Below are positions 1-64,000 of a stretch of DNA of 64,000 nucleotides, piece by piece (position 1 is the stretch's first letter; each line of letters starts with the position of its first letter). Below the pieces are notes generated by a model that saw only the letters and a program-made list of their open reading frames with translations, was not told the DNA's origin and ran no database searches. Made by a program: the position numbers and the translations under genes. This DNA is from Spiroplasma endosymbiont of 'Nebria riversi' (GTDB taxonomy: Bacteria; Bacillota_I; Bacilli_A; Mycoplasmatales; Nriv7): positions 1,054,001-1,118,000 of the forward strand of contig NZ_CP065193.1 of assembly GCF_018831625.1 (NCBI RefSeq), read 5' to 3'.

Positions 1-569
1 AAACTGCTTGATATAATCGTCAAAAATTAATGAAATCAAAACAATTAGAAAATACCCAATTAAAATTTAAAAAATTATCTGGTAAAATCCAAATCGATGA
101 AACATTTATTAAAGAAATTCATAAAGGAAATTTCAAACATAAAACTGATCCACGAAGAATTAACCTTGACCCATTCGCAACTAATACTAAATGCTGTATT
201 CAAATGGCAGTTGATAATAATAACAATATTTATGTTAAATTCACAAACACCAAACGTTTACAAAAACAATGAGTTATTGAAAATATGAACAAAGAATTAA
301 TTAACCAAAATTCAATTATTACTTCTGATATGCAAAAATTATATTTTTTAGTAGCAAAACAAACAAATTCTACTTTATGTGTAACTAAAACAACAATTAA
401 TCCTGAAGCTAGTTATCGTAAATTAAATAAAATCAGTAAATTACAATCTAATCTTAAAGAAGCCTTAATTCATTATCATGGTTTAGGTTTTACTAATATT
501 CAAAATTATTTAAATCTCTGAAAATGAAAATACCAACATAAGGGTTTAACTCCAAACCAACAAACAGGT
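1..569 (+). mobile_element. IS1595-like copy 1, 3' part
   Basis: This is the last half or so of an IS1595-like element. Its reading frame is open from the window edge, with the DDE-type stretch IQIDETF and the second Asp in TSDMQ. It stops abruptly at base 569, where an IS150-like element begins, so the last codons, the stop and the right terminal repeat are missing. TGA is read as Trp in this frame. The rest of the 5' part lies outside the window. Confidence 0.85.
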
Positions 570-650
570 TGGATAGGTTACAATAAGTTGGACCATATTT
601 ATTTGGACTTTCAAATAAAATAAAATTATTAAGAAAGTAGAAAGATAAAA

Positions 651-926
651 ATGGGGAAAAACTCATATTCAAATGAATTTAAAAAACAAATTGTCATGCT
701 TTATCAAAACGGAAAAAGCATTGTTGAAATTATTAAAGAATATGGAATTTCAAAATCAGCCGTATATCAGTGAATTGAAAATTTTAATAATTTTGGGTCA
801 TTTAAAGTGCAAGATAATCGCACTGTCGAAGAAAATGAATTAATTTACTTGCGAAAAGAAAACCAACAATTACGAATGGAAAATGACATTTTAAAGCAAG
901 CAGCACTGATAATTGGCAAAAAATAG
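651..926 (+). CDS. IS150-like orfA (HTH protein), 91 aa
   Basis: Small DNA-binding protein of the IS3 family. It has an N-terminal helix-turn-helix (around residues 20-45, with [13 protein letters not shown]) and a C-terminal leucine-zipper-like helix ([18 protein letters not shown]). The stop TAG follows a run of six A. The orfB frame lies at -1, so the usual IS3 programmed -1 slippage would join the two proteins. A GATAAAA tract precedes the ATG. The orfB of this copy is broken, so the product can at most act as a regulator. Confidence 0.8.
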
Positions 927-958
927 GAATTATTAACAATAATAAAGAAAAATATTCC

Positions 959-1754
959 GTGCTAAAAATGTGTCAAATATTAAAAATAGCAAAATCAACA
1001 TATTATTATCAAACTAATAATTGTGTTAAGTATGATGTTAATAATTATGAAGAAGAAGTTATCAGTGCATTCAATAAAAGTCGTAAAATTTATGGTGCTC
1101 GTAAAATTAAAGCTGTTTTAATGAGAAAAGATATTATCTTATCACGTCGAAAAATCAGATTCCTTATGATCAAAAATAATTTGGTTTCTAAATACACCAA
1201 ATTAAAATATCGTAATCATAAAACAATGGTTAATAATGACCAAATTAGTAATGTTTTAAATCGTCAATTTAATAACAAAAAACCTAATGAAGTTGTTGTT
1301 AGTGATTTAACATATGTGCAATTTGGAGGAAAATGACATTATATTTGTTTATTAATTGACTTGTTTAATCGTAATTGGCTATAGTGCCGGACCAAACAAA
1401 ACCGCTGAACTAGTTCAACAATCTTTTCATAAAATAACACGACCATTAAATAAAATAACTTTATTTCATACTGATCGTGGTAATGAGTTCAAAAATAAAA
1501 TCATTGATGAAATTTTAATAACCTTTAATATTAAAAGATCATTGAGTGCGAAGGGTTGTCCTTATGACAATGCTGTGGCTGAAACAACTTACAAAACTTT
1601 TAAAACGGAATTTATCAAGGGTAAAAAATTTGAAAATTTAACACAATTAAAATGCGAATTATTTGATTTTATTAATTGATACAATAATCGCAGAATACAT
1701 GGCAGTTTAAATTATTTAACGCCTGTTGAATTTAGAAAACAACAGTCTACATAA
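959..1754 (+). pseudogene. IS150-like orfB (DDE integrase), frameshifted
   Basis: Catalytic half of an IS3-family transposase with an rve-type integrase core. The three acidic positions are visible as SDLTYV, HTDRGNEF and NAVAE. A 5-bp deletion near 1369, in the segment encoding LFNREIIGY, shifts the frame, so the full enzyme cannot be made. The GTG at 959 is only a convenient start; natural expression is expected as a fusion from orfA by -1 frameshifting. Confidence 0.85.
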
Positions 1755-1783
1755 AAAGTGTCCTAAAAAGGGTTGCCATGTCA

Positions 1784-1857
1784 CCTCTATCATATTAAAA
1801 ATATACCTAAAATTAAGTATATTCAATAAATATCAAGAGTTTTCTACAAAATTAAAA
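1784..1857 (-). mobile_element. IS1595-like copy 2, left-end fragment
   Basis: Only the non-coding left end remains: the TIR (reverse strand, AATTTTGTAGAAAACTC), the ATTTTAGGTAT stretch and the start of the ribosome-binding region (TAGAGGTG). It abuts IS150-like copy 1 on one side and IS1595-like copy 3 on the other. Confidence 0.75.
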
Positions 1858-1864
1858 AAAAATT

Positions 1865-3012
1865 TTTTAATTTTGTCGAAAACTCTTGATAAAATAAAAA
1901 AAATCATCAACTTGATAATTTTAAAAGGCTTTTATGTAAAATTACTATTTTTACTTTAATTTTTTATACATTAAAATATAATACCGCTGTTTGTTGGTTT
2001 GGAGTTAAACCCTTATGTTGGTATTTTCGTTTTCAGAGATTTAAATAATTTTGAATATTAGTAAAACCTAAACCATGATAATGAATTAAGGCTTCTTTAA
2101 GACTAGATTGTAATTTACTGATTTTATTTAAGTTACGATAACTAGCTTCAGGATTAATTGTTGTTTTAGTTACACATAAAGTAGAATTTGTTTGTTTTGC
2201 TACTAAAAAATATAATTTTTGCATATCAGAAGTAATAATTGAATTTTGGTTAATTAATTCTTTGTTCATATTTTCAATAACTCATTGTTTTTGTAAACGT
2301 TTGGTGTTTGTGGATTTAACATAAATATTGTTATTATTATCAACTGCCATTTGAATACAGCATTTAGTATTAGTTGCGAATGGGTCAAGGTGAATTCTTC
2401 GTGGATCAGTTTTATGTTTGAAATTTCCTTTATGAATTTCTTTAATAAATGTTTCATCGATTTGGATTTTACCAGATAATTTTTTAAATTTTAATTGGGT
2501 ATTTTCTAATTGTTTTGATTTCATTAATTTTTGACGATTATATCAAGCAGTTTTTAATGTAGTTTTAATAAAACGAGAAATTGTTTTACTAGATTGCCCC
2601 AGCAATGAAATTTGAATCAATAAATTTCATTGTTCATAATTTAAATGACTTCAATAAATAAAATGATTACGAAAAGCATCAAAACTTGCACGGCAATTTT
2701 TACATAAATATTTTTGTTTTCCTTCTGAATTATGTCCATTTTTAACGCAATGGCAAGATTCACATTTAGGACATTTAATAATACCTTATGTTCTAAATTT
2801 TTGATCAATTTCATTTAAACGTTTTTGTTTTTTTATTAATTCTGCTTGTTGTTTGACTTTTTCATAAAATTCTAAAAATTGATCATCTGTTAAAGTATTT
2901 ACTAGTTCTTGAATTATTTTTTCCATAATTATTACCCACCTCTATCATATTAAAAATATACCTAAAATTAAGTATATTCAATAAATATCAAGAGTTTTCT
3001 ACAAAATTAAAA
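1865..3012 (-). mobile_element. IS1595-like copy 3, full length
   Basis: Both terminal inverted repeats are present (right end AATTTTGTCGAAAACTC, left end AATTTTGTAGAAAACTC on the minus strand), about 1148 bp apart. The flanking 8-mers do not match, so the surroundings have been rearranged since insertion. It lies just upstream of obg. Confidence 0.85.
1964..2926 (-). pseudogene. IS1595-like transposase, nonsense codon
   Basis: The complete family protein is 319 aa: a zinc ribbon (two CxxC pairs near residues 51-77) followed by a DDE core. This copy has an extra ATT codon and a CAA-to-TAA nonsense change near 2790, just ahead of the first CxxC, so translation would stop before the catalytic core. 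The remainder, with IQIDETF and TSDMQ, is intact. Confidence 0.85.
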
Positions 3013-3091
3013 TTATCCTTTAAAAAGAAAACATTTTTTTATGTTAAAATATTATTGATTTGATTTTTTTAAAAAGACTAGGATGATATGA

Positions 3092-4363
3092 ATGAAATTT
3101 ATTGATAAGATTACAATTAAAGTTAAAGCTGGCAAAGGTGGTGATGGTGCTGTTGCTTTTCGTCGTGAATTATATGTTCCAAAAGGTGGTCCGGCTGGTG
3201 GTGATGGCGGTAATGGCGGTAACATTATTTTTATTGGCGATGAAGGAATAAATACATTATTAGAATTAAACTATCAAAAAGAAATTAAAGGTGTTGATGG
3301 TGAAAATGGGCAACATAAAAATATGCATGGTAAAAATACTAAAAATACTTATATTAGTGTTCCCTTAGGTACTATTATTTATGATGGTTTAAATAAAGAA
3401 GAAATTGGTGATGTTGTTACTAACAAACAAGAAGTTATTGTTGCGAATGGCGGTCGTGGAGGTAAAGGAAATAGTCGGTTTGCTAATTCCAGAAATCGTG
3501 CTCCGACAATATTTACTCGTGGTGATTTAGGCGATGAAAAAGAAATTACTTGTGAATTAAAATTATTAGCAGATGTCGGGATTGTCGGTATGCCTAATGC
3601 CGGGAAGTCTACTTTATTAGGAACTATTTCTCACGCTAAACCACAAATTGGTGATTTTCCTTTTACAACTTTAACCCCGCAATTAGGTGTAGTTAAACAT
3701 CAAAACTTTTCTTTTGTAGTTGCTGATTTACCAGGATTAATTGCGGGTGCTAGTTTAGGAAAAGGTTTAGGATATGAATTTTTAAAGCATATTGAACGAT
3801 GCCAGTTATTAGTTCATCTTATTGATATTAGTTTACCCAATGCTTATGATAATTATTCAGTGATTCAAAAAGAACTTAAAGATTATAATTTACAATTAGA
3901 AAATAAGCAACAAATAGTTGTTGCTAGTAAAATGGATCAAATTGATGCTTCTCGTAATTTAGAACTTTTTAGTAAGCAAATTAAACAAAAAGTTTACTCA
4001 ATTTCCGCTTGAACTAGAGAAGGAATTGAATCATTAGTTCATATTATTCATAGGCAATTGCAAACTATTAAAAAAATACCAGAATTAAAACAAGAAATGG
4101 CACCAACAATCTATGGTTTTACACCAACAAACGAAGAAGTCATTGTTGAAAATTTAGGAAATGGTCATTGAAAAGTAATTGGTGCTAGTGTGCATCGCAT
4201 TTATCACAAATTTCCATTAACAACACATGATAATTTATTATTATTTAATCAGAAGTTACGAGATTTAGGAGTTTTTAAAATTCTCGTTAAAAAAGGCATT
4301 CAAAAAGGGGATACAATTAAAATTTTTGATTATGAGTTGCAATGACTTGACGAAAATTTTTAA
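3092..4363 (+). CDS. obg: GTPase Obg
   Basis: Ribosome-associated GTPase needed for 50S subunit maturation and stress control. The 423 residues match the usual length. The N-terminal glycine-rich Obg fold carries GKGGDGAVAFRRE and GGPAGGDGGNGG. The G domain has G1 GMPNAGKST (about residue 166), switch I FPFTTLTP, G3 DLPG and a G4-like SKMDQ in place of NKxD. A C-terminal OCT domain follows. Several TGA codons are read as Trp. ATG 3092 is preceded by an AGGATGA ribosome site; ATG 3088 is out of frame. nadE follows 18 bases downstream, so they are probably co-transcribed. An IS1595-like copy sits directly upstream at 1865-3012 and may have replaced the original promoter region; a TAAAAT -10-like box lies at 3045-3050. 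Confidence 0.97.
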
Positions 4364-4381
4364 GTGAAAGGATATTAATTA

Positions 4382-5131
4382 ATGGAATTACAAAAATATT
4401 TAGATTATTTAGTTCAATGATTACAAGAACAAGTAAAATTAGCTAATGCTAAAGGATTAATTGTTGGTGTATCTGGTGGTATTGATTCAGCCGTTACTGT
4501 TGCTTTGATTAAAAAAGCAATGCCAGATAACCATTTAGCTGTTTTTATGCCTTGCTATTCATCAAGTAATGACGAAATTTTAGTAAAAAAATTAGTAGTG
4601 ACATTAGATTTAAAATTACAAATTATTAATTTAGAGTCAGCTTATAATGAATTACAAAATAACTTTAATTGACACGATGGTTTATCATCATTACAACAAA
4701 AAGCATTAGTTAATTGTAAACCCCGTCTCCGAATGACTTCTTTATATGCCTTAGCACAAGCAAATGAATATTTAGTTGTAGGCACTAGTAACTTTGATGA
4801 ATGATATACAGGTTATTTTACTAAACATGGTGATAGTGCTTGTGATATTTTACCATTAATTCATTTATTAAAAAGTCAAATAAATACGACCGCTAAGTTA
4901 TTAAATATTCCGCAAGAAATTATTAATCAGCCACCATCAGCAGGTTTATGAACAGGACAAACTGATGAAAAAGAGATGGGGATAACTTATGCTGAGTTAG
5001 ATAACTTTTTAAACGGTCAAGAGAAATTGTTAGATAATAATATTGTTACTAAAGTTAAGATGATGCACAAAAATACTGAACATAAGCGAAAATCGGCAAT
5101 TATCCCTAAAAAATTTATTTTTAAAAATTAG
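4382..5131 (+). CDS. nadE: NH3-dependent NAD+ synthetase
   Basis: Converts nicotinate adenine dinucleotide to NAD+ using ATP and ammonia. The 249-aa protein is the short form without a glutaminase domain, so it should be ammonia-dependent. The ATP-pyrophosphatase P-loop SGGIDSAV lies near residue 31. The NaAD and ATP-binding region GTSNFDEWYTGYFTKHGD and the later GLWTGQTDEKEMG segment are both present. The ATG is preceded by GTGAAAGGA, 6 bases upstream. With obg it forms a two-gene unit. The window also carries NAD kinase (62243-63028), so both the NAD and NADP steps are encoded here. Confidence 0.95.
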
Positions 5132-5173
5132 TTAAATATTAGTAAATAAAAATAATATGTGCTATACTGAAAA

Positions 5174-5210
5174 AAATGTAAATTAAAAAATATTGACTAA
5201 ATTTACATTT
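5174..5210 (+). promoter_or_regulatory. Inverted repeat in lipoprotein leader
   Basis: Perfect 11-bp arms AAATGTAAATT (5174-5184) and AATTTACATTT (5200-5210) flank a 15-base AT-rich loop. They lie between a TATACT-like -10 box (5163-5168) and the GAGGTG ribosome site of the lipoprotein at 5227. There is no T-run after the stem, so it is more likely an operator or 5' RNA hairpin than a terminator. Confidence 0.45.
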
Positions 5211-5226
5211 CGATGAGGTGAAATAT

Positions 5227-6756
5227 ATGAAATTAATGAATATGCAAAAGTTATTAAAGTTAGTGGCGACAATAACAATTATTAGTGGGCCATTATTACC
5301 AACAATAGCTTGTAGTAATAATGCTAATGATAATATCATTACCACAAACGGGATTAATGTTAGTACTTTAGATGTTAATAAATCAAAATTAATTGCTAAG
5401 TCGCTAATTTTGGCACGAACTAAACAATGAAATCCAAATGAGATTTTAAAAAGGGCGTTACAAAATAATTTTAAAGATTTAAATGAATACTTTGTTGATG
5501 ATACAATTAAAAATTTATTATTAACAAAAGAACATCATAATTTTTCAAAACCGAACTATCAAGTACCTAAAACTTTAGAAGTTGCTGGTTTTAATATTTT
5601 AAAAAAAATAAAAGCAGTTTTACAAGAGTTTATTAAAAATAATGATTTTGAAATTAAGAATTTTATGGAAAAATTATTAGAACAGTTATTAGGTTTATTA
5701 AATAGTGAGCAAATTGCTACTCATATTCCAGATATTAAAGCAATTCTAACAACACAATATCAAGATATCGTTGTTGCTATTAAGAGTGGTATTGATACTA
5801 ATAAAAAATTCATTACTGATAAAAAAACATTTGGTGAAATTTTTGCGGATATAAAACATAATAAAATTATAGAAGATAATATTTTTAGTAAATTTTTAAA
5901 AATTCAGAATAAATCAATAGAAATTAAAGATATTGCGGTTTTAATAAAAACAATAATTACTTATGTGCCAATGTTAATAACTTTTATGATTAATTTTGCT
6001 GAAAAATTAGAAAATGGTTTTAATGAAGAAATAATTAATGCTTTAAAAGCAAAACCATATCAAGGTTTATTAGATAATAAAGACCAACCATTTACTTTAC
6101 AAAATATCAAGAATACTTTTAAAAATATTTTTGGAGTTAATAAGAAAAAAGTCGATTTTTTAATAAAATTAATATCTGATTCAAGTTTACCATTTAGTTC
6201 TATATTTATGGCTTTACAAGGTGTTGTTGGTGAAAAAGAGTTCAATAATTTTTATCAAAACTTGAATGGTGATGAGCTTGATAATGATTTTATCGCAATA
6301 ATTGATCAATTGCTTTTAAAATTACCTAAAGTGTATGATGATTTTATAACTTTATTAGAAGACAAAACTGCTATTAGTAAAGTGGGTTTTCTTAAAAAAC
6401 TTATTAAGATAATGGGTGCTAATGTTAATGATAAAACTAGTATTGAAAAAGAAACTATTTTAGATTATTTAACTAAAATTCTTGGTAATAAGTGATTTCA
6501 AGATAATGTTTTGCAAAACATTATTGATAATAAAAGTATTTGAGAAGAAGATGGTGATTATATTGCTGATTTTGTTAATAAATTAAGTTATATTCAGGAT
6601 ACAAAAGCAGAAATTGTTTATGATTTGAGCGCAGGGTTAGTATTTTATAATATAACGATAGAAAAGCAAGAATTTAAATTTAGTTGAAAGTTTTCTTATA
6701 GTGACGAGAAAAAATTAATAGGAATGAAAATATTTAATTTTGAACAACTTAATTAA
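5227..6756 (+). CDS. Large surface lipoprotein, possibly MOLPALP-like
   Basis: A 509-aa predicted lipoprotein. The N-terminus has a Lys-bearing hydrophobic signal peptide ending in a lipobox (LPTIAC, Cys about residue 29), then a low-complexity Ser/Asn linker and a long alpha-helical body without other recognisable motifs. I chose ATG 5227 because GAGGTG lies 6 bases upstream; the GTG at 5218 overlaps that site. The segment KSLILARTKQWNP and the helical body resemble the paralogous MOLPALP lipoproteins of Mollicutes, but that is a guess from composition and layout. No function can be assigned. A strong hairpin terminator follows at 6771. Confidence 0.75.
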
Positions 6757-6770
6757 ATACATATTTAGTA

Positions 6771-6800
6771 AATAAAACGGTAACTACCGTTTTATTTTTT
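6771..6800 (+). terminator. Rho-independent terminator
   Basis: Perfect 12-bp stem AATAAAACGGTA / TACCGTTTTATT around a 2-base centre, followed by a T-run, 15 bases after the lipoprotein stop codon. Confidence 0.85.
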
Positions 6801-6826
6801 AAAACAATTTTATAATTGTAAAATTG

Positions 6827-7972
6827 TTTTAATTTTGTCGAAAACTCTTGATAAAATAAAAAAAATCATCAACTTGATGATTTTAAAAGGCTTTTATGTA
6901 AGATTACTATCTTTATTTTAATTTTTTATACATTAAAATATAATACCGCTGTTTGTTGGTTTGGAGTTAAACCCTTATGTTGGTATTTTCATTTTCAGAG
7001 ATTTAAATAATTTTGAATATTAGTAAAACCTAAACCATGATAATGAATTAAGGCTTCTTTAAGACTAGATTGTAATTTACTGATTTTATTTAAGTTACGA
7101 TAATTAGCTTCAGGATTAATTGTTGTTTTAGTTACACATAAAGTAGAATTTGTTTTTTTTTGCTACTAAAAAATATAATTTTTGCATATCAGAAGTAATA
7201 ATTGAATTTTGGTTAATTAATTCTTTGTTCATATTTTCAATAACTCATTGTTTTTTTAAACGTTTGGTGTTTGTGGATTTAACATAAATATTGTTATTAT
7301 TATCAACTGCCATTTGAATACAGCATTTAGTATTAGTTGCTAATGGGTCAAGGTGAATTCTTCGTGGATCAGTTTTATGTTTGAAATTTCCTTTATGAAT
7401 TTCTTTAATAAATGTTTCATCGATTTGGATTTTACCAGATAATTTTTTAAATTTTAATTGGGTATTTTCTAATTGTTTTGATTTCATTAATTTTTGACGA
7501 TTATATCAATAAGTTTTTAATGTAGTTTTAATAAAACGAGAAATTGTTTTACTAGATTGCCCCAGCAATGAAATTTGAATCAATAAATTTCATTGTTCAT
7601 AATTTAAATGACTTCAATAAATAAAATGATTACGAAAAGCGTCAAAACTTGCACGGCAATTTTTACATAAATATTTTTGTTTTCCTTCTGAATTATGTCC
7701 ATTTTTAACACAATGGTAAGATTCACGTTTAGGACATTTAATACCGTGTGCTCTAAATTTTTGATCAATTTCATTTAAACGTTTTTGTTTTTTTATTAAT
7801 TCTGCTTGTTGTTTGACTTTTTCATAAAATTCTAAAAATTGATCATCTGTTAAAGTATTTACTAGTTCTTGAATTATTTTTCCCATAATTATTATCCACC
7901 TCTATCATATTAAAAATATACCTAAAATTAAGTATATTCAATAAATATCAAGAGTTTTCTACAAAATTAAAA
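6827..7972 (-). mobile_element. IS1595-like copy 4 with 8-bp target duplication
   Basis: A full element with both TIRs, flanked by the direct repeat TAAAATTG at 6819-6826 and 7973-7980. Removing the element and one repeat restores a second hairpin, AAAACAATTTTA-TAATTG-TAAAATTGTTTT, so the insertion went into the 3' arm of a terminator-like palindrome. Confidence 0.92.
6926..7886 (-). pseudogene. IS1595-like transposase, frameshifted
   Basis: Starts as MGKIIQEL (Glu2 replaced by Gly) and keeps the first CxxC as CPKR, with one zinc ligand lost. A run of nine T at about 7153-7161 replaces an 8-base segment and shifts the frame after the TSDMQ motif. The product would lack its normal C-terminus. 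Confidence 0.85.
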
Positions 7973-8005
7973 TAAAATTGTTTTAATATTTATATTTATT
8001 ATTGT

Positions 8006-8011
8006 TATAAT
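8006..8011 (+). promoter_or_regulatory. -10 box of permease promoter
   Basis: A TATAAT hexamer 68 bases ahead of the permease ATG, just beyond the right edge of IS1595-like copy 4. No convincing -35 is seen at 16-18 bases; TTGTTT at 7978 is 22 bases away. Confidence 0.5.
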
Positions 8012-8078
8012 AAATATAAATAATAATATGAAAATAAAAAAATTAAATAAAATTAATAATTTAGAAGGGAAAAAATAT

Positions 8079-9713
8079 ATGAGTCAAAATGTCGCAAGAA
8101 AATATGGTTTATTTATGTGCCTCTGTATGGTTGTGGGGACAGTAATTGGAACTGGGATTTTCTTTAAAAATGAAGGTGTTTATGGCTTTGTTAATGGTAA
8201 TGGAATTTTAGGAATCATTGCTTGAATTATTGGTGGTGTTGTAGCAATTTCTTTTGGTTTATCATTTATGGAAATTTCATCGGCAAAACAAGATAGTAAT
8301 TCGGGAATTGCTTTATATGCAAAAATGTTTGCTGGTAGTAAATTTGGTCGTGTTGTTCGTAACGCAATGAATAATATTTATTTGCCATTAACTGCTTTTA
8401 CAGTAGCTTATTATACTAGTAAGGCTTCTGTTTGAGCAATTGGTGGCGGTCAAGATGCGGAAATGCGTTTAGCAAATGTCTTAGGTGGTTCTAATGTGTA
8501 TGAATTATTATTAAGTATTTTTGCAGTTTTATATACTTTGTTTGTTATTGTTTGTTGCATTTATAATGAATCAATTAGTAAATGAGTACAAATGATTACC
8601 GTTGTTTTAAAATTAATACCATTAATTTTTATTGGTGTTGTTGGATTAATTGTTGTTAATGCAGGAGCAGGTGCTTTTTTAGAAACTGGATTAGGTGATC
8701 CAAAAAAATATGAAATTGTTAAAAATAAAGGTCATTTTGAAATGCTATTAATGGCGTTACCAGGAATTCTTTTTGCCTTTGATGGTTTTTTATCAACAAC
8801 TTATATTCAAAAAGATGTTCGGAATTCTAGTAAAAATATTCCTTTAGCCTTAGTTTTTGGTTTAACAGGAATTACCTTTATTTATGTCTTAACTTCAATT
8901 TCAACATTAAATTTAGACCCTAGTGGTAGCGTTGCTATTGCTGCGGGGAAAATATTTAATAATCCAACAGTTAATGCTGTTTGTACGCGATTAATTTTTA
9001 TTTTTATTCTTATCAGTGCTCTAGGCACTTTAAATGGTTATTGTTTTTCAATGACAAAGTTAACAAGGTCATCATTAGATGATGGTTTTGTTGTTGGTAA
9101 CGATAAAATATGACAAAAAGTTATTAATCGTTTTGGTATTAAAACAGCAACATTAATGGTGATAGGAGTATTATTTGCAGTTTGAATTGTAATTATGGCA
9201 CTACCAACGATAGTTACTGATGATAATTATAATTTCTTTGATTTTATTAGTAATGCTGGTGTTGTGATGGCATTTATGTTATATGGTGTAATTATCTTTT
9301 ATGGTTTATTAAATCGTTATCGTAAAAAAATTAAAACGCTTAATGCTTGATATTTTATTCCGGCAGCGATTATTTCCATATTATGTATTACTTTAATATT
9401 GGGATATAATGTTTATTCTTACTTTGCTTTATTGGTAACCTCTGAAAATAAAGTAGCAGTAATTTTACAAATTTTCTTTTTACTATTAATTCTTGCTTTG
9501 CCTTGATCAGGATTATTTATGAAAGATAATGAATTAGAAAATGATAATGAAGCTGGTAATGCATCAGAACTTGGACAATCAACAAGTGATAATGGGACAA
9601 ATAACTTTTCTAATGGTAATGGAGAAGAAAATATTTATGTTTCTCTGGAACAAATTACTCCTAATGTGACTGGTAATGGTTCTGAATTTGGTGATGAAAT
9701 TACGGAATTATAA
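8079..9713 (+). CDS. APC-family amino-acid permease
   Basis: A 544-aa polytopic membrane protein with about 12 hydrophobic segments. TM1 carries the APC signature GTVIGTGIFFKN, which forms the unwound substrate-binding helix in this superfamily. The segment LPGILFAFDGF matches the conserved TM6 region. The C-terminus is an unusual Asn/Glu/Ser-rich cytoplasmic tail of roughly 60 residues (NGTNNFSNGNGEEN and similar). I chose ATG 8079 because GAAGGGA precedes it; ATG 8028 would add 17 residues and has no ribosome site. The substrate cannot be read from sequence. It stands alone between an IS copy and the next promoter at 9721. Confidence 0.9.
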
Positions 9714-9720
9714 AATAGTC

Positions 9721-9750
9721 TTGCATTAGAATATTTGAAAATAGTATAAT
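9721..9750 (+). promoter_or_regulatory. Sigma-70-type promoter
   Basis: TTGCAT (-35, 9721-9726), an 18-base spacer, and TATAAT (-10, 9745-9750), placed 30 bases ahead of the small membrane gene at 9780. Confidence 0.75.
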
Positions 9751-9779
9751 ATATCTTAGTTAAAGGGGATGTATTATAT

Positions 9780-10073
9780 ATGGCAAAAATAAATCCAACA
9801 GGACTAATAATTCTTAAAATATTAATGATGATTGGCGCTATTTGAATTATGGTTTTTGCAGTTGCGATTGCAATTAGTAAAGACGAGAATGCTGGTGTGA
9901 TGTATGGTTTAAAAATTTCGTGACCGTTATTATTATTTTTAGGGTTAGTATATATATTGATTCCTTTTTCTGTTAAAGTTGGAATTTGATCATTAGTTTG
10001 AGTTTTGGTATGGCAACCCTTTTTTGGACACTTTTTATGTAGACTGTCATTTTCTAAATTCAACAGGCGTTAA
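9780..10073 (+). pseudogene. Small membrane protein truncated by IS150-like copy 2
   Basis: Begins MAKINPTGLIILKILMM with two hydrophobic stretches (about residues 7-32 and 47-72) and a good ribosome site (AAAGGGGA). From base 10006 the frame runs into the IS and continues for about 22 foreign codons to TAA at 10071. On the far side of the IS, an in-frame remainder YIIKR-stop can be joined, so only a few native C-terminal residues appear lost. It has its own promoter and would make a chimeric 97-aa product. I do not recognise the family. Confidence 0.65.
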
Positions 10074-10835
10074 ATAATTTAAACTGCCATGTGCTCTACG
10101 ATTATTGTATCAATTAACAAAATCAAATAATTCGCATTTTAATTGTGTTAAATTTTCAAATTTTTTACCCTTGATAAATTCCGTTTTAAAAGTTTTGTAA
10201 GTTTTTTCAGCCACAGCATTGTCATAAGGACAACCCTTCGCACTCAATGATCTTTTAATATTAAAGGTTATTAAAATTTCATCAATGATTTTATTTTTGA
10301 ACTCATTACCACGATCAGTATGAAATAAAGTTATTTTATTTAATGGTCGTGTTTTTTTATGAAAAGCTTGTTGAACTAGTTCAGCGGTTTTGTTTGGTTT
10401 GGCACTATAGCCAATTATTTCTCAATTAAACAAGTCAATTAATAAACAAATATAATGTCATTTTCCTCCAACTTGCACATATGTTAAATCATTAACAACA
10501 ACTTCATTAGGTTTTTTGTTATTAAATTGACGATTTAAAACATTACTAATTTGGTCATTATTAACCATTGTTTTATGATTACGATATTTTAATTTGGTGT
10601 ATTTGAAAACCAAATTATTTTTGATCATAAGGAATCTGATTTTTCGACGTGATAAGATAATATCTTTTCTCATTAAAACAGCTTTAATTTTACGAGCACC
10701 ATAAATTTTACGACTTTTATTAAATGCACTGATAACTTCTTCTTCATAATTATTAACATCATACTTAACACAATTATTAGTTTGATAATAATATGTTGAT
10801 TTTGCTATTTTTAATATTTGACACATTTTTAGCAA
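10035..10835 (-). CDS. IS150-like orfB transposase, intact
   Basis: An rve-type integrase core. The frame is open over 266 codons from GTG 10835 to TAA 10035. The acidic triad positions are in NDLTYV, HTDRGNEF and NAVAEKTY. Trp codons, including WHYICLL, are TGA. The frame reaches back to the orfA end, so the natural product is expected to be an OrfAB fusion made by -1 slippage at the A-run before the orfA stop. The first acidic motif has Asn before Asp (NDLTY), where other copies have Ser. Confidence 0.9.
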
Positions 10836-10867
10836 GGAGTATCTTTCTTTATTATTGTTAATAATTC

Positions 10868-11143
10868 CTATTTTTTGCCAATTATCAGTGCTGCTTGCTT
10901 TAAAATATCATTTTCCATTCGTAATTGTTGGTTTTCTTTTCGCAAGTAAATTAATTCATTTTCTTCGACAGTGCGATTATCTTGCACTTTAAATGACCCA
11001 AAATTATTAAAATTTTCAATTCACTGATATACGGCTGATTTTGAAACCCCGTATTCTTTAATAATTTCAACAATGCTTTTTCCTTTTTGATAAAGCATGA
11101 CAATTTGTTTTTTAAATTCATTTGAATATGAGTTTTTCCCCAT
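10868..11143 (-). CDS. IS150-like orfA, intact
   Basis: A 91-aa HTH protein, the same as in copies 1 and 3 apart from scattered substitutions (for example Asn to Lys in YQKGKS). The stop CTA (reverse TAG) directly follows six A on the coding strand, the likely slippage site into orfB. Confidence 0.88.
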
Positions 11144-11320
11144 TTTTATCTTCCTACTTTCTTAATAATTTTATTTTATTTTAAAGTCTAAATAAATATG
11201 GTCCAACTTATTGTAACCTATCCATATATATATAATTAAAAGATAAAAATCAGAATGAATTTTAATTATTGAGGAAACAAATAAGATAAGAAATTATTCT
11301 CTGCTTAGCTGGATAATCAA

Positions 11321-11331
11321 TGTGTTATAAT
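11321..11331 (+). promoter_or_regulatory. Extended -10 promoter of the RNase J-like gene
   Basis: TGTGTTATAAT, an extended -10 (TG upstream of TATAAT 11326-11331), 57 bases before the ATG at 11388. The -35 region is weak. Confidence 0.6.
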
Positions 11332-11387
11332 AATAAAAGCAATATTTTAAAATAAAATTATATTAAATTAGAGGAGAAAAAATAGTT

Positions 11388-13043
11388 ATGGCAACAATAA
11401 AAGTTTTTGCATTAGGGGGGCTTGATGAACGCGGAAAAAATATGTATGTGGCGGAAGTTAACCGTGATATATTTATTTTTGATGCTGGTAGTAAAATCCC
11501 TGAACGAGAAGCATTAGGAATTGATACTGTTATTCCCGATTTTTCTTATTTAAAAGAAAATGTTAATCGGATTAAAGGATTATTTATTTCTAAACCATCA
11601 GACGAATGTTTTGGAGCAATAACATATCTTTTAAAGGATATTAAAATTCCTATTTATGCTAGTAAATTAACAATCTTTTTAATTAAACAAAAACTGTACA
11701 AGTTTAAGGTATGACATAGTGAAAATGAATTAATTGAAATTAAAGAAAAGGATATGTTGTCTTTTGGTGATAATGAAATTGAAGTTTTTAATACGACAAC
11801 TTGTATTCCAGGAAGTTTTGGTTTTGCTTTAAAGACTGTTGATGGAACTATTGTTTATACGGGTGATTATATTTTTGATAGTGAAGAACGCAGTAATTTT
11901 GCTACGGATATGGCACATTTAGCAAAAATTGCTAATAATAAAATTTTATTATTGATGAGTGATTCTGGTTACGCTAGTCGTAATGATTATACGGCTCCTA
12001 ATCATAAATGTAAGAAATTAGTGGAATCAACTTTTAAAGCAGCAAAGTCTAAAATTATTATTGCTTGTCATGAAAAGGATTTATATAAAATAAGTGAAAT
12101 TTTGGAGTTGGTTAGTGAAACTAATCGTGACGTCATCGTTATGGGCGGCACATTAAAATCAATTTTAGAAGAATTTAAGTCAGGAACTTATTTGCAATTT
12201 AATAAAATTAAGTTTAGAAATTTAACTAGTGATGCTATTAATGACAATTCAGTAATTTTTGTTACAGGTAGTGGCGAGCGACTTTATACAAGATTATATA
12301 AAATTATTAGTGGCGATGATGAGCATTTAGAAATAGAAAAGTCGGATACTGTGATTTTAGCAACGCCACCGATTCCTGGTTATGAATTAAAACATGCGAG
12401 AATATTGGATGAATTAGCAAGAACTGATGCTCGTTTTATGGCGTTATCCGATAAAAAAGTGTGAGATATGAATGCTTCATATGAAGATATTAAGATGATG
12501 ATTGGAATTATGAAACCAAAATTTTTTATGCCAATTAAAGGATTACATAAAAATTTTGTTAGTGCGCAAAATAGTGCTAAAGAAGCAGGAATTCTAATTA
12601 ATAATATTTTAATTAAGGATAGTGGTCAAATTTTAGAGTTTATTAATGGTAAATTAGGACCATCACCAGTTTCTTTAAAATGTAATAATATTTATGTTGA
12701 TGGTCTTGGGGTTGGCGATATTGGTGCTGTTGTTTTAAATGAAAGAAAGCAATTAGCTCGTGATGGAGTTTTAATTAGTGGAATTACATTAAATCGTCGT
12801 AGTAAAGAGATTGTTTCTTTAGTTGATGTGCAAATGCGTGGGGTTGTTTTTATTCAAGATGATGAGGAATTAACTAATAAAATGCAAGCGAAAGTTCGTA
12901 CCATTGTTGAAGAACATCAAAAAAAATCAGAGTTTGATGGTACAACAGTTAAAAATCAAATTCGTAGTGAGTTGCAAGAGTTATGTCGTCAAGAAACGGG
13001 TAAAAATCCAATGGTTTTAGCAATAATTAATGAGATAAATTAA
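11388..13043 (+). CDS. RNase J-family protein lacking catalytic motifs
   Basis: A 551-aa protein with the RNase J architecture: metallo-beta-lactamase plus beta-CASP, then the C-terminal domain with the YVDGLGVGDIG and RDGVLI motifs. The metal and catalytic motifs are gone. Where active RNase J has HGHEDHIGG, this protein has SKPSDECFG (residues about 69-77). The later His-containing motif is CIPGSFG, the TGSQGE-type motif reads TGSGERL, and the HxSGH motif is DMNASYE. I therefore infer a non-catalytic J2-like partner that would pair with an active RNase J encoded elsewhere. A GAGGAG ribosome site precedes ATG 11388. ftsK starts 33 bases downstream. Confidence 0.85.
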
Positions 13044-13075
13044 CTATTACTTAAAAAATATGAGGAGATAAAAGG

Positions 13076-15798
13076 ATGAATAGCGATAAAATAAGTATTG
13101 ATTTTCTCGAGTTTGAAAATAATCCCCGCAATACTAAAAAATATGAACAAGAACAACAAGCGCGAAATCCAAAATTATTCAGTTAAAGAAGAAAATTCGG
13201 CGTAGTGATAAAATTGGTGGGAAAATATGAGCTTTGTTCATTATTTTTGCTAGTATTTTGGCGCTTGCTCGTTTAACGGTTATTGGTCAATTTTTAGATG
13301 ATGTTCTTTTCAATTTTCTGTTTGGGTGATTTAAATATATTATCTATTTTGTTATTTTAGTAGTGAGTTTTGGAATTTTTAGTGGTATTCAAATTAAAAT
13401 TAAGAAACGAGTTCAAGTAATGATAATATTACTTGTTTTAGTTATTTGTTGATTTGTGAATGATATTGTATTATTGATTAGTTATCATCGTTCTTCTATT
13501 AATGCAGAACAAAATTGGTTTTCGCAAGTTATTAGTTCTTATACGGATAATTGACTACAAAATTCTCTTTTTATGCAACGATTAGATATTAAGAAATTTT
13601 TTCATATTAATGGTTCATATTTTATTCCTTTTGCTGGTGGCGGATTTATTGGAATGTTGTTTTCAGCAGTATTTGGTTATTTAACAACAATTGTTTCTTT
13701 AATATGTAGTTTAGTTTTTTTAACAACGATTATTTCATGAATTTTAACAGGAAATCATTGATATCTTTATCAATTAAAAGTTAATAAGGAACATAATAGT
13801 TTACATGTTGTTATTTTTATGGCTAAAAAGAATGTTAAAAATATTAATGGTAATGATTGGCAATTTTTACATACAACAAAAAATTCTGATATTACGATTA
13901 AATTACAATCCGTTAATTTACATCATTCATTAATGAATGAAGATTTATTATTTGATGATATTTATAGTAATAAAAATTATCACCTTATTGATAATTGAGA
14001 TTCGAAGTTAACACCAAAAATTAATCTTAATGAGAAGGTAATTAAAGAACAAGAGTATCATCAACAAGCATTTTCTCGTGATGATTTTGGTTATGATCAA
14101 ACATCATTAATGGAATTAGATGTGGTGCGCAAAGATTTCGCCGCTAATAGTTATTTAACACCTTTTAATAAAGAACAACCACCAATTCAAAAAGAACGGA
14201 TAAGATCTTATCCAACTAGCTCATCAGCATTAGATGAGGTATTTTCAGTTATTGATCAATCCGATAATCAAACAAAACAAGCAGTTGTTATTAGTGACAA
14301 TTTGTCCCCAGAATTTATTGAAGAGATTAATCCTTTGGATAATAAAGTTTCTTCTTCAATAATACCAAGTAATTATTTTCCTTCAATAATTAATCCTAAT
14401 TATCAATTGCCACCATTTAGTCTTTTAACAAAAACAATAATTAGTGTTAATCGTGATTTAAATATTAAAACCGCAAAAAATAATGTTGAAAAAATTCATC
14501 GTCTTTTTAAACATTTTAATATTGAAGCGCGAGTTACTAATATTAATATTGGGCCAGCAGTAACTAAGTTTGAAATTGAACTAGGAATGGGCATTAAGGT
14601 AAGTAAGATTACTTCGTTAGAAAATGATATTAAGTTAGCTTTAGCGTCAAAAGATATTCGTTTAGAAGAACCAATTCATGGTAAGTCAGCAGCGGGAATT
14701 GAAATTCCAAATATTTCACCAGCATTAGTTACGATTCGTGAAGTGGTGGAAAATGTTCCCCTTAATAAGAAAGATAGTAAATTATTAATGGCCATTGGTA
14801 AAAATGTAATGGGAAAAATCTTATTTGTGGAATTAGATAAGATGCCACATTTACTAATTGCGGGCGCTACTGGTAGTGGAAAATCAATTTGTATTAATAG
14901 TATTATTGCTTCTTTAATTCCTCGGGTTAAACCGCATGAAGTAAAATTTTTATTAATTGATCCAAAACGCGTTGAATTATCGGTATATAATAATTTGCCA
15001 CATTTATTAGTACCAGTAATTACTGATTTAAGAAAAGTCAATCGTGCTTTAAAACAAATTATTAGTGAAATGGAACGAAGATATATTATTTTTTCTAATA
15101 TTGGCGCGCGAAATATTGCTAGTTATAATCAAAAAGTGGCAATTGAAGAAATGTTACCATATATTGTGATAATTATTGATGAGTTTGCTGATTTAATGGT
15201 TGTTGCTGGAAAAGAAGTTGAAGAAAGTATTATGCGAATAACGCAAATGGCACGAGCTTCAGGAATTCATTTAATTATTGCAACCCAAAGACCATCAACA
15301 GATATTATTACTGGCGTTATAAAAAATAATATTCCATCAAGAATTGCTTTTGCTGTTAGTTCTTCAATTGAATCTAGAACAATTTTAGATAGTATAGCAG
15401 CTGAGAAGTTAATTGGTAGTGGTGGCATGTTATTTGCTCCTTATGGTCAAATAACACCAACTAGAGCTCAAGGATTATACATTAATGACGAAGACATTAG
15501 TGCGTTAATTAAATTTATTTCTCAGCAACAAAAACCGCAGTTTAATGAACAATTCCATGAATCCACACAAAGGATGAATACTAGTCATATTATTACAGGT
15601 GAAGATGATGAATTGTATGATGAGATTTGTGATTTTGTTATTGCCAATAAAAAGGCATCAGCTTCATTAATTCAACGAAGATTTGGTGTTAGTTATAATT
15701 GGGCAGCAAGATTAATCGATAGTTTAGAAACTAATGGTATTGTTGGACCGCAAAATGGGTCCAAGCCTCGTGAAGTTTTGATTATGAATAAAGAGTAG
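13076..15798 (+). CDS. ftsK: DNA translocase FtsK/SpoIIIE, N-terminal frameshift
   Basis: An ATP-driven DNA pump that clears the chromosome from the division site. The motor domain has Walker A GATGSGKS (about 14872), Walker B IVIIIDEFADL, and a C-terminal gamma winged-helix domain (FGVSYNWAARLIDSLETNGI). The N-terminal third has several membrane segments. A strong ribosome site (GAGGAGAT) leads to ATG 13076, but that frame stops at TAA 13184. The rest of the protein is in the frame starting at 13138, which has no ATG there. So one frame change is needed between 13138 and 13184. It may be a real mutation, a slippage site (the CCAAAATT region), or an assembly error. Stop at 15798; uvrC begins 11 bases later. 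Confidence 0.85.
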
Positions 15799-15809
15799 GA
15801 ATTTTGATA

Positions 15810-17582
15810 ATGGTGTGAGTTAAGCCCCTTGTTTTACAAGAAAAAATTAAAAATTTACCACAAAGTTCGGGATGTTATCAGTTTTATAATGAAGCGCGAC
15901 AATTAATTTATGTTGGTAAAGCAAAAAATATTCAACAGCGGGTAAATAATTATTTTAATAAAGTACATAATTTTAAAACTACTAAATTAGTTCGTGAAAT
16001 TGCTGATGTGGATTATATTTTAACAATTAATGAAAAAGAAGCATTATTGTTAGAACATAATTTAATTAAAGATAAGCGTCCCCGATATAATATTTTATTA
16101 AATGATGATAAAACCTATCCTTATATTAAAATTACTGATGAAAATAATCCTGAATATCGTTTTGTTCGTAAAGTTCAAAAAGATAATGGTAAGTATTATG
16201 GTCCTTTTCCTGATGGCACGGGGGCTAGAGAAGTTTTAAAGATATTGCAACAATTATTTCCTTTGCGAAGATGTAAAGGAAGTTTAGGAACGCCGTGCTT
16301 ATATTATCATCTGCAATTATGTTCAGGTGCTTGTTTTAAAAAGGTTCCTGAGGAATATTATGCCTTGATGAAAAAGAAAATTAATGATTTTTTCCTTGAA
16401 AAAAATCAAGATATTAAAAATAAGATTACTGAGCGAATGCAACAAGCAGCGATTAATTTACAATATGAAGAAGCGCAAAGATTAAAAAATGTTTTAGATA
16501 AGTTACAATTATTTATTTCTCATCAGTTTGTTCAATTTCGTGATTTTCGTAATCGTGATTTTATTGGTTATGCTATTAAAGATCATAAATTGTCAATAAC
16601 AGCATTATTTTATCGTAATGGACAATTGCTTTCTAAAGATGAACAAATTTTTACTTTATTTAATGATAATTTAACTGATGCAATGAGAAATTATTTACAA
16701 CAGTTATATACTAATAATACTGTTCCCCAAGAATTATATGTTGCAAATATTGTTTTAGATGATTTGGCAGAAGCATTAAATATTAAAATTATTAATAAGT
16801 TTACTAAAAAAATGCAAGAAATTATTTCTTTAGCTACTAAGAATGCTCAAGAATTATTAAAGCAACAACTTGTTGATTCTTATCAAATTAATTATCGTTA
16901 TTATGAGATTGTTGAACAATTAGGAAAGCTTTTAAAAATCGCGACACCACAATATATTGAAATTATGGATATTGCCAATTTAGGACATGATAATGTTATT
17001 GGTGGGGTTATTTTTTATCAAAATGGTCAAGCAATTAAAAAACTATCTCGTCGTTATAAAATTCAAATTGAACAACAAGGGGATTATCATTATTTACAAA
17101 ATTTAGTTTATCGTCGTTATTGAAAAAAATTAATGAATAAAGAACCAATGCCGGAATTAATTATTGTTGATGGTGGTAAATTACAAATTGATAGTGTGCA
17201 GTTGCAATTAGAAAATTTAAATATTAGTTTACCAGTTGTCGGTCTTGTTAAGAATAGTCATCACAAAACTGATTATTTATTAGATAATAAAGGTTATCGG
17301 TTGGATATTGCTAAAAAGAGTGCTTTATTTCATTGATTAACTAAAGTTCAAGAAGAGATCCATAATTATACAATTTCATTTCATCGTCAACAACGAACTA
17401 ATTCTTTATTTGTTAATTCGTTAAAAAAAGTTAAAGGATTAGGTGAGTTAACTATTAAAAAGTTATATCAACAGTTTGAAACAATAATAAAAATGAAAGC
17501 AGTTTCATTTGATGAATTAAATGCTATTATTAAAAATAAAACAACAACAAAGGAGTTAATTGCTTATTTAAAAGATAATTAA
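15810..17582 (+). CDS. uvrC: Excinuclease ABC subunit C
   Basis: Makes both incisions around bulky DNA lesions with UvrA and UvrB. The 590-aa protein starts with a GIY-YIG nuclease domain (GCYQFY ... LIYVGKAKN), followed by the Cys cluster RRCKG, a UVR motif for UvrB binding (LQYEEAQRLKNVLDKL) and the C-terminal RNase H-like endonuclease (IMDIANLGHD, ELIIVDGGKLQ). Helix-hairpin-helix elements lie at the end (KVKGLGELTIKKL). ATG 15810 lies just after the ftsK stop, with a TAGGAAT ribosome site overlapping the ftsK end, so translation is probably coupled. Many Trp codons are TGA. Confidence 0.95.
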
Positions 17583-17615
17583 TTTAGAAATTTTATTCGT
17601 TAAATCGAAAAATTT

Positions 17616-18017
17616 TTTTAATTTTGTATAAAACTCTTGATAAAATAAAAAAATGACTTCAATAAATAAAATGATTACGAAAAGCGTCAAAACTTGCACG
17701 GCAATTTTTACATAAATATTTTTGTTTTCCTTCTGAATTATGTCCATTTTTAACGCAATGGTAAGATTCACATTTAGGGCATTTAATACCTTGTGCTCTA
17801 AATTTTTGATCAATTTCATTTAAACGTTTTTGTTTTTTTATTAATTCTGCTTGTTGTTTGACTTTTTCATAAAATTCTAAAAATTGATCATCTGTTAAAG
17901 TATTTACTAGTTATTGAATTATTTTTTCCATAATTATTATCTTCCTCTATCATATTAAAAATATACCTAAAATTAAGTATATTCAATAAATATCAAGAGT
18001 TTTCTACAAAATTAAAA
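17616..18017 (-). mobile_element. IS1595-like copy 5, internally deleted, 8-bp target duplication
   Basis: Both TIRs are kept, but the middle and 3' two-thirds of the transposase are gone: the right end is joined directly to the segment encoding HFIYWSHL. Flanks are AAAAATTT at 17608-17615 and 18018-18025. The remaining N-terminal frame (start 17931) also has a TAA in place of CAA at codon 6. It lies 34 bases after uvrC. Confidence 0.9.
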
Positions 18018-18043
18018 AAAAATTTATTACTAATTTGATGCTA

Positions 18044-18080
18044 AAATGCTTATATAAAAATATAAGCATTTTTATTTTTA
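18044..18080 (+). terminator. Terminator-like hairpin
   Basis: Stem AAATGCTTATA / TATAAGCATTT around a short A-rich loop, followed by T-rich sequence. It probably ends uvrC transcription, now separated from uvrC by the IS copy. Confidence 0.65.
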
Positions 18081-18164
18081 ATAAAATAGAAGGAGGATAT
18101 TATTTATTGAAAATAAAAATGCAATGATTAAATTTATAAACTAGATATAGGAGTATTAAAAAAT

Positions 18165-18572
18165 ATGTTATTAACAATTGCCCCATTAACAATAAGTGCT
18201 AACTTTTTAGTATCTTGTAATCATAATAGTAAAGACAATTTGACTACTGCTTTTAATGAATATGGAGCATTACAGTCGTTATTATGAGCAATTTCTGCTG
18301 AAAGAAAAGCACAATTATTAACACAATATCGCTTAAAAAAAAACTTATATAGTCAAGTTATCGCAAAACAAAAGCAAATTGATAAGGCATTAACTAAGGG
18401 TAAATTGAATAATAATCTTGTGAAATGAGAACATAATAAACTAACAATTAATCAAACCCAAGAAAATTAGTTTATTCCTGTCGTAGCCGTTGATTTAGAT
18501 GCATATAATATACCACAGACTTATGGCAAACACAAGAGGGTTTTTAAAAAAGTGATGATAAATTTAAAATAA
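18165..18572 (+). pseudogene. Lipoprotein remnant, possibly e(P4)-type HAD phosphatase
   Basis: The ATG at 18165 follows ATAGGAGT and gives a short signal sequence with lipobox LVSC. The frame meets TAG at 18468 after 101 codons, yet stays open beyond it (PVVAVDLDAY...) to TAA 18570. The layout resembles the start of class-B acid phosphatase lipoproteins: a Trp-containing helix (LQSLLWAISAERKAQ), a spacer, then VVxVDLD. The DxDxT motif breaks after DLD, where the sequence switches to a segment (NIPQTYGKHKR) also found at 42716. So this is a truncated, nonsense-bearing remnant. The family call is tentative. A tiny TTG-initiated frame upstream (18107, behind GGAGGA) may be the original N-terminus out of frame. 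Confidence 0.5.
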
Positions 18573-18704
18573 TGCAAGAAATTTTTTAAAATGATTTATA
18601 ATTAGACTCCAAGGCAAAGAGACTGTAGATTAATTTTTGAAGAAAGGAAAAGGTGTTATAAATTTTATTAATTAGTAAAAATTCACGAAAGGGATTTAAT
18701 TAAT
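18573..18704 (+). promoter_or_regulatory. Conserved leader of the MLGIxGN secreted-protein family
   Basis: Two blocks recur elsewhere. CCAAGGCAAAGAGACTG and the following AGATTAATTTTTG match 52838-52870. TTAATTAGTAAAAATTCA and GAAAG match 44682-44707. It holds the promoter and ribosome region of the gene at 18705 and would explain shared regulation of this paralogue family. Confidence 0.5.
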
Positions 18705-19216
18705 ATGAAAAAATTATTATTAATCTTGGGAACAATAACAATAGCGGGAAGCGGAATGTTGGGCATTGCCGGAAACGCATCAGCTTCAGAAAAAAATGAA
18801 ATTAATTATTCACAAAAAAATAATTTAAAAAATTTAAGTAGAAGTAAAAGACAAAATAATGAAAATAATATTTTTGGAATTAAAAAAATAATAATTAATA
18901 CAAATAGTACTATTTACAATAGTGGAGTTACTTTAAATAATAAAGTTTATTTTGGTTCAGCAGATCATAATGTATATGAGTGTAATCCTACAACAGGACA
19001 ACAAAAAAGTGTTATTCAAACAAATGGCGAAGTTTGATCTTCTGGAAAAGTATTAAATAATAAAGTTTATTTTGGTTCTGGTGATAATAATGTTTATGAG
19101 TATAGTAACTATTATTTACACTCAAATTTAAAAGAAATTATTAATAATTCTGATAATTTAATTTTAAATGAATTAAATTATTTAAATCAGGATTTAAATA
19201 TTTCACAATTAAAAAT
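18705..19216 (+). pseudogene. Secreted beta-propeller-like protein truncated by IS
   Basis: MKKLLLILGTITIAGSGMLG is a Sec signal peptide followed by the family spacer (GNASASEKNEINY...). Two similar repeats follow, each with NNKVYFGSxDxNVYE, typical of PQQ-like beta-propeller blades. The sequence then matches the domain in the protein at 44722 (LILNELNYLNQDLNISQL). Base 19217 is the left end of IS1595-like copy 6, and the frame runs on into the IS. Everything beyond two blades is missing or was never present. It is predicted to be secreted or surface-bound. No enzymatic role can be inferred. Confidence 0.7.
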
Positions 19217-20358
19217 TTTTAATTTTGTAGAAAACTCTTGATATTTATTGAATATACTTAATTTTAGGTATATTTTTAATATGATAGAGGTGGATAATAA
19301 TTATGGAAAAAATAATTCAAGAACTAGTAAATACTTTAACAGATGATCAATTTTTAGAATTTTATGAAAAAGTCAAACAACAAGCAGAATTAATAAAAAA
19401 AAACGTTTAAATGAAATTGATCAAAAATTTAGAGCACAAGGTATTAAAATGCCCTAAATGTGAATCTTACCATTGCGTTAAAAATGGACATAATTCAGAA
19501 GGAAAACAAAAATATTTATGTAAAAATTGCCGTGCAAGTTTTGACGCTTTTCGTAATCATTTTATTTATTGAAGTCATTTAAATTATGAACAATGAAATT
19601 TATTGATTCAAATTTCATTGCCGGGGCAATCTAGTAAAACAATTTCTCGTTTTATTAAAACTACATTAAAAACTGCTTGATATAATCGTCAAAAATTAAT
19701 GAAATCAAAACAATTAGAAAATACCCAATTAAAATTTAAAAAATTATCTGGTAAAATCCAAATCGATGAAACATTTATTAAATAAATTCATAAAGGAAAT
19801 TTCAAACATAAAACTGATCCACGAAGAATTCACCTTGACCCATTCGCAACTAATACTAAATGCTGTATTTAAATGGCTGTTGATAATAATAACAATATTT
19901 ATGTTAAATCCACAAACACCAAACGTTTACAAAAACAATAAGTTATTGAAAATATGAACAAAGAATTAATTAACCAAAATTCAATTATTACTTCTGATAT
20001 GCAAAAATTATATTTTTTAGTAGCAAAACAAACAAATTCTACTTTATGTGTAACTAAAACAACAATTAATCCTGAAGCTAGTTATCGTAACTTAAATAAA
20101 ATCAGTAAATTACAATCTAGTCTTAAAGAAGCCTTAATTCATTATCATGGTTTAGGTTTTACTAATATTCAAAATTATTTAAATCTCTGAAAATGAAAAT
20201 ACCAACATAAGGTTTTAACTCCAAACCAACAAACAGCGGTATTATATTTTAATGTATAAAAAATTAAAGTAAAAATAGTAATTTTACATAAAAGCCTTTT
20301 AAAATTATCAAGTTGATGATTTTTTTTATTTTATCAAGAGTTTTCGACAAAATTAAAA
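19217..20358 (+). mobile_element. IS1595-like copy 6, degenerate
   Basis: Full length with both TIRs. The transposase (19303-20259) carries a 4-base loss and a 1-base gain early on, plus TAA codons in place of GAA (after IQIDETFIK) and CAA, and TAA where other copies have TGA (Trp). Flanks TTAAAAAT and AAAATTGC do not match, so one side has been exchanged by recombination. The right flank is plectrovirus DNA. Confidence 0.88.
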
Positions 20359-20510
20359 AAAATTGCAATAACTTAGTTAAATAACCTCAACTCATCCATA
20401 ACCAGAGGGCGGAGCATACGATTTCCGCACCGCTTCGCCACTATAAACATCAACCAAGATGTTTTTTTTATTTACCTTTATTCTTAAGGCACCTTAAAAC
20501 ACCTTTAAAA
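20359..20510 (-). other. Plectrovirus-derived GC-rich non-coding block
   Basis: The reverse complement of 57540-57701 with minor differences. It includes the GAAGCGGTGCGGAAA-type GC-rich motif (20425-20445) and the degenerate TTAAGGCACCTTAA palindrome. The same GC-rich motif lies next to the phage rep gene at 35805-35836. No gene is seen. Confidence 0.65.
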
Positions 20511-20834
20511 TTAATTTTTAAAATAATTAAAACTTATATCCTTTTTATCGTTCTCTTTTTCAGCAATAAAAAAATTTAACAATTCTCGCCCTATAATCAA
20601 ATTAGAATCCTGCTCTTTTTTATTAACTGAAACCAACTGATAATCACCATTTCTAATTATTCCAATACAAATAGAATTTTCATATTTGCCTTTATAAACA
20701 AATCGTTTTGAAAATCAAATACCAACAGGATTACTAAATCACGGAATTTCTGGTGCTTTAATAAGAATTGCATTTTGTGTTTCTTTTAAAAGATATTTTT
20801 TAGTATTTAAAAAAATATTTTCAATATTTCTCAC
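20511..20834 (-). CDS. Plectrovirus conserved 107-aa protein
   Basis: An open frame of 107 codons starting with GTG (20834) behind GGAAGGTG. Related copies: 57203-57526 (nonsense), 51932-52259 (frameshift), and the window end at 63949, where the start is ATG with KKIENIFLNTKKYLLK. It is the first gene after the phage leader in each case. The protein is small and mixed alpha/beta by composition, with no membrane segment, and may be a regulator or DNA-binding protein. This is the only intact complete copy here. No function is assigned. Confidence 0.7.
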
Positions 20835-21016
20835 ATACACACCTTCCGTATAAATATATTTAGTTATATTAAACTAAGTTATATTTAACTTAGTTTAATA
20901 CTATCAAGGCACAAAAAAATACAAGGCATAACTAAAAATAATAAATATTAATTTAACCTTATATTTCTTGTAATAAATAAATGAGCTCGTATTTATTTAT
21001 TAATTAAAAACAAGTT
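20835..21016 (-). promoter_or_regulatory. Plectrovirus leader with inverted repeats
   Basis: Contains the inverted repeat AAACTAAGTTA / TAACTTAGTTT (about 20871-20896) immediately upstream of the 107-aa gene. Further away are long AT-rich stretches shared with 56935-57200 and 61981-62115. The repeat arms could be an operator for the downstream gene. Confidence 0.5.
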
Positions 21017-21057
21017 TGTAGAAATCAAAATCTTGTCATATGTATATGGTTTCTACA
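21017..21057. repeat. 41-bp phage-edge stem-loop, copy 1
   Basis: TGTAGAAATCA and TGGTTTCTACA pair over 11 positions (one wobble) around a 19-base loop. The same 41-mer occurs at 56894 and 62116, each time at the border between plectrovirus DNA and chromosomal sequence. Confidence 0.75.
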
Positions 21058-21086
21058 CTTTTATTTATTAATTTATTGAAGTTATT

Positions 21087-22229
21087 TTTTAATTTTGTCG
21101 AAAACTCTTGATATTTATTGAATATACCTAATTTTAGGTATATTTTTAATATGATAGAGGTGGATAATAATTATGGAAAAAATAATTCAAGAACTAGTAA
21201 ATACTTTAACAGATGATCAATTTTTAGAATTTTATGAAAAAGTCAAACAACAAGCAGAATTAATAAAAAAACAAAAACGTTTAAATGAAATTGATCAAAA
21301 ATTTAGAGCACAAGGTATTAAATGCCCTAAATGTGAATCTTACCATTGTGTTAAAAATGGACATAATTCAGAAGGAAAACAAAAATATTTATGTAAAAAT
21401 TGCCGTGCAAGTTTTGATGCTTCTCGTAATCATTTTATTTATTGAAGTCATTTAAATTATGAACAATGAAATTTATTGATTCAAATTTCATTGCTGGGGC
21501 AATCTAGTAAAACAATTTCTCGTTTTATTAAAACTACATTAAAAACTGCTTGATATAATCGTCAAAAATTAATGAGATTAAAACAATTAGAAAATACCCA
21601 ATTAAAATTTAAAAAATTATCTGGTAAAATCCAAATCGATGAAACATTTATTAAAGAAATTCATAAAAGAAATTTCAAACATAAAACTGATCCACGAAGA
21701 ATTTACCTTGACACATTCGCAAATAATACTAAATGCTGTATTCAAATGGCAGTTGATAATAATAACAATATTTATGTTAAATCCACAAACACCAAACGTT
21801 TACAAAAACAATGAGTTATTGAAAATATGAACAAAGAATTAATTAACCAAAATTCAATTATTACTTCTGATATGCAAAAATTATATTTTTTAGTAGCACA
21901 AAAACAAATTCTACTTTATGTGTAACTAAAACAACAATTAATCCTTAAGCTAGTTATCGTAACTTAAATAAAATCAGTAAATTAAAATCTAGTCTTAAAG
22001 AAGCCTTAATTCATTATCATGGTTTAGGTTTTACTAATATTCAAAATTATTTAAATCTCTGAAAATGAAAATACCAATATAAGGGTTTAACTCCAAACCA
22101 ACAAACAGCGGTATTATATTTTAATATATAAAAAATTAAAGTAAAAATAGTAATTTTACATAAAAGCCTTTTAAAATTATCAAGTTGATGATTTTTTTAT
22201 TTTATCAAGAGTTTTCGACAAAATTAAAA
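21087..22229 (+). mobile_element. IS1595-like copy 7 with 8-bp target duplication
   Basis: Both TIRs are present, flanked by AAGTTATT at 21079-21086 and 22230-22237. The transposase frame (21173-22131) has a one-base net loss near 21899 and a GAA-to-TAA change near 21945, so it is a pseudogene. Beyond it, 22238-22440 holds no gene that I can see. Confidence 0.92.
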
Positions 22230-22443
22230 AAGTTATTTGAATTTATTGAAATAATAATAGGTATGAAGAAAAACTGCAAAAATTTTGGCATCCTAAATTA
22301 ACCTTTCTCTGTTTTTTAGTAAATTTAATAGAAAAATCTAAAGTAATCTTATGTAGTTATATTATCAAATATTAATTATTAAAACAAATAATTTTTTACA
22401 CAACCACCATTTAGGTATTCTTAATAAATTTAATTTCTTATGA

Positions 22444-22449
22444 TATAAT
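22444..22449 (+). promoter_or_regulatory. -10 box ahead of AI-2E-family transporter
   Basis: A TATAAT 50 bases upstream of ATG 22499, preceded by TGA (weak extended -10). TTTCTT-type -35 sequence is present but not convincing. Confidence 0.5.
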
Positions 22450-22498
22450 TTTAATTGTAAATTTATTTTTTAAAATATTTTAAGGAACGATTTGTAAA

Positions 22499-24166
22499 AT
22501 GGAAAGAACAGATACTAAAAACATTGAAATAAAAACGAATAATGGTAACAGTAAAGGTAATTCTTCCAAATTTACTATTAGTTTTGACCACAAATGAACA
22601 AGATGATTATTTATAATTTTAATTTGTTTAGTAGTTCTTTTATTATTAAAACTTACAGGTGCTGATCAAATTATTCTTAATATTATTTTAGCCTTTATCC
22701 CCTTAGGATTAGCATTAGCTGTGATTTGAGGTCTCAATCCGTTAATTTATCGTTTGATTAAATTAAAGTTTAATAAAACTGTGGCAAAATATTTAACTTT
22801 TTTTATTTCTCTAATTATTAGTATTTTTATTATTGTTTTTTTGCTTTGATTATTTATTGACCAATTTGTAAGTTTTATTAGTCAGTTCTTAGGTGATAGT
22901 TCAGTTATTAAAGAAAGATTAGACAATTGAAAATGTACAGGAGTTAATCAAAATAAATCACTTTTATCACATATCTTTGGTTTTGCTTATGATACAGAAA
23001 CTGAACAATGACGATTACAAACTAATGTTGATTGAACACCAATAAAAGATAATTGACAAGACATATTGAGTCAAATTAAAACTAAAGCACTTATTGATAA
23101 TAAAGGTGCTTGGGAAATTTTATTAACAAAATTACGCAATGACTATGGTATTTATTTGAATTCAACCAATAAATTTGTTGTTGATTATTTGCGCTATTTA
23201 AAACAACCATCGTTAGATAGTGTTGGTGAATATTTTAAAAATTTATATACTGAAATCAAAGCATGGTTAATAGCAAATAACATTACTATAGATGACAATG
23301 ATTTAAATTTAGTAAATGAAGTTGTAATTAATAATGCAAAAATTGGTGTTGCTTTTGACGCTAACAAATTAGGAAAAATGTATCAGTTACTATTTAGTTT
23401 TGGTGCCACAGCACAATGGTTTTTCTCAGCAACTTTTTTAGTTGATATTATTAATACAATTTATGGTTATACAACAGCCTCCAATTTAACTAATATTTTT
23501 CTTAATCGCTATTTTTGAACGATAGCTAGTATTTTTTATGGTTTATTTATTACGATTATGATTACAATGTTTTTGTTAGGTGGCGATAAATCATTTACTA
23601 ATTTTTTAAAAATGCAATTAATTCCTGGAAAAAATATTAAACGCAAAGAAATTATTGCTAATGCTTTGCAAAAATCTTTATTTGGTTATGGTCGCGAAAT
23701 ATTAATTGATATGAGTTATATGTTTACTTTTACAACTATTATGATAGTTATTGCTGGTTATGTGGCGGGTGGTCCCACATATAAAAGTTCTTTTGCGGTA
23801 TTAGGTTTATTTATGACTTTTGCTAATATTGTCCCTTATGTGGGACCATTTATTGGAATGGTTCCCATTGCTTTAGCGGGAGTGTTAGATGCTTTAGTAG
23901 CGCCATCAGGAACAAATGAATTAGTTAGTTGGGTACCAATGATTGTTGCTGTAGTTGGCGCATTTATTGTTCAATTAATTGAAAATGCTTTTGTTTATCC
24001 AAAAGTTTTTGGACGAGTAACCAAATTACATCCGGTGACAATATTAATGGGAATTTCTATTTTTGGGGCAATTATTGGTATTTGAGGAATAATTATTGCG
24101 GTACCAACAATAGCAACAATTAAAGCAGTTGCTAACGATATTTATAATAAGAAATTGCTTTTATAA
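22499..24166 (+). CDS. AI-2E family transporter (UPF0118 membrane protein)
   Basis: A 555-aa membrane protein of the PF01594 type. Two hydrophobic hairpins lie near the N-terminus, then a soluble insert of over 150 residues (QTNVDWTPIKDN...), then the conserved C-terminal TM block. The block ends in [21 protein letters not shown], which matches the family signature of permease-like AI-2E transporters. Family members export autoinducer-like compounds or act as ion antiporters; which applies here is unknown. The N-terminus is Asn/Ser-rich and cytoplasmic. ATG 22499 follows TAAGGAACG. alaS begins 26 bases after its stop. Confidence 0.85.
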
Positions 24167-24192
24167 ATTTTAAATTAAAGGGGTATAAATTA

Positions 24193-26940
24193 ATGAAATA
24201 CTTAACAACTAGTGAGATTAGACAGAAATTTATTGATTTCTTTATTAAAAAGGGTCATTATGCTTTACCTAGTGCATCATTAATCCCTGTTAATGACAAT
24301 TCATTATTATGAATTAATTCTGGTGTTGCGGCTTTAAAACCGTATTTTGATGGCAGAAAAGCTCCACCTCATCAACGATTAGTAAACTCACAAAAGGCCT
24401 TGCGAACTAATGATATTGAAAATGTTGGTTACACAGCAAGACATCATACTTTATTTGAAATGCTAGGTAATTTTTCAATTGGTGATTATTTTAAAAAAGA
24501 GGCTATTGTTTTTGCTTGAGAATTTTTAACTAGTAAACAATGATTAGGTATTGATGCTAATAAACTGATTGTTACTGTTTTTATAGATGATACTGATACC
24601 ATTAAAATTTGAAAAGAAGTTATTGGTTTAGATTCAAATCGGATTATTTTAGGGAGTCGTGATACCAACTTTTGAGATATGGGTCAGGGTCCTTGTGGTC
24701 CAAATACGGAAATTTTTTATGATTGGGGAACTGCTTGAGATAAAGAAAACTATGGTTTGAAGTTATTGCAAGATGATATTGAAAATGATCGTTATTTAGA
24801 AATTTGAAATATTGTTTTTTCAGACAGTAATAATGATGGGCAAGGTAATTATCACGATTTACCTCGTAAAAATATTGATACAGGAGCAGGTTTAGAACGA
24901 TTGGCTTGTATAATTCAAGAAGTACCTACTAATTTTGAAACTGATTTATTTTTACCGATAATTGAAGGCATTACTAAATTAGTTAAAGTTTCTTATGTTC
25001 CAAATAATATTTTTGAAAAACCTAATGAACAAACAAAAATTAATGTTGCGTTTAAAGTTATTAGTGACCATATTAGAGCGATTTCTTTTGCTATTGGTGA
25101 TGGTGTTTTTCCTAGTAATAAAGATCGCGGTTATGTTATTCGCCGTTTAATTCGTCGAGCAATGGTTTATGGTCATAAATTGAATATTAATGAACCATTT
25201 TTATATAAATTAGTTATTATTGTTGTTAACTTGATGAAAGATTATTATCCTCATTTAGAAGCAAAACAAGAGATTATTACTAGTACTGTTAAAAAGGAAG
25301 AAGAAAAGTTTTTTAATAATCTAAAACAAGGTCTTAATCATTTTAATGAAATGCTAATTGAAGAAAAAACAATTACGGCTGAAAATGCTTTTAAACTATA
25401 TGATACTTATGGTTTTCCGATTGATTTAACTATTGAGTTAGCAAGTGAAAAAAAAATTACTATTGATTTAGTAAGATATAATGAATTATTAGAAGAACAA
25501 AGAAAAGATGCGCGTAATGCACGAAGTAATCAACAAATTGAAGCGATGGATATGCAAAATAAATTATTATTAGATTTAAAAACTCCTAGCATTTTTATTG
25601 GTTACAAAGTAGAAGAAAATCCGCAAGCTAAAGTCGTAGCTTTATTTTATGGTGAAGAAATGTTAACATCAGTTAAAGATGATATTGTTGATGTGATACT
25701 TGATGCCACACCATTTTATGCTGAAAAAGGTGGTCAAGCTAACGATACAGGAATAATTAGTAATGCCGCAATGCTTGGTGAAGTTATTGATGTCAAATTA
25801 GCACCCAATAAGCAACATATTCATCGGATCAAAGTTAATGGTACTTTAAAAACTAATGATATTGTTTGTGCTGTTATTAATCATCATCATCGTAATTATG
25901 GAATGAAAAATCACTCGGGAACTCATTTATTGCATTCAGCGATTAGAGAAATTTTAGGTGCTGATGCCATGCAAATTGGTTCACTTAATAACTATCAATA
26001 TTTACGACTAGATATTGCTTACAATAAAGAAATTACAACCCAAAATTTACAAGCTATTAATGATTTAGTTACTAAATGAATTGCGCAAAATGATAGTTGT
26101 GAAATTTATATTACTAGTTATGATGAAGCAATTAAAATGAAAGCTATGGCTTTTTTTAACGAGAAATATGACAAAGAAGTTCGTGTTGTTAAGTTTGGTA
26201 ATTATTCTATTGAATTATGTGGGGGAACGCATGTTAAATATACAGGTGATATTGAACAATTATTAATTACTAGTATTGAATCCAAAGGAACTGGTATTTA
26301 TCGTTTTCAAGCTTTAACATCAAAACAAACAATTAATAATTATTATGATGAACAAATTAAAGATTTAAAAACAAAAAGTGCTGAAAAATTCGCAAAATAT
26401 AATAAAAATTTATTAACAGATAGTTATCTTGAACAACTATTTAATACCGTTACTAGTATGAATAATATTAGTAATGATATATGAAAACAATTGCGTACAT
26501 TATATTATGAACTTCAAATTGCTTTTAAAAAATGAGAAAAAAAAGCTGAACAAAAACTAATTAAAGAACAAATTAATCAATATCAAAATCTGGAAATTAT
26601 TTCATTGCCAACATATAATATTTTAATTTATCAATTTAATGATCTTGCGATTGCTACCTTAAAGTTATTAGCGGATAAATATCGGTTATTAGATAATAAA
26701 TTAGTAATTATTTTTACTAATAAAAATATTAATACAAAAAATTCGTTATTAATAGTTGTTAGTGAATCTTTAATTAAAGAAGGATTAAGTGCCATTACAA
26801 TTGTTAAATCTTTAACAAAACAATGTCAAGGTTCTGGTGGCGGAAATATGCAATTAGCTTTAGGTGGATTTAATAATAAAATAAAAATGCAAGAATTATT
26901 ACAACAATTAAAACAAGAAGATGCGTTATGAAATATTTAG
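24193..26940 (+). CDS. alaS: Alanyl-tRNA synthetase
   Basis: Charges tRNA-Ala and edits mischarged Ser/Gly. The 915-aa protein has a class II catalytic domain at the N-terminus ([40 protein letters not shown]). The editing domain has zinc motifs HSGTHLLH and CGGTH. The C-Ala domain ends in [13 protein letters not shown]. Trp codons are mostly TGA, and the last residues read ALWNI before TAG 26938. The start of ruvX (ATG 26928) lies within the alaS end, a 13-base overlap, indicating translational coupling. The start is ATG 24193 behind AAAGGGGTATAAATTA. Confidence 0.97.
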
Positions 26941-27365
26941 GCTTAGATGTAGGTAGCAAAACAATTGGTTTAGCTATTGGTCAAGGAATTATTAGTTTAT
27001 CAAAAACAACAATTAATTTTCCTGAATATAATTTTTCTCAAGCTATTAATTTAGTATTACAATTTATTAAACAAGAAAATCCTGATATAATTATTGTTGG
27101 TCATCCCTTAAATATGAATGGAAATAAAAGTAGAACAACAATAATGGTTGAAGATTTTGTTTTGCAACTAAAAACAAAAACTAATTGCAAAATTATTTTA
27201 TGAGATGAAAGATTAACATCACGATCGGCTAATCAAATAATGATAATGGCTAATGTTTCACGGAAAAAACGAAAAATGAATAAAGATAAATTAGCAGCTC
27301 AATTAATTTTACAAAACTATTTTGATTATTTACAGCATCTTGCAAAAACAAAAAAAGACAAATAA
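26928..27365 (+). CDS. ruvX: RuvX/YqgF family RNase H-like protein
   Basis: A 145-aa protein with an RNase H-like fold: first Asp in [13 protein letters not shown], second acidic site in WDERLTS and third Asp in NKDKLAAQLIL. The family was first described as a putative Holliday-junction resolvase and is also linked to 16S rRNA 5'-end processing. It directly overlaps alaS, as in many Firmicutes (alaS-yrrK order). The length is typical. Confidence 0.92.
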
Positions 27366-27370
27366 TATAT

Positions 27371-27378
27371 GTTATAAT
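27371..27378 (+). promoter_or_regulatory. greA promoter -10
   Basis: A TATGTTATAAT extended -10 (TATAAT 27373-27378), 27 bases before the greA ATG and directly behind the ruvX stop, with AAGGAG as ribosome site at 27391-27396. Confidence 0.6.
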
Positions 27379-27404
27379 ACATATTAAATAAAGGAGACAA
27401 AGTA

Positions 27405-27893
27405 ATGGAAGATAATAATAACAATAATGAAATTTTGTTAACTAAAGAAGGTAAAGAAGAATTAAATCAAGAATTAAATGAGTTAATCAATATTATTCGT
27501 CCACAAGTAATTAAAGAATTAGTTGAAGCACGAAACCAAGGTGACTTATCAGAAAATGCTGAGTATGAATCAGCAAGAAATCGCCAAGCTGAAGTTGAAG
27601 GTCGAATTAAAGAAATTGAAGATACTTTAGCACGAGCTAAAGTTATTGCTACTGATCGTCAAGGAACTAAAACCATTAGAATTGGTTCAATAGTAACTAT
27701 TCTTAATTTAGAAACTAATGATAAATCAACATTTAAAATTGTTGGTACTGTGGAGGCTGATCCTTTTGAAAATAAAATTTCTAATGAGACTCCCTTAGTT
27801 AAAGCCATTTTTGATCACAGTGTTAATGATATTGTTGAAATTAAAGGTAAAGAAACAAAATATAAAGTTAAAATTTTAGAAATTGGAAAATAA
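27405..27893 (+). CDS. greA: Transcription elongation factor GreA
   Basis: Rescues backtracked RNA polymerase by stimulating transcript cleavage. The 162 residues consist of an N-terminal coiled coil with the tip acidic residues in ARNQGDLSENAEYESA (the Asp and Glu that enter the polymerase channel), and a C-terminal FKBP-like domain ending in VKILEIG. An Asn-rich insertion follows the start (MEDNNNNNE). Length is standard. Confidence 0.96.
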   Translation: MEDNNNNNEILLTKEGKEELNQELNELINIIRPQVIKELVEARNQGDLSENAEYESARNRQAEVEGRIKEIEDTLARAKVIATDRQGTKTIRIGSIVTILNLETNDKSTFKIVGTVEADPFENKISNETPLVKAIFDHSVNDIVEIKGKETKYKVKILEIGK

Positions 27894-27920
27894 AATATTA
27901 AATATTAAATATTAAATATT
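27893..27920 (+). repeat. 7-bp tandem repeat (AAATATT)x4
   Basis: Four perfect head-to-tail copies of AAATATT begin at the last base of the greA stop and lie 36 bases ahead of the next gene. Confidence 0.9.
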
Positions 27921-27955
27921 AAAAATTTAAAGTAGTGGATTTTTGGAGTGATATC

Positions 27956-28252
27956 GTGAAGTTAACTGTTCTGACAAATAAAAGTGGTACCTTGAAAATT
28001 AGTCAATTAGTTATTAAAAAATTATTAATTTCATATTTAAAATCATTTCCAGCATTAGATACTCAGAGAAAAAATATTAAAATTAATTTTTTTAGTGAAC
28101 AATGAGTGGTATCAATAGTTTTAAAAGTAAATAAAGAGACAAATTTAGAAACTCTTTGCGAACATTTACAAAACCACATTATTAATAATATTAACGAATC
28201 AATATTGATTAAACCCAATAATATTCACTTTATTGTCAGTGTTGCCAAATAA
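27956..28252 (+). CDS. Conserved small protein, possibly Asp23-like
   Basis: A 98-aa protein starting at GTG 27956 behind GGAGTG. There is no signal or TM. Its second half (VVSIVLKVNKETNLETL..., ending HFIVSVAK) has the alternating beta-alpha pattern of the Asp23/alkaline-shock fold and is similar in layout to the protein at 40196-40528. It sits 12 bases upstream of the FtsX-type permease and is probably co-transcribed with it. The identification is weak. Confidence 0.6.
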
Positions 28253-28264
28253 GGGGTTAGGTAG

Positions 28265-31200
28265 ATGTTTGTTCTTTTAAAAAACTCTTTTCGTTCTATT
28301 AAGAAACGATTTTTACAATATATTGGTTTACTAATTTTGCTGGTGCTAGCAATTAGCATTTTTAGTGCCATGTTTGCTAACAATCAACAAATTACATCAA
28401 AATATGATTTAATCTATAAAAATCCTTTGCGACCAACACATCATATCTCTAATCCCTCAGAATTAAAGTTAATTAATAATAGTAGCAATACAACTATTGA
28501 TTTGACAGAACACCCTAAACATTATCTTTTTGAAAATAATAATGCTAAATTAATGCTAATGTTAGCAAAACTTGAAAATGAAGGTTTTAATTGTCAAATT
28601 GAAAATCAAAATGAACAAGAACCTTCTATTGATCCAATGCTTTGTTCAATCCATTTAATTGTTATTACTCAAAATAAAGATAGTGATAAAGTTCCACTTC
28701 GTGAAACTAGCATTCGTAATTGGCGAATTTTAATGGCAGCAAACTCTAAAAATATTAAAAGTTCATTATTTTTTAAAGAACGCATCCAAAATAATAATGG
28801 TCAGGAATTTGATATTGTTCCTAATTTTGATTTAGAAAATATTGGATTAATTAATAATAATCCTATTAGTATTGTTAAAGGGCGAATTCCGATAAGAAAT
28901 GATGAAATTGTTATTAGTGAGACTTATAGTTATGTCCATAATATTAAAATTAATGATTCATTTATAATTAAAAATAATAAATTTATTGTTGTCGGTATTG
29001 GAAATAGTTATACAACAAAGTTTATTCAAAAAAATAGTTTGATTCAAACAGTAATCCTCGAACAGTTAAGTCCTAAAGATAATGGCGTAATTTATACTAC
29101 CCTTGATCTTTTATTTGATGATCATTTTTGTAATGATACTAAAAGTAGTTTTGAAAATTCTAATATTTATTTAACAATTAGTGGTGATGAAGTTCAAGCT
29201 CAAAAAGATATTTACAAGCAATTAAAAGAAAAAACTTTAATTGAAGATGTTAATAAAAATTTTATTAAAGTTATAAGTGATGAATTAATAAGTAATTTAA
29301 TTATTCAAAGTATTGTTTTTATTGCTTTAACTTTTATTTCAATGTCAGCATTAGTTTTAATTGTATCTTTTTTTATTCGTAAAGAAATTAATGACCAACG
29401 CACTCAAATTGGAATTTTAAAATCATTTGGTTATAAAGGTTGACAAATTTCGTTTAATTTTATTGGTTCAATTTTTATTATTACATCTTTAGCGGCTATT
29501 TTAGGATTTGGAATTTCATTGTTATTTCAAAAGCAATTTTCGGGAGCAATGTTAATTTATAATTTTGGCATTGTAACGATTTATTTTGATATTAAAATTT
29601 TATTAATATTTTTTATCTTTTTACCATTGTTATTTACTTTTGTTTGTTGAGGGTTAACAACCTTTCTTTTACGAATGCCTGTACTACAATTAATTTATGC
29701 TTCCAATAGTAGTAAAGGTTATTTAGCAGCACATTTTTTTAAAGCATTAGTAGTTAAATTTCCGTTTTCATTTCGTCTTTCAGTAGCATTTTTTACTAAA
29801 TCATTTGGAAAATGATTAGTAAGTGGTAGTATTTTGTTATTAGCTTCGTTTATTTTATTTTTACAATATTTAACTGTGGATACAATGAATCATAAAATTG
29901 ATAGTTTTCATTCCGAATGAAAAGTTGCTGGCAGTAACAGCTATAATGAACAATATCGTAATATTACTGATTATGACCAATTTAATGCTAACAATACAAA
30001 ACAATCAGCAACGACTGCTTATTTTTACAATCAACAATATGAATATATTGCTTTACAAGATATAATTGATCCTCAGACATCTAATGTTTATAACCACAAT
30101 TCAAATAGAGAATTTACATATTATCTCGTTGATTGACAAGATGAAGAAATAAAACCTGATGCTAAAAAAGCAACTATTTATTGTGTTTTTAATACTATTG
30201 ACAATGAGAAGTTAAAAGAAATTTTCGGTGACGTTGAGAAAATTGTAAATGAAAATACTAATATTAGTCTTATTCAAATATTTCAAAAGTTAGATGTTTA
30301 TCAACAAAACCAACTTATGAAATGATTTAATCGTCTTAAAGCGTTACAAATAAAAATTCCTGAACGATATAAATTTAATGTTAGTAGTGACACGATAGCT
30401 ATTATTTTAAAAAATCGGAAATTAATTATTGAACTTAGTAAAAAAATACCATCTGAATTTAATTTTAAAGACATTATGAGTTTTTTAAACATTATTGATG
30501 ATTTTAAAAATACCAATATTAATATTAATATTGAAAATATTGATTTAACCCTTAATTATGTAGAATATGATAATACACAAGATTATTTGCTGAATCGTTA
30601 TTATTTCAATATTCCCCCCAAATTAAAAGCGATTCAAAAGATTAATTCAGGATTTAATGCCTTTGTTTATGGTGTAAATCAAAAATCTTTTCAAGACATA
30701 TTAAATATTAAACATAGTGGCCAATACATTGATCAACTTTACTTTAATAATCCTAATGATTATGATGTTAAGCGTCGCATATTACCAGTTCTTGTTTCTC
30801 GTAGTTATGCTGAATATTATCAGCATCAATATCAAGTCGGTGATATTATTAATAATTTTAATATGTTTTGAATTAAAGATATGAATATTAAAATTGTTGG
30901 TATTATTGATAATGCTACCGATGGATGAACTATTGTCACTAATGAAAAAATAATTACGAAATATTTTGTTTATCGTGAAGCTATTAAGAATGGTGACAAT
31001 TATGACATTATTGATGTTAATAAAGAAGGTAATGATTTTCAAAATAATAATTTTTATAACTTTATAATGGGGAAAAATGAAGTATTACAACCCTTACGGT
31101 CAATGGGACTTTATTATGAAAGAGATAGTATTCCGATTGTCACAATTGGTAGTATTAGTAATAACAACAATAAAAACAATTTAGTAAGACCACCATTAAT

Positions 31201-31711
31201 AAAAGAAGAACCTAACATCCCAACATTAGGAATTAAGAATACTGCTAATTTTAATAGCATTCTTATTATTCGTTTAGCAAAAGACGGTATTACTAATCTT
31301 TTAAATATCATTAGTAGTGTTTTAGATACAATTCGTTATGTAACCTTAATAGTAGTAATTATTGTTTTAATTTTATTAGTTTCAATGATTATTGATGATA
31401 ATATTTTTATTATTGCGACAATGAAAATTCTTGGTTATCATATTAAGCAAATTGTTAGTTTAATTATTGGTTGGTATTTAATTGCTGTTATTCTTTTCTT
31501 TGCTGGTGGTGTAGGGCTTTCATTTTTAACTTGATATATTGTGGGTGCTTATATATTTAAACTCTCAGGAATTATGTATCTAACTCATATTTCATTAATT
31601 TCTTTATTATTAACAGTTGGCATTGTATTATTTATTCTTCTAATAACATACTTTATTTCAATTTTTATTATTCAAAGAAAAGATGTTCTCATCTTACAAA
31701 AAACATCATAG
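28265..31711 (+). CDS. FtsX-type ABC transporter permease, 1148 aa
   Basis: A very large membrane protein with one N-terminal TM, a 300-residue extracytoplasmic region, a three-TM FtsX/MacB-type block (about residues 345-485, with QRTQIGILKSFGYKGWQ), a second extracytoplasmic region of about 470 residues, and a C-terminal FtsX block (about residues 1015-1140, with IATMKILGYHIKQI). These repeated blocks are typical of Mollicute lipoprotein-release or peptide-export permeases. No ATPase gene lies next to it, so the partner must be elsewhere. A second, truncated permease of related N-terminal layout lies at 36403-36759. The frame is uninterrupted with TGA as Trp. Confidence 0.85.
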
Positions 31712-31838
31712 AAAAAACTAGTTTAAACAAAAAAAGATTAGCAATTTTTATAAAAATAAAAAATAACCTTGCTATTTTAATTTGAATATTCCATAATACT
31801 TTTATGAGAATTGAAAATCATCAGTTTTTTAAAATTTT

Positions 31839-32983
31839 TTTTAATTTTGTAGAAAAACCTTGATATTTATTGAATATACTTAATTTTAGGTATATTTTTA
31901 ATATGATAGAGGTGGATAATAATTATGGAAAAAATAATTCAAGAACTAGTAAATATTTTAACAGATGATCAATTTTTAGAATTTTATGAAAAAGTCAAAC
32001 AACAAGCAGAATTAATAAAAAAACAAAAACGTTTAAATGAAATTGATCAAAAATTTAGAGCACAAGGTATTAAATGCCCTAAATGTGAATCTTACCATCG
32101 CGTTAAAAATGGACATAATCCAGAAGGAAAACAAAAATATTTATGTAAAAATTGCCGTGCAAGTTTTGACGTTTTTCGTAATCATTTTATTTATTGAAGT
32201 CATTTAAATTATGAACAATGAAATTTATTGATTCAAATTTCATTGCTGGGGCAATCTAGTAAAAAAATTTCTCGTTTTATTAAAATTACATTAAAAACTG
32301 CTTGATATAATCGTCAAAAATTAATGAAATCAAAACAATTAGAAAATACCCAATTAAAATTTAAAAAATTATCTGGTAAAATACAAATCGATGAAACATT
32401 TATTAAAGAAATTCATAAAGGAAATTTCAAACATAAAACTGATCCACGAAGAATTCACCTTGACCCATCCGCAACTAATACTAAATGCTGTATTCAAATG
32501 GAAGTTTATAATAATAACAATATTTATGTTAAATCCACAAACACCAAACGTTTACAAAAACAATGAGTTATTGAAAATATGAACAAAGAATTAATTAACC
32601 AAAATTCAATTATTACTTCTGATATGCAAAAATTATATTTTTTAGTAGCAAAACAAACAAATTCTACTTTATGTGTAACTAAAACAACAATTAATCCTGA
32701 AGCTAGTTATCGTAACTTAAATAAAATCAGTAAATTACAATCTAGTCTTAAAGAAGTCTTAATTCATTATCACGCGTTAGGTTTTACTAATATTCAAAAT
32801 TATTTAAATCTCTGAAAATGAAAATACCAACATAAGGGTTTAACTCCAAACCAACAAACAGCGGTATTATATTTTAATGTATAAAAAATTAAAGTAAAAA
32901 TAGTAATTTTACATAAAAGCCTTTTAAAATTATCAAGTTGATGATTTTTTTTATTTTATCAAGAGTTTTCGACAAAATTAAAA
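31839..32983 (+). mobile_element. IS1595-like copy 8, intact, 8-bp target duplication
   Basis: A 1145-bp element with TIRs and the direct repeat AAAATTTT at 31831-31838 and 32984-32991. It is the only copy in the window whose transposase frame is full length. It inserted into the T-rich region downstream of the permease. Confidence 0.93.
31925..32884 (+). CDS. IS1595-like transposase, intact 319 aa
   Basis: An N-terminal helical region is followed by a zinc ribbon (C51, C54, C74, C77) and a DDE/N core with Asp156 in IQIDETF and Asp233 in TSDMQ. The C-terminus ends LTPNQQTAVLYFNV. No internal TAA or TAG; all TGA are at Trp positions (YWSHL, QWNLL). Ribosome site AGAGGTGG lies 11 bases before the ATG. 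The family assignment rests on the zinc ribbon plus IDET motif, the 8-bp duplications and the element size. The third catalytic residue is not obvious to me. Confidence 0.88.
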
Positions 32984-33042
32984 AAAATTTTTAAAAAGCT
33001 ATAGCAGTTCAGGAATGTACTATGCAATAAAAAAGGAAGTAA

Positions 33043-33074
33043 AATGACTTAAATTTTAATTAAAATTTAAGTCA
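33043..33074 (+). terminator. Palindromic terminator split by IS150-like copy 3
   Basis: ATGACTTAAATTTTAA and its exact reverse complement form a 32-bp perfect palindrome. The IS150-like element starts two bases later, and beyond its far end the chromosome resumes with TTTTTT. Without the IS this would be a textbook hairpin plus T-run. Confidence 0.75.
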
Positions 33075-33156
33075 TTGGATAGGTTACAATAAGTTGGACC
33101 ATATTTATGTGGACTTTAAAATAAAATAAAATTATTAAGAAAGCAGGAAGATAAAA

Positions 33157-33432
33157 ATGGAGAAAAACTCATATTTAAATGAATTTAAAAAACAAATTGT
33201 CATGCTTTATCAAAACGGAAAAAGCATTGTTGAAATTATTAAAGAATACGGAATTTCAAAATCAGCCGTATATCAGTGAATTGAAAATTTTAATAATTTT
33301 GGGTCATTTAAAGTGCAAGATAATCGCACTGTCGAAGAAAATGAATTAATTTACTTGCGAAAAGAAAACCAACAATTACGAATGGAAAATAATATTTTAA
33401 AGCAAGCAGCATTGATAATTGGCAAAAAATAG
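33157..33432 (+). CDS. IS150-like orfA, copy 3
   Basis: 91 aa, HTH plus zipper helix, starting [13 protein letters not shown]. Differences from other copies are single substitutions (Asp to Asn in MENNILKQ). The TAG stop is preceded by six A, as elsewhere. Confidence 0.82.
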
Positions 33433-33464
33433 GCATTATTAACAATAATAAAGAAAAATATTCC

Positions 33465-34265
33465 GTGCTAAAAATGTATCAAATATTAAAAATAGCAAAA
33501 TCAACATATTATTATCAAACTAATAATTGTGTTAAGTATGATGTTAATAATTATGAAGAAGAAGTTATCGGTGCATTTAATAAAAATCGTAAAATTTATG
33601 GTGCCCGTAAAATTAAAGCTGTTTTAATGAGAAAAGATATTATCTTATCACGTCGAAAAATCAGATTCCTTATGATCAAAAATAATTTGGTTTCTAAATA
33701 CACCAAATTAAAATATCGTAATCATAAAACAATGGTTAATAATGAACGAATTAGTAATGTTTTAAATCGTCAATTTAATAACAAAAAACCTAATGAAGTT
33801 GTTGTTAGTGATTTAACATATGTGCAAGTTATAGGAAAATGACATTATATTTATTTATTAATTGACTTGTTTAATCGAGAAATAATTGGCTATAGTGCCG
33901 GACCAAACAAAACCGCCGAACTAGTTCAACAAGCTTTTCATAAAATAACACGACCATTAAATAAAATAACTTTATTTCATACTGATCGTGGTAATGAGTT
34001 CAAAAATAAAATCATTGATGAAATTTTAATAACCTTTAATATTAAAAGATCATTGAGTGCGAAGGGTTGTCCTTATGACGATGCTGTGGCTGAAAAAACT
34101 TACAAAACTTTTAAAATATAATTTATCAAGGGTAAAAAATTTGAAAATTTAACACAATTAAAATGCGAATTATTTGATTTTGTTAATTGATACAATAATC
34201 GTAGAATACATGGCAGTTTAAATTATTTAACGCCTGTTGAATTTAGAAAATGACAGTCTATATAA
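33465..34265 (+). pseudogene. IS150-like orfB, premature stop
   Basis: Full-length frame except that ACG GAA is changed to ATA TAA, giving a stop at 34119. It removes the last 48 codons. The E-region reads CPYDDAVAEKTY, with Asn to Asp and Thr to Lys changes beside the catalytic Glu. Confidence 0.85.
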
Positions 34266-34294
34266 AAAGTGTCCAAAAAAGGGTTGCCATACCA

Positions 34295-34550
34295 TTTTTT
34301 GTTCTTTTAATTTTGATTTTTTTAATACAAAGCAAATTAAACATTTTACTATTTCTGCTAAGGTTATTCATACTAATGAGTAACCTATAATCATTAACTT
34401 ACCAATTTCTCCAAAATTTTTAATAAATTTTTGCAAATTTTTAATATCTGTATGTAACAATAAAACTATACTTAAAGATATGAATATAATGTAATTAAGT
34501 ATTATTCATCAATATTTTTTTAAAGAATTAATTAGTTTGTTTAGTTTCAT
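34295..34550 (-). pseudogene. Plectrovirus membrane protein, 3' end cut by IS
   Basis: Starts MKLNKLINSLKKYWW and has two hydrophobic helices. A complete relative of 90 aa is at 48644-48916 (MKSNKLINSLKKYWW). IS150-like copy 3 removes the C-terminus. The start overlaps the end of the preceding gene by 23 bases. Confidence 0.65.
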
Positions 34551-34867
34551 TTTTCAAAGCTCTTTTTTCCTTAATTTTCTTAACAATAAGTCAAACTAAT
34601 TTTTCAACTTGAAAAGCAATAAATACCGCACTACCAAATCAATAAACAAACAATCCGAGCAACATAATGGCGGTATTTAAGCTAAAAAACTTATACATAT
34701 CTTTTTCAATAAATTCAATAAATTCTCTATTTGTTCCCAGTATCCAATAAAGTTAAAGTTCAAAGTATTAAGTTTATAAAGATAAAAACAATGCTAAGTA
34801 ATATTTTTAACCAATGATTTTTAAATCAATTTTTAATTCTTATTTTAAATTGCACTTTTTCTTTCAT
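34528..34867 (-). pseudogene. Plectrovirus two-TM protein, frameshifted
   Basis: Begins MKEKVQFKIRIKNWFKNHW, 11 bases after rep, and ends KIKEKRALKNETKQTN. The relative at 48894-49238 (114 aa) shows the intact form: a basic start, TM, an acidic loop, then a second TM. Here a one-base change near 34730, at GGGAACAAATAG, produces TAG in the first frame. Both halves are otherwise recognisable. Confidence 0.7.
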
Positions 34868-34877
34868 TTTTTTACTT

Positions 34878-35720
34878 CTAATGTTTCATTTTTCTTAGTT
34901 GATTTCTAAATCTTAAGCTTTCTAACGAAGTATAATTTTCACTTTCAAAGTCTACATAATTAATATTTTTAAATTCATAGATTGCTCCGCACATTTTAGT
35001 TTTAAATTTATTAACTTTTGATTTTAAGTACTTTACAAATTCAGAATTTATGGTTCTATTAACAATATTATTCAAAGTATCGGTAAATACTTGTTTTCTA
35101 GTAATGGGATTTTGACAGTTGTAAGAGAATTGATAAGCCCTGATATTTAAGTCATACTGATTTAATGAGTTTTCATTCATGACATTTTTAGTTATATATT
35201 TGGAGCAATATTTTAAAACCATTTCATTAGTGTTTTCACGAACTCTAATATTTTTATTAATTCCATAAGATCAAAATTGTAAAATAATTTTATGAGGTAT
35301 TTTTTCGGTGATTAAAATATGAAAATGAATAATGCCTCGTTTCTGATATGTATATGTATACAAATACTTAATATTTTTATTGTTAACTTTAAATCAGTAT
35401 TTTAATTTTTTAAAAAATTTATTTAAATCACGCTTACATTTTCTAATATCAAATTCATTAACATCAGCATAAGTAAGGGTTAAGAATGTAAGTTTTTTAC
35501 AGTCTCAAAAATTATGATATGCATTCCTAATAACATTAGATTTTGCACGAATATTGCTATTAAGCATTTTTGTATCACAATTACCTTTATTTTTTAAACC
35601 GCCAGCATTGTGGTTATTTGTTTTAATTCGTTCTAAGGGCATAACGATATTACGAATATATTGACCGTAATAAATCGTTTTCATATAAAAATCAGTCGGA
35701 TTTTGAAGTTTTAAATTCAT
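34878..35720 (-). CDS. Plectrovirus replication initiator (HUH Rep)
   Basis: A 280-aa protein with the three rolling-circle motifs: motif 1 LTLTYAD (residues 80-86), motif 2 HFHIL (132-136), and motif 3 with tyrosines in YCSKYITK (171-178). Such proteins nick the phage double-strand origin and stay attached through Tyr. The frame is intact, with TGA as Trp. Just upstream lies a GC-rich palindromic block (35774-35836), a plausible nick region. Next in order are the two-TM genes. It is the only Rep gene in the window. Confidence 0.85.
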
Positions 35721-35773
35721 ATTTTATGCTCCCGTTTTAGATTTTTGCCAGTTGTGTTATTTAATCAAGTAAT

Positions 35774-35836
35774 AGTCGGCGAAGCCGACTAACCCGCTAG
35801 CGGGCGGGGGCATACGCCTTCCGCACCGCTTCGCAG
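35774..35836 (-). promoter_or_regulatory. GC-rich palindromes, candidate phage origin
   Basis: The stem-loop AGTCGGC-GAA-GCCGACT (35774-35790) and the perfect palindrome CCCGCTAGCGGG (35793-35804) are followed by a conserved motif (reverse strand GAAGCGGTGCGGAAGGCGT). In a genome this AT-rich the base composition stands out. It lies directly upstream of rep. Similar blocks are at 20405-20450 and 57613-57655. Confidence 0.6.
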
Positions 35837-35929
35837 ACCAAGATGTTTATCAATTAACTGGACAAGTTTTTTTGATTTTTTGATAATTCAGTTTTTTGCA
35901 AGTTAACTATTTTGGGGTTTTTTCAAAAG

Positions 35930-36142
35930 TTAATTCGCAACTAAAAAATGATTTAACATTTTATAAATTTCTTGTTGTTCTAGATTGTTATCATCAATTC
36001 ATAAGGCTTTTTGTTCGCCGGTAGGCTAAAATAAGTCATTTTCATAACGCAAAAATTCGGCAGAGCAACCCGACATCGTAGAACCATCTTTATTTTTAAA
36101 TATTGTTCTTTTTATACTAACTAATTTAACATTATATTTCAT
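35930..36142 (-). pseudogene. Plectrovirus small protein with nonsense codon
   Basis: A 70-codon frame MKYNVKLVSIKRTIFKN ... MLNHFLVAN behind AAAGGGAAAAAG, interrupted by one TAG (codon 39). The position ahead of rep and the size would fit a single-strand DNA-binding or accessory replication protein, but I see no motif to prove it. Confidence 0.55.
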
Positions 36143-36263
36143 TTTTCTTTTTCCCTTTCGGATTTAAAATTTTTTTAATATGATTAATAAATTTTTGGTC
36201 GTAAACATCGTTATTTTCTAAGTTTTTAATATGCAAACACCAACGACATATTTTATAATTTAT
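36132..36263 (-). CDS. Small phage ORF without clear start
   Basis: An open frame of 43 codons after a GAAAGGA ribosome-like site. It has no ATG, GTG or TTG in position; ATA would be the first codon. It includes CRWC and ends in a basic tail (LNPKGKKKNEI) overlapping the next start. A degraded or non-canonically initiated phage gene; function unknown. Confidence 0.4.
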   Translation of the reverse strand: MNYKICRWCLHIKNLENNDVYDQKFINHIKKILNPKGKKKNEI

Positions 36264-36277
36264 CGTTCCTTTCAAAA

Positions 36278-36430
36278 TTAAAAACTCTTTTCATCACAAG
36301 AATTACAGATTCCAACTGTATTTTTATTACCAATGACATAGTTTTCGCTGTCGTATTCAATACAAAATATTACTGCCAAAAGAATATAGCCCCCAAAATA
36401 ATTTATAAAAACCAAATGTGCAAAACATCT
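36278..36430 (-). pseudogene. Truncated phage ORF with CxxC
   Basis: A frame with no start codon, ending ...TVGICNSCDEKSF. The 5' end is lost at the phage-chromosome junction marked by the TGTAGAAACCA half-site. The pair of cysteines suggests a small metal-binding protein, but the fragment is too short to classify. Confidence 0.4.
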
Positions 36431-36759
36431 GTGGTTTCTACAAATTCAGTAAGATGACTTATTGATAGAGTTGCTTTTTTAAAAATTTCTATATCAAGTT
36501 TATTTTCAGAAGTAAAATAATTTTTATTTTTTCAAAGTTTAGAATCGTTTCTAAAAACTAAATCTTTAGATGAACTAATTGTATTATCATAAATTGCAGC
36601 ATTATTATAAATTTTAGCATATTGATTTTTAACATAATCATTTGATGAAAATACCCCTAAAAGGATAACTAACATTATTAAAATAACAATTAGTAAACTA
36701 ATTACTTGAAAAAAGTTTTGAAAAAAACTATAAATAATACTTTTAAATAACTTTAACAT
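36403..36759 (-). pseudogene. ABC permease, N-terminal fragment
   Basis: MLKLFKSIIYSFFQNFF, then a long TM and the first part of an extracytoplasmic domain (VKNQYAKIYNNAAIYDNTI). This resembles the N-terminal layout of the large FtsX-type permease at 28265. The frame ends after 118 codons in phage-derived sequence. GAGGTAA lies ahead of the ATG. The rest of the gene (over 1000 codons in relatives) is missing, apparently lost at phage integration. The rnc operon ends 32 bases away on the same strand, and this gene would have been next in line. Confidence 0.65.
36431..36442. repeat. Half of the phage-edge stem-loop
   Basis: GTGGTTTCTACA matches one arm of the 41-bp stem-loop found at 21017, 56894 and 62116. 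Phage DNA lies on its left and a truncated permease gene on its right, so this half-site marks the junction. Confidence 0.6.
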
Positions 36760-36790
36760 CTAATTACCTCATTAATTGCTATCTTTTTAT

Positions 36791-37483
36791 TTAAACAACC
36801 TTAACTAATTTTAAATAAGCATCTTTTGCAGCTGCTTGCTCAGCTTTACTATGTGAACTACCACTTCCCTTACCAAAAATAATGTCACCACTTTTTACAA
36901 TAGCAACATATTGATAGCTATTTTTATCTTTATGTTCAAAAATAACTTTATATTCAATAGGATCTTGGTGTTCAGTTTGTAAATATTCTTGTAATAAAGT
37001 TTTATAATCTTTAACTAAATAAATACTTTTATCTTTAATTTTATTAAATAATGTTTGCATTAAAAATGTATTAACCGCTTGTTGGCCTAAATCTAAATAA
37101 ATAGCACCGACAATAGCTTCAAAAACATCACCTAAAATGCTATCTTTTTCACGACCACCCGTTTGAATTTCGCCTTTACCTAAGCGAATATATTCATTAA
37201 TCTTATAAAATCTACACACTTGTGCTAAGGTTTCTTCTCTAACAATTTGACTTCGCCAAATTGTTAACTCGCCTTCATTTAAATCATCATTTATTCAATA
37301 TAAATATAATGTTGTATACATTTGCAACACCGCATCACCTAAAAATTCTAATCGTTGATAATTAAAATTTAATTGCTTTTCATTAGCATATGAACTATGA
37401 GTCAAAGCTTCTTCATATAAATTAATATTTCGTGATTCTAAATTAAATGTTTTTAACAAAATTTTAATTTCTTCAATAAACAT
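36791..37483 (-). CDS. rnc: Ribonuclease III
   Basis: A double-strand RNA endonuclease for rRNA processing. 230 aa: the catalytic domain has signature QRLEFLGDAVL (the usual leading Glu replaced by Gln, an allowed variant) and the second acidic motif GDVFEAIVGAIYLD. A C-terminal dsRNA-binding domain ends AEQAAAKDAYLKL. The key Glu and Asp residues are present. It lies 6 bases after plsX, a common order. Confidence 0.95.
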
Positions 37484-37489
37484 AAATCC

Positions 37490-38515
37490 TTATTTTCCTT
37501 CTTCTTTAACAACATTATTTTTAATTAGTGATAATACATCTTCTAAAAGCGCTTTCCGAACTAATTTTAAAGTACTAAAAAATGCTTTAACATCACTACT
37601 ACCATGCGCTTTAAAAACAATGCCATTAACACCAATTAAAATTGCTCCGCCCGTATTTCGATAGTCAAAAATTTCTTTAATTTCATTAAATGCTTTTTTC
37701 AAACATAATGATGCTAACTTACGAAAGATATTCTTAGTAAACTGATTTCGTAAAACTTGCAATAAATTCCGTGACGTTCCTTCAACCGCTTTCAAGGAAA
37801 TATTACCAGTAAAACCATCAGTTACAACAATATCAATATCACCATTCATAAAATTATTAGGTTCAATATTACCAACAAAATTTAATTGTGAATTGTTACT
37901 TAATTTTATATAAGTTTTTTGATGATACTTCTTACCTTTTTTCTCTTCTGTACCAATATTTAATAATGCTACTTTTGGTTGCGATAATTCTCAAATTTTT
38001 TGAACATAAATATTTGCCATCATAGCAAATATTTCTAAATCATTACTATCATTTTCAACATTAGCTCCCGCATCAATAAGCACAACTTGCTTATTTTTTA
38101 TTTTTGTTGGCATAATTGCCATAAAAGCTGGACGACTAACACCAGTTATTTCTTTTAAAATAAAATGATTAGCTGCTAAAAAAGGACCCGTAGCCCCTGC
38201 TGTTAATACTGCATCAGCTTCTTTATTAGCAACACATTCAATTGCTTTACTCATTGAATTATCGTTTTTTCTTCTAATATCTAAAATACTATCAGTCATC
38301 ATTATTTCTTCATTAGCATTTTTAAAACTAATCCGCGATAATAACTTTTCATTTAATTTAGAACCAATTAAATATTCTTTAATTATCAGCTCGTTACCAA
38401 CTAAAATAATATCAATGTCATTATATTGTTGTAAAAATTTTATGACACCACTTATTAGTGGTTTATGTCCTAAATCTGAGCCCATAACATCTACTGCAAT
38501 TTTCACAAACTTCAC
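37490..38515 (-). CDS. plsX: Phosphate acyltransferase PlsX
   Basis: Converts acyl donors to acyl-phosphate for membrane lipid synthesis. 341 aa, start MKFVKIAVDVMGSDLGHKP, with the conserved AVLTAGATGPFLA, LIDAGANVE and DGFTGNISLKAVEG segments. It is flanked by the fatty acid kinase-like gene and rnc, so the fatty-acid activation genes form one operon. ATG 38515 is preceded by AAAGAGGTGAAG. Confidence 0.95.
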
Positions 38516-38539
38516 CTCTTTTTAACAATTAAATTATAT

Positions 38540-40168
38540 CTATTCAACACCAAATATGAAAGGATATACTGGTTGTTCGCCTTCAATTTTTTCATATTCA
38601 ACATCAAAGTTTTCATCAATATACTTTTCAATTAGTCGTAAATCTTGGCGTTTAGCATCTTCGCCAATAAAAATTGTTACCAATTGCGATGATGATTTAC
38701 TAATCATTTTACTTAGTAATTTTTTTGCTACTAAAACTAAATCTGCTTCTTGAGTATAAATTTTTTTATCTAAAATACCAAGATAATTTCCTTCTTTCAC
38801 AGCAACACCATCAATAGTTGTTGTTCTAACAGCATTAGTAATTCTTGCTGACAAAATTTTTTTAGTAGCATTTTTCATATTATTAAAATTTTTTTTAGCA
38901 CTTTTTTCTTCCTTATTAAAACTAAGAATACTAAGCATTCCTTCTGGAATTGAAGTTGTAGGGATAACATAAACATTAGATTTCTTTTCTAGTTTCGCTG
39001 CTTGTTGTGCAGTTGAAATAATATTAGAATTATTTGGTAAAATATAAACATCTTTAGCATCAACTAATTCAATCGCTTTTAAAAAATCATCAGTTGATGG
39101 GTTCATTGTTTGCCCCCCACTAACTACATACGATGCTTGTAAGTCATTCATAAAATATTTTGCTAAACCTTTACCAACAGCAACAGTAATAATTGCTCAA
39201 GGGTTATTTAAACTACGAATTTCTTTAATTTCTGTACTATGCTTTTTTGCTTGCAAACCCATATTTTCAATTTTTACTTTTTGAAAATCACCAAATTGTT
39301 GTAAATAAACTAATATTTGCCCGGGCATTAACGAATGAACATGAACTTTAAAAATATCTTGATCTTGAACAACAACGATTGATTTACAACCTTGCTCTTC
39401 TAACGAAAAGCGAACTTTTTCTAAAGGAAAATTTTTTTGTTTCATTTCACTTAAAATAACAATCGTTTCTGTACAATAACCAAAATTTTCATCATCTAAT
39501 TTAATAGCAACTTCTTTATTATCACTAGCTACTAAATTCTTTTTCTTTTTAATTTCTTTCCCTTTTTCTAATGAATAAACCATTCCCTCAATAATTTTAA
39601 CTAATCCAAAACCGCCTGAATCAACAACACCAACTTCTTTTAAAATTGGCAATAACTCAGGAGTTTGTGCTAATGCATTGTTAGCATTTTCCAAAAACTT
39701 ATCCATGAATTTTAATGGCAATATTGTTTCCTTAGTTTCAAGTTTAGTATCATCAATAGCAAGTCTAATAACAGTTAAAATTGTTCCTTCAATAGGCTTC
39801 ATAACCGCTTTATAAGCTACTTGTTTAGCATAAGTTCATGCTTTTAGTAAATCGCTAGTACTGATAAATTCTTCATGAACTAATCCTTTACTAAAACCAC
39901 GAAAAATTTGGGATAAAATAACTCCTGAATTTCCCCTAGCTCCCATAATCAAACCGCGACTAAACACATTTGCTATTTCAGTAATACTAGAAGTTTCATA
40001 TTTTTTAATTTTTTTGATAGCATTTTCCATTGTTAAATTCATATTTGTTCCCGTATCACCATCTGGAACAGGAAAAACATTTAATTTATCAATTTCTAAG
40101 TGATAATTATATAAGTTATTAGCAGCACTAATAAGCATGATTTTAAATAATTTTGCATTAATTTTCAT
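38540..40168 (-). CDS. fakA: FakA-type DAK2-domain kinase
   Basis: ATP-binding subunit of fatty acid kinase, which phosphorylates exogenous fatty acids bound by FakB. 542 aa. The N-terminal DAK2/DhaL domain has VFPVPDGDTGTNM and MGARGNSGVILSQ. A middle domain contains GYCTET, and the C-terminal domain has VSGGQTMNPST and LPNNSN. It is encoded between the Asp23-like gene and plsX, as in Firmicutes. It supports use of host fatty acids, consistent with a Mollicute lacking de novo synthesis. GAGGTAGGTG precedes the ATG. Confidence 0.93.
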
Positions 40169-40195
40169 TTTATTTCACCTACCTCTTAATAAATA

Positions 40196-40528
40196 TTATT
40201 CACTAATTAAATCATCAATGCAAATATCAATTTTAAAATTACTATCAAATTCCATTTGCTTTTCCAATTCATATTTAACACGATGTTGAACTTCTTGTAA
40301 AACTTCAAAAATATTAGTATGAATTGAACTAATAATATGAATTTTAACCCCATAATGATTTTTTTCAATTTTTTTAACATCAATTGCAGGGGTAATGTCT
40401 TTTTCTAAAGCAATGGCATCCTCATTTTCTTTATTTTCACGACTATAAGCAAATGCAACAACACCTGGTGTTATTGATACAACTTGCTTAATAATATGAG
40501 CAATTTTATCAACATCAATTAATTTCAC
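40196..40528 (-). CDS. Asp23/Gls24 family envelope-stress protein
   Basis: A 110-aa protein of the alkaline-shock (DUF322) family: VDKIAHIIKQVVSITPGV, then GVKIHIISSIHTNIFEVLQEVQHRVK. It starts with GTG 40528, with GGTGG upstream. The context, directly ahead of fakA, is the standard Firmicutes position. It has no TM itself; relatives associate with the membrane through partners. Confidence 0.88.
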   Translation of the reverse strand: MKLIDVDKIAHIIKQVVSITPGVVAFAYSRENKENEDAIALEKDITPAIDVKKIEKNHYGVKIHIISSIHTNIFEVLQEVQHRVKYELEKQMEFDSNFKIDICIDDLISE

Positions 40529-40603
40529 TTTATAACCACCATTTTATCTAATTTTTAGATTCATTATCATATAATTTTATAAATAAACTTTTAGTTTTTT
40601 AAA

Positions 40604-42404
40604 CTAAGCCATTAATCCTGCAGTATATAATGCTTTAAAGCGACCTTCTTGATTTTTTAATGTTTCAAAATTACCACTTTGAACAACACCTTTATCTTTT
40701 TCTAAAACAAGAATTTCATCAACATCTTTAATCGTTGATAAACAATGCGCAATAATAAAGGTTGTTCTTCCTTTCATTATTTGATTAAGATTTTCTTGAA
40801 TTTATTTTTCCACAATATTATCTAAAGAACTTGTTGCTTCATCTAAAATTAAAACTTCAGGATTTTTTAAAAACATTCTTGCAATTACTAATCTTTGTTT
40901 TTGACCACCAGATAAAATAAATCCCCGTTCACCTAAAATAGTATCATAACCATTTTTTAAAACAATAATAAAATCATGCAACTCTGCTTTTTTACAAGCA
41001 ACAATAACTTCTTCTTTAGTAACTTTAAAAACTCCATAACTAATATTTTCAAAGAAAGTACCATAAAAAATTCGGGGTTCTTGTTCAACATAACCAACAT
41101 GTTGTAAATAAGAAGTTAAATTAATTTTTTTTAAATCTTGATCAGCATTAATGTAAATTGTTCCCATAGAAGGATCATAAAACCTTAATAAATAGTTTAG
41201 AGATTGTTGATTTCCCTACTCCCGTTTTACAAACGAAAGCGTGAGACTTACCTTGTTCAAAATGATAGTTAAATTTATTCAAAATAATTTGATCACTATT
41301 ACGATAATAGAAACTAACATTATCAAAAATAATATTTCCCGTAACAGTCTTCATAATCGGTTGCTCTAAATTACGATTAATTTGTGGCTTTTCATTTAAT
41401 AATTCATTAATTCTAATTGACGATGTTGATGCATTAGCTAAATTATTAAAAGTACGAACTAATGTCATAATTGGAAAAATTAAAATATTAATTCCTAAAA
41501 CAAATGAAATAATAATTGGAATTGCTTCAGAATTATCTGCAACCAAAGTTTGATTATGCATCATTATTATCCCTACTAATAAAATAATAATATTCAAACT
41601 AGAAATTCCCATTTTCATAAAAGAAACAATTACTGATGATAATGTTACTTGTTTAAGTGAAGTTTTATAATAAATTTTATGAATATCCACAAAATGCTCT
41701 TTTTCATAAGTTTCTGTTCCTGATGATTTAATTAAACGAATAACACTAATGCGATCAGTAATATCGCCATTAATATTTGTCAAAACTTTGTGAACTTTAT
41801 AAGTTATTTTTTTAAAAATACCAAACACTACTAATAATGTAACTAAAATTGTTAATGCCGCGATTAAAGCAACAATAGTTAATTTAATTCTAATAGTTAA
41901 AAGAATTACAATTGCTCCAACAAAAGTAAAAATTGCTGAAAGAAAACTAATTGGTATTTGTTGTGCTTGGTCACCAATAGTAGCAGTATCAGCAATAACT
42001 TTAGTTAAAATTTCACCATTCTTTTTATTCGTATAAAATTGCATATCTAAATCAACTAAATTATTTAACACTTTATTTCGAATATCAATTTCAATCTTTT
42101 TAGCAATAATGCCCCCTAAAAAACTTTGAAAGAAATTAAAAACTCCGGAAGCAAGATAAAGAATAATGATAATAATTACATAACTAATTAACATGCCATA
42201 AGGTCCTTGCAAAACATCAGGACTAACTAATTTTTGCGTTATTTTTGGGGTGATAATGACACAAATCGACCCTAAGGCTGTAAAAATCATTATGATACAA
42301 CATTGTCATAAATATCTTTTATAGTAAAAAGCAACTACTTTAAAAAAACCACCTTTAAATTTTTTAGAAGAATTATTTTTTTCATCATCTTTGTCTTTAT
42401 TCAT
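40604..42404 (-). pseudogene. MsbA/MdlB-type ABC exporter, frameshift and nonsense
   Basis: The fused TM and ATPase half-transporter starts with MNKDKDDEKNN and has six TM segments. Walker A is altered to CKTGVGKST (first Gly of GxxGxGK replaced by Cys). After it the frame shifts by one near 41195 (KLFI then LRFYDPSMG). The second part has the signature LSGGQKQR, Walker B VLILDEAT and the H-loop IIAHCLST. It also carries a TAA between LDNIVEK and IQENLN at 40802. Two independent lesions make an active product unlikely. The remaining sequence is well conserved, so the decay is recent. Confidence 0.85.
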
Positions 42405-42523
42405 ATAAATATATCCTTTCCTAAAAAAACCATTTTGAATTTATAATAATTATACAATAAAAAATATTTATCTGCTTTACTATTTGCAAAATATCTGATT
42501 AACAATTAGAAAAATAACTAAAA

Positions 42524-42542
42524 CTTTTACTTTTACTTTTAC
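42524..42542 (+). repeat. (CTTTTA) tandem repeat in promoter region
   Basis: Three CTTTTA units in tandem, about 55 bases upstream of the ATG at 42594. In the divergent region between the ABC pseudogene and that gene. Confidence 0.6.
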
Positions 42543-42593
42543 TACTATTAATAGATAATAATATTAACGATAGTAAACGAGAGGTGGCAAATT

Positions 42594-42800
42594 ATGACTA
42601 AAGAACAACTTAAAATATATGGTAATCCATCTCAAAAAATGAATACAATTATTGAAATTCACCAACAAATAAAAGAAATTTTTAAAAATTTTCAGTTTAA
42701 TAACGAAAAAGATTGTAATATACCACAGACTTATGACAAGTACAAGAGGGTTTTAAAAGGGTCGCGTTTAGTTTTCTTAGGTATTGCTTTGAAGAAGTAA
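42594..42800 (+). CDS. Hypothetical 68-aa protein
   Basis: Preceded by a clear GAGAGGTGG ribosome site. The first 40 residues are helical and polar. The stretch CNIPQTYDKYKRVLK is a near copy of the segment at 18506-18550 (NIPQTYGKHKRVFK). It could be a mosaic of an N-terminal gene start joined to a repeated 44-bp segment. No function is recognised. Confidence 0.5.
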   Translation: MTKEQLKIYGNPSQKMNTIIEIHQQIKEIFKNFQFNNEKDCNIPQTYDKYKRVLKGSRLVFLGIALKK

Positions 42801-43072
42801 AACAATCAGCTAATTATATTATTTAATTACTAAACTAACCCTGCCTTTCTTGTTATTGTCATTTTTATTCACTACTATTTTATCATATTATTGAATTTTT
42901 ACACAATGAAAAATTATTAATTTTATTAATAAATTATCACTAATTATCTAAATTTATGTTTTCTATATTTATTCGTATATACAATACTAACTTTATTAAT
43001 TCAACTATCATCATTTTTCTTATTATATTTATTTCATAATGAAGTTTTATATATTTATTTTCTGATTTCTAT
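42801..43072. other. Intergenic stretch, no gene seen
   Basis: AT-rich sequence that probably includes the downstream end of the UPF0236-type element. GCCTTTCTTG at 42844-42853 recurs just beyond the other end of the transposase gene (44342), so these may be the element termini. I see no ORF. Confidence 0.4.
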
Positions 43073-44335
43073 TTATGAATTAATATTTTTATTAATATAA
43101 TGTAATACATTTAATTTATTTAAATTTGCCATTCTTAAATGTAATAGATTATTTAAATTCTTATGATTATATATTTTCGCTCCATATCCTAATTGTTGTT
43201 TTACCAAATGCGATACATCACTCTCAATGCTACAACCGATATTTCATTCTAAATTTTGATTATGAATACCTTGTTTATTATTACTGAAATAATTACTCGC
43301 CTTTCTTAAATTTGTTTTAATATCTTTATTTAATTCATTTTTAGCAAAACTACTACGAATGTTTTTGATTAATTCTTGGTGATTGCCATCCTTATATAAT
43401 TTAATTCAACTATTTATTGTTACTTTACGATTTTCAAAAATAATATTAAATGCAGTTTGTTTTAACTTTTTAATAGCATGACAACCATCTAAAATATATC
43501 TAACATTACCAAAACTATTGGCAATTTCTCTAATTCAAGTATCACCATCGCCACAAACAATTATTTTGTCATAATTAATATTCACATAATTTTTTTGTAA
43601 TTCCTTAATTAATAAATCACGATAATCCATCGTATTTATTCGTTTGCCAACTTTTAACATTAGAAAATGAACTCGTTTGTTTTCTAATTCTCTACGAGCA
43701 TTTTTGTATTTTTTTTCTTTATGTCCGGTATGAAAAGTAACTAAACGAATTCTTTGGTCTTTTTTAACCTTATGATCTAATGTTGCTAAAAAGGTCTCAT
43801 CTAGTTGAATATATAAATCCTTATTTTTGACATCAATTCTAGTTTTAGTTTCTTTTTCTGCTAGTTGAAAATATTCGGCAATATCATATTTATTTAAAAT
43901 ATTTGAAATACTACCTTTTGAAATATAACAATGATTTAGAGCATCTAAAACATCGCGATAGCGTTTGCCATCACCCAGAAGACTTAAAACTTTAAATTGG
44001 ACATCAAAATAAATGCGTTGTTTGGGCAATAAACCTATTTCTTTATCTAGTAAACATACATATTCAAATTTACCTGATTTTTGATTTCAATATTTATATC
44101 GGCGTCGTTTAAAAGTAACATTACCAAAAATTGTAATAATTGTTCTTAAAGCAAAATGAACTACTTTATAACCTTGTTTTAACCGATAATGATATTTATA
44201 TAAGTATTCATCTAATTTCTCATATTTGTTAGCTAATTGTTTACATTTATTGGTGTACATATTTTTATGGGTTGTAAATAAACTAAATCAATGCTTATTT
44301 TCCGGGGCTTTTAAATTATTATTAATTTCTAACAT
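43073..44335 (-). CDS. UPF0236/ISLre2-type transposase, 420 aa
   Basis: A complete frame from ATG 44335 to TAA 43073. The motifs fit the UPF0236 family: an N-terminal FGNVTFKRRRYKY-type segment, LPKQRIYFDVQ, IQLDETFLATLDH, VCGDGDTWIREIA and LDGCHAIKKL. The Asp residues in QLDET and CGDGD, with the downstream conserved DGCH, match the proposed acidic catalytic residues. Trp codons are TGA. It is the only copy of this element type in the window and appears intact. Element ends are not mapped. Confidence 0.85.
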
Positions 44336-44439
44336 AAAAATCGCCTTTCTTGGTAGTAATTTTAACAAAGTTAAATTTTGTTAGTTTATTTTTATTTTTT
44401 AAAGGTAAATATTTTCCTAGAAGTAGTATTTAATATTTT

Positions 44440-44582
44440 AGACTTGGTATATAACCTTTAATTTTATCTACTATTTTGATAATATTATTTCCTAGGTGAA
44501 GTATAAATGTTAGATAAATACAAAGATAAAAATGAATTTTATAGTTTAGTAGGCTAAAGTGTTATAGTTATGTACCAAGTCT
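44440..44582. repeat. Candidate miniature inverted-repeat element (143 b)
   Basis: AGACTTGGTATATAAC at one end and the inverted GTTATGTACCAAGTCT at the other match at 15 of 16 positions. The interior has no long ORF, only a 16-codon frame. It lies between the UPF0236 gene and the secreted-protein gene. Confidence 0.5.
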
Positions 44583-44629
44583 TTTGAAAAAATGATAGAA
44601 ATTCTTATTTGATGATTTATAATTAATTT

Positions 44630-44721
44630 GTATTAATTAAATTGTAAAAATTTAAGAAATAGTTGGGTGATCTATAAAAATTTATTAATTAGTAAAAATT
44701 CATGAAAGTAATTTGATTAAT
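44630..44721 (+). promoter_or_regulatory. Shared leader of secreted-family gene
   Basis: TTATTAATTAGTAAAAATTCA and the following GAAAG match the leader at 18665-18690. It includes the ribosome region of the gene at 44722, which is weak. Confidence 0.5.
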
Positions 44722-46142
44722 ATGAAAAAATTACTTAGTTTATTAAGCATAATAACAATGGCCGGAAGCGGAATGTTAGGAATTGTCGGAAACGCTCCAA
44801 CTTCAGAAAAAAGTGAAATCAGTTATTTAAAAACAAATAATTTAAAAAATTTAGATAAAAAAGTTTATTTGATTGAAGATAAACCAAACAATTATGATGC
44901 TATAGAAATTAGCGAAATAAAAGGTCAAGTTAATGATATTGCAATCCATGACAGAAATATTAAGTCTACAGTTGCCGGCGCTACTTATTTTGCAACAGAT
45001 GATGGATTATATTTTAAATCAAGACCTTCATCAAACTTAATTAAAATTAATGGAATAAATGAAGCAGTTATTTGTATTATAATTGAACAAAAAAGTGGTA
45101 ATGTATTTGCAATAACTAAAAATAAAATGCTTTTAAATATTATTCAAATAAATAATTTAAGGTTTAATAACATTATTAATGATGAAATTATTTTAAATGA
45201 ATTAAATTATTTAAATCCTGATTTAGATATATCACAGTTAGAAATTATTAATAAAACAGAGACATCAGCCACAATTAAAATAAAAGACAATGGTAAATAT
45301 TTTGGTGAAGTTACTGTTAATTATAAAATTAAAAATAAAGAAGAAATTAATGATATTAATTTAAATGAATTAATTAAAAAAGCATCATTTTTTAAATTTC
45401 GAGATGAAAATCCAAATTTAATATTTAAAGAAATAAATTATATTGATACTAATAATTTAAATTTTTCAGATATTGAAATAACAAAAAAAGAAAATTCATT
45501 TTCATGATCTAATGTTCCTAAAAATGTATGTCCCGATAGAGAAATTACCAATAAAATTCCAAATACAAGATCATTTAATGTACCTGCTTGTGAATATAAT
45601 TCAAAATCAAAATTAGTATTTCAAATTACAACAGGATTAACTAAAACAAAACAAGAAAATAAATTAAATGGTTGAAACATAAATTCTGATGATGAAATGA
45701 AATTAACAGATTTTACAAATATAAATAATAAAAATTCTGAAATCATTAATGTATTATCAAATGAATTTGATTTATCAAACACAAATAAACAAGAACAAGA
45801 AATGATTTTAAGTATTGTTAAGGAACCCGCTGATAAATTTGAACTTAATCCTAATTAAAAATTACTTATCCAGTAAGAATAATTGAATCTGAAATTATAT
45901 TAAATTTAAAACAAAAAATTACAGGAAATATTACTGCCAAAATAATTGATGATAACGATAAAGAACAAATAGTTACATTATCAATTACAGAAGTAATGCA
46001 AATTTTAAAAAAATATATTTTATTACCAAATGAAATTACTATAGATAAAAACAATGATAAAATAACATTTAACGGTGAAGCATTTTTTTCATCAGAAAGA
46101 GAAGGGCCAGTGAGAACAAATACAGTTACTACTATAGTATAA
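44722..46142 (+). pseudogene. Secreted MLGIxGN-family protein, C-terminal frameshift
   Basis: Signal peptide MKKLLSLLSIITMAGSGMLG and spacer GNAPTSEKSEISY as in the 18705 gene. The mature part has a propeller-like segment (ATDDGLYFKSR) and a module with ILNELNYLNPDLDISQLEI, NLIFKEINY. The first frame gives 378 aa and ends with TAA at 45856. From there another frame continues (ITYPVRIIESEIILNL ... VRTNTVTTIV) to TAA 46140. So a one- or two-base slip in the AAAAATTAC region separates the last 90 or so codons. It is predicted to be secreted. If the first stop is real the product could still fold as a shorter form. Confidence 0.7.
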
Positions 46143-46238
46143 GGTTTTATAAAAACGATATTAGCTATTTAGAATAATAACTTTAATTGAAACAAGCACA
46201 ACAAGTTTAAATTTCTTATAAAAACAAGAAAAATATTC

Positions 46239-46272
46239 AAACCAGTAATTAATTAAAATTACTGGTTTCTTA
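46239..46272 (+). terminator. Strong hairpin terminator
   Basis: AAACCAGTAATT / AATTACTGGTTT, a perfect 12-bp stem around a 6-base loop, then T-rich. It lies between two convergent genes and may serve both. Confidence 0.85.
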
Positions 46273-46396
46273 TTTTGTTAAAATAGAAAAAATGAAAAAG
46301 TTGTTTAGTTATTTAAGGGTATTGTCATAATGAAAAACCATCTTTCTTATAAAGAAATCTTAACATTTTATATATTTTTATTAATTAAATAATGAA

Positions 46397-46885
46397 TTAA
46401 TTGTTGTCTTTTTTTGTATGAAATTTTTTAATATGAAATTTGTTTGAACCGGGATAACTATATTCTTGTATTGTTATTTTTACATCTTTAATTTTTTTAG
46501 CAGTATAAAAATATTCAATATTTGTTTTTTGAAAATCTTTATCAAAAAATTCTCTTTCTTCTGGGGTGCTGTTTTCTTTTTTATAATTATAAATTTCTTT
46601 AATTTCTTTAAATACTGGTTCATTGGTAAAGACAGCAAACCCTCTGGTATTTTCTCCATAATTTTTTATTTCCAAAGGTAATTGCTTTTTTACTGAGTCA
46701 ATATTAATATATACTGGGTCACTGCCTTTTTTATACAATGATTGTAAATAACTGTTATTTATTTCTGAAAATTTTAAGTTATATGTTTTATATTGAACTT
46801 GTTGTGTTTCGCTTTCTTTTTTAGAACAGCCCACTATTGGTAATATTGTTAATGTCGAAAGAGCTATTATATTTAAAATTTTCAT
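46397..46885 (-). CDS. Phage P1-like lipoprotein, N-terminal part only
   Basis: A 162-aa frame: signal peptide and lipobox LPIVGC (Cys 20), then sequence nearly identical to the start of the long phage protein at 46943-48640 (SDPVYINIDSV ... PGSNKFHIKKF), then a short unrelated tail TKKDNN. It looks like the detached N-terminus of the plectrovirus adsorption or minor coat protein. AAAGGAAT precedes the ATG. A (AT)12 run lies 34 bases upstream. Confidence 0.7.
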   Translation of the reverse strand: MKILNIIALSTLTILPIVGCSKKESETQQVQYKTYNLKFSEINNSYLQSLYKKGSDPVYINIDSVKKQLPLEIKNYGENTRGFAVFTNEPVFKEIKEIYNYKKENSTPEEREFFDKDFQKTNIEYFYTAKKIKDVKITIQEYSYPGSNKFHIKKFHTKKDNN

Positions 46886-46918
46886 TATTCTAATTCCTTT
46901 ATTGCTTTATTTTTTCAA

Positions 46919-46942
46919 TATATATATATATATATATATATA
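46919..46942. repeat. (AT)12 microsatellite
   Basis: Twenty-four bases of perfect AT dinucleotide between the stop of the long phage gene and the ribosome site of the lipoprotein at 46885, i.e. in its promoter region. Confidence 0.95.
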
Positions 46943-48640
46943 TTACACGAAAATCCTTAATATCATTAGAAAAATGGCAAAACCGATTAAAAATTGAAAG
47001 GTATAGTAAAAAGCTGGTACTGTGTTAAAAACTGGAAAAATGGCAGTTGAAAAGTTAACTGTTGCTTTTGCAATAATTGCTAACGGGCGTAAAATGGTAA
47101 TGATTTGTGACGCTGTCAGCATTCAGTTTAGCATTTTAATACCAGCATTTTGAATGGCACAACCAATATCATTAAAAGTAGGTATTCACCGTCCTGAATA
47201 TTTGCAATTTGGTGGCGGAATTAGGTCATCCCATTCTGAATTGGTGGAACCATCAGGAATAAAAGCCGTGGAATTAAGGACATTAAAGTCATAAATTTTA
47301 AAATTGTATTTAGAAGTATTATTTTTGTGATAAAGTGGAAAAGTTAAGGTAAAAATATTAATACCGTAACGAATATCAATATCGGTATTGAGATAATTAA
47401 TACTGTTAACAGTTTTGTTGGTTGGTAAGACGATGAGTTTATTATCATAAGATTTAAGGACATTAAAATCAATTTGATAGATGCTGTTATTATTTTTAAT
47501 AGCAGTATAATTTTCTTGGTGCGTTTTTTTATCAAAAGTAAAAAAATAACTTCTTAGTAATAATTCTGAATTACCAGTAACATTGATTAAATATTTTTTG
47601 GGATAAAAGGTAATTAACGAACGATAAAAGAAACCGATTTGAATAAAGTAATCTTTGTTGTAATTATCTACACCCTTAAAATCAATTTTGGTATGAGTTT
47701 TTTCGTCCATATCAAAAGTAGCATAAAATAAAATGGCAAAGAAGTTGCCAAGGATTTCATAGATTTCATCAAAAATATTTTTGTAATCGCTGTTATTATT
47801 AATACTAGGAATGTTGTTTTTAAAATAAAAGTAAATGTCATTTCGTAAATCGGGGTCATAGCGTAGAAAACTAAATTTAACATTAAGATAATTTAAGGTT
47901 CCAAAAAGATACTTAATTAGATAATAATCGTTAGTATTTTCGGTGTTATATTTTCAGATCTCACTTTCACTGTGTAATAATTGTAAATAGTTATTACCTG
48001 CGATTAAGGTTTTATTAAAAGCTTTAATTTTTAAAATATTATTATTAATTTCATCTTCACTACTAGAAGTCTTATGATAAAAATAACTTTCATTTTTAAA
48101 ACCATGATTTTTAATCGTAAATTCTTTGTAATAACCTTTTTCTAAGGTGTCAATGAAATTAAATACGGGTGTTCAATAGAGATACGAGTAATTAAATTTA
48201 TCAAAATCACCACGGTGAATCATTAAGTAATCAAGATTATCAACAACATCGTTATAGTTATGGTTGCCATCAAATTTGGTGGTTGTTTCTGGCAAATCAA
48301 TGTCCGTACTTGGTTTGGTTTCTAATTTTGCTAAAAATTTTTTAACATGAAATTTGTTTGAACCCGGATAACTATACTCTTGTATTGTTATTTTTACATC
48401 TTTAATTTTTTTAGCAGTATAAAAATATTCAATATTTGTTTTTTGAAAATCTTTATCATAAAATTCTCTTTCTTCTGGAGTGCTGTTTTCTTTTTTATAA
48501 TTATAAATTTCTTTAATTTCTTTAAATACTGGTTCATTGGTAAAGACAGCAAACCCTCTGGTATTTTTTCCATAATTTTTTATTTCCAAAGGTAATTGCT
48601 CTTTTACTGAGTCAATATTAATATATACTGGGTCACTGCC
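46943..48640 (-). pseudogene. Plectrovirus P1-like adsorption/minor coat protein, N-terminus missing
   Basis: An open frame of about 565 codons with no proper start: it follows directly after the stop of the gene at 48644. A TTG at 48589 is the first usual initiator. The extracytoplasmic body is rich in Asn, Tyr and Asp. Near the C-terminus lie hydrophobic segments (MLTASQIITILRPLAIIAK; FYYTFQFLIGFAIFLMI), which would anchor it in membrane or virion tip. The missing signal peptide is found on the separate 162-aa gene at 46397-46885. Position at the end of the phage operon fits the plectrovirus receptor-binding protein. The function is inferred from order and layout. Confidence 0.6.
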
Positions 48641-48643
48641 TTT

Positions 48644-48916
48644 TTAAAATATTTTATTTTTCATTGTTTTTTTAGTTTTGATTTTTTTAATAAGTCATTC
48701 AATACCACAATTTATAATTACAGCTATTGTCATGCATATATCTAAATATCCTAGTATCATAAGTGAAATTAATGCTTCAAATTTTTCATATAATAATTTC
48801 AAATCATTAATTTCCAATTTTAAAAATGAAATGAAAAAGATATTAATCATAAAAATGTAAGATACAATTCTCCATCAATATTTTTTTAAAGAATTAATTA
48901 GTTTGTTTGATTTCAT
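48644..48916 (-). CDS. Plectrovirus two-TM protein, 90 aa
   Basis: MKSNKLINSLKKYWW with two hydrophobic helices and a basic tail (IKKIKTKKTMKNKIF). A related, IS-truncated copy is at 34295-34550. Its start overlaps the preceding gene by 23 bases, as in the other phage block. Probable virion assembly or membrane protein. Confidence 0.7.
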
Positions 48917-49238
48917 TTTTCAAGGCTCTTTTTGCTTTAATTTTTTGAATAATAAAGCGGATTAATTTTTCAAATTTAATTGCAAAATATATTGCTCCGC
49001 CTCATCAAAAAACAAATATTCCTGCCAACATAATACCAATATTGAACTTGCCAAAGAATTTAACCATCTCTTCATTCATAAAATTATTAAATTCGTCGCT
49101 TGTTTCGGTTATTCATTTAGTATTGATTACTGTTAATGCTGCACAAGTTAATAAACTTATAAAGATGAAAATAATACTTAATGATACTTTTAACCACTGT
49201 TTTTTAAAATAATTTTTAATCCTTAATTTTAATGGCAT
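48894..49238 (-). CDS. Plectrovirus two-TM protein, 114 aa
   Basis: From ATG 49238: MPLKLRIKNYFKKQW, TM, acidic loop, TM (IMLAGIFVFWWGG), basic tail. Upstream, a stronger start exists at ATG 49290 behind AAAGGAGAA, but an 8-A run puts it one base out of frame; with 7 A it would add MKKKILIKLFKKDNSKEK. So either the A-run is a slippage site or the original start has been lost. Confidence 0.65.
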
Positions 49239-49312
49239 TTTTTCTTTTGAATTATCTTTTTTAAATAATTTTATTAAAATTTTTTTTCATTTTAATTCTC
49301 CTTTCATATTTT

Positions 49313-49561
49313 TTATCGTCCTTTAATCACAATAAATAAGGCAATAATTACACAATTAACACCAAGAATGGTAAAAATTGGGTGTTGCGAAAATGTTCGT
49401 GCCATTGGTTTAAATAGTTCTAAAATTGTTAAATTACTAGTAATAAATTTTTGAAAATTGGTAAGGCCTTCGCTAATATAGTTTGTTAAAGTTTCAAAAT
49501 GACTACCAGCCATCAATCCAAGAACAGTTATTAAGATAAAAATAATAATTAGTTTAAACAT
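49313..49561 (-). CDS. Plectrovirus small membrane protein, 82 aa
   Basis: Starts MFKLIIIFILITVLGLMAG (signal or TM), ends with a second TM and IVIKGR. In filamentous phages this size and layout fit minor coat or assembly proteins. It follows the 94-aa gene by 2 bases. Confidence 0.7.
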   Translation of the reverse strand: MFKLIIIFILITVLGLMAGSHFETLTNYISEGLTNFQKFITSNLTILELFKPMARTFSQHPIFTILGVNCVIIALFIVIKGR

Positions 49562-49563
49562 TT

Positions 49564-49848
49564 TTAGTTACCTTGTTTTGTTTTTATCGTTTTTACTTGT
49601 TTTTTAACTTTTCCTCAGGCACTTAAACGATCTTTATTTTTAACGGCATATTGGCGTTGTTTTTCTAAATTAACTTGTTGACTACCAAATCCAATAATAA
49701 TTGCCATAAGAAATCCTGCAGCAAGCGTTAAGAATAAAGGAAATATTAGTTGAATTTTTGTTCCAGGTACTTCTAAACTTCAAATTAAGTCAAAGACTTT
49801 ATAAAGCATTTGGGCGAGAAAGTCGGCCATTTTTGCGAGATTTTCCAT
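49564..49848 (-). CDS. Plectrovirus membrane protein, 94 aa
   Basis: MENLAKMADFLAQML amphipathic start, a single long TM (IFPLFLTLAAGFLMAIII), then a strongly basic cytoplasmic tail (NLEKQRQYAVKNKDRL...KTIKTKQGN). The basic C-terminus could contact DNA as in phage coat proteins. Lies 15 bases after the Zot-like gene. Confidence 0.7.
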
Positions 49849-49863
49849 TTTTTATTATTCCTT

Positions 49864-50859
49864 TTATTTTATTTTTCTTAAAAATTTGCTAAATTTATCC
49901 ATTTTTAAGTTTTCTAAGTCTTCTAAATCAATTGCTGTGTCAGTATAGTATTTATCTTCATAGTCAGGATTTACTTTTAAATTTAAGTAATCTCTTAAAA
50001 ACGCTAGGTAAAAAGAGTTGTAAGTGTTTAATATTGGTAGAGTAATTTTTAGTTTAAAAAAATAAATATCAAGTTCAGGAATATCACGATATTTAATACG
50101 GCGACCTTTTTTGCTATTTTTAGCATCAATTAAAGTGTTTCGTCAGCGTTCATACTCTTCAATGCTCGTAAAGGTACCATAGATGACTTTTAAGTAGGGA
50201 CGAAAAATATTAACTGGTTTTTTACGAATTCCCACAATCACATTATTAGCAATATCAAGAACTTTAACTCAAATATGTTTATCTCTTTGACTGCTAGCAA
50301 GCACAATATGACCAAAATGGCGCGCCAGAGCAAAATACTCTTGAATACTAGTTTCTTCATTTTTGGTATTATTTTTTTATCAATCAGTTACTTCTAAAAA
50401 TAAGTTGGTTTCATCTCATAAAAGTAAGATTTTTTCTGGCAATACTGGATAATCAAAGTATAACAATCCCATATGCCCTAAACTTAATTTTTGGGTTTCT
50501 AGTAATGGAAATGTTGATGCGATATGATATTTTTTCTTTTTTAGTAATTTTGATGCGATATGATATTTTTTCTTTTTTAGTAATTTTGATGTGTATGCTA
50601 GAAAAGCGGTTTTTCCAGTTCCTAATGAACCAATAACAATATTTAATGGTGAGTTTTTTAAGAAGTTAATAACTTTGTTAATTTGTGTTAAATTACCGAT
50701 TTTAAAAAGAAAAATTAAAATACAACCCGCTAAAAATAAATAGCTTACAATGTTTTTAAAATAACCGTTGTAAATATATCAAATTGCTCCGCAATGTCAT
50801 AAAATTAAAAATAAGGCGCGATTCAATTCAATAAAATGGTTATTTTTTTTATTATTCAT
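49864..50859 (-). pseudogene. Zot/pI-like morphogenesis ATPase, nonsense codon and repeat expansion
   Basis: The assembly ATPase of filamentous phages. Two N-terminal TM helices, Walker A GSLGTGKTA and Walker B ILLLWDET are clear. After EVTDW comes TAA (at about 50378), where sense is expected, and the frame continues with KNNTKNEETSIQEYFALARH to the end at 49864. A 36-base in-frame tandem duplication adds 12 residues (KLLKKKKYHIAS repeated) after the Walker A helix. Relatives' N-terminus: 59957-60185. Confidence 0.75.
50515..50586 (-). repeat. 36-bp tandem duplication
   Basis: Two identical 36-base units (50515-50550, 50551-50586), followed by the first bases of a third. In frame with the Zot-like gene, encoding two copies of KLLKKKKYHIAS. 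Confidence 0.93.
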
Positions 50860-50897
50860 TTGCAAAATTTCATCTTGCACCTCACTTTATTTTTTTG

Positions 50898-51141
50898 TTA
50901 GCGGACCGCTCCAAGTAATTTTTCAAACATTTTAAAACAAATAAAGAATATTGCCAAAATAAATGGAAAAATGAATATTCAGTAATCAAGCAAAGAAGTT
51001 ACCGACTTGTGGCATATTAACAGCAATAATTTCTCACATTTTAGTAAACGCTGTTATAATCGCATTTCATAATTTAGTCATCGCGTCACTAGCTGTTATC
51101 TTTGTTACTGCTGGTGCTTCTGTTAATAAAGTTCCAATCAT
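50898..51141 (-). pseudogene. Plectrovirus major coat-type protein, frameshifted
   Basis: MIGTLLTEAPAVTKITASDA ... MPQVGNFFA, then a one-base insertion, then FKMFEKLLGAVR in another frame. The intact relative at 59686-59919 shows the expected 77-aa form. The ribosome site AAAGGGGGTG is identical in both copies. Confidence 0.8.
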
Positions 51142-51319
51142 ATAATCACCCCCTTTCTTTTTAAAGCATTCATCATTTATATTCAAAGTTTTTCTTAAAT
51201 TTGTTAAAACCACGATTAACCTTAACGTGGTTATATTTTTTTCTAATTTAATTTTGAATTTCTTTGGGAATGCATTACAATGTAACTTCTTGACATTAAT
51301 TTTGCCTCTATCTAAATAC

Positions 51320-51543
51320 TGATATGGTTTTTCAAAGTAGCATTAAAATAAATCACACCATAATCGCTGTTAGGAATCAAAAAGCAATGTTTGCTATTAA
51401 AAGTCAAAGTGGTGCTCCGGTTAATTTAATTTCTTTACCACCAGTAATGTGATGTGAGCCGGAATAGTTGTAATTTGAATAAATAAATCTCAGAAAGTTT
51501 GTTTAATTTGTTCTCAATTAAATTCTTTTAAGTTTATTGTCAT
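51320..51543 (-). pseudogene. Plectrovirus small TM protein, frameshifted
   Basis: MTINLKEFNWEQIKQTFWD then QITTIPAHI, a frame change, then LWLLIANIAFWFLTAI. The intact relative is at 59473-59670. The stretch 51144-51319 holds no gene I can recognise apart from an AACCACG/CGTGGTT hairpin (51209-51232). Confidence 0.7.
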
Positions 51544-51546
51544 TTT

Positions 51547-51708
51547 TTATCTCCCAAAAATCATTTTTATTGGTAAATACATAATTGAAATTAGTGTGAA
51601 AAGAAAAGTAATGATAATAATTAATCCGGCAATAAACGCAACTTGTGCAGGCGTTTTTTCTATCGGAACAAACAGTTCTAAGAATTCCATGATAATTTTT
51701 CAAAACAT
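51547..51708 (-). CDS. Plectrovirus small membrane protein, 53 aa
   Basis: MFWKIIMEFLELFVPIEK followed by one TM (FIAGLIIIITFLFTLISIMYL) and KMIFGR. The start overlaps the stop of the 73-aa gene by one base (TAATG). A frameshifted relative is at 59284-59431. Confidence 0.7.
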
Positions 51709-51929
51709 TATTTTTTATCCGCGTTATTGTTTTTTGAATTAGGAGCTTTAACTCATTCTTCAAAGCGAGCAATAAATACTTTTTCGTCTTTTGTAAAATT
51801 ACCAGAATTATTTTTAATGGCATTTTTATATTTAATTCGCATTTTTATTTTGGCATAAATTTTATAAGCAAAATATGCCGATAGCATTATGCTGATAATA
51901 ATAAATATTAGTCCAATTGCGATATTCAT
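51708..51929 (-). CDS. Plectrovirus small membrane protein, 73 aa
   Basis: MNIAIGLIFIIISIMLSAYFAYKIYAKI: N-terminal TM, then a basic/acidic cytoplasmic part with VFIARFEEWVK. The relative at 59062-59274 shares IFIAKF in the same place. First of the overlapping coat-gene run. Confidence 0.7.
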
Positions 51930-51931
51930 TT

Positions 51932-52259
51932 TTAAGCTCCTTTAAAATAGTTATAATTTATATCTTTTTTGTTGTTTTCTTTTTCGGCGATGAAGAAGCC
52001 TAATAATTATTGCCCCTTAATTAATTTGGTTTCATTTTCTTTTTCATTAATTGAGATTACTTGATATCTACTATCTTTAATTATTCCAATGCAAATTGAG
52101 TTCTCATATTTTCCTTTATAAACAAATCGCTTTGCAAACCAAATGCCGATTTGTTCATTAAATCACGGAATTTTTTGGGGCTTTAATAAACATTGCGTTT
52201 TGTGTTTCTTTTAAGAAATATTTTTTAGTATTTAAGAAAGTGTTTTAAATGTTTTTCAT
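51932..52259 (-). pseudogene. Relative of the 107-aa phage protein, disrupted
   Basis: Starts MKNI then TAA; LNTKKYFLKETQNAMFIKAP follows, then a one-base gain shifts the frame, and a second TAA appears before LLGFFIAEKENNKKD. The intact version is 20511-20834. Confidence 0.75.
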
Positions 52260-52790
52260 AGTAAATTACATTTCTTATAAATAAACTAAGTTATATTAAC
52301 TAAGTTGTTAGTTAACTTAGTTTTTTAAACACTTATATATCGCAGATTTAAGTGTTTAACAAGCTTTGTTAGTAAATTTTGTTTTTTAATTAGATAAAAA
52401 TTTTAATAATTTTAAACTTAGCATAACCCCTATATAGAAATTTATACACTTTAACATCCGCATCCTACCCTTGGAACTAATTTAATAGCGTGTATATTTT
52501 TAGGAAATCCACCCATTCATTTTTTTATTGCAAAACGAAACAAATTGCTATAGCTAATAGGGTGTTATCTATTAACTGGTAAACTTCTTTTGGTTATGGC
52601 GACCTCCCACAATTTATCGTGTTTTAATACATACCAACATTATTAACTCACTTGTATTCAATTTTCAAAGAACAAATTTTTAACACCTTATAAAATAAAA
52701 AGACAATCATTGCTGACTGCCTTAATACTTATTCAAACATTCTCCTATCTAACAAAACTTTATGCGTCCTTTAAAAAGGGACGATAAATT
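52260..52790 (-). promoter_or_regulatory. 0.5-kb plectrovirus leader, copy 1
   Basis: Upstream of the disrupted 107-aa-type gene. Its reverse complement matches 63410-63948 nearly throughout, including the GACAGTCA/TGATTGTC-type hairpin, the CCAGTTAATAGATAACA stretch and AAACACTT...AAGTGTTT. There is no ORF in either copy. Likely phage promoter, origin or packaging region. Confidence 0.6.
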
Positions 52791-52869
52791 ATCAAATAAT
52801 GCAGAAAATTTTTAAAAATAGTTTATAATTAAATTCCAAGGCAAAGAAAGTGCAGATTAATTTTTTGGA

Positions 52870-53198
52870 GAAAGGTTGTTTGATTATCCAGTAAGTTTAT
52901 CAATTATTAGGATTAATAGGAACAATGGCGGGACTTGTTGGAAACGCTCCAACCCCCAAAAAAATGAAATTAATTATTTACAAACAAATAATTTAGAAAA
53001 ATTAAATCGAGTTAAAAGAGAAGAGGAAAATAGCTGTATTGGTTTTGTTGCACAAAGTATTGCCAAAGAATCATTAAAACAAGGAGGGGCAGGAATTTTA
53101 ATGGGCTCTGCGCTGCTGGCGACGCAATTGTTGGGGGAATAGTTGTTCTGGGAACCGGAACTATTACAGGAATTATAGATGGGATTAGTAAGTGTTAA
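52870..53198 (+). pseudogene. MLGIxGN-family gene remnant with glycine-rich tail
   Basis: The leader at 52797-52870 matches the 18573 leader. The signal peptide region is recognisable (LLGLIGTMAGLVGNAPTP), but the ATG is lost and the A-run after it shifts the frame. The next part reads NEINYLQTNNLEKLNRVKRE and IGFVAQSIAKESLKQGG. A second shift leads to AAGDAIVGGIVVLGTGTITG. The C-terminus is hydrophobic and Gly-rich, like pore-forming bacteriocins, but nothing proves that role. Confidence 0.55.
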
Positions 53199-53487
53199 TA
53201 AATAAATATAAATAATAATTTTAGTTAAACAATGAATAAAACATATAAATGAATGAAAAAATAATTTAAATAAATTAGATATTAATAGATAGATCAAGCA
53301 GTTATGTTTATAAAATTTTTTTAGATAAAAATAATAACATTTATTTTGAAACTAATTAAAAAATTTATAAAATAAAAAATAATTAAAAATTGAAAAGATT
53401 ATTAATTAGCAGGCTAGAAGCAATCGCTCCATAACCAGAACAACAAATTAAATATTTTGTAAAAATAATTATTCAAACTTCTATAAA
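53199..53487. other. Intergenic stretch, no gene seen
   Basis: AT-rich sequence with many stops in all frames. I find no gene or clear signal. Confidence 0.5.
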
Positions 53488-53639
53488 TTACTTTGTTAAA
53501 AATTTTTGTAATATTTGAAATGGTGTTTTAGCCTTTAATGATGAATGACAGTGTTTAAAGTTATAAAAGTAATAATATTTGTTTAAATAATGTTGAAGTT
53601 CATTTTGATTTAATTTTTTATCCTTGGAATAAAATAATT
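53488..53639 (-). pseudogene. C-terminal fragment of another IS3-type integrase
   Basis: Reads NELQHYLNKYYYFYNFKHCHSSLKAKTPFQILQKF, split here as NELQHYLNKYYYFYN and CHSSLKAKTPFQ. It has the Wx-less Y-N-x-R-x-H-S-S-L pattern of IS3/IS481 integrase tails and differs from the IS150-like copies in the window. The rest of that element is gone. Confidence 0.55.
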
Positions 53640-53767
53640 TGGTATGGCAACCCTTTTTTGGACACTTTTTATGTAGACTGTCATTTTCTAAATTCAACAT
53701 GCGTTAAATAATTTAAACTGCCATGTATTCTAAGATTATTGTATCAATTAACAAAATCAAATAATTC
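53640..53767 (-). mobile_element. IS150-like copy 4, right-end fragment
   Basis: 128 bases of the right end, minus strand, from TGGTATGGCAACC. It stops where IS1595-like copy 9 begins. Confidence 0.85.
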
Positions 53768-54860
53768 TTTTAATTTTGTAGAAAACTCTTGATATTTATT
53801 GAATATACTTAATTTTAGGTATATTTTTAATATGATAGAGGTGGATAATAATTATGGAAAAAATAATTCAAGAACTAGTAAATACTTTAACAGATGATCA
53901 ATTTTTAGAATTTTATGAAAAAGTCAAACAACAAGCAGAATTAATAAAAAAACAAAAACGTTTAAATGAAATTGATCAAAAATTTAGGGCAAAAGGCATT
54001 AAATGCCCTAAATGTGAATCTTACCATCGCGTTAAAAATGGACATAATTCAGAAGGAAAACAAAAATATTTATGTAAAAAGTGCCGTGCAAGTTTTGACG
54101 CTTTTCGTAATCATTTTATTTATTGAAGTCATTTAAATTATGAACAATGAAATTTATTGATTCAAATTTCATTGCTGGGGCAATCTAGTAAAACAATTTC
54201 TCGTTTTATTAAAACTACATTAAAAACTTATTGATATAATCGTCAAAAATTAATGAAATCAAAACAATTAGAAAATACCCAATTAAAATTTAAAAAATTA
54301 TCTGTTAAAATCCAAATCGATGAAACATTTATTAAAGAAATTCATAAAGGAAATTTCAAACATAAAACTGATCCACGAAGAATTCACCTTGACCCATTCG
54401 CAACTAATACTAAATGCTGTATTCAAATAGCAGTTGATAATAATAACAATATTTATGTTAAATCCACAAACACCAAACGTTTACAAAAACAATGAGTTAT
54501 TGAAAATATGAACAAAGAATTAATTAACCAAAATTCAATTATTACTTCTGATATGCAAAAATTATATTTTTTAGTAGCGAAACAAACAAACTCTATTTTA
54601 TGTTTAACTAAAACAACAATTAATCCTGAAGCTAGTTATCGTAACTTAAAATAAAATCAGTAAATTACAATCTATTCTTAAAGAAGCCTTAATTCATTAT
54701 CATGGTTTAGGTTTTACTAATAGTTAAAATTATTTAAATCTCTGAAAATGAAAATACCAATATAAGAGTTTAACTCCGAACCAACAAACAGCGGTATTAT
54801 ATTTTAATGTATAAAAAATTAAAGTAAAAATAGTAATTTTACATAAAAGCCTTTTAAAAT
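53768..54860 (+). mobile_element. IS1595-like copy 9, right end lost
   Basis: The left TIR and whole transposase region (53854-54814) are present; the right TIR is replaced by an IS150-like fragment at 54861. The transposase has a one-base gain near 54650 and a nonsense change at TAATAGTTAAAATT, so it is inactive. Confidence 0.88.
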
Positions 54861-55038
54861 AGAATTTATCAAGGGTAAAAAATTTGAAAATTTAACACAA
54901 TTAAAATGCGAATTATTTGATTTTGTTAATTGATACAATAATCTTAGAATACAGGGCAGTTTAAATTATTTAACGCCTGTTGAATTTAGGAAAATGACAG
55001 TCTACATAAAAAGTGTCCAAAAAAGGGTTGCCACACCA
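54861..55038 (+). mobile_element. IS150-like copy 5, right-end fragment
   Basis: The last 178 bases of the element on the plus strand, ending GCCACACCA. With copy 4 it forms inverted IS150-like ends bracketing an IS1595-like copy. Confidence 0.85.
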
Positions 55039-55039
55039 T

Positions 55040-55276
55040 AGAGAAGTATTGCAAAGAATCATTATCAAATATGACAGCATTTATCTTCCTAACAATTTAA
55101 TTGCCTTTTGAGAATTAGAAATTGACAATGAAGAACTTCAATATACTCTTGAACACTTACTAGAATACATTAACGAACATTATTCTGAAGAACACGCTTA
55201 TGAAGAAATTTATGAAGAAGTACAAAACTTTGTTGAATATATGGAAAGTTTAGAACCAAAAGAAAAGAAACACTAA
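55040..55276 (+). pseudogene. Acidic host protein, N-terminus lost to IS
   Basis: An open 78-codon frame with no start (REVLQRIIIKYDSIYLPNN ... YMESLEPKEKKH). The C-terminal half is rich in Glu with HLLEYINEHYSEEHAYEE. It is followed by a strong terminator, so it was the 3' end of a real gene. Family not recognised. Confidence 0.6.
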
Positions 55277-55311
55277 AAAACGACTTTATTTTCTAAATAA
55301 AGTCGTTTTCA
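55275..55311 (+). terminator. Terminator
   Basis: AAAACGACTTTATTT-TCTA-AAATAAAGTCGTTTT, a near-perfect 14-15 bp stem that begins at the stop codon. It lies between the truncated gene and the convergent tRNA genes and can act on both strands. Confidence 0.85.
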
Positions 55312-55327
55312 AACCGTAAACATAACT

Positions 55328-55404
55328 TGGTAGCGAGAGAGAGACTTGAACTCTCGACCTTTCGGGTATGAACCGAACACTCTAACCAACTGAGCTATCT
55401 CGCC
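55328..55404 (-). tRNA. tRNA-Met (CAU)
   Basis: 77 nt including an encoded CCA. Acceptor GGCGAGA/TCTCGCT, anticodon loop with CAU in GGTTCATACC, T-arm GAGAGTTCAAGTCTCTC. The stem sequence resembles elongator tRNA-Met; a lysidine-modified Ile tRNA is the alternative. Confidence 0.9.
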
Positions 55405-55409
55405 AAATA

Positions 55410-55486
55410 TGGTCGGGAAGATAGGATTCGAACCTACGACCTCTCGGTCCCAAACCGAGCGCTCTACCAAGCTAAGCTACTTCCCG
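55410..55486 (-). tRNA. tRNA-Pro (UGG)
   Basis: 77 nt with CCA. Acceptor CGGGAAG/CTTCCCG, anticodon stem CTCGG/CCGAG around TTTGGGA, T-loop TTCGAAT. Five bases separate it from tRNA-Met, so they form one transcript. Confidence 0.95.
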
Positions 55487-55499
55487 TATTAAAATAAAA

Positions 55500-55577
55500 T
55501 GGCGCGCCCAACAGGAGTTGAACCCGCAACCTCTTGATCCGTAGTCAAGCACTCTGTCCAATTGAGCTATGGGCGCC
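55500..55577 (-). tRNA. tRNA-Arg (ACG)
   Basis: 78 nt with CCA. Acceptor GGCGCCC/GGGCGCG, anticodon stem CTTGA/TCAAG around CTACGGA. First of the three-tRNA transcript. Confidence 0.95.
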
Positions 55578-55602
55578 TATGGTGTCATTAAATAACAAAA
55601 TT

Positions 55603-55631
55603 ATTATATATTATTACCGCTCTGTTAACAA
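55603..55631 (-). promoter_or_regulatory. tRNA operon promoter
   Basis: On the minus strand TTGTTA (-35), a 17-base spacer, and TATAAT (-10), 26 bases ahead of tRNA-Arg. IS1595-like copy 10 ends 10 bases upstream of the -35, so the promoter is spared. Confidence 0.88.
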
Positions 55632-55641
55632 CAAAAATTTC

Positions 55642-56655
55642 TTTTAATTTTGTCGAAAACTCTTGATAAAATAAAAAAAATCATCAACTTGATAATTTTA
55701 AAAGGCTTTTATGTAAAATTACTATTTTTACTTTAATTTTTTATACATTAAAATATAATACCGCTGTTTGTTGGTTTGGAGTTAAACCCTTATATTAGTA
55801 TTTTCATTTTCAGAGATTTAAATAATTTTGAATATTAGTAAAACCTAAACCATGATAATGAATTAAGGCTTCTTTAAGATTAGATTGTAATTTACTGATT
55901 TTATTTAAGTTACGATAACTAGCTTCAGGATTAATTGTTTTTTTAGTTACACATAAAGTAGAGTTTGTTTGTTTTGCTACTAAAAAATATAATTTTTGCA
56001 TATCAGAAGTAATAATTTAATTTTGGTTAATTAATTCTTTGTTCATATTTTCAATAACTCATTGTTTTTGTAAATGTTTGGTGCTTGCGGATTTAACATA
56101 AATATTGTTATTATTATCAACTGCCATTTGAATACAGCATTTAGTATTAGTTGCGAATGGATCAAGGTGAATTCTTCGTGGATCAGTTTTATGTTTTAAA
56201 TTTCCTTTATGAATTTCTTTAATAAATGTTTCATCAATTTGGATTTTACCAGATAATTTTTTAAATTTTAATTGGGTATTTTCTAATTGTTTTGATTTCA
56301 TTAGTTTTTTACGATTATATCAAGCGGTTTTTAATGTGGTTTTAATAAAACGAGAAATTGTTTTACCAGATTACCCCAGCAATGAAATTTGAATCAATAA
56401 ATTTCATTGTTCATAATTTAAATGACTTCAATAAATAAAATGATTACGAAAAGCGTCAAAACTTGCACGGCAATTTTTACATAAATATTTTTGTTTTCCT
56501 TCTGAATTATGTCCATTTTTAACGCAATGGTAAGATTCACATTTAGGGCATTTAATACCTCGTGCTCTAAATTTTTGATCAATTTCATTTAAACGTTTTT
56601 GTTTTTTTATTAATTCTGCTTGTTATTTGACTTTTTCATAAAATTCTAAAAATTT
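55642..56655 (-). mobile_element. IS1595-like copy 10, left end lost
   Basis: The right TIR and most of the transposase remain. The first 40 codons and left TIR are missing, replaced at 56656 by sequence upstream of tRNA-Cys. Several TAA codons lie in the frame (55741-56655), so it is inactive. Confidence 0.88.
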
Positions 56656-56718
56656 CATATTTCATAACTTTAATTAATAATATCACAAATTATTTCTTGT
56701 TACCTATTGGTTAATTAA

Positions 56719-56742
56719 AAAAATCACTTAACTGTGATTTTA
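56719..56742 (-). terminator. Terminator of tRNA-Cys
   Basis: Read on the minus strand: AAAATCAC-AGTTAA-GTGATTTT followed by seven T in total, 13 bases after the tRNA. Confidence 0.8.
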
Positions 56743-56754
56743 CTTAATATTTTA

Positions 56755-56831
56755 TGGAGGCACTGATCGGATTCGAACCGATAATCAAGGAGTTGCAGTC
56801 CAATGCCTTAAACCAGTTTGGCCACAGTGCC
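56755..56831 (-). tRNA. tRNA-Cys (GCA)
   Basis: 77 nt with CCA. Acceptor GGCACTG/CAGTGCC, anticodon loop CTGCAAC, T-arm ATCGG-TTCGAAT-CCGAT. The anticodon stem TTGGA/TCCTT pairs at only three of five positions, with two U-U mismatches at the outer end. Confidence 0.85.
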
Positions 56832-56893
56832 ATATATACAATAAATATTATTACACATTAATTATAAAACTACAATAATATTTTATTAAAAAC

Positions 56894-56934
56894 TGTAGAA
56901 ACCATATACATATGACAAGATTTTGGTTTCTACA
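56894..56934. repeat. 41-bp phage-edge stem-loop, copy 2
   Basis: TGTAGAAACCA ... TGGTTTCTACA, perfect 11-bp arms around a 19-base loop. The chromosome (tRNA-Cys side) lies left, plectrovirus DNA right. Confidence 0.85.
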
Positions 56935-57202
56935 AACCTGCTTTTAATTAATAAATAAATACGAGCTCATTTATTTATTACAAGAAATATAAGGTTAAAT
57001 TAATATTTATTATTTTTAGTTATGCCTTGTATTTTTTTGTGCCTTGATAGCAATAAACTAAGTTAATTAGTAAACGAAGTTTACTAACAAATTTTGTTAA
57101 ACACAAATGTTTAAAAAAATAAATATTTAGCTTAGTTAGATAACTAAGCTAAATATAACTTAGTTTAATATAACTAAATATATTTGTAAGGGAGGTATGT
57201 AT
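56935..57202 (+). promoter_or_regulatory. Plectrovirus leader, plus strand
   Basis: Shares its sequence with 20835-21016 (reverse) and 61981-62115 (reverse). It contains AACTAAG/CTTAGTT repeats and the GGGAGG ribosome site of the next gene. No ORF seen. Confidence 0.55.
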
Positions 57203-57526
57203 GTGAGAAATATTGAAAATATTTTTTTAAATACTAAAAAATATCTTTTAAAAGAAACACAAAACGCAATGCTTATTAAAGCACCATAAATTCCTTGATT
57301 TAGTAATCCTATTGGTATTTGATTTTCAAAACAATTTGTTTATAAAGGCAAATATGAAAATTCTATTTGTATTGGAATAATTAGAAATGGTGAGTATCAG
57401 TTGATTTCAGTTAATAAAAAAGAGCAGGAGTCTAATTTGATTATAGGACAAGAATTGTTAAATTTTTTTATTGCCGAAAAAGAGAATGATAAAAAGGATG
57501 TAAGTTTTAATTATTTTAAAAATTAA
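57203..57526 (+). pseudogene. 107-aa phage protein with nonsense codon
   Basis: The same length as the intact 20511-20834 gene, but GAA at codon 29 is TAA (57287). Otherwise very similar. Confidence 0.85.
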
Positions 57527-57539
57527 TTTTAAAGGTGTT

Positions 57540-57701
57540 TTAAGGCGCCTTAAGAATAGAGGTAAATAAATTATTTAAAAAAACTCCACAAAACATCTTG
57601 GTTGATGTTTATAGTGGTGAAGCGGTGCGGAAAGCGTATGCTCCGCCCGCTAGAGGGTTATGGATGAGTTGAGGTTATTTAACTAAGTTATTGCAATTTT
57701 T
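57540..57701 (+). other. Phage non-coding block with palindrome and GC-rich motif
   Basis: Perfect palindrome TTAAGGCGCCTTAA (57540-57553) and a GC-rich motif (57617-57655, GAAGCGGTGCGGAAAGCGT) like the one upstream of rep. No gene in this stretch. Confidence 0.6.
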
Positions 57702-58807
57702 TTTTAATTTTGTAGAAAACTCTTGATATTTATTGAATATACTTAATTTTAGGTATATTTTTAATATGATAGAGGTGGATAATAATTATGGAAAAAATAA
57801 TTCAAGAACTAGTAAATACTTTAACAGATGATCAATTTTTAGAATTTTATGAAAAAGTCAAACAACAAGCAGAATTAATAAAAAAACAAAAACGTTTAAA
57901 TGAAATTAATCAAAAATTTAGAGCACACGGTATTAAACGCCCTAAATGTGAATCTTGCCATTGCTTTAAAAATGGACATAATTCAGAAGGAAAACAAAAA
58001 TATTTATGTAAAAATTGCCGTGCAAGTTTTGACGCTTTTCGTAATCATTTTATTTATTGAAGTCATTTAAATTATGAACAATGAAATTTATTGATTCAAA
58101 TTTCATTGCCGGGGCAATCTAGTAAAACAATTTCTCGTTTTATTAAAACTACATTAAAAAATGCTTGATATAATCGTCAAAAATTAATGAAATCAAAACA
58201 ATTAGAAAATACCCAATTAAAATTTAAAAAATTATCTGGTAAAATCCAAATCGATGAAACATTTATTAAAGAAATTCATAAAGGAAATTTCGAACATAAA
58301 ACTGATCCACGAAGAATTTACCTTGACATGATAATAATAACAATATTTATGTTAAATCCACAAACACCAAACGTTTACAAAAATAATGAGTTATTGAAAA
58401 TATGAACAAAGAATTAATTAACCAAAATTCAATTATTACTTCTGATATGCAAAAATTATATTTTTTAGTAGCAAAACAAACAAACTCTACTTTATGTGTA
58501 ACTAAAACAACAATTAATCCTGAAGCTAGTTATCGTAACTTAAATAAAATCAGTAAATTACAATCTAGTCTTAAAGAAGCATTAATTCATTATCATGGTT
58601 TAGGTTTTACTAATATTCAAAATTATTTAAATCTCTGAAAATTAAAATACCAACATAAGGGTTTAACTCCAAACCAACAAACAGCGGTATTATATTTTAA
58701 TGTATAAAAAATTAAAGTAAAAATAGTAATTTTACATAAAAGCCTTTTAAAATTATCAAGTTGATGATTTTTTTTTATTTTATCAAGAGTTTTCGACAAA
58801 ATTAAAA
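57702..58807 (+). mobile_element. IS1595-like copy 11 with 8-bp target duplication
   Basis: Flanks CAATTTTT at 57694-57701 and 58808-58815. The transposase (57788-58707) has a 40-base net deletion between the TDPRR and NNNIY segments. Inserted within the phage genome. Confidence 0.92.
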
Positions 58808-58855
58808 CAATTTTTTGATTTGATGTAGTAAAAAAATAGTTTTGGAGTTTTAGAA

Positions 58856-59032
58856 ATGAAAATGTGAGTTAGTGTGGATGAACCGCCTAAAAATTATTGT
58901 CGAAAGTTTATATATTCTATTAATAAAAAAACTGGATTAGAACAAAAAATTTGAGCGTCTAAATCTGCACTTGAATCTGTTAGAACTGATTTAGTCGGTG
59001 ATAATTGACTTTGTGTTGATATTGCATATTAA
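58856..59032 (+). CDS. Plectrovirus small protein, 58 aa
   Basis: MKMWVSVDEPPKNYCRKFIYSINKK..., soluble, Trp-rich by TGA codons, with GGAG ahead of the ATG. No counterpart is seen in the minus-strand phage block at 46-52 kb. Function unknown. Confidence 0.6.
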
Positions 59033-59061
59033 AAGATTAAAAAATTAAGGAGAAAAGAAAG

Positions 59062-59274
59062 ATGAGTATATTTGGATTAGTATTTTTTACGATTTTAACA
59101 TTATTACTAGCATATTATATTGCAGTTAATATTTATCGGTTTTTTAAAGATAAAAAGAAATATGGTAGTGAAGCAAAGCGGTTGCCAAAAGATTTTACTT
59201 ATTCACAACGAATATTTATTGCAAAGTTTAAACGAAATTTGTTAGAACAAGATGAAAAAGAAATTAAAAAGTAG
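59062..59274 (+). CDS. Plectrovirus small membrane protein, 70 aa
   Basis: An N-terminal TM (FGLVFFTILTLLLAYYIAV) followed by a basic part with FIAKFKRNLLEQDEKE. Relative of the 73-aa gene at 51708-51929. AAGGAG lies ahead of the ATG. Confidence 0.75.
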   Translation: MSIFGLVFFTILTLLLAYYIAVNIYRFFKDKKKYGSEAKRLPKDFTYSQRIFIAKFKRNLLEQDEKEIKK

Positions 59275-59283
59275 GTTTAGAAA

Positions 59284-59431
59284 ATGTTTAAAAAAATAAT
59301 TATTGAGTTAATTGAATTAATTTATCCAACTGCCGATTACCACCCCAAGTTGTATTTTTTTTTCAATTTTAATAATTGTAATGCTATCTTCAGCCATTAT
59401 TTTTCTACTCTTTTGACCTTTTAAGCGGTAA
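59284..59431 (+). pseudogene. Plectrovirus small TM protein, frameshifted
   Basis: MFKKIIIELIELIYPTADY, then a frame change near the CACCCCAAG, then FSILIIVMLSSAIIFLLFWPFKR. The relative at 51547-51708 is intact. Confidence 0.65.
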
Positions 59432-59472
59432 TTATTATATTTTTAGTTGCTTGAAAAGATTTAGATTGAGAA

Positions 59473-59670
59473 ATGACAAAATTGTATTTTTGAGATTTAT
59501 TTATCCAAATTACAACTATTCCGGCTCATATTAGTGGTGGTAAAGAAATTGATTTAACACAAGAAACACTTTGACTTTTAATAGCGAACATCGCGTTTTG
59601 AATGGTATTAGTAATTATTGTCTTATTTATGGTTATTTTGTTTTATAAAGTTAAATCATATTTTGTTTAG
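59473..59670 (+). CDS. Plectrovirus small TM protein, 65 aa
   Basis: MTKLYFWDLFIQITTIPAHISGG, then a C-terminal TM (IANIAFWMVLVIIVLFMVILF). Compared with 51320-51543, about 10 residues may be missing at the front, since KDLDWE continues the frame upstream without an initiator. Confidence 0.65.
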
Positions 59671-59685
59671 AAAGGGGGTGATTAT

Positions 59686-59919
59686 ATGATCGGAACTTTC
59701 TTAGTAGATGCACCAGCTGTTACTGGTGAACAAGCGGTTACTAATTTATGAAAAGCATTAATTAAAGCATTTAGCAATATTTGAACTGATATTATTGGTG
59801 GTAATATGCCAAATGTCGTTAATTTCTTTGCTACATATTGATTTTTCTTGCTTGGTGTGATTATTGGTTTATTTTTAGTCGCTTTCAAAATGTTTGAAAA
59901 ATTAATGCCCGGCAGATAG
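59686..59919 (+). CDS. Plectrovirus major coat-type protein, 77 aa
   Basis: MIGTFLVDAPAVTGEQAVTN, an amphipathic helix, a TM (YWFFLLGVIIGLFLVAF) and a basic end KMFEKLMPGR. This is the classic layout of a filamentous phage major coat protein. Strong ribosome site AAAGGGGGTG. It precedes the Zot-like gene, as in the other block. The frame is intact here and broken at 50898-51141. Confidence 0.75.
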
Positions 59920-59956
59920 TAATAAAAATAAAGAAAGTGTGATTTAAGCGACGCTA

Positions 59957-60185
59957 TTGTTTAAAAAAATAAATTTAATATTATATGATTTTGTTGCTTT
60001 AAATCGCACTTTATTTATTATTGCGTGATTTTATGGTGCGATTTTGCATTATTATAATCCCCAAAGTTAAAGAATGTTATTTGATATTATTTATTTATTA
60101 ATTGCTTTGTATATTTTATATACTAAAATTTCTCATTTCTTTGCATGGCGTAGTTTTATTAATTTCTTATTAAATTTGCCTTAAA
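59957..60185 (+). pseudogene. Zot-like ATPase N-terminus, cut by IS150-like copy 6
   Basis: LFKKINLILYDFVALNRTLFIIAWFYGAILHYYN, then TAA, then IIYLLIALYILYTKI before the IS at 60186. Corresponds to the first 60-70 residues of 49864-50859; the ATPase part is gone. Confidence 0.65.
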
Positions 60186-61751
60186 TGGATAGGTTACAAT
60201 AAGTTGGACCATATTTATGTGGACTTTCAAATAAAATAAAATTATTAAGAAAGTAGGAAGATAAAAATGGGGAAAAACTCATATTCAAATGAATTTAAAA
60301 AACAAATTGTCATGCTTTATCAAAACGGAAAAAGCATTGTTGAAATTATTAAAGAATACGGGATTTCAAAATCAGCCGTATAATCAGTGAATTAAAAATT
60401 TTAATAATTTTGGGTCATTTAAAGTACAAAATAATCGCACTGTCGAAGAAAATGAATTAATTTACTTGCGAAAAGAAAACCAACAATTACGAATGGAAAA
60501 TGACATTTTAAAGCAAGCAGCACTGATAATTGGCAAAAAATAGGAGTTATTAACAATAATAAAGAAAAATATTCCGTGCTAAAAATGTGTCAAATATTAA
60601 AAATAGCAAAACCAACATATTATTATCAAACTAATAATTGTGTTAAGTATGATGTTAATAATTATGAAGAAGAAGTTATCAGTGCATTTAATAAAAGTCG
60701 TAAAATTTATGGTGCTCGTAAAATTAAAGCTGTTTTAATGAGAAAAGATATTATCTTATCACGTCGAAAAATCAGATTCCTTATGATCAAAAATAATTTG
60801 GTTTCTAAATACAACAAATTAAAATATCGTAATCATAAAACAATGGTTAATAATGAAAAAATTAGTAATGTTTTAAATCGTCAATTTAATAACAAAAAAC
60901 CTAATGAAGTTGTTGTTAGTGATTTAACATATGTGCAAAAGTTGGATAGGTTACAATAAGTTAGACCATATTTATGTGGACTTTCAAATAAAATAAAATT
61001 ATTGATGAAATTTTAAGCACTTTTAAAATTAAAAAATCATTGAGTGCGAAGGGTTGTCCTTATGACAACGCTGTGGCTGAAACAACTTACAAAACTTTTA
61101 AAACGGAATTTATTGAGGGTAAAAAATTTGAAAATTTAACATAATTAAAATACGAATTATTTGATTTTGTTAATTGATATAACAACATTCGAATTCACGG
61201 CAGCCTAAATTATTTAACGCCTGTTGAATTTAGAAAACAACAGTCTACATAAAAAGTGTCCTAAAAAGGGTTGCCATACCAAGTTGGAGGAAAATGACAT
61301 TATATTTGTTTATTAATTGACTTGTTTAATCGAGAAATAATTGGCTATAGTGCCATACCAAACAAAACCGCTGAACTAGTTCAACAAGCTTTTCATAAAA
61401 TAACACGACCATTAAATAAAATAACTTTATTTCATACTGATCGTGGTAATGAATTCAAAAATAAAATCATTGATGAAATTTTAATAACCTTTAATATTAA
61501 AAGATCATTGAGTGCGAAGGGTTGTCCTTATGACAATGCTGTGGCTGAAACAACTTACAAAACTTTTAAAACGGAATTTATCAAGGGTAAAAAATTTGAA
61601 AATTTAACACAATTAAAATGCGAATTATTTGATTTTGTTAATTGATACAATAATCGTAGAATACATGGCAGTTTAAATTATTTAATGCCTGTTGAATTTA
61701 GAAAATGACGGTCTACATAAAAAGTGTCCAAAAAACGGTTGCCAATAACCA
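60186..61751 (+). mobile_element. IS150-like copy 6, interrupted by copy 7
   Basis: Starts TGGATAGG and ends near ATAACCA. orfA (60267 onward) has a one-base gain (TATAATCAG). orfB (60576-61720) is split at 60942 by the nested copy. The right end abuts an IS1595-like fragment. Confidence 0.88.
60943..61281 (+). mobile_element. IS150-like copy 7, deletion derivative nested in copy 6
   Basis: The left end (about 60 bases) is joined to the last third of orfB, ending CCATACCA. Flanked by the 3-bp repeat AGT (60940-60942 and 61282-61284), which matches the IS3 family. Confidence 0.88.
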
Positions 61752-61980
61752 CCGTGTGCTCTAAATTTTTGATCAATTTCATTTAAACGTTTTCGTTTTT
61801 TTTATTAATTCTGCTTGTTGTTTGACTTTTTCATAAAATTCTAAAAATTTATCATCTGTTAAAGTATTTACTAGTTCTTGAATTATTTTTTCTATAATTA
61901 TTATCCACCTCTGTCATATAAAAATATACCTAAAATTAAGTATATTCAATAAATATCAAGAGTTTTCTACAAAATTAAAA
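61752..61980 (-). mobile_element. IS1595-like copy 12, left-end fragment
   Basis: Left TIR and the first 45 or so codons; the ATG is changed to ATA and an extra base lies in the T-run. The rest is replaced by the IS150-like end. Confidence 0.85.
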
Positions 61981-62115
61981 AATATATTTAGTTTATTACT
62001 ATCAAGGCACAAAAAAATACAAGACATAACTAAAAATAATAAATATTAATTTAACCTTATATTTCTTGTAATAAATAAATGAGCTCATATTTATTTATCA
62101 ATTTAACAGCAAACT
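61981..62115 (-). other. Plectrovirus leader remnant
   Basis: Shares sequence with 20897-21016 (ATCAAGGCACAAAAAAATAC and on). The phage gene that should follow has been lost to the IS copies. Confidence 0.6.
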
Positions 62116-62156
62116 TGTAAAAACCAAAATCTTGTCATATGTATATGGTTTCTACA
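62116..62156. repeat. 41-bp phage-edge stem-loop, copy 3
   Basis: TGTAAAAACCA ... TGGTTTCTACA (one arm with a single change). Phage DNA on the left, the NAD kinase upstream region on the right. Confidence 0.8.
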
Positions 62157-62242
62157 AAATTAAAAAAAAAATAATATTTATATGGATTTTTAATTATGAT
62201 ATTATTAGCTTATTGATAGAATTATATTATGAGGTGTAATTA

Positions 62243-63028
62243 ATGCAACAAAAGAAATTTACAATTGTTACTAATAAGGCCGATGAATCAATTGCAGGGG
62301 CTAAAAACTTATCTAGTAAATTATTGGCATTAAAGATGATATTTGATGAACAAAACCCAGAAATAGTATTTGCTATTGGTGGTGATGGTACTTTTTTATC
62401 GGCGGTTAATCGTTTTAATGAAAATATTGATAATATTCATTTTATAACTATTAATACGGGAAATATTGGTTTTAATGCTCTTTATCAAGTTAATGAAATT
62501 GATAAGTTAATTACTAATTTAAAAAATAATATTTTGAAAACAAAATCTCTTGATGCTTTAAAGATAACTATTAATAATAAAATTTTTTATAGTCTTAATG
62601 AGATTAAATTAATGAGTATTGCAAAAACAATATTTTTTACAGTTTATATTAATAATCAATTATTACAAAATTGTCAAAGTTCAGGATTTGTTTTAACTAC
62701 TAAAACTGGTTCAACGGGCTATACTAAAAGTATTAATGGTGCCGTTATTTTAAGTGAAAAAAATTTAATGGAATTCTTAGAAATTGCTCCGGTTTCTCAT
62801 AATAAACATAATTCTTTAAAGGCGCCATTAATTTTAGATAATACCCACACCGTTACTATTAAAGGTAATATGAAAGATGCTTTTTTAGTAATTGATAGTC
62901 AAAAACATGACTTTAATAGTGATAATTTAATTATTAATTTAATTGCTAATAAAATTAAAATTTTAGTAACTGATGTTAATGATTTAATAATGATTAATCA
63001 AATTCAAAAAACATTTATTCATAATTAA
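62243..63028 (+). CDS. nadK: NAD kinase
   Basis: Phosphorylates NAD+ to NADP+. 261 aa with the diacylglycerol-kinase-like GGDGTFL motif (about residue 46), the NTGNIGF segment and KTGSTGYTKS in the C-terminal domain. The Asn-Glu of YSLNEI and the later residues fit the NAD site. ATG 62243 lies 7 bases after GAGGTG. The gene begins only 86 bases from the phage edge hairpin, so the promoter region may be partly phage-derived. Confidence 0.94.
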   Translation: MQQKKFTIVTNKADESIAGAKNLSSKLLALKMIFDEQNPEIVFAIGGDGTFLSAVNRFNENIDNIHFITINTGNIGFNALYQVNEIDKLITNLKNNILKTKSLDALKITINNKIFYSLNEIKLMSIAKTIFFTVYINNQLLQNCQSSGFVLTTKTGSTGYTKSINGAVILSEKNLMEFLEIAPVSHNKHNSLKAPLILDNTHTVTIKGNMKDAFLVIDSQKHDFNSDNLIINLIANKIKILVTDVNDLIMINQIQKTFIHN

Positions 63029-63046
63029 ACAAAAGGAAGAGAAGCG

Positions 63047-63409
63047 ATGGAATTATGACAGATACTGTTGTTAGATTTAGGGTTAATATTATTAGTTTTT
63101 ATAATTGCTTGCTTAATAAATATGATATTTTTAAAAAATAAAAATTCATCAGAAAAACAATGACAAAAATTAATTCCTTTTAAAGTAGATGTTTTTATTG
63201 ATTATTTAGGAACAATTAGTAATATTATTGAGGCACAAGCAACAAATACAAAGATTAAAATTATTATTAAAGATATTAAACAAGTTAATATTCAAAAGAT
63301 TCGGAAGTTAAAACAGCAAGGAATAATTAAACAAAGTAATGCTATTAGTATTATTTTTGGTAAGTACGCGAAGGCATTATCAGAGATTATTAATGGTCGT
63401 TTAAAATAG
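63047..63409 (+). CDS. PTS EIIB-like domain protein with TM anchor
   Basis: A 120-aa protein: an N-terminal TM (LLLDLGLILLVFIIACLI), then a domain resembling glucose-type EIIB (YLGTISNIIEAQATNTKIKIIIK ... IIKQSNAISIIFGKYA). The phosphorylated Cys expected in CxTRLR is absent (ATNTKIK), so it is unlikely to carry phosphate. Similar anchored EIIB-like proteins occur in Mycoplasma. It follows nadK by 18 bases. Confidence 0.75.
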
Positions 63410-63948
63410 CGAGGACGCATAAAGTTTTTTTAGGTAGGAAAAGGTTTGAATAAGTATTAAGACAGTCAGCAATGATTGTCTTTTTATTTTATAAGATGTT
63501 AAAATTTGTTTTTTGAAAATTAAATACAAGTGAGTTAATAACGTTGGTATGTATTAAAGCACGATAAATTGTGGGTGGTCGCCATAACCAAAAGAAGTTT
63601 ACCAGTTAATAGATAACATCCTATTAGCTATAGCAATTTGTTTTGTTTTGCAATAAAAAAATGAATGGGCGGACCCCCTAAAAATGTACACGCTATTAAA
63701 TTAGTTCCAAGGGTAGGGCGCGGACATTAAAGTGTAAAAATTTCTATATATGGATATATTAAGTTTAAAATTATTAAAATCTTTATCTAATTAAAAAAAC
63801 AAAATTTATTAACAAAGCTTGTTAAACACTTAAATCTGTGATATTTAAGTGTTTAAAAAACTAAGTTAACTAAAACTTAGTTAATATAACTTATTTAATA
63901 TAACTTATTTAATATAACTTAGTTTATTCATAAGAAAGGTAATTTATT
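63410..63948 (+). promoter_or_regulatory. 0.5-kb plectrovirus leader, copy 2
   Basis: Begins right after the EIIB-like stop. Features in order: hairpin AGACAGTCA-GCAA-TGATTGTCT plus T-run (63459-63488), a long conserved non-coding stretch, hairpin AAACACTTAAAT / ATTTAAGTGTTT (63824-63854), AACTAAG/CTTAGTT repeats, three 14-bp direct repeats, and ribosome site AAAGG before ATG 63949. Near-copy of 52260-52790 (reverse). Confidence 0.6.
63883..63924 (+). repeat. Three 14-bp iterons
   Basis: AATATAACTTATTT twice, then AATATAACTTAGTT, contiguous, 25 bases before the phage gene start. Looks like an operator or initiator-binding array. Confidence 0.8.
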
Positions 63949-64000
63949 ATGAAAAAAATTGAAAATATTTTTTTAAATACTAAAAAATATCTTTTAAAAG
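63949..64000 (+). CDS. 107-aa phage protein, start only
   Basis: MKKIENIFLNTKKYLLK before the window ends. It has an ATG, unlike the GTG of the 20834 and 57203 copies. The integrity of the rest cannot be judged. Confidence 0.7.
   Translation, partial: MKKIENIFLNTKKYLLK

What the first reader, a model, noticed from the sequence alone, without database searches (positions are those of the whole stretch)
56894..56934. A 41-bp stem-loop marks chromosome-phage borders three times, suggesting an attachment site
Near-identical 41-mers at 21017, 56894 and 62116 have 11-bp arms (TGTAGAAACCA / TGGTTTCTACA) and always sit where plectrovirus DNA meets host sequence, in the same orientation relative to the phage. 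CTX-type filamentous phages integrate through a folded single-strand hairpin that mimics a Xer dif site with 11-bp arms. By analogy this may be the attachment structure of this phage. The hairpins and borders are seen; the mechanism is inference.
Basis: partly seen in the sequence, partly recalled or inferred. Interest (0 to 1): 0.65.

Follow-up and report, generated by a model that had tools for sequence, protein, structure and literature searches.

The report
Transposon-type end of a promoter-targeting phage

Summary
Observation confirmed and extended. The 41-mer occurs 27 times in this genome and 11-14 times in each of four other genomes of the genus; its outer base is the exact left border of the integrated phage. 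Left/right pairs are flanked by identical 15-bp host repeats, and uninterrupted empty sites with a single 15-mer exist. Next to the right end the phage carries an intact IS481-like DDE transposase. The genome has no detectable tyrosine recombinase, while 14 of 14 control genomes do. So the hairpin is a transposon end, not a Xer/dif attachment hairpin.

New here: insertion is targeted. In 28 of 52 independent host targets TATTG lies 16-18 bp outside the hairpin (expected about 0.14 per position). It often is the -35 box of a promoter pointing away from the phage (tRNA-Gly, tRNA-Leu and others). Two further end types show the same rule. Re-use of one site builds tandem arrays separated by the same 15-mer. 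Transposition by these phages was already inferred (ICTV); promoter-proximal DDE insertion is known for TnGBS. The combination in a single-stranded DNA phage appears new.

The parts
56894..56934 (+). Left terminal inverted repeat (type 1) with 11-bp palindrome; phage lies to the right
56879..56893 (.). 15 bp adjoining the left end (tattttattaaaaac), at the position of the target duplication seen at other copies; the same 15-mer adjoins a type-2 left end in G002, and in G004 with one base changed
56870..56877 (-). Target motif TATTGTAG (TTGTAG as putative -35 box), reading away from the phage towards tRNA-Cys
56755..56831 (-). tRNA-Cys gene downstream of the target motif
   Evidence: ARAGORN
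62116..62156 (-). Left terminal repeat (type 1, one G-T wobble) of a second element, phage to the left, next to the upstream region of an NAD-kinase-like gene (62243-63028)
21017..21057 (-). Left terminal repeat (type 1) of a truncated element; TTATTGAAG lies just outside the 15-mer
36404..36442 (-). Left terminal repeat, type 2 (TGTAGAAACCACAGATGTTTTGCACATTTGGTTTTTATA); outside it AATTCAGTAAGATGA then CTTATTGATAG
42714..42749 (-). Right terminal repeat (reads TGTAATATACCACAGACTTATGACAAGTACAAGAGG on +); phage lies to the right of it in minus orientation
18504..18539 (-). Right terminal repeat with TGTA changed to TATA, of a decayed element

Best explanation
The hairpin is the left end of a transposon-like filamentous phage genome (SpV1-like plectrovirus). 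Shown by sequence: the integrated phage has imperfect terminal inverted repeats beginning TGTA; each insertion duplicates 15 bp of target; the phage carries an IS481-like DDE transposase beside its right end; and insertions sit with the hairpin end 17 (16-18) bp from a TATTGAC-like box that is often the -35 hexamer of a promoter pointing away from the phage. Inferred: the phage transposase pairs the two ends of the circular phage genome, joins both strands to target DNA with a 15-bp stagger, and uses the -35-like box to choose the site. Because the box and the 15-mer next to the hairpin survive each insertion, the same site can be hit again, giving tandem phages spaced by the same 15-mer. The palindrome is a conserved dyad at the left end (its arms covary between phage types); most likely it is a second, inverted transposase contact that makes the two ends unequal and sets orientation. 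That role is inferred.
For: Inverted right end at 399996, 1354111 and elsewhere, and for type 2 an identical ACCACAGATGTTTTGCACA in both ends. 15/15 identical flanks for 15 left/right pairs, about 8 of them independent sites, plus 14/15 at two more. Uninterrupted empty sites with one 15-mer: about 40 copies of an IS256-like element in G004 at 99-100%, and an ssb-like gene elsewhere in G000 and in G003 at 97-99%; also mutual empty sites in IS30-like elements. Transposase: rve domain, IS481 model 5.8e-43, PHROG 8463 transposase 2.3e-72; intact copies in several genomes. Target: TATTG at offset 17 in 24/52 unique host sites, 28/52 at 16-18, background 0.0027, p 1e-47. Promoter: exact TATAAT at 16-19 spacing in 6/28 against 1.2% of intergenic TATTG sites, p 9e-7. 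Independent end types agree: type 4 5/7, type 3 12/24. One G002 site holds six left ends in series, types 1 and 2, each preceded by the same 15-mer. Palindrome covariation: type 4 TGTGTAAAGC/GTTTTACACA against type 1.
Against: About 24 of 52 host targets lack an exact TATTG at the expected place (some are one-base variants such as TAATG or CATTG, some have the box on the right-end side), so targeting is a strong preference, not a rule. Many matching sites lie in coding sequence without a -10 box, so the enzyme may read TATTGA itself and not a promoter. Only 12/28 have a good -10. The IS481 score is below that family's curated cut-off. Several left/right combinations have no matching 15-mer, probably mis-paired or rearranged copies. 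No free phage genome could be examined.
Confidence: 0.88

Rival explanations
1. CTX-type integration: host XerC/XerD recombine a folded single-stranded hairpin (dif mimic) with chromosomal dif.
For: Folded hairpin with 11-bp arms at the phage border, -7.8 kcal/mol.
Against: No tyrosine recombinase family PF00589 in the genome while 14/14 control genomes match. 15-bp target duplications, tens of different targets per genome, and a phage-encoded DDE transposase.
Confidence: 0.02
2. The palindrome's main job is elsewhere in the phage life cycle (packaging signal or complementary-strand origin on the single-stranded genome); it sits next to the end because that is the only intergenic region.
For: The dyad is kept with covarying arms in types 1, 2 and 4 and lies in the non-coding leader before the first genes; filamentous phages use hairpins for such jobs (own knowledge).
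Against: Its outer 11 bp are the transposon end itself, matched by the right end. Does not exclude a double role.
Confidence: 0.25
3. Promoter association is a by-product: the transposase reads only a TATTGA(C) motif (or a TIR-like TGTAT), and insertions in genes were weeded out.
For: Many sites with the motif are inside coding sequence or IS elements without a -10 box. The motif partly resembles the phage's own end TGTAATAT.
Against: -10 boxes at proper spacing are enriched even against intergenic TATTG sites (p about 1e-6).
Confidence: 0.45
4. The hairpin is a transcription terminator protecting neighbours from read-through.
For: Stem-loop at an element border.
Against: No terminator-like site found around 56894; 19-nt loop and A/T-rich stem; exact sequence including the loop is conserved over five genomes, unlike a terminator.
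Confidence: 0.03

Closest known systems
Vespertiliovirus (SpV1-type, family Plectroviridae; PMC8295915 citing Melcher et al. 1999)
   Same: Spiroplasma-like host with UGA=Trp, about 8-kb unit, transposase gene; ICTV states replication by transposition with the packaged genome as circular transposition intermediate.
   Different: ICTV profile gives no ends, target duplication or target choice; these are defined here. The 1999 paper was not available, so part may already be in it.
TnGBS / ISLre2 / ISKra4 promoter-targeting elements (PMC3942029)
   Same: DDE element inserted in a set orientation at a fixed distance (15-17 bp) upstream of the -35 box of sigma-A promoters.
   Different: Those have Mutator-type transposases and, in TnGBS, the right repeat next to the promoter; here an IS481-like rve transposase on a filamentous phage, 15-bp duplication, left repeat next to the box, about half of targets with an exact TATTG.
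IS481 / IS1202 families (PMC10045372)
   Same: rve DDE transposase, TGT...ACA ends, some members make about 15-bp duplications.
   Different: Transposase scores 147 bits against a cut-off of 224; carried by a phage; no promoter targeting is described in the passages read.
CTXphi-type phages using XerCD/dif
   Same: Filamentous phage with a foldable palindrome at the attachment border.
   Different: No Xer recombinase in the host, no single dif target, target duplication present.

Membership tests
CTX-type Xer-dependent integrating phage | Host tyrosine recombinase XerC/XerD | tested here: not met
   PF00589 absent in G000 (97.6% complete), present in 14/14 controls
CTX-type Xer-dependent integrating phage | Insertion at one dif site without a long target duplication | tested here: not met
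   many targets, 15-bp duplications
IS481-like DDE transposon | rve DDE transposase encoded in the element | tested here: met
IS481-like DDE transposon | Score above the curated IS481 family cut-off | tested here: not met
   147.4 bits against 224
IS481-like DDE transposon | TGT...ACA terminal inverted repeats | tested here: met
IS481-like DDE transposon | Target duplication of 2-15 bp | tested here: met
   15 bp in 15 pairs; range from PMC10045372
Vespertiliovirus (SpV1-like plectrovirus) | Transposase gene, small genome, UGA=Trp | tested here: met
   full-length units about 7.7-10 kb
Vespertiliovirus (SpV1-like plectrovirus) | More than 50% similarity of major coat and maturation proteins to named members | tested here: inconclusive
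TnGBS/p-MULT3 promoter-targeting elements | Mutator-type transposase | tested here: not met
   rve / IS481-like
TnGBS/p-MULT3 promoter-targeting elements | Oriented insertion at fixed distance from -35 boxes | tested here: met
   as a strong preference

The most novel reading that the evidence does not exclude
A family of single-stranded DNA phages independently evolved promoter-proximal, oriented integration with an IS481-like transposase. The site is read through the -35 box (or sigma factor/RNA polymerase), survives each insertion, and therefore acts as a re-usable landing pad where several phage types stack up, while a covarying palindrome at one end sets orientation.
Probability: 0.5. Interest if true: 0.75.

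Novelty: new variant of a known kind. Interest (0 to 1): 0.6.

Why it matters
It replaces a guess (Xer hairpin) by defined ends, a 15-bp duplication and a target rule for phages that fill and rearrange Spiroplasma genomes. It would be a second, unrelated route to promoter-upstream insertion in bacteria, in a phage, explaining how prophages can pile up in a small genome while sparing many genes. It gives precise markers for separating whole from broken prophages and for reading insertion history from the 15-mers.

Tried and rejected
Xer/dif hairpin (rejected). Free phage records: none reached by DNA, coat protein or exact core; the genome-contig scan of the core also gave nothing, with the caveat that near records are withheld. 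The idea that 11-16-bp segments beside the hairpin travel with the phage was largely dropped: most are target duplications copied by re-insertion at one site. A few cases stay unexplained, such as CCTTTAAATAAACT inside the 1344162 array and also at 1197848, which would fit a circle-junction spacer. The IS3-like transposase at 60289-61720 and the IS1595-like elements were considered as integration enzymes and set aside because they are separate insertions in the window remnants, while the IS481-like gene recurs beside the right end. Solved-structure search of the transposase gave no useful hit. Terminator reading rejected.

Full report
What was checked. The copies at 21017 and 62116 are the same sequence on the other strand with one change each. 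The genome holds 27 copies and four other genomes of the genus 11-14 each, allowing three mismatches over the central 35 bases; the reversed control gives none. Aligning the copies shows that what lies left of TGTAG differs from site to site, while what lies right of it is phage. So the outer base of the hairpin is a true border.

Finding the other end. In tandem phages the sequence before the hairpin ends in GTCTGTGGTATATTAC plus a spacer. Read on the other strand this is TGTAATATACCACAGACTTATGACAA, an imperfect copy of the hairpin's outer part, TGTAGAAACCATATACATATGACAA. A second phage type has TGTAGAAACCACAGATGTTTTGCACA at the left and TGTAATATACCACAGATGTTTTGCACA at the right. These are terminal inverted repeats. 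Only the left one also carries the inner inverted arm that makes the hairpin; the right ends do not fold.

Target duplication and empty sites. Comparing flanks of left and right ends on one strand 3-14 kb apart, 15 pairs have identical 15-bp flanks, among them G004 1893678/1904011 (AAATTCCTGAAAAAT), G002 199493/189861, G002 1243214/1253618, G003 134534/125890 and G003 185437/194081 (16 bp); G000 390402/399996 agrees at 14/15. Several of the 15 belong to arrays at one site, so about eight sites are independent. Joining the flanks and searching shows the uninterrupted site with one 15-mer: about 40 copies of an IS256-like element in G004 at 99-100% identity, and an ssb-like gene elsewhere in G000 and in G003 at 97-99%. 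Two insertions in IS30-like elements serve as each other's empty site (read directly; the names IS256-, IS30- and ssb-like are from reading the translation by eye). This is the mark of DDE transposition.

The enzyme. Near the right end the phage carries a 360-residue transposase with rve domains, matching the IS481 model at 5.8e-43 but below that family's cut-off and PHROG 8463. Many intact copies exist. No tyrosine recombinase was found in the window's genome, while all 14 control genomes match; the Xer reading falls.

The target. Of 93 left ends, 25 abut another element's right end and 68 lie in host DNA; these collapse to 52 unique targets. TATTG starts 17 bases outside the hairpin in 24 of them and at 16-18 in 28, against a genomic frequency of 0.0027 per position (p 1e-47). 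The motif overlaps TTGACA: exact -35 hexamers are 14% of these sites against 0.7% of all TATTG sites, and perfect TATAAT boxes at 16-19 bp occur in 6/28 against 1.2% of intergenic TATTG. Examples: AAAAATTAGCAATCT-ACTATTGACA-17-TATAAT at 201678, tRNA-Gly at 886328 and tRNA-Leu at 949303. Where a promoter is recognisable it points away from the phage. The case in the given window (tRNA-Cys) has the motif at offset 16 but a less clear promoter.

Independent end types. A third end, TGTAAATCACACACAG (a right-type end: the transposase gene points to it), and a fourth left end, TGTGTAAAGCACACACTTATGTTAGTTTTACACA, obey the same spacing (12/24 and 5/7 unique host sites) and sit at the very same host sites in other genomes. 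In the fourth type stem pairs 4 and 5 changed on both sides (A-T to G-C, G-C to T-A), so the dyad, not only its sequence, is conserved (pairs counted by eye).

How it works. Shown: ends, duplication, enzyme gene, target preference, arrays. Inferred: the circular phage genome is the transposition intermediate (ICTV states this for Vespertiliovirus, PMC8295915), the transposase or a partner reads the -35-like box, and the palindrome biases which end faces it. Re-insertion at the surviving site explains six left ends in series at one G002 locus, types 1 and 2 mixed, all preceded by ACCTTATCAAAAGTA (reading outward).

Known or new. Transposition of SpV1-like phages and 15-bp duplications in IS481/IS1202 elements (PMC10045372) are known, and insertion 15-17 bp upstream of sigma-A promoters is known for TnGBS (PMC3942029), which that paper calls unusual. 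No paper found in the held library describes promoter-proximal integration by a filamentous phage; the most relevant 1999 paper is not held. Identification as plectrovirus rests on host code, size, gene layout and the transposase, not on a match to a named phage.

Noticed in passing
G002:C1:817979-863858: Six phage left ends of two types in series in one orientation at one promoter, all preceded by the same 15-mer: a stacked prophage array of about 46 kb.
   Followed up: partly
L047, L056, L071: Left hairpin plus 18 bp of phage followed by a common AGACTTCTTGCA sequence: probably another insertion element entering phage DNA at the same point.
   Followed up: no
G000 1354126 and 1366149 against 1197848: The spacer AGTTTATTTAAAGG inside the 1344162 array is the target 15-mer of a different locus (1197848), as if carried along in a circle junction.
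   Followed up: partly
G000:1041032-1041072 (L006): A hairpin with no phage behind it, flanked by 15-mer/target-like sequence on both sides: perhaps a deletion or inversion between two inverted prophages.
   Followed up: no
window 13134-22000 and 53700-62100: Many copies of an IS1595-like element (MEKIIQELVNTLTDDQFLEFYEKVKQQ...) riddle the phage remnants, several frameshifted.
   Followed up: no
G004:C1:311322-311424: Three right ends 51 bp apart in tandem, a small repeat array of the terminal sequence.
   Followed up: no
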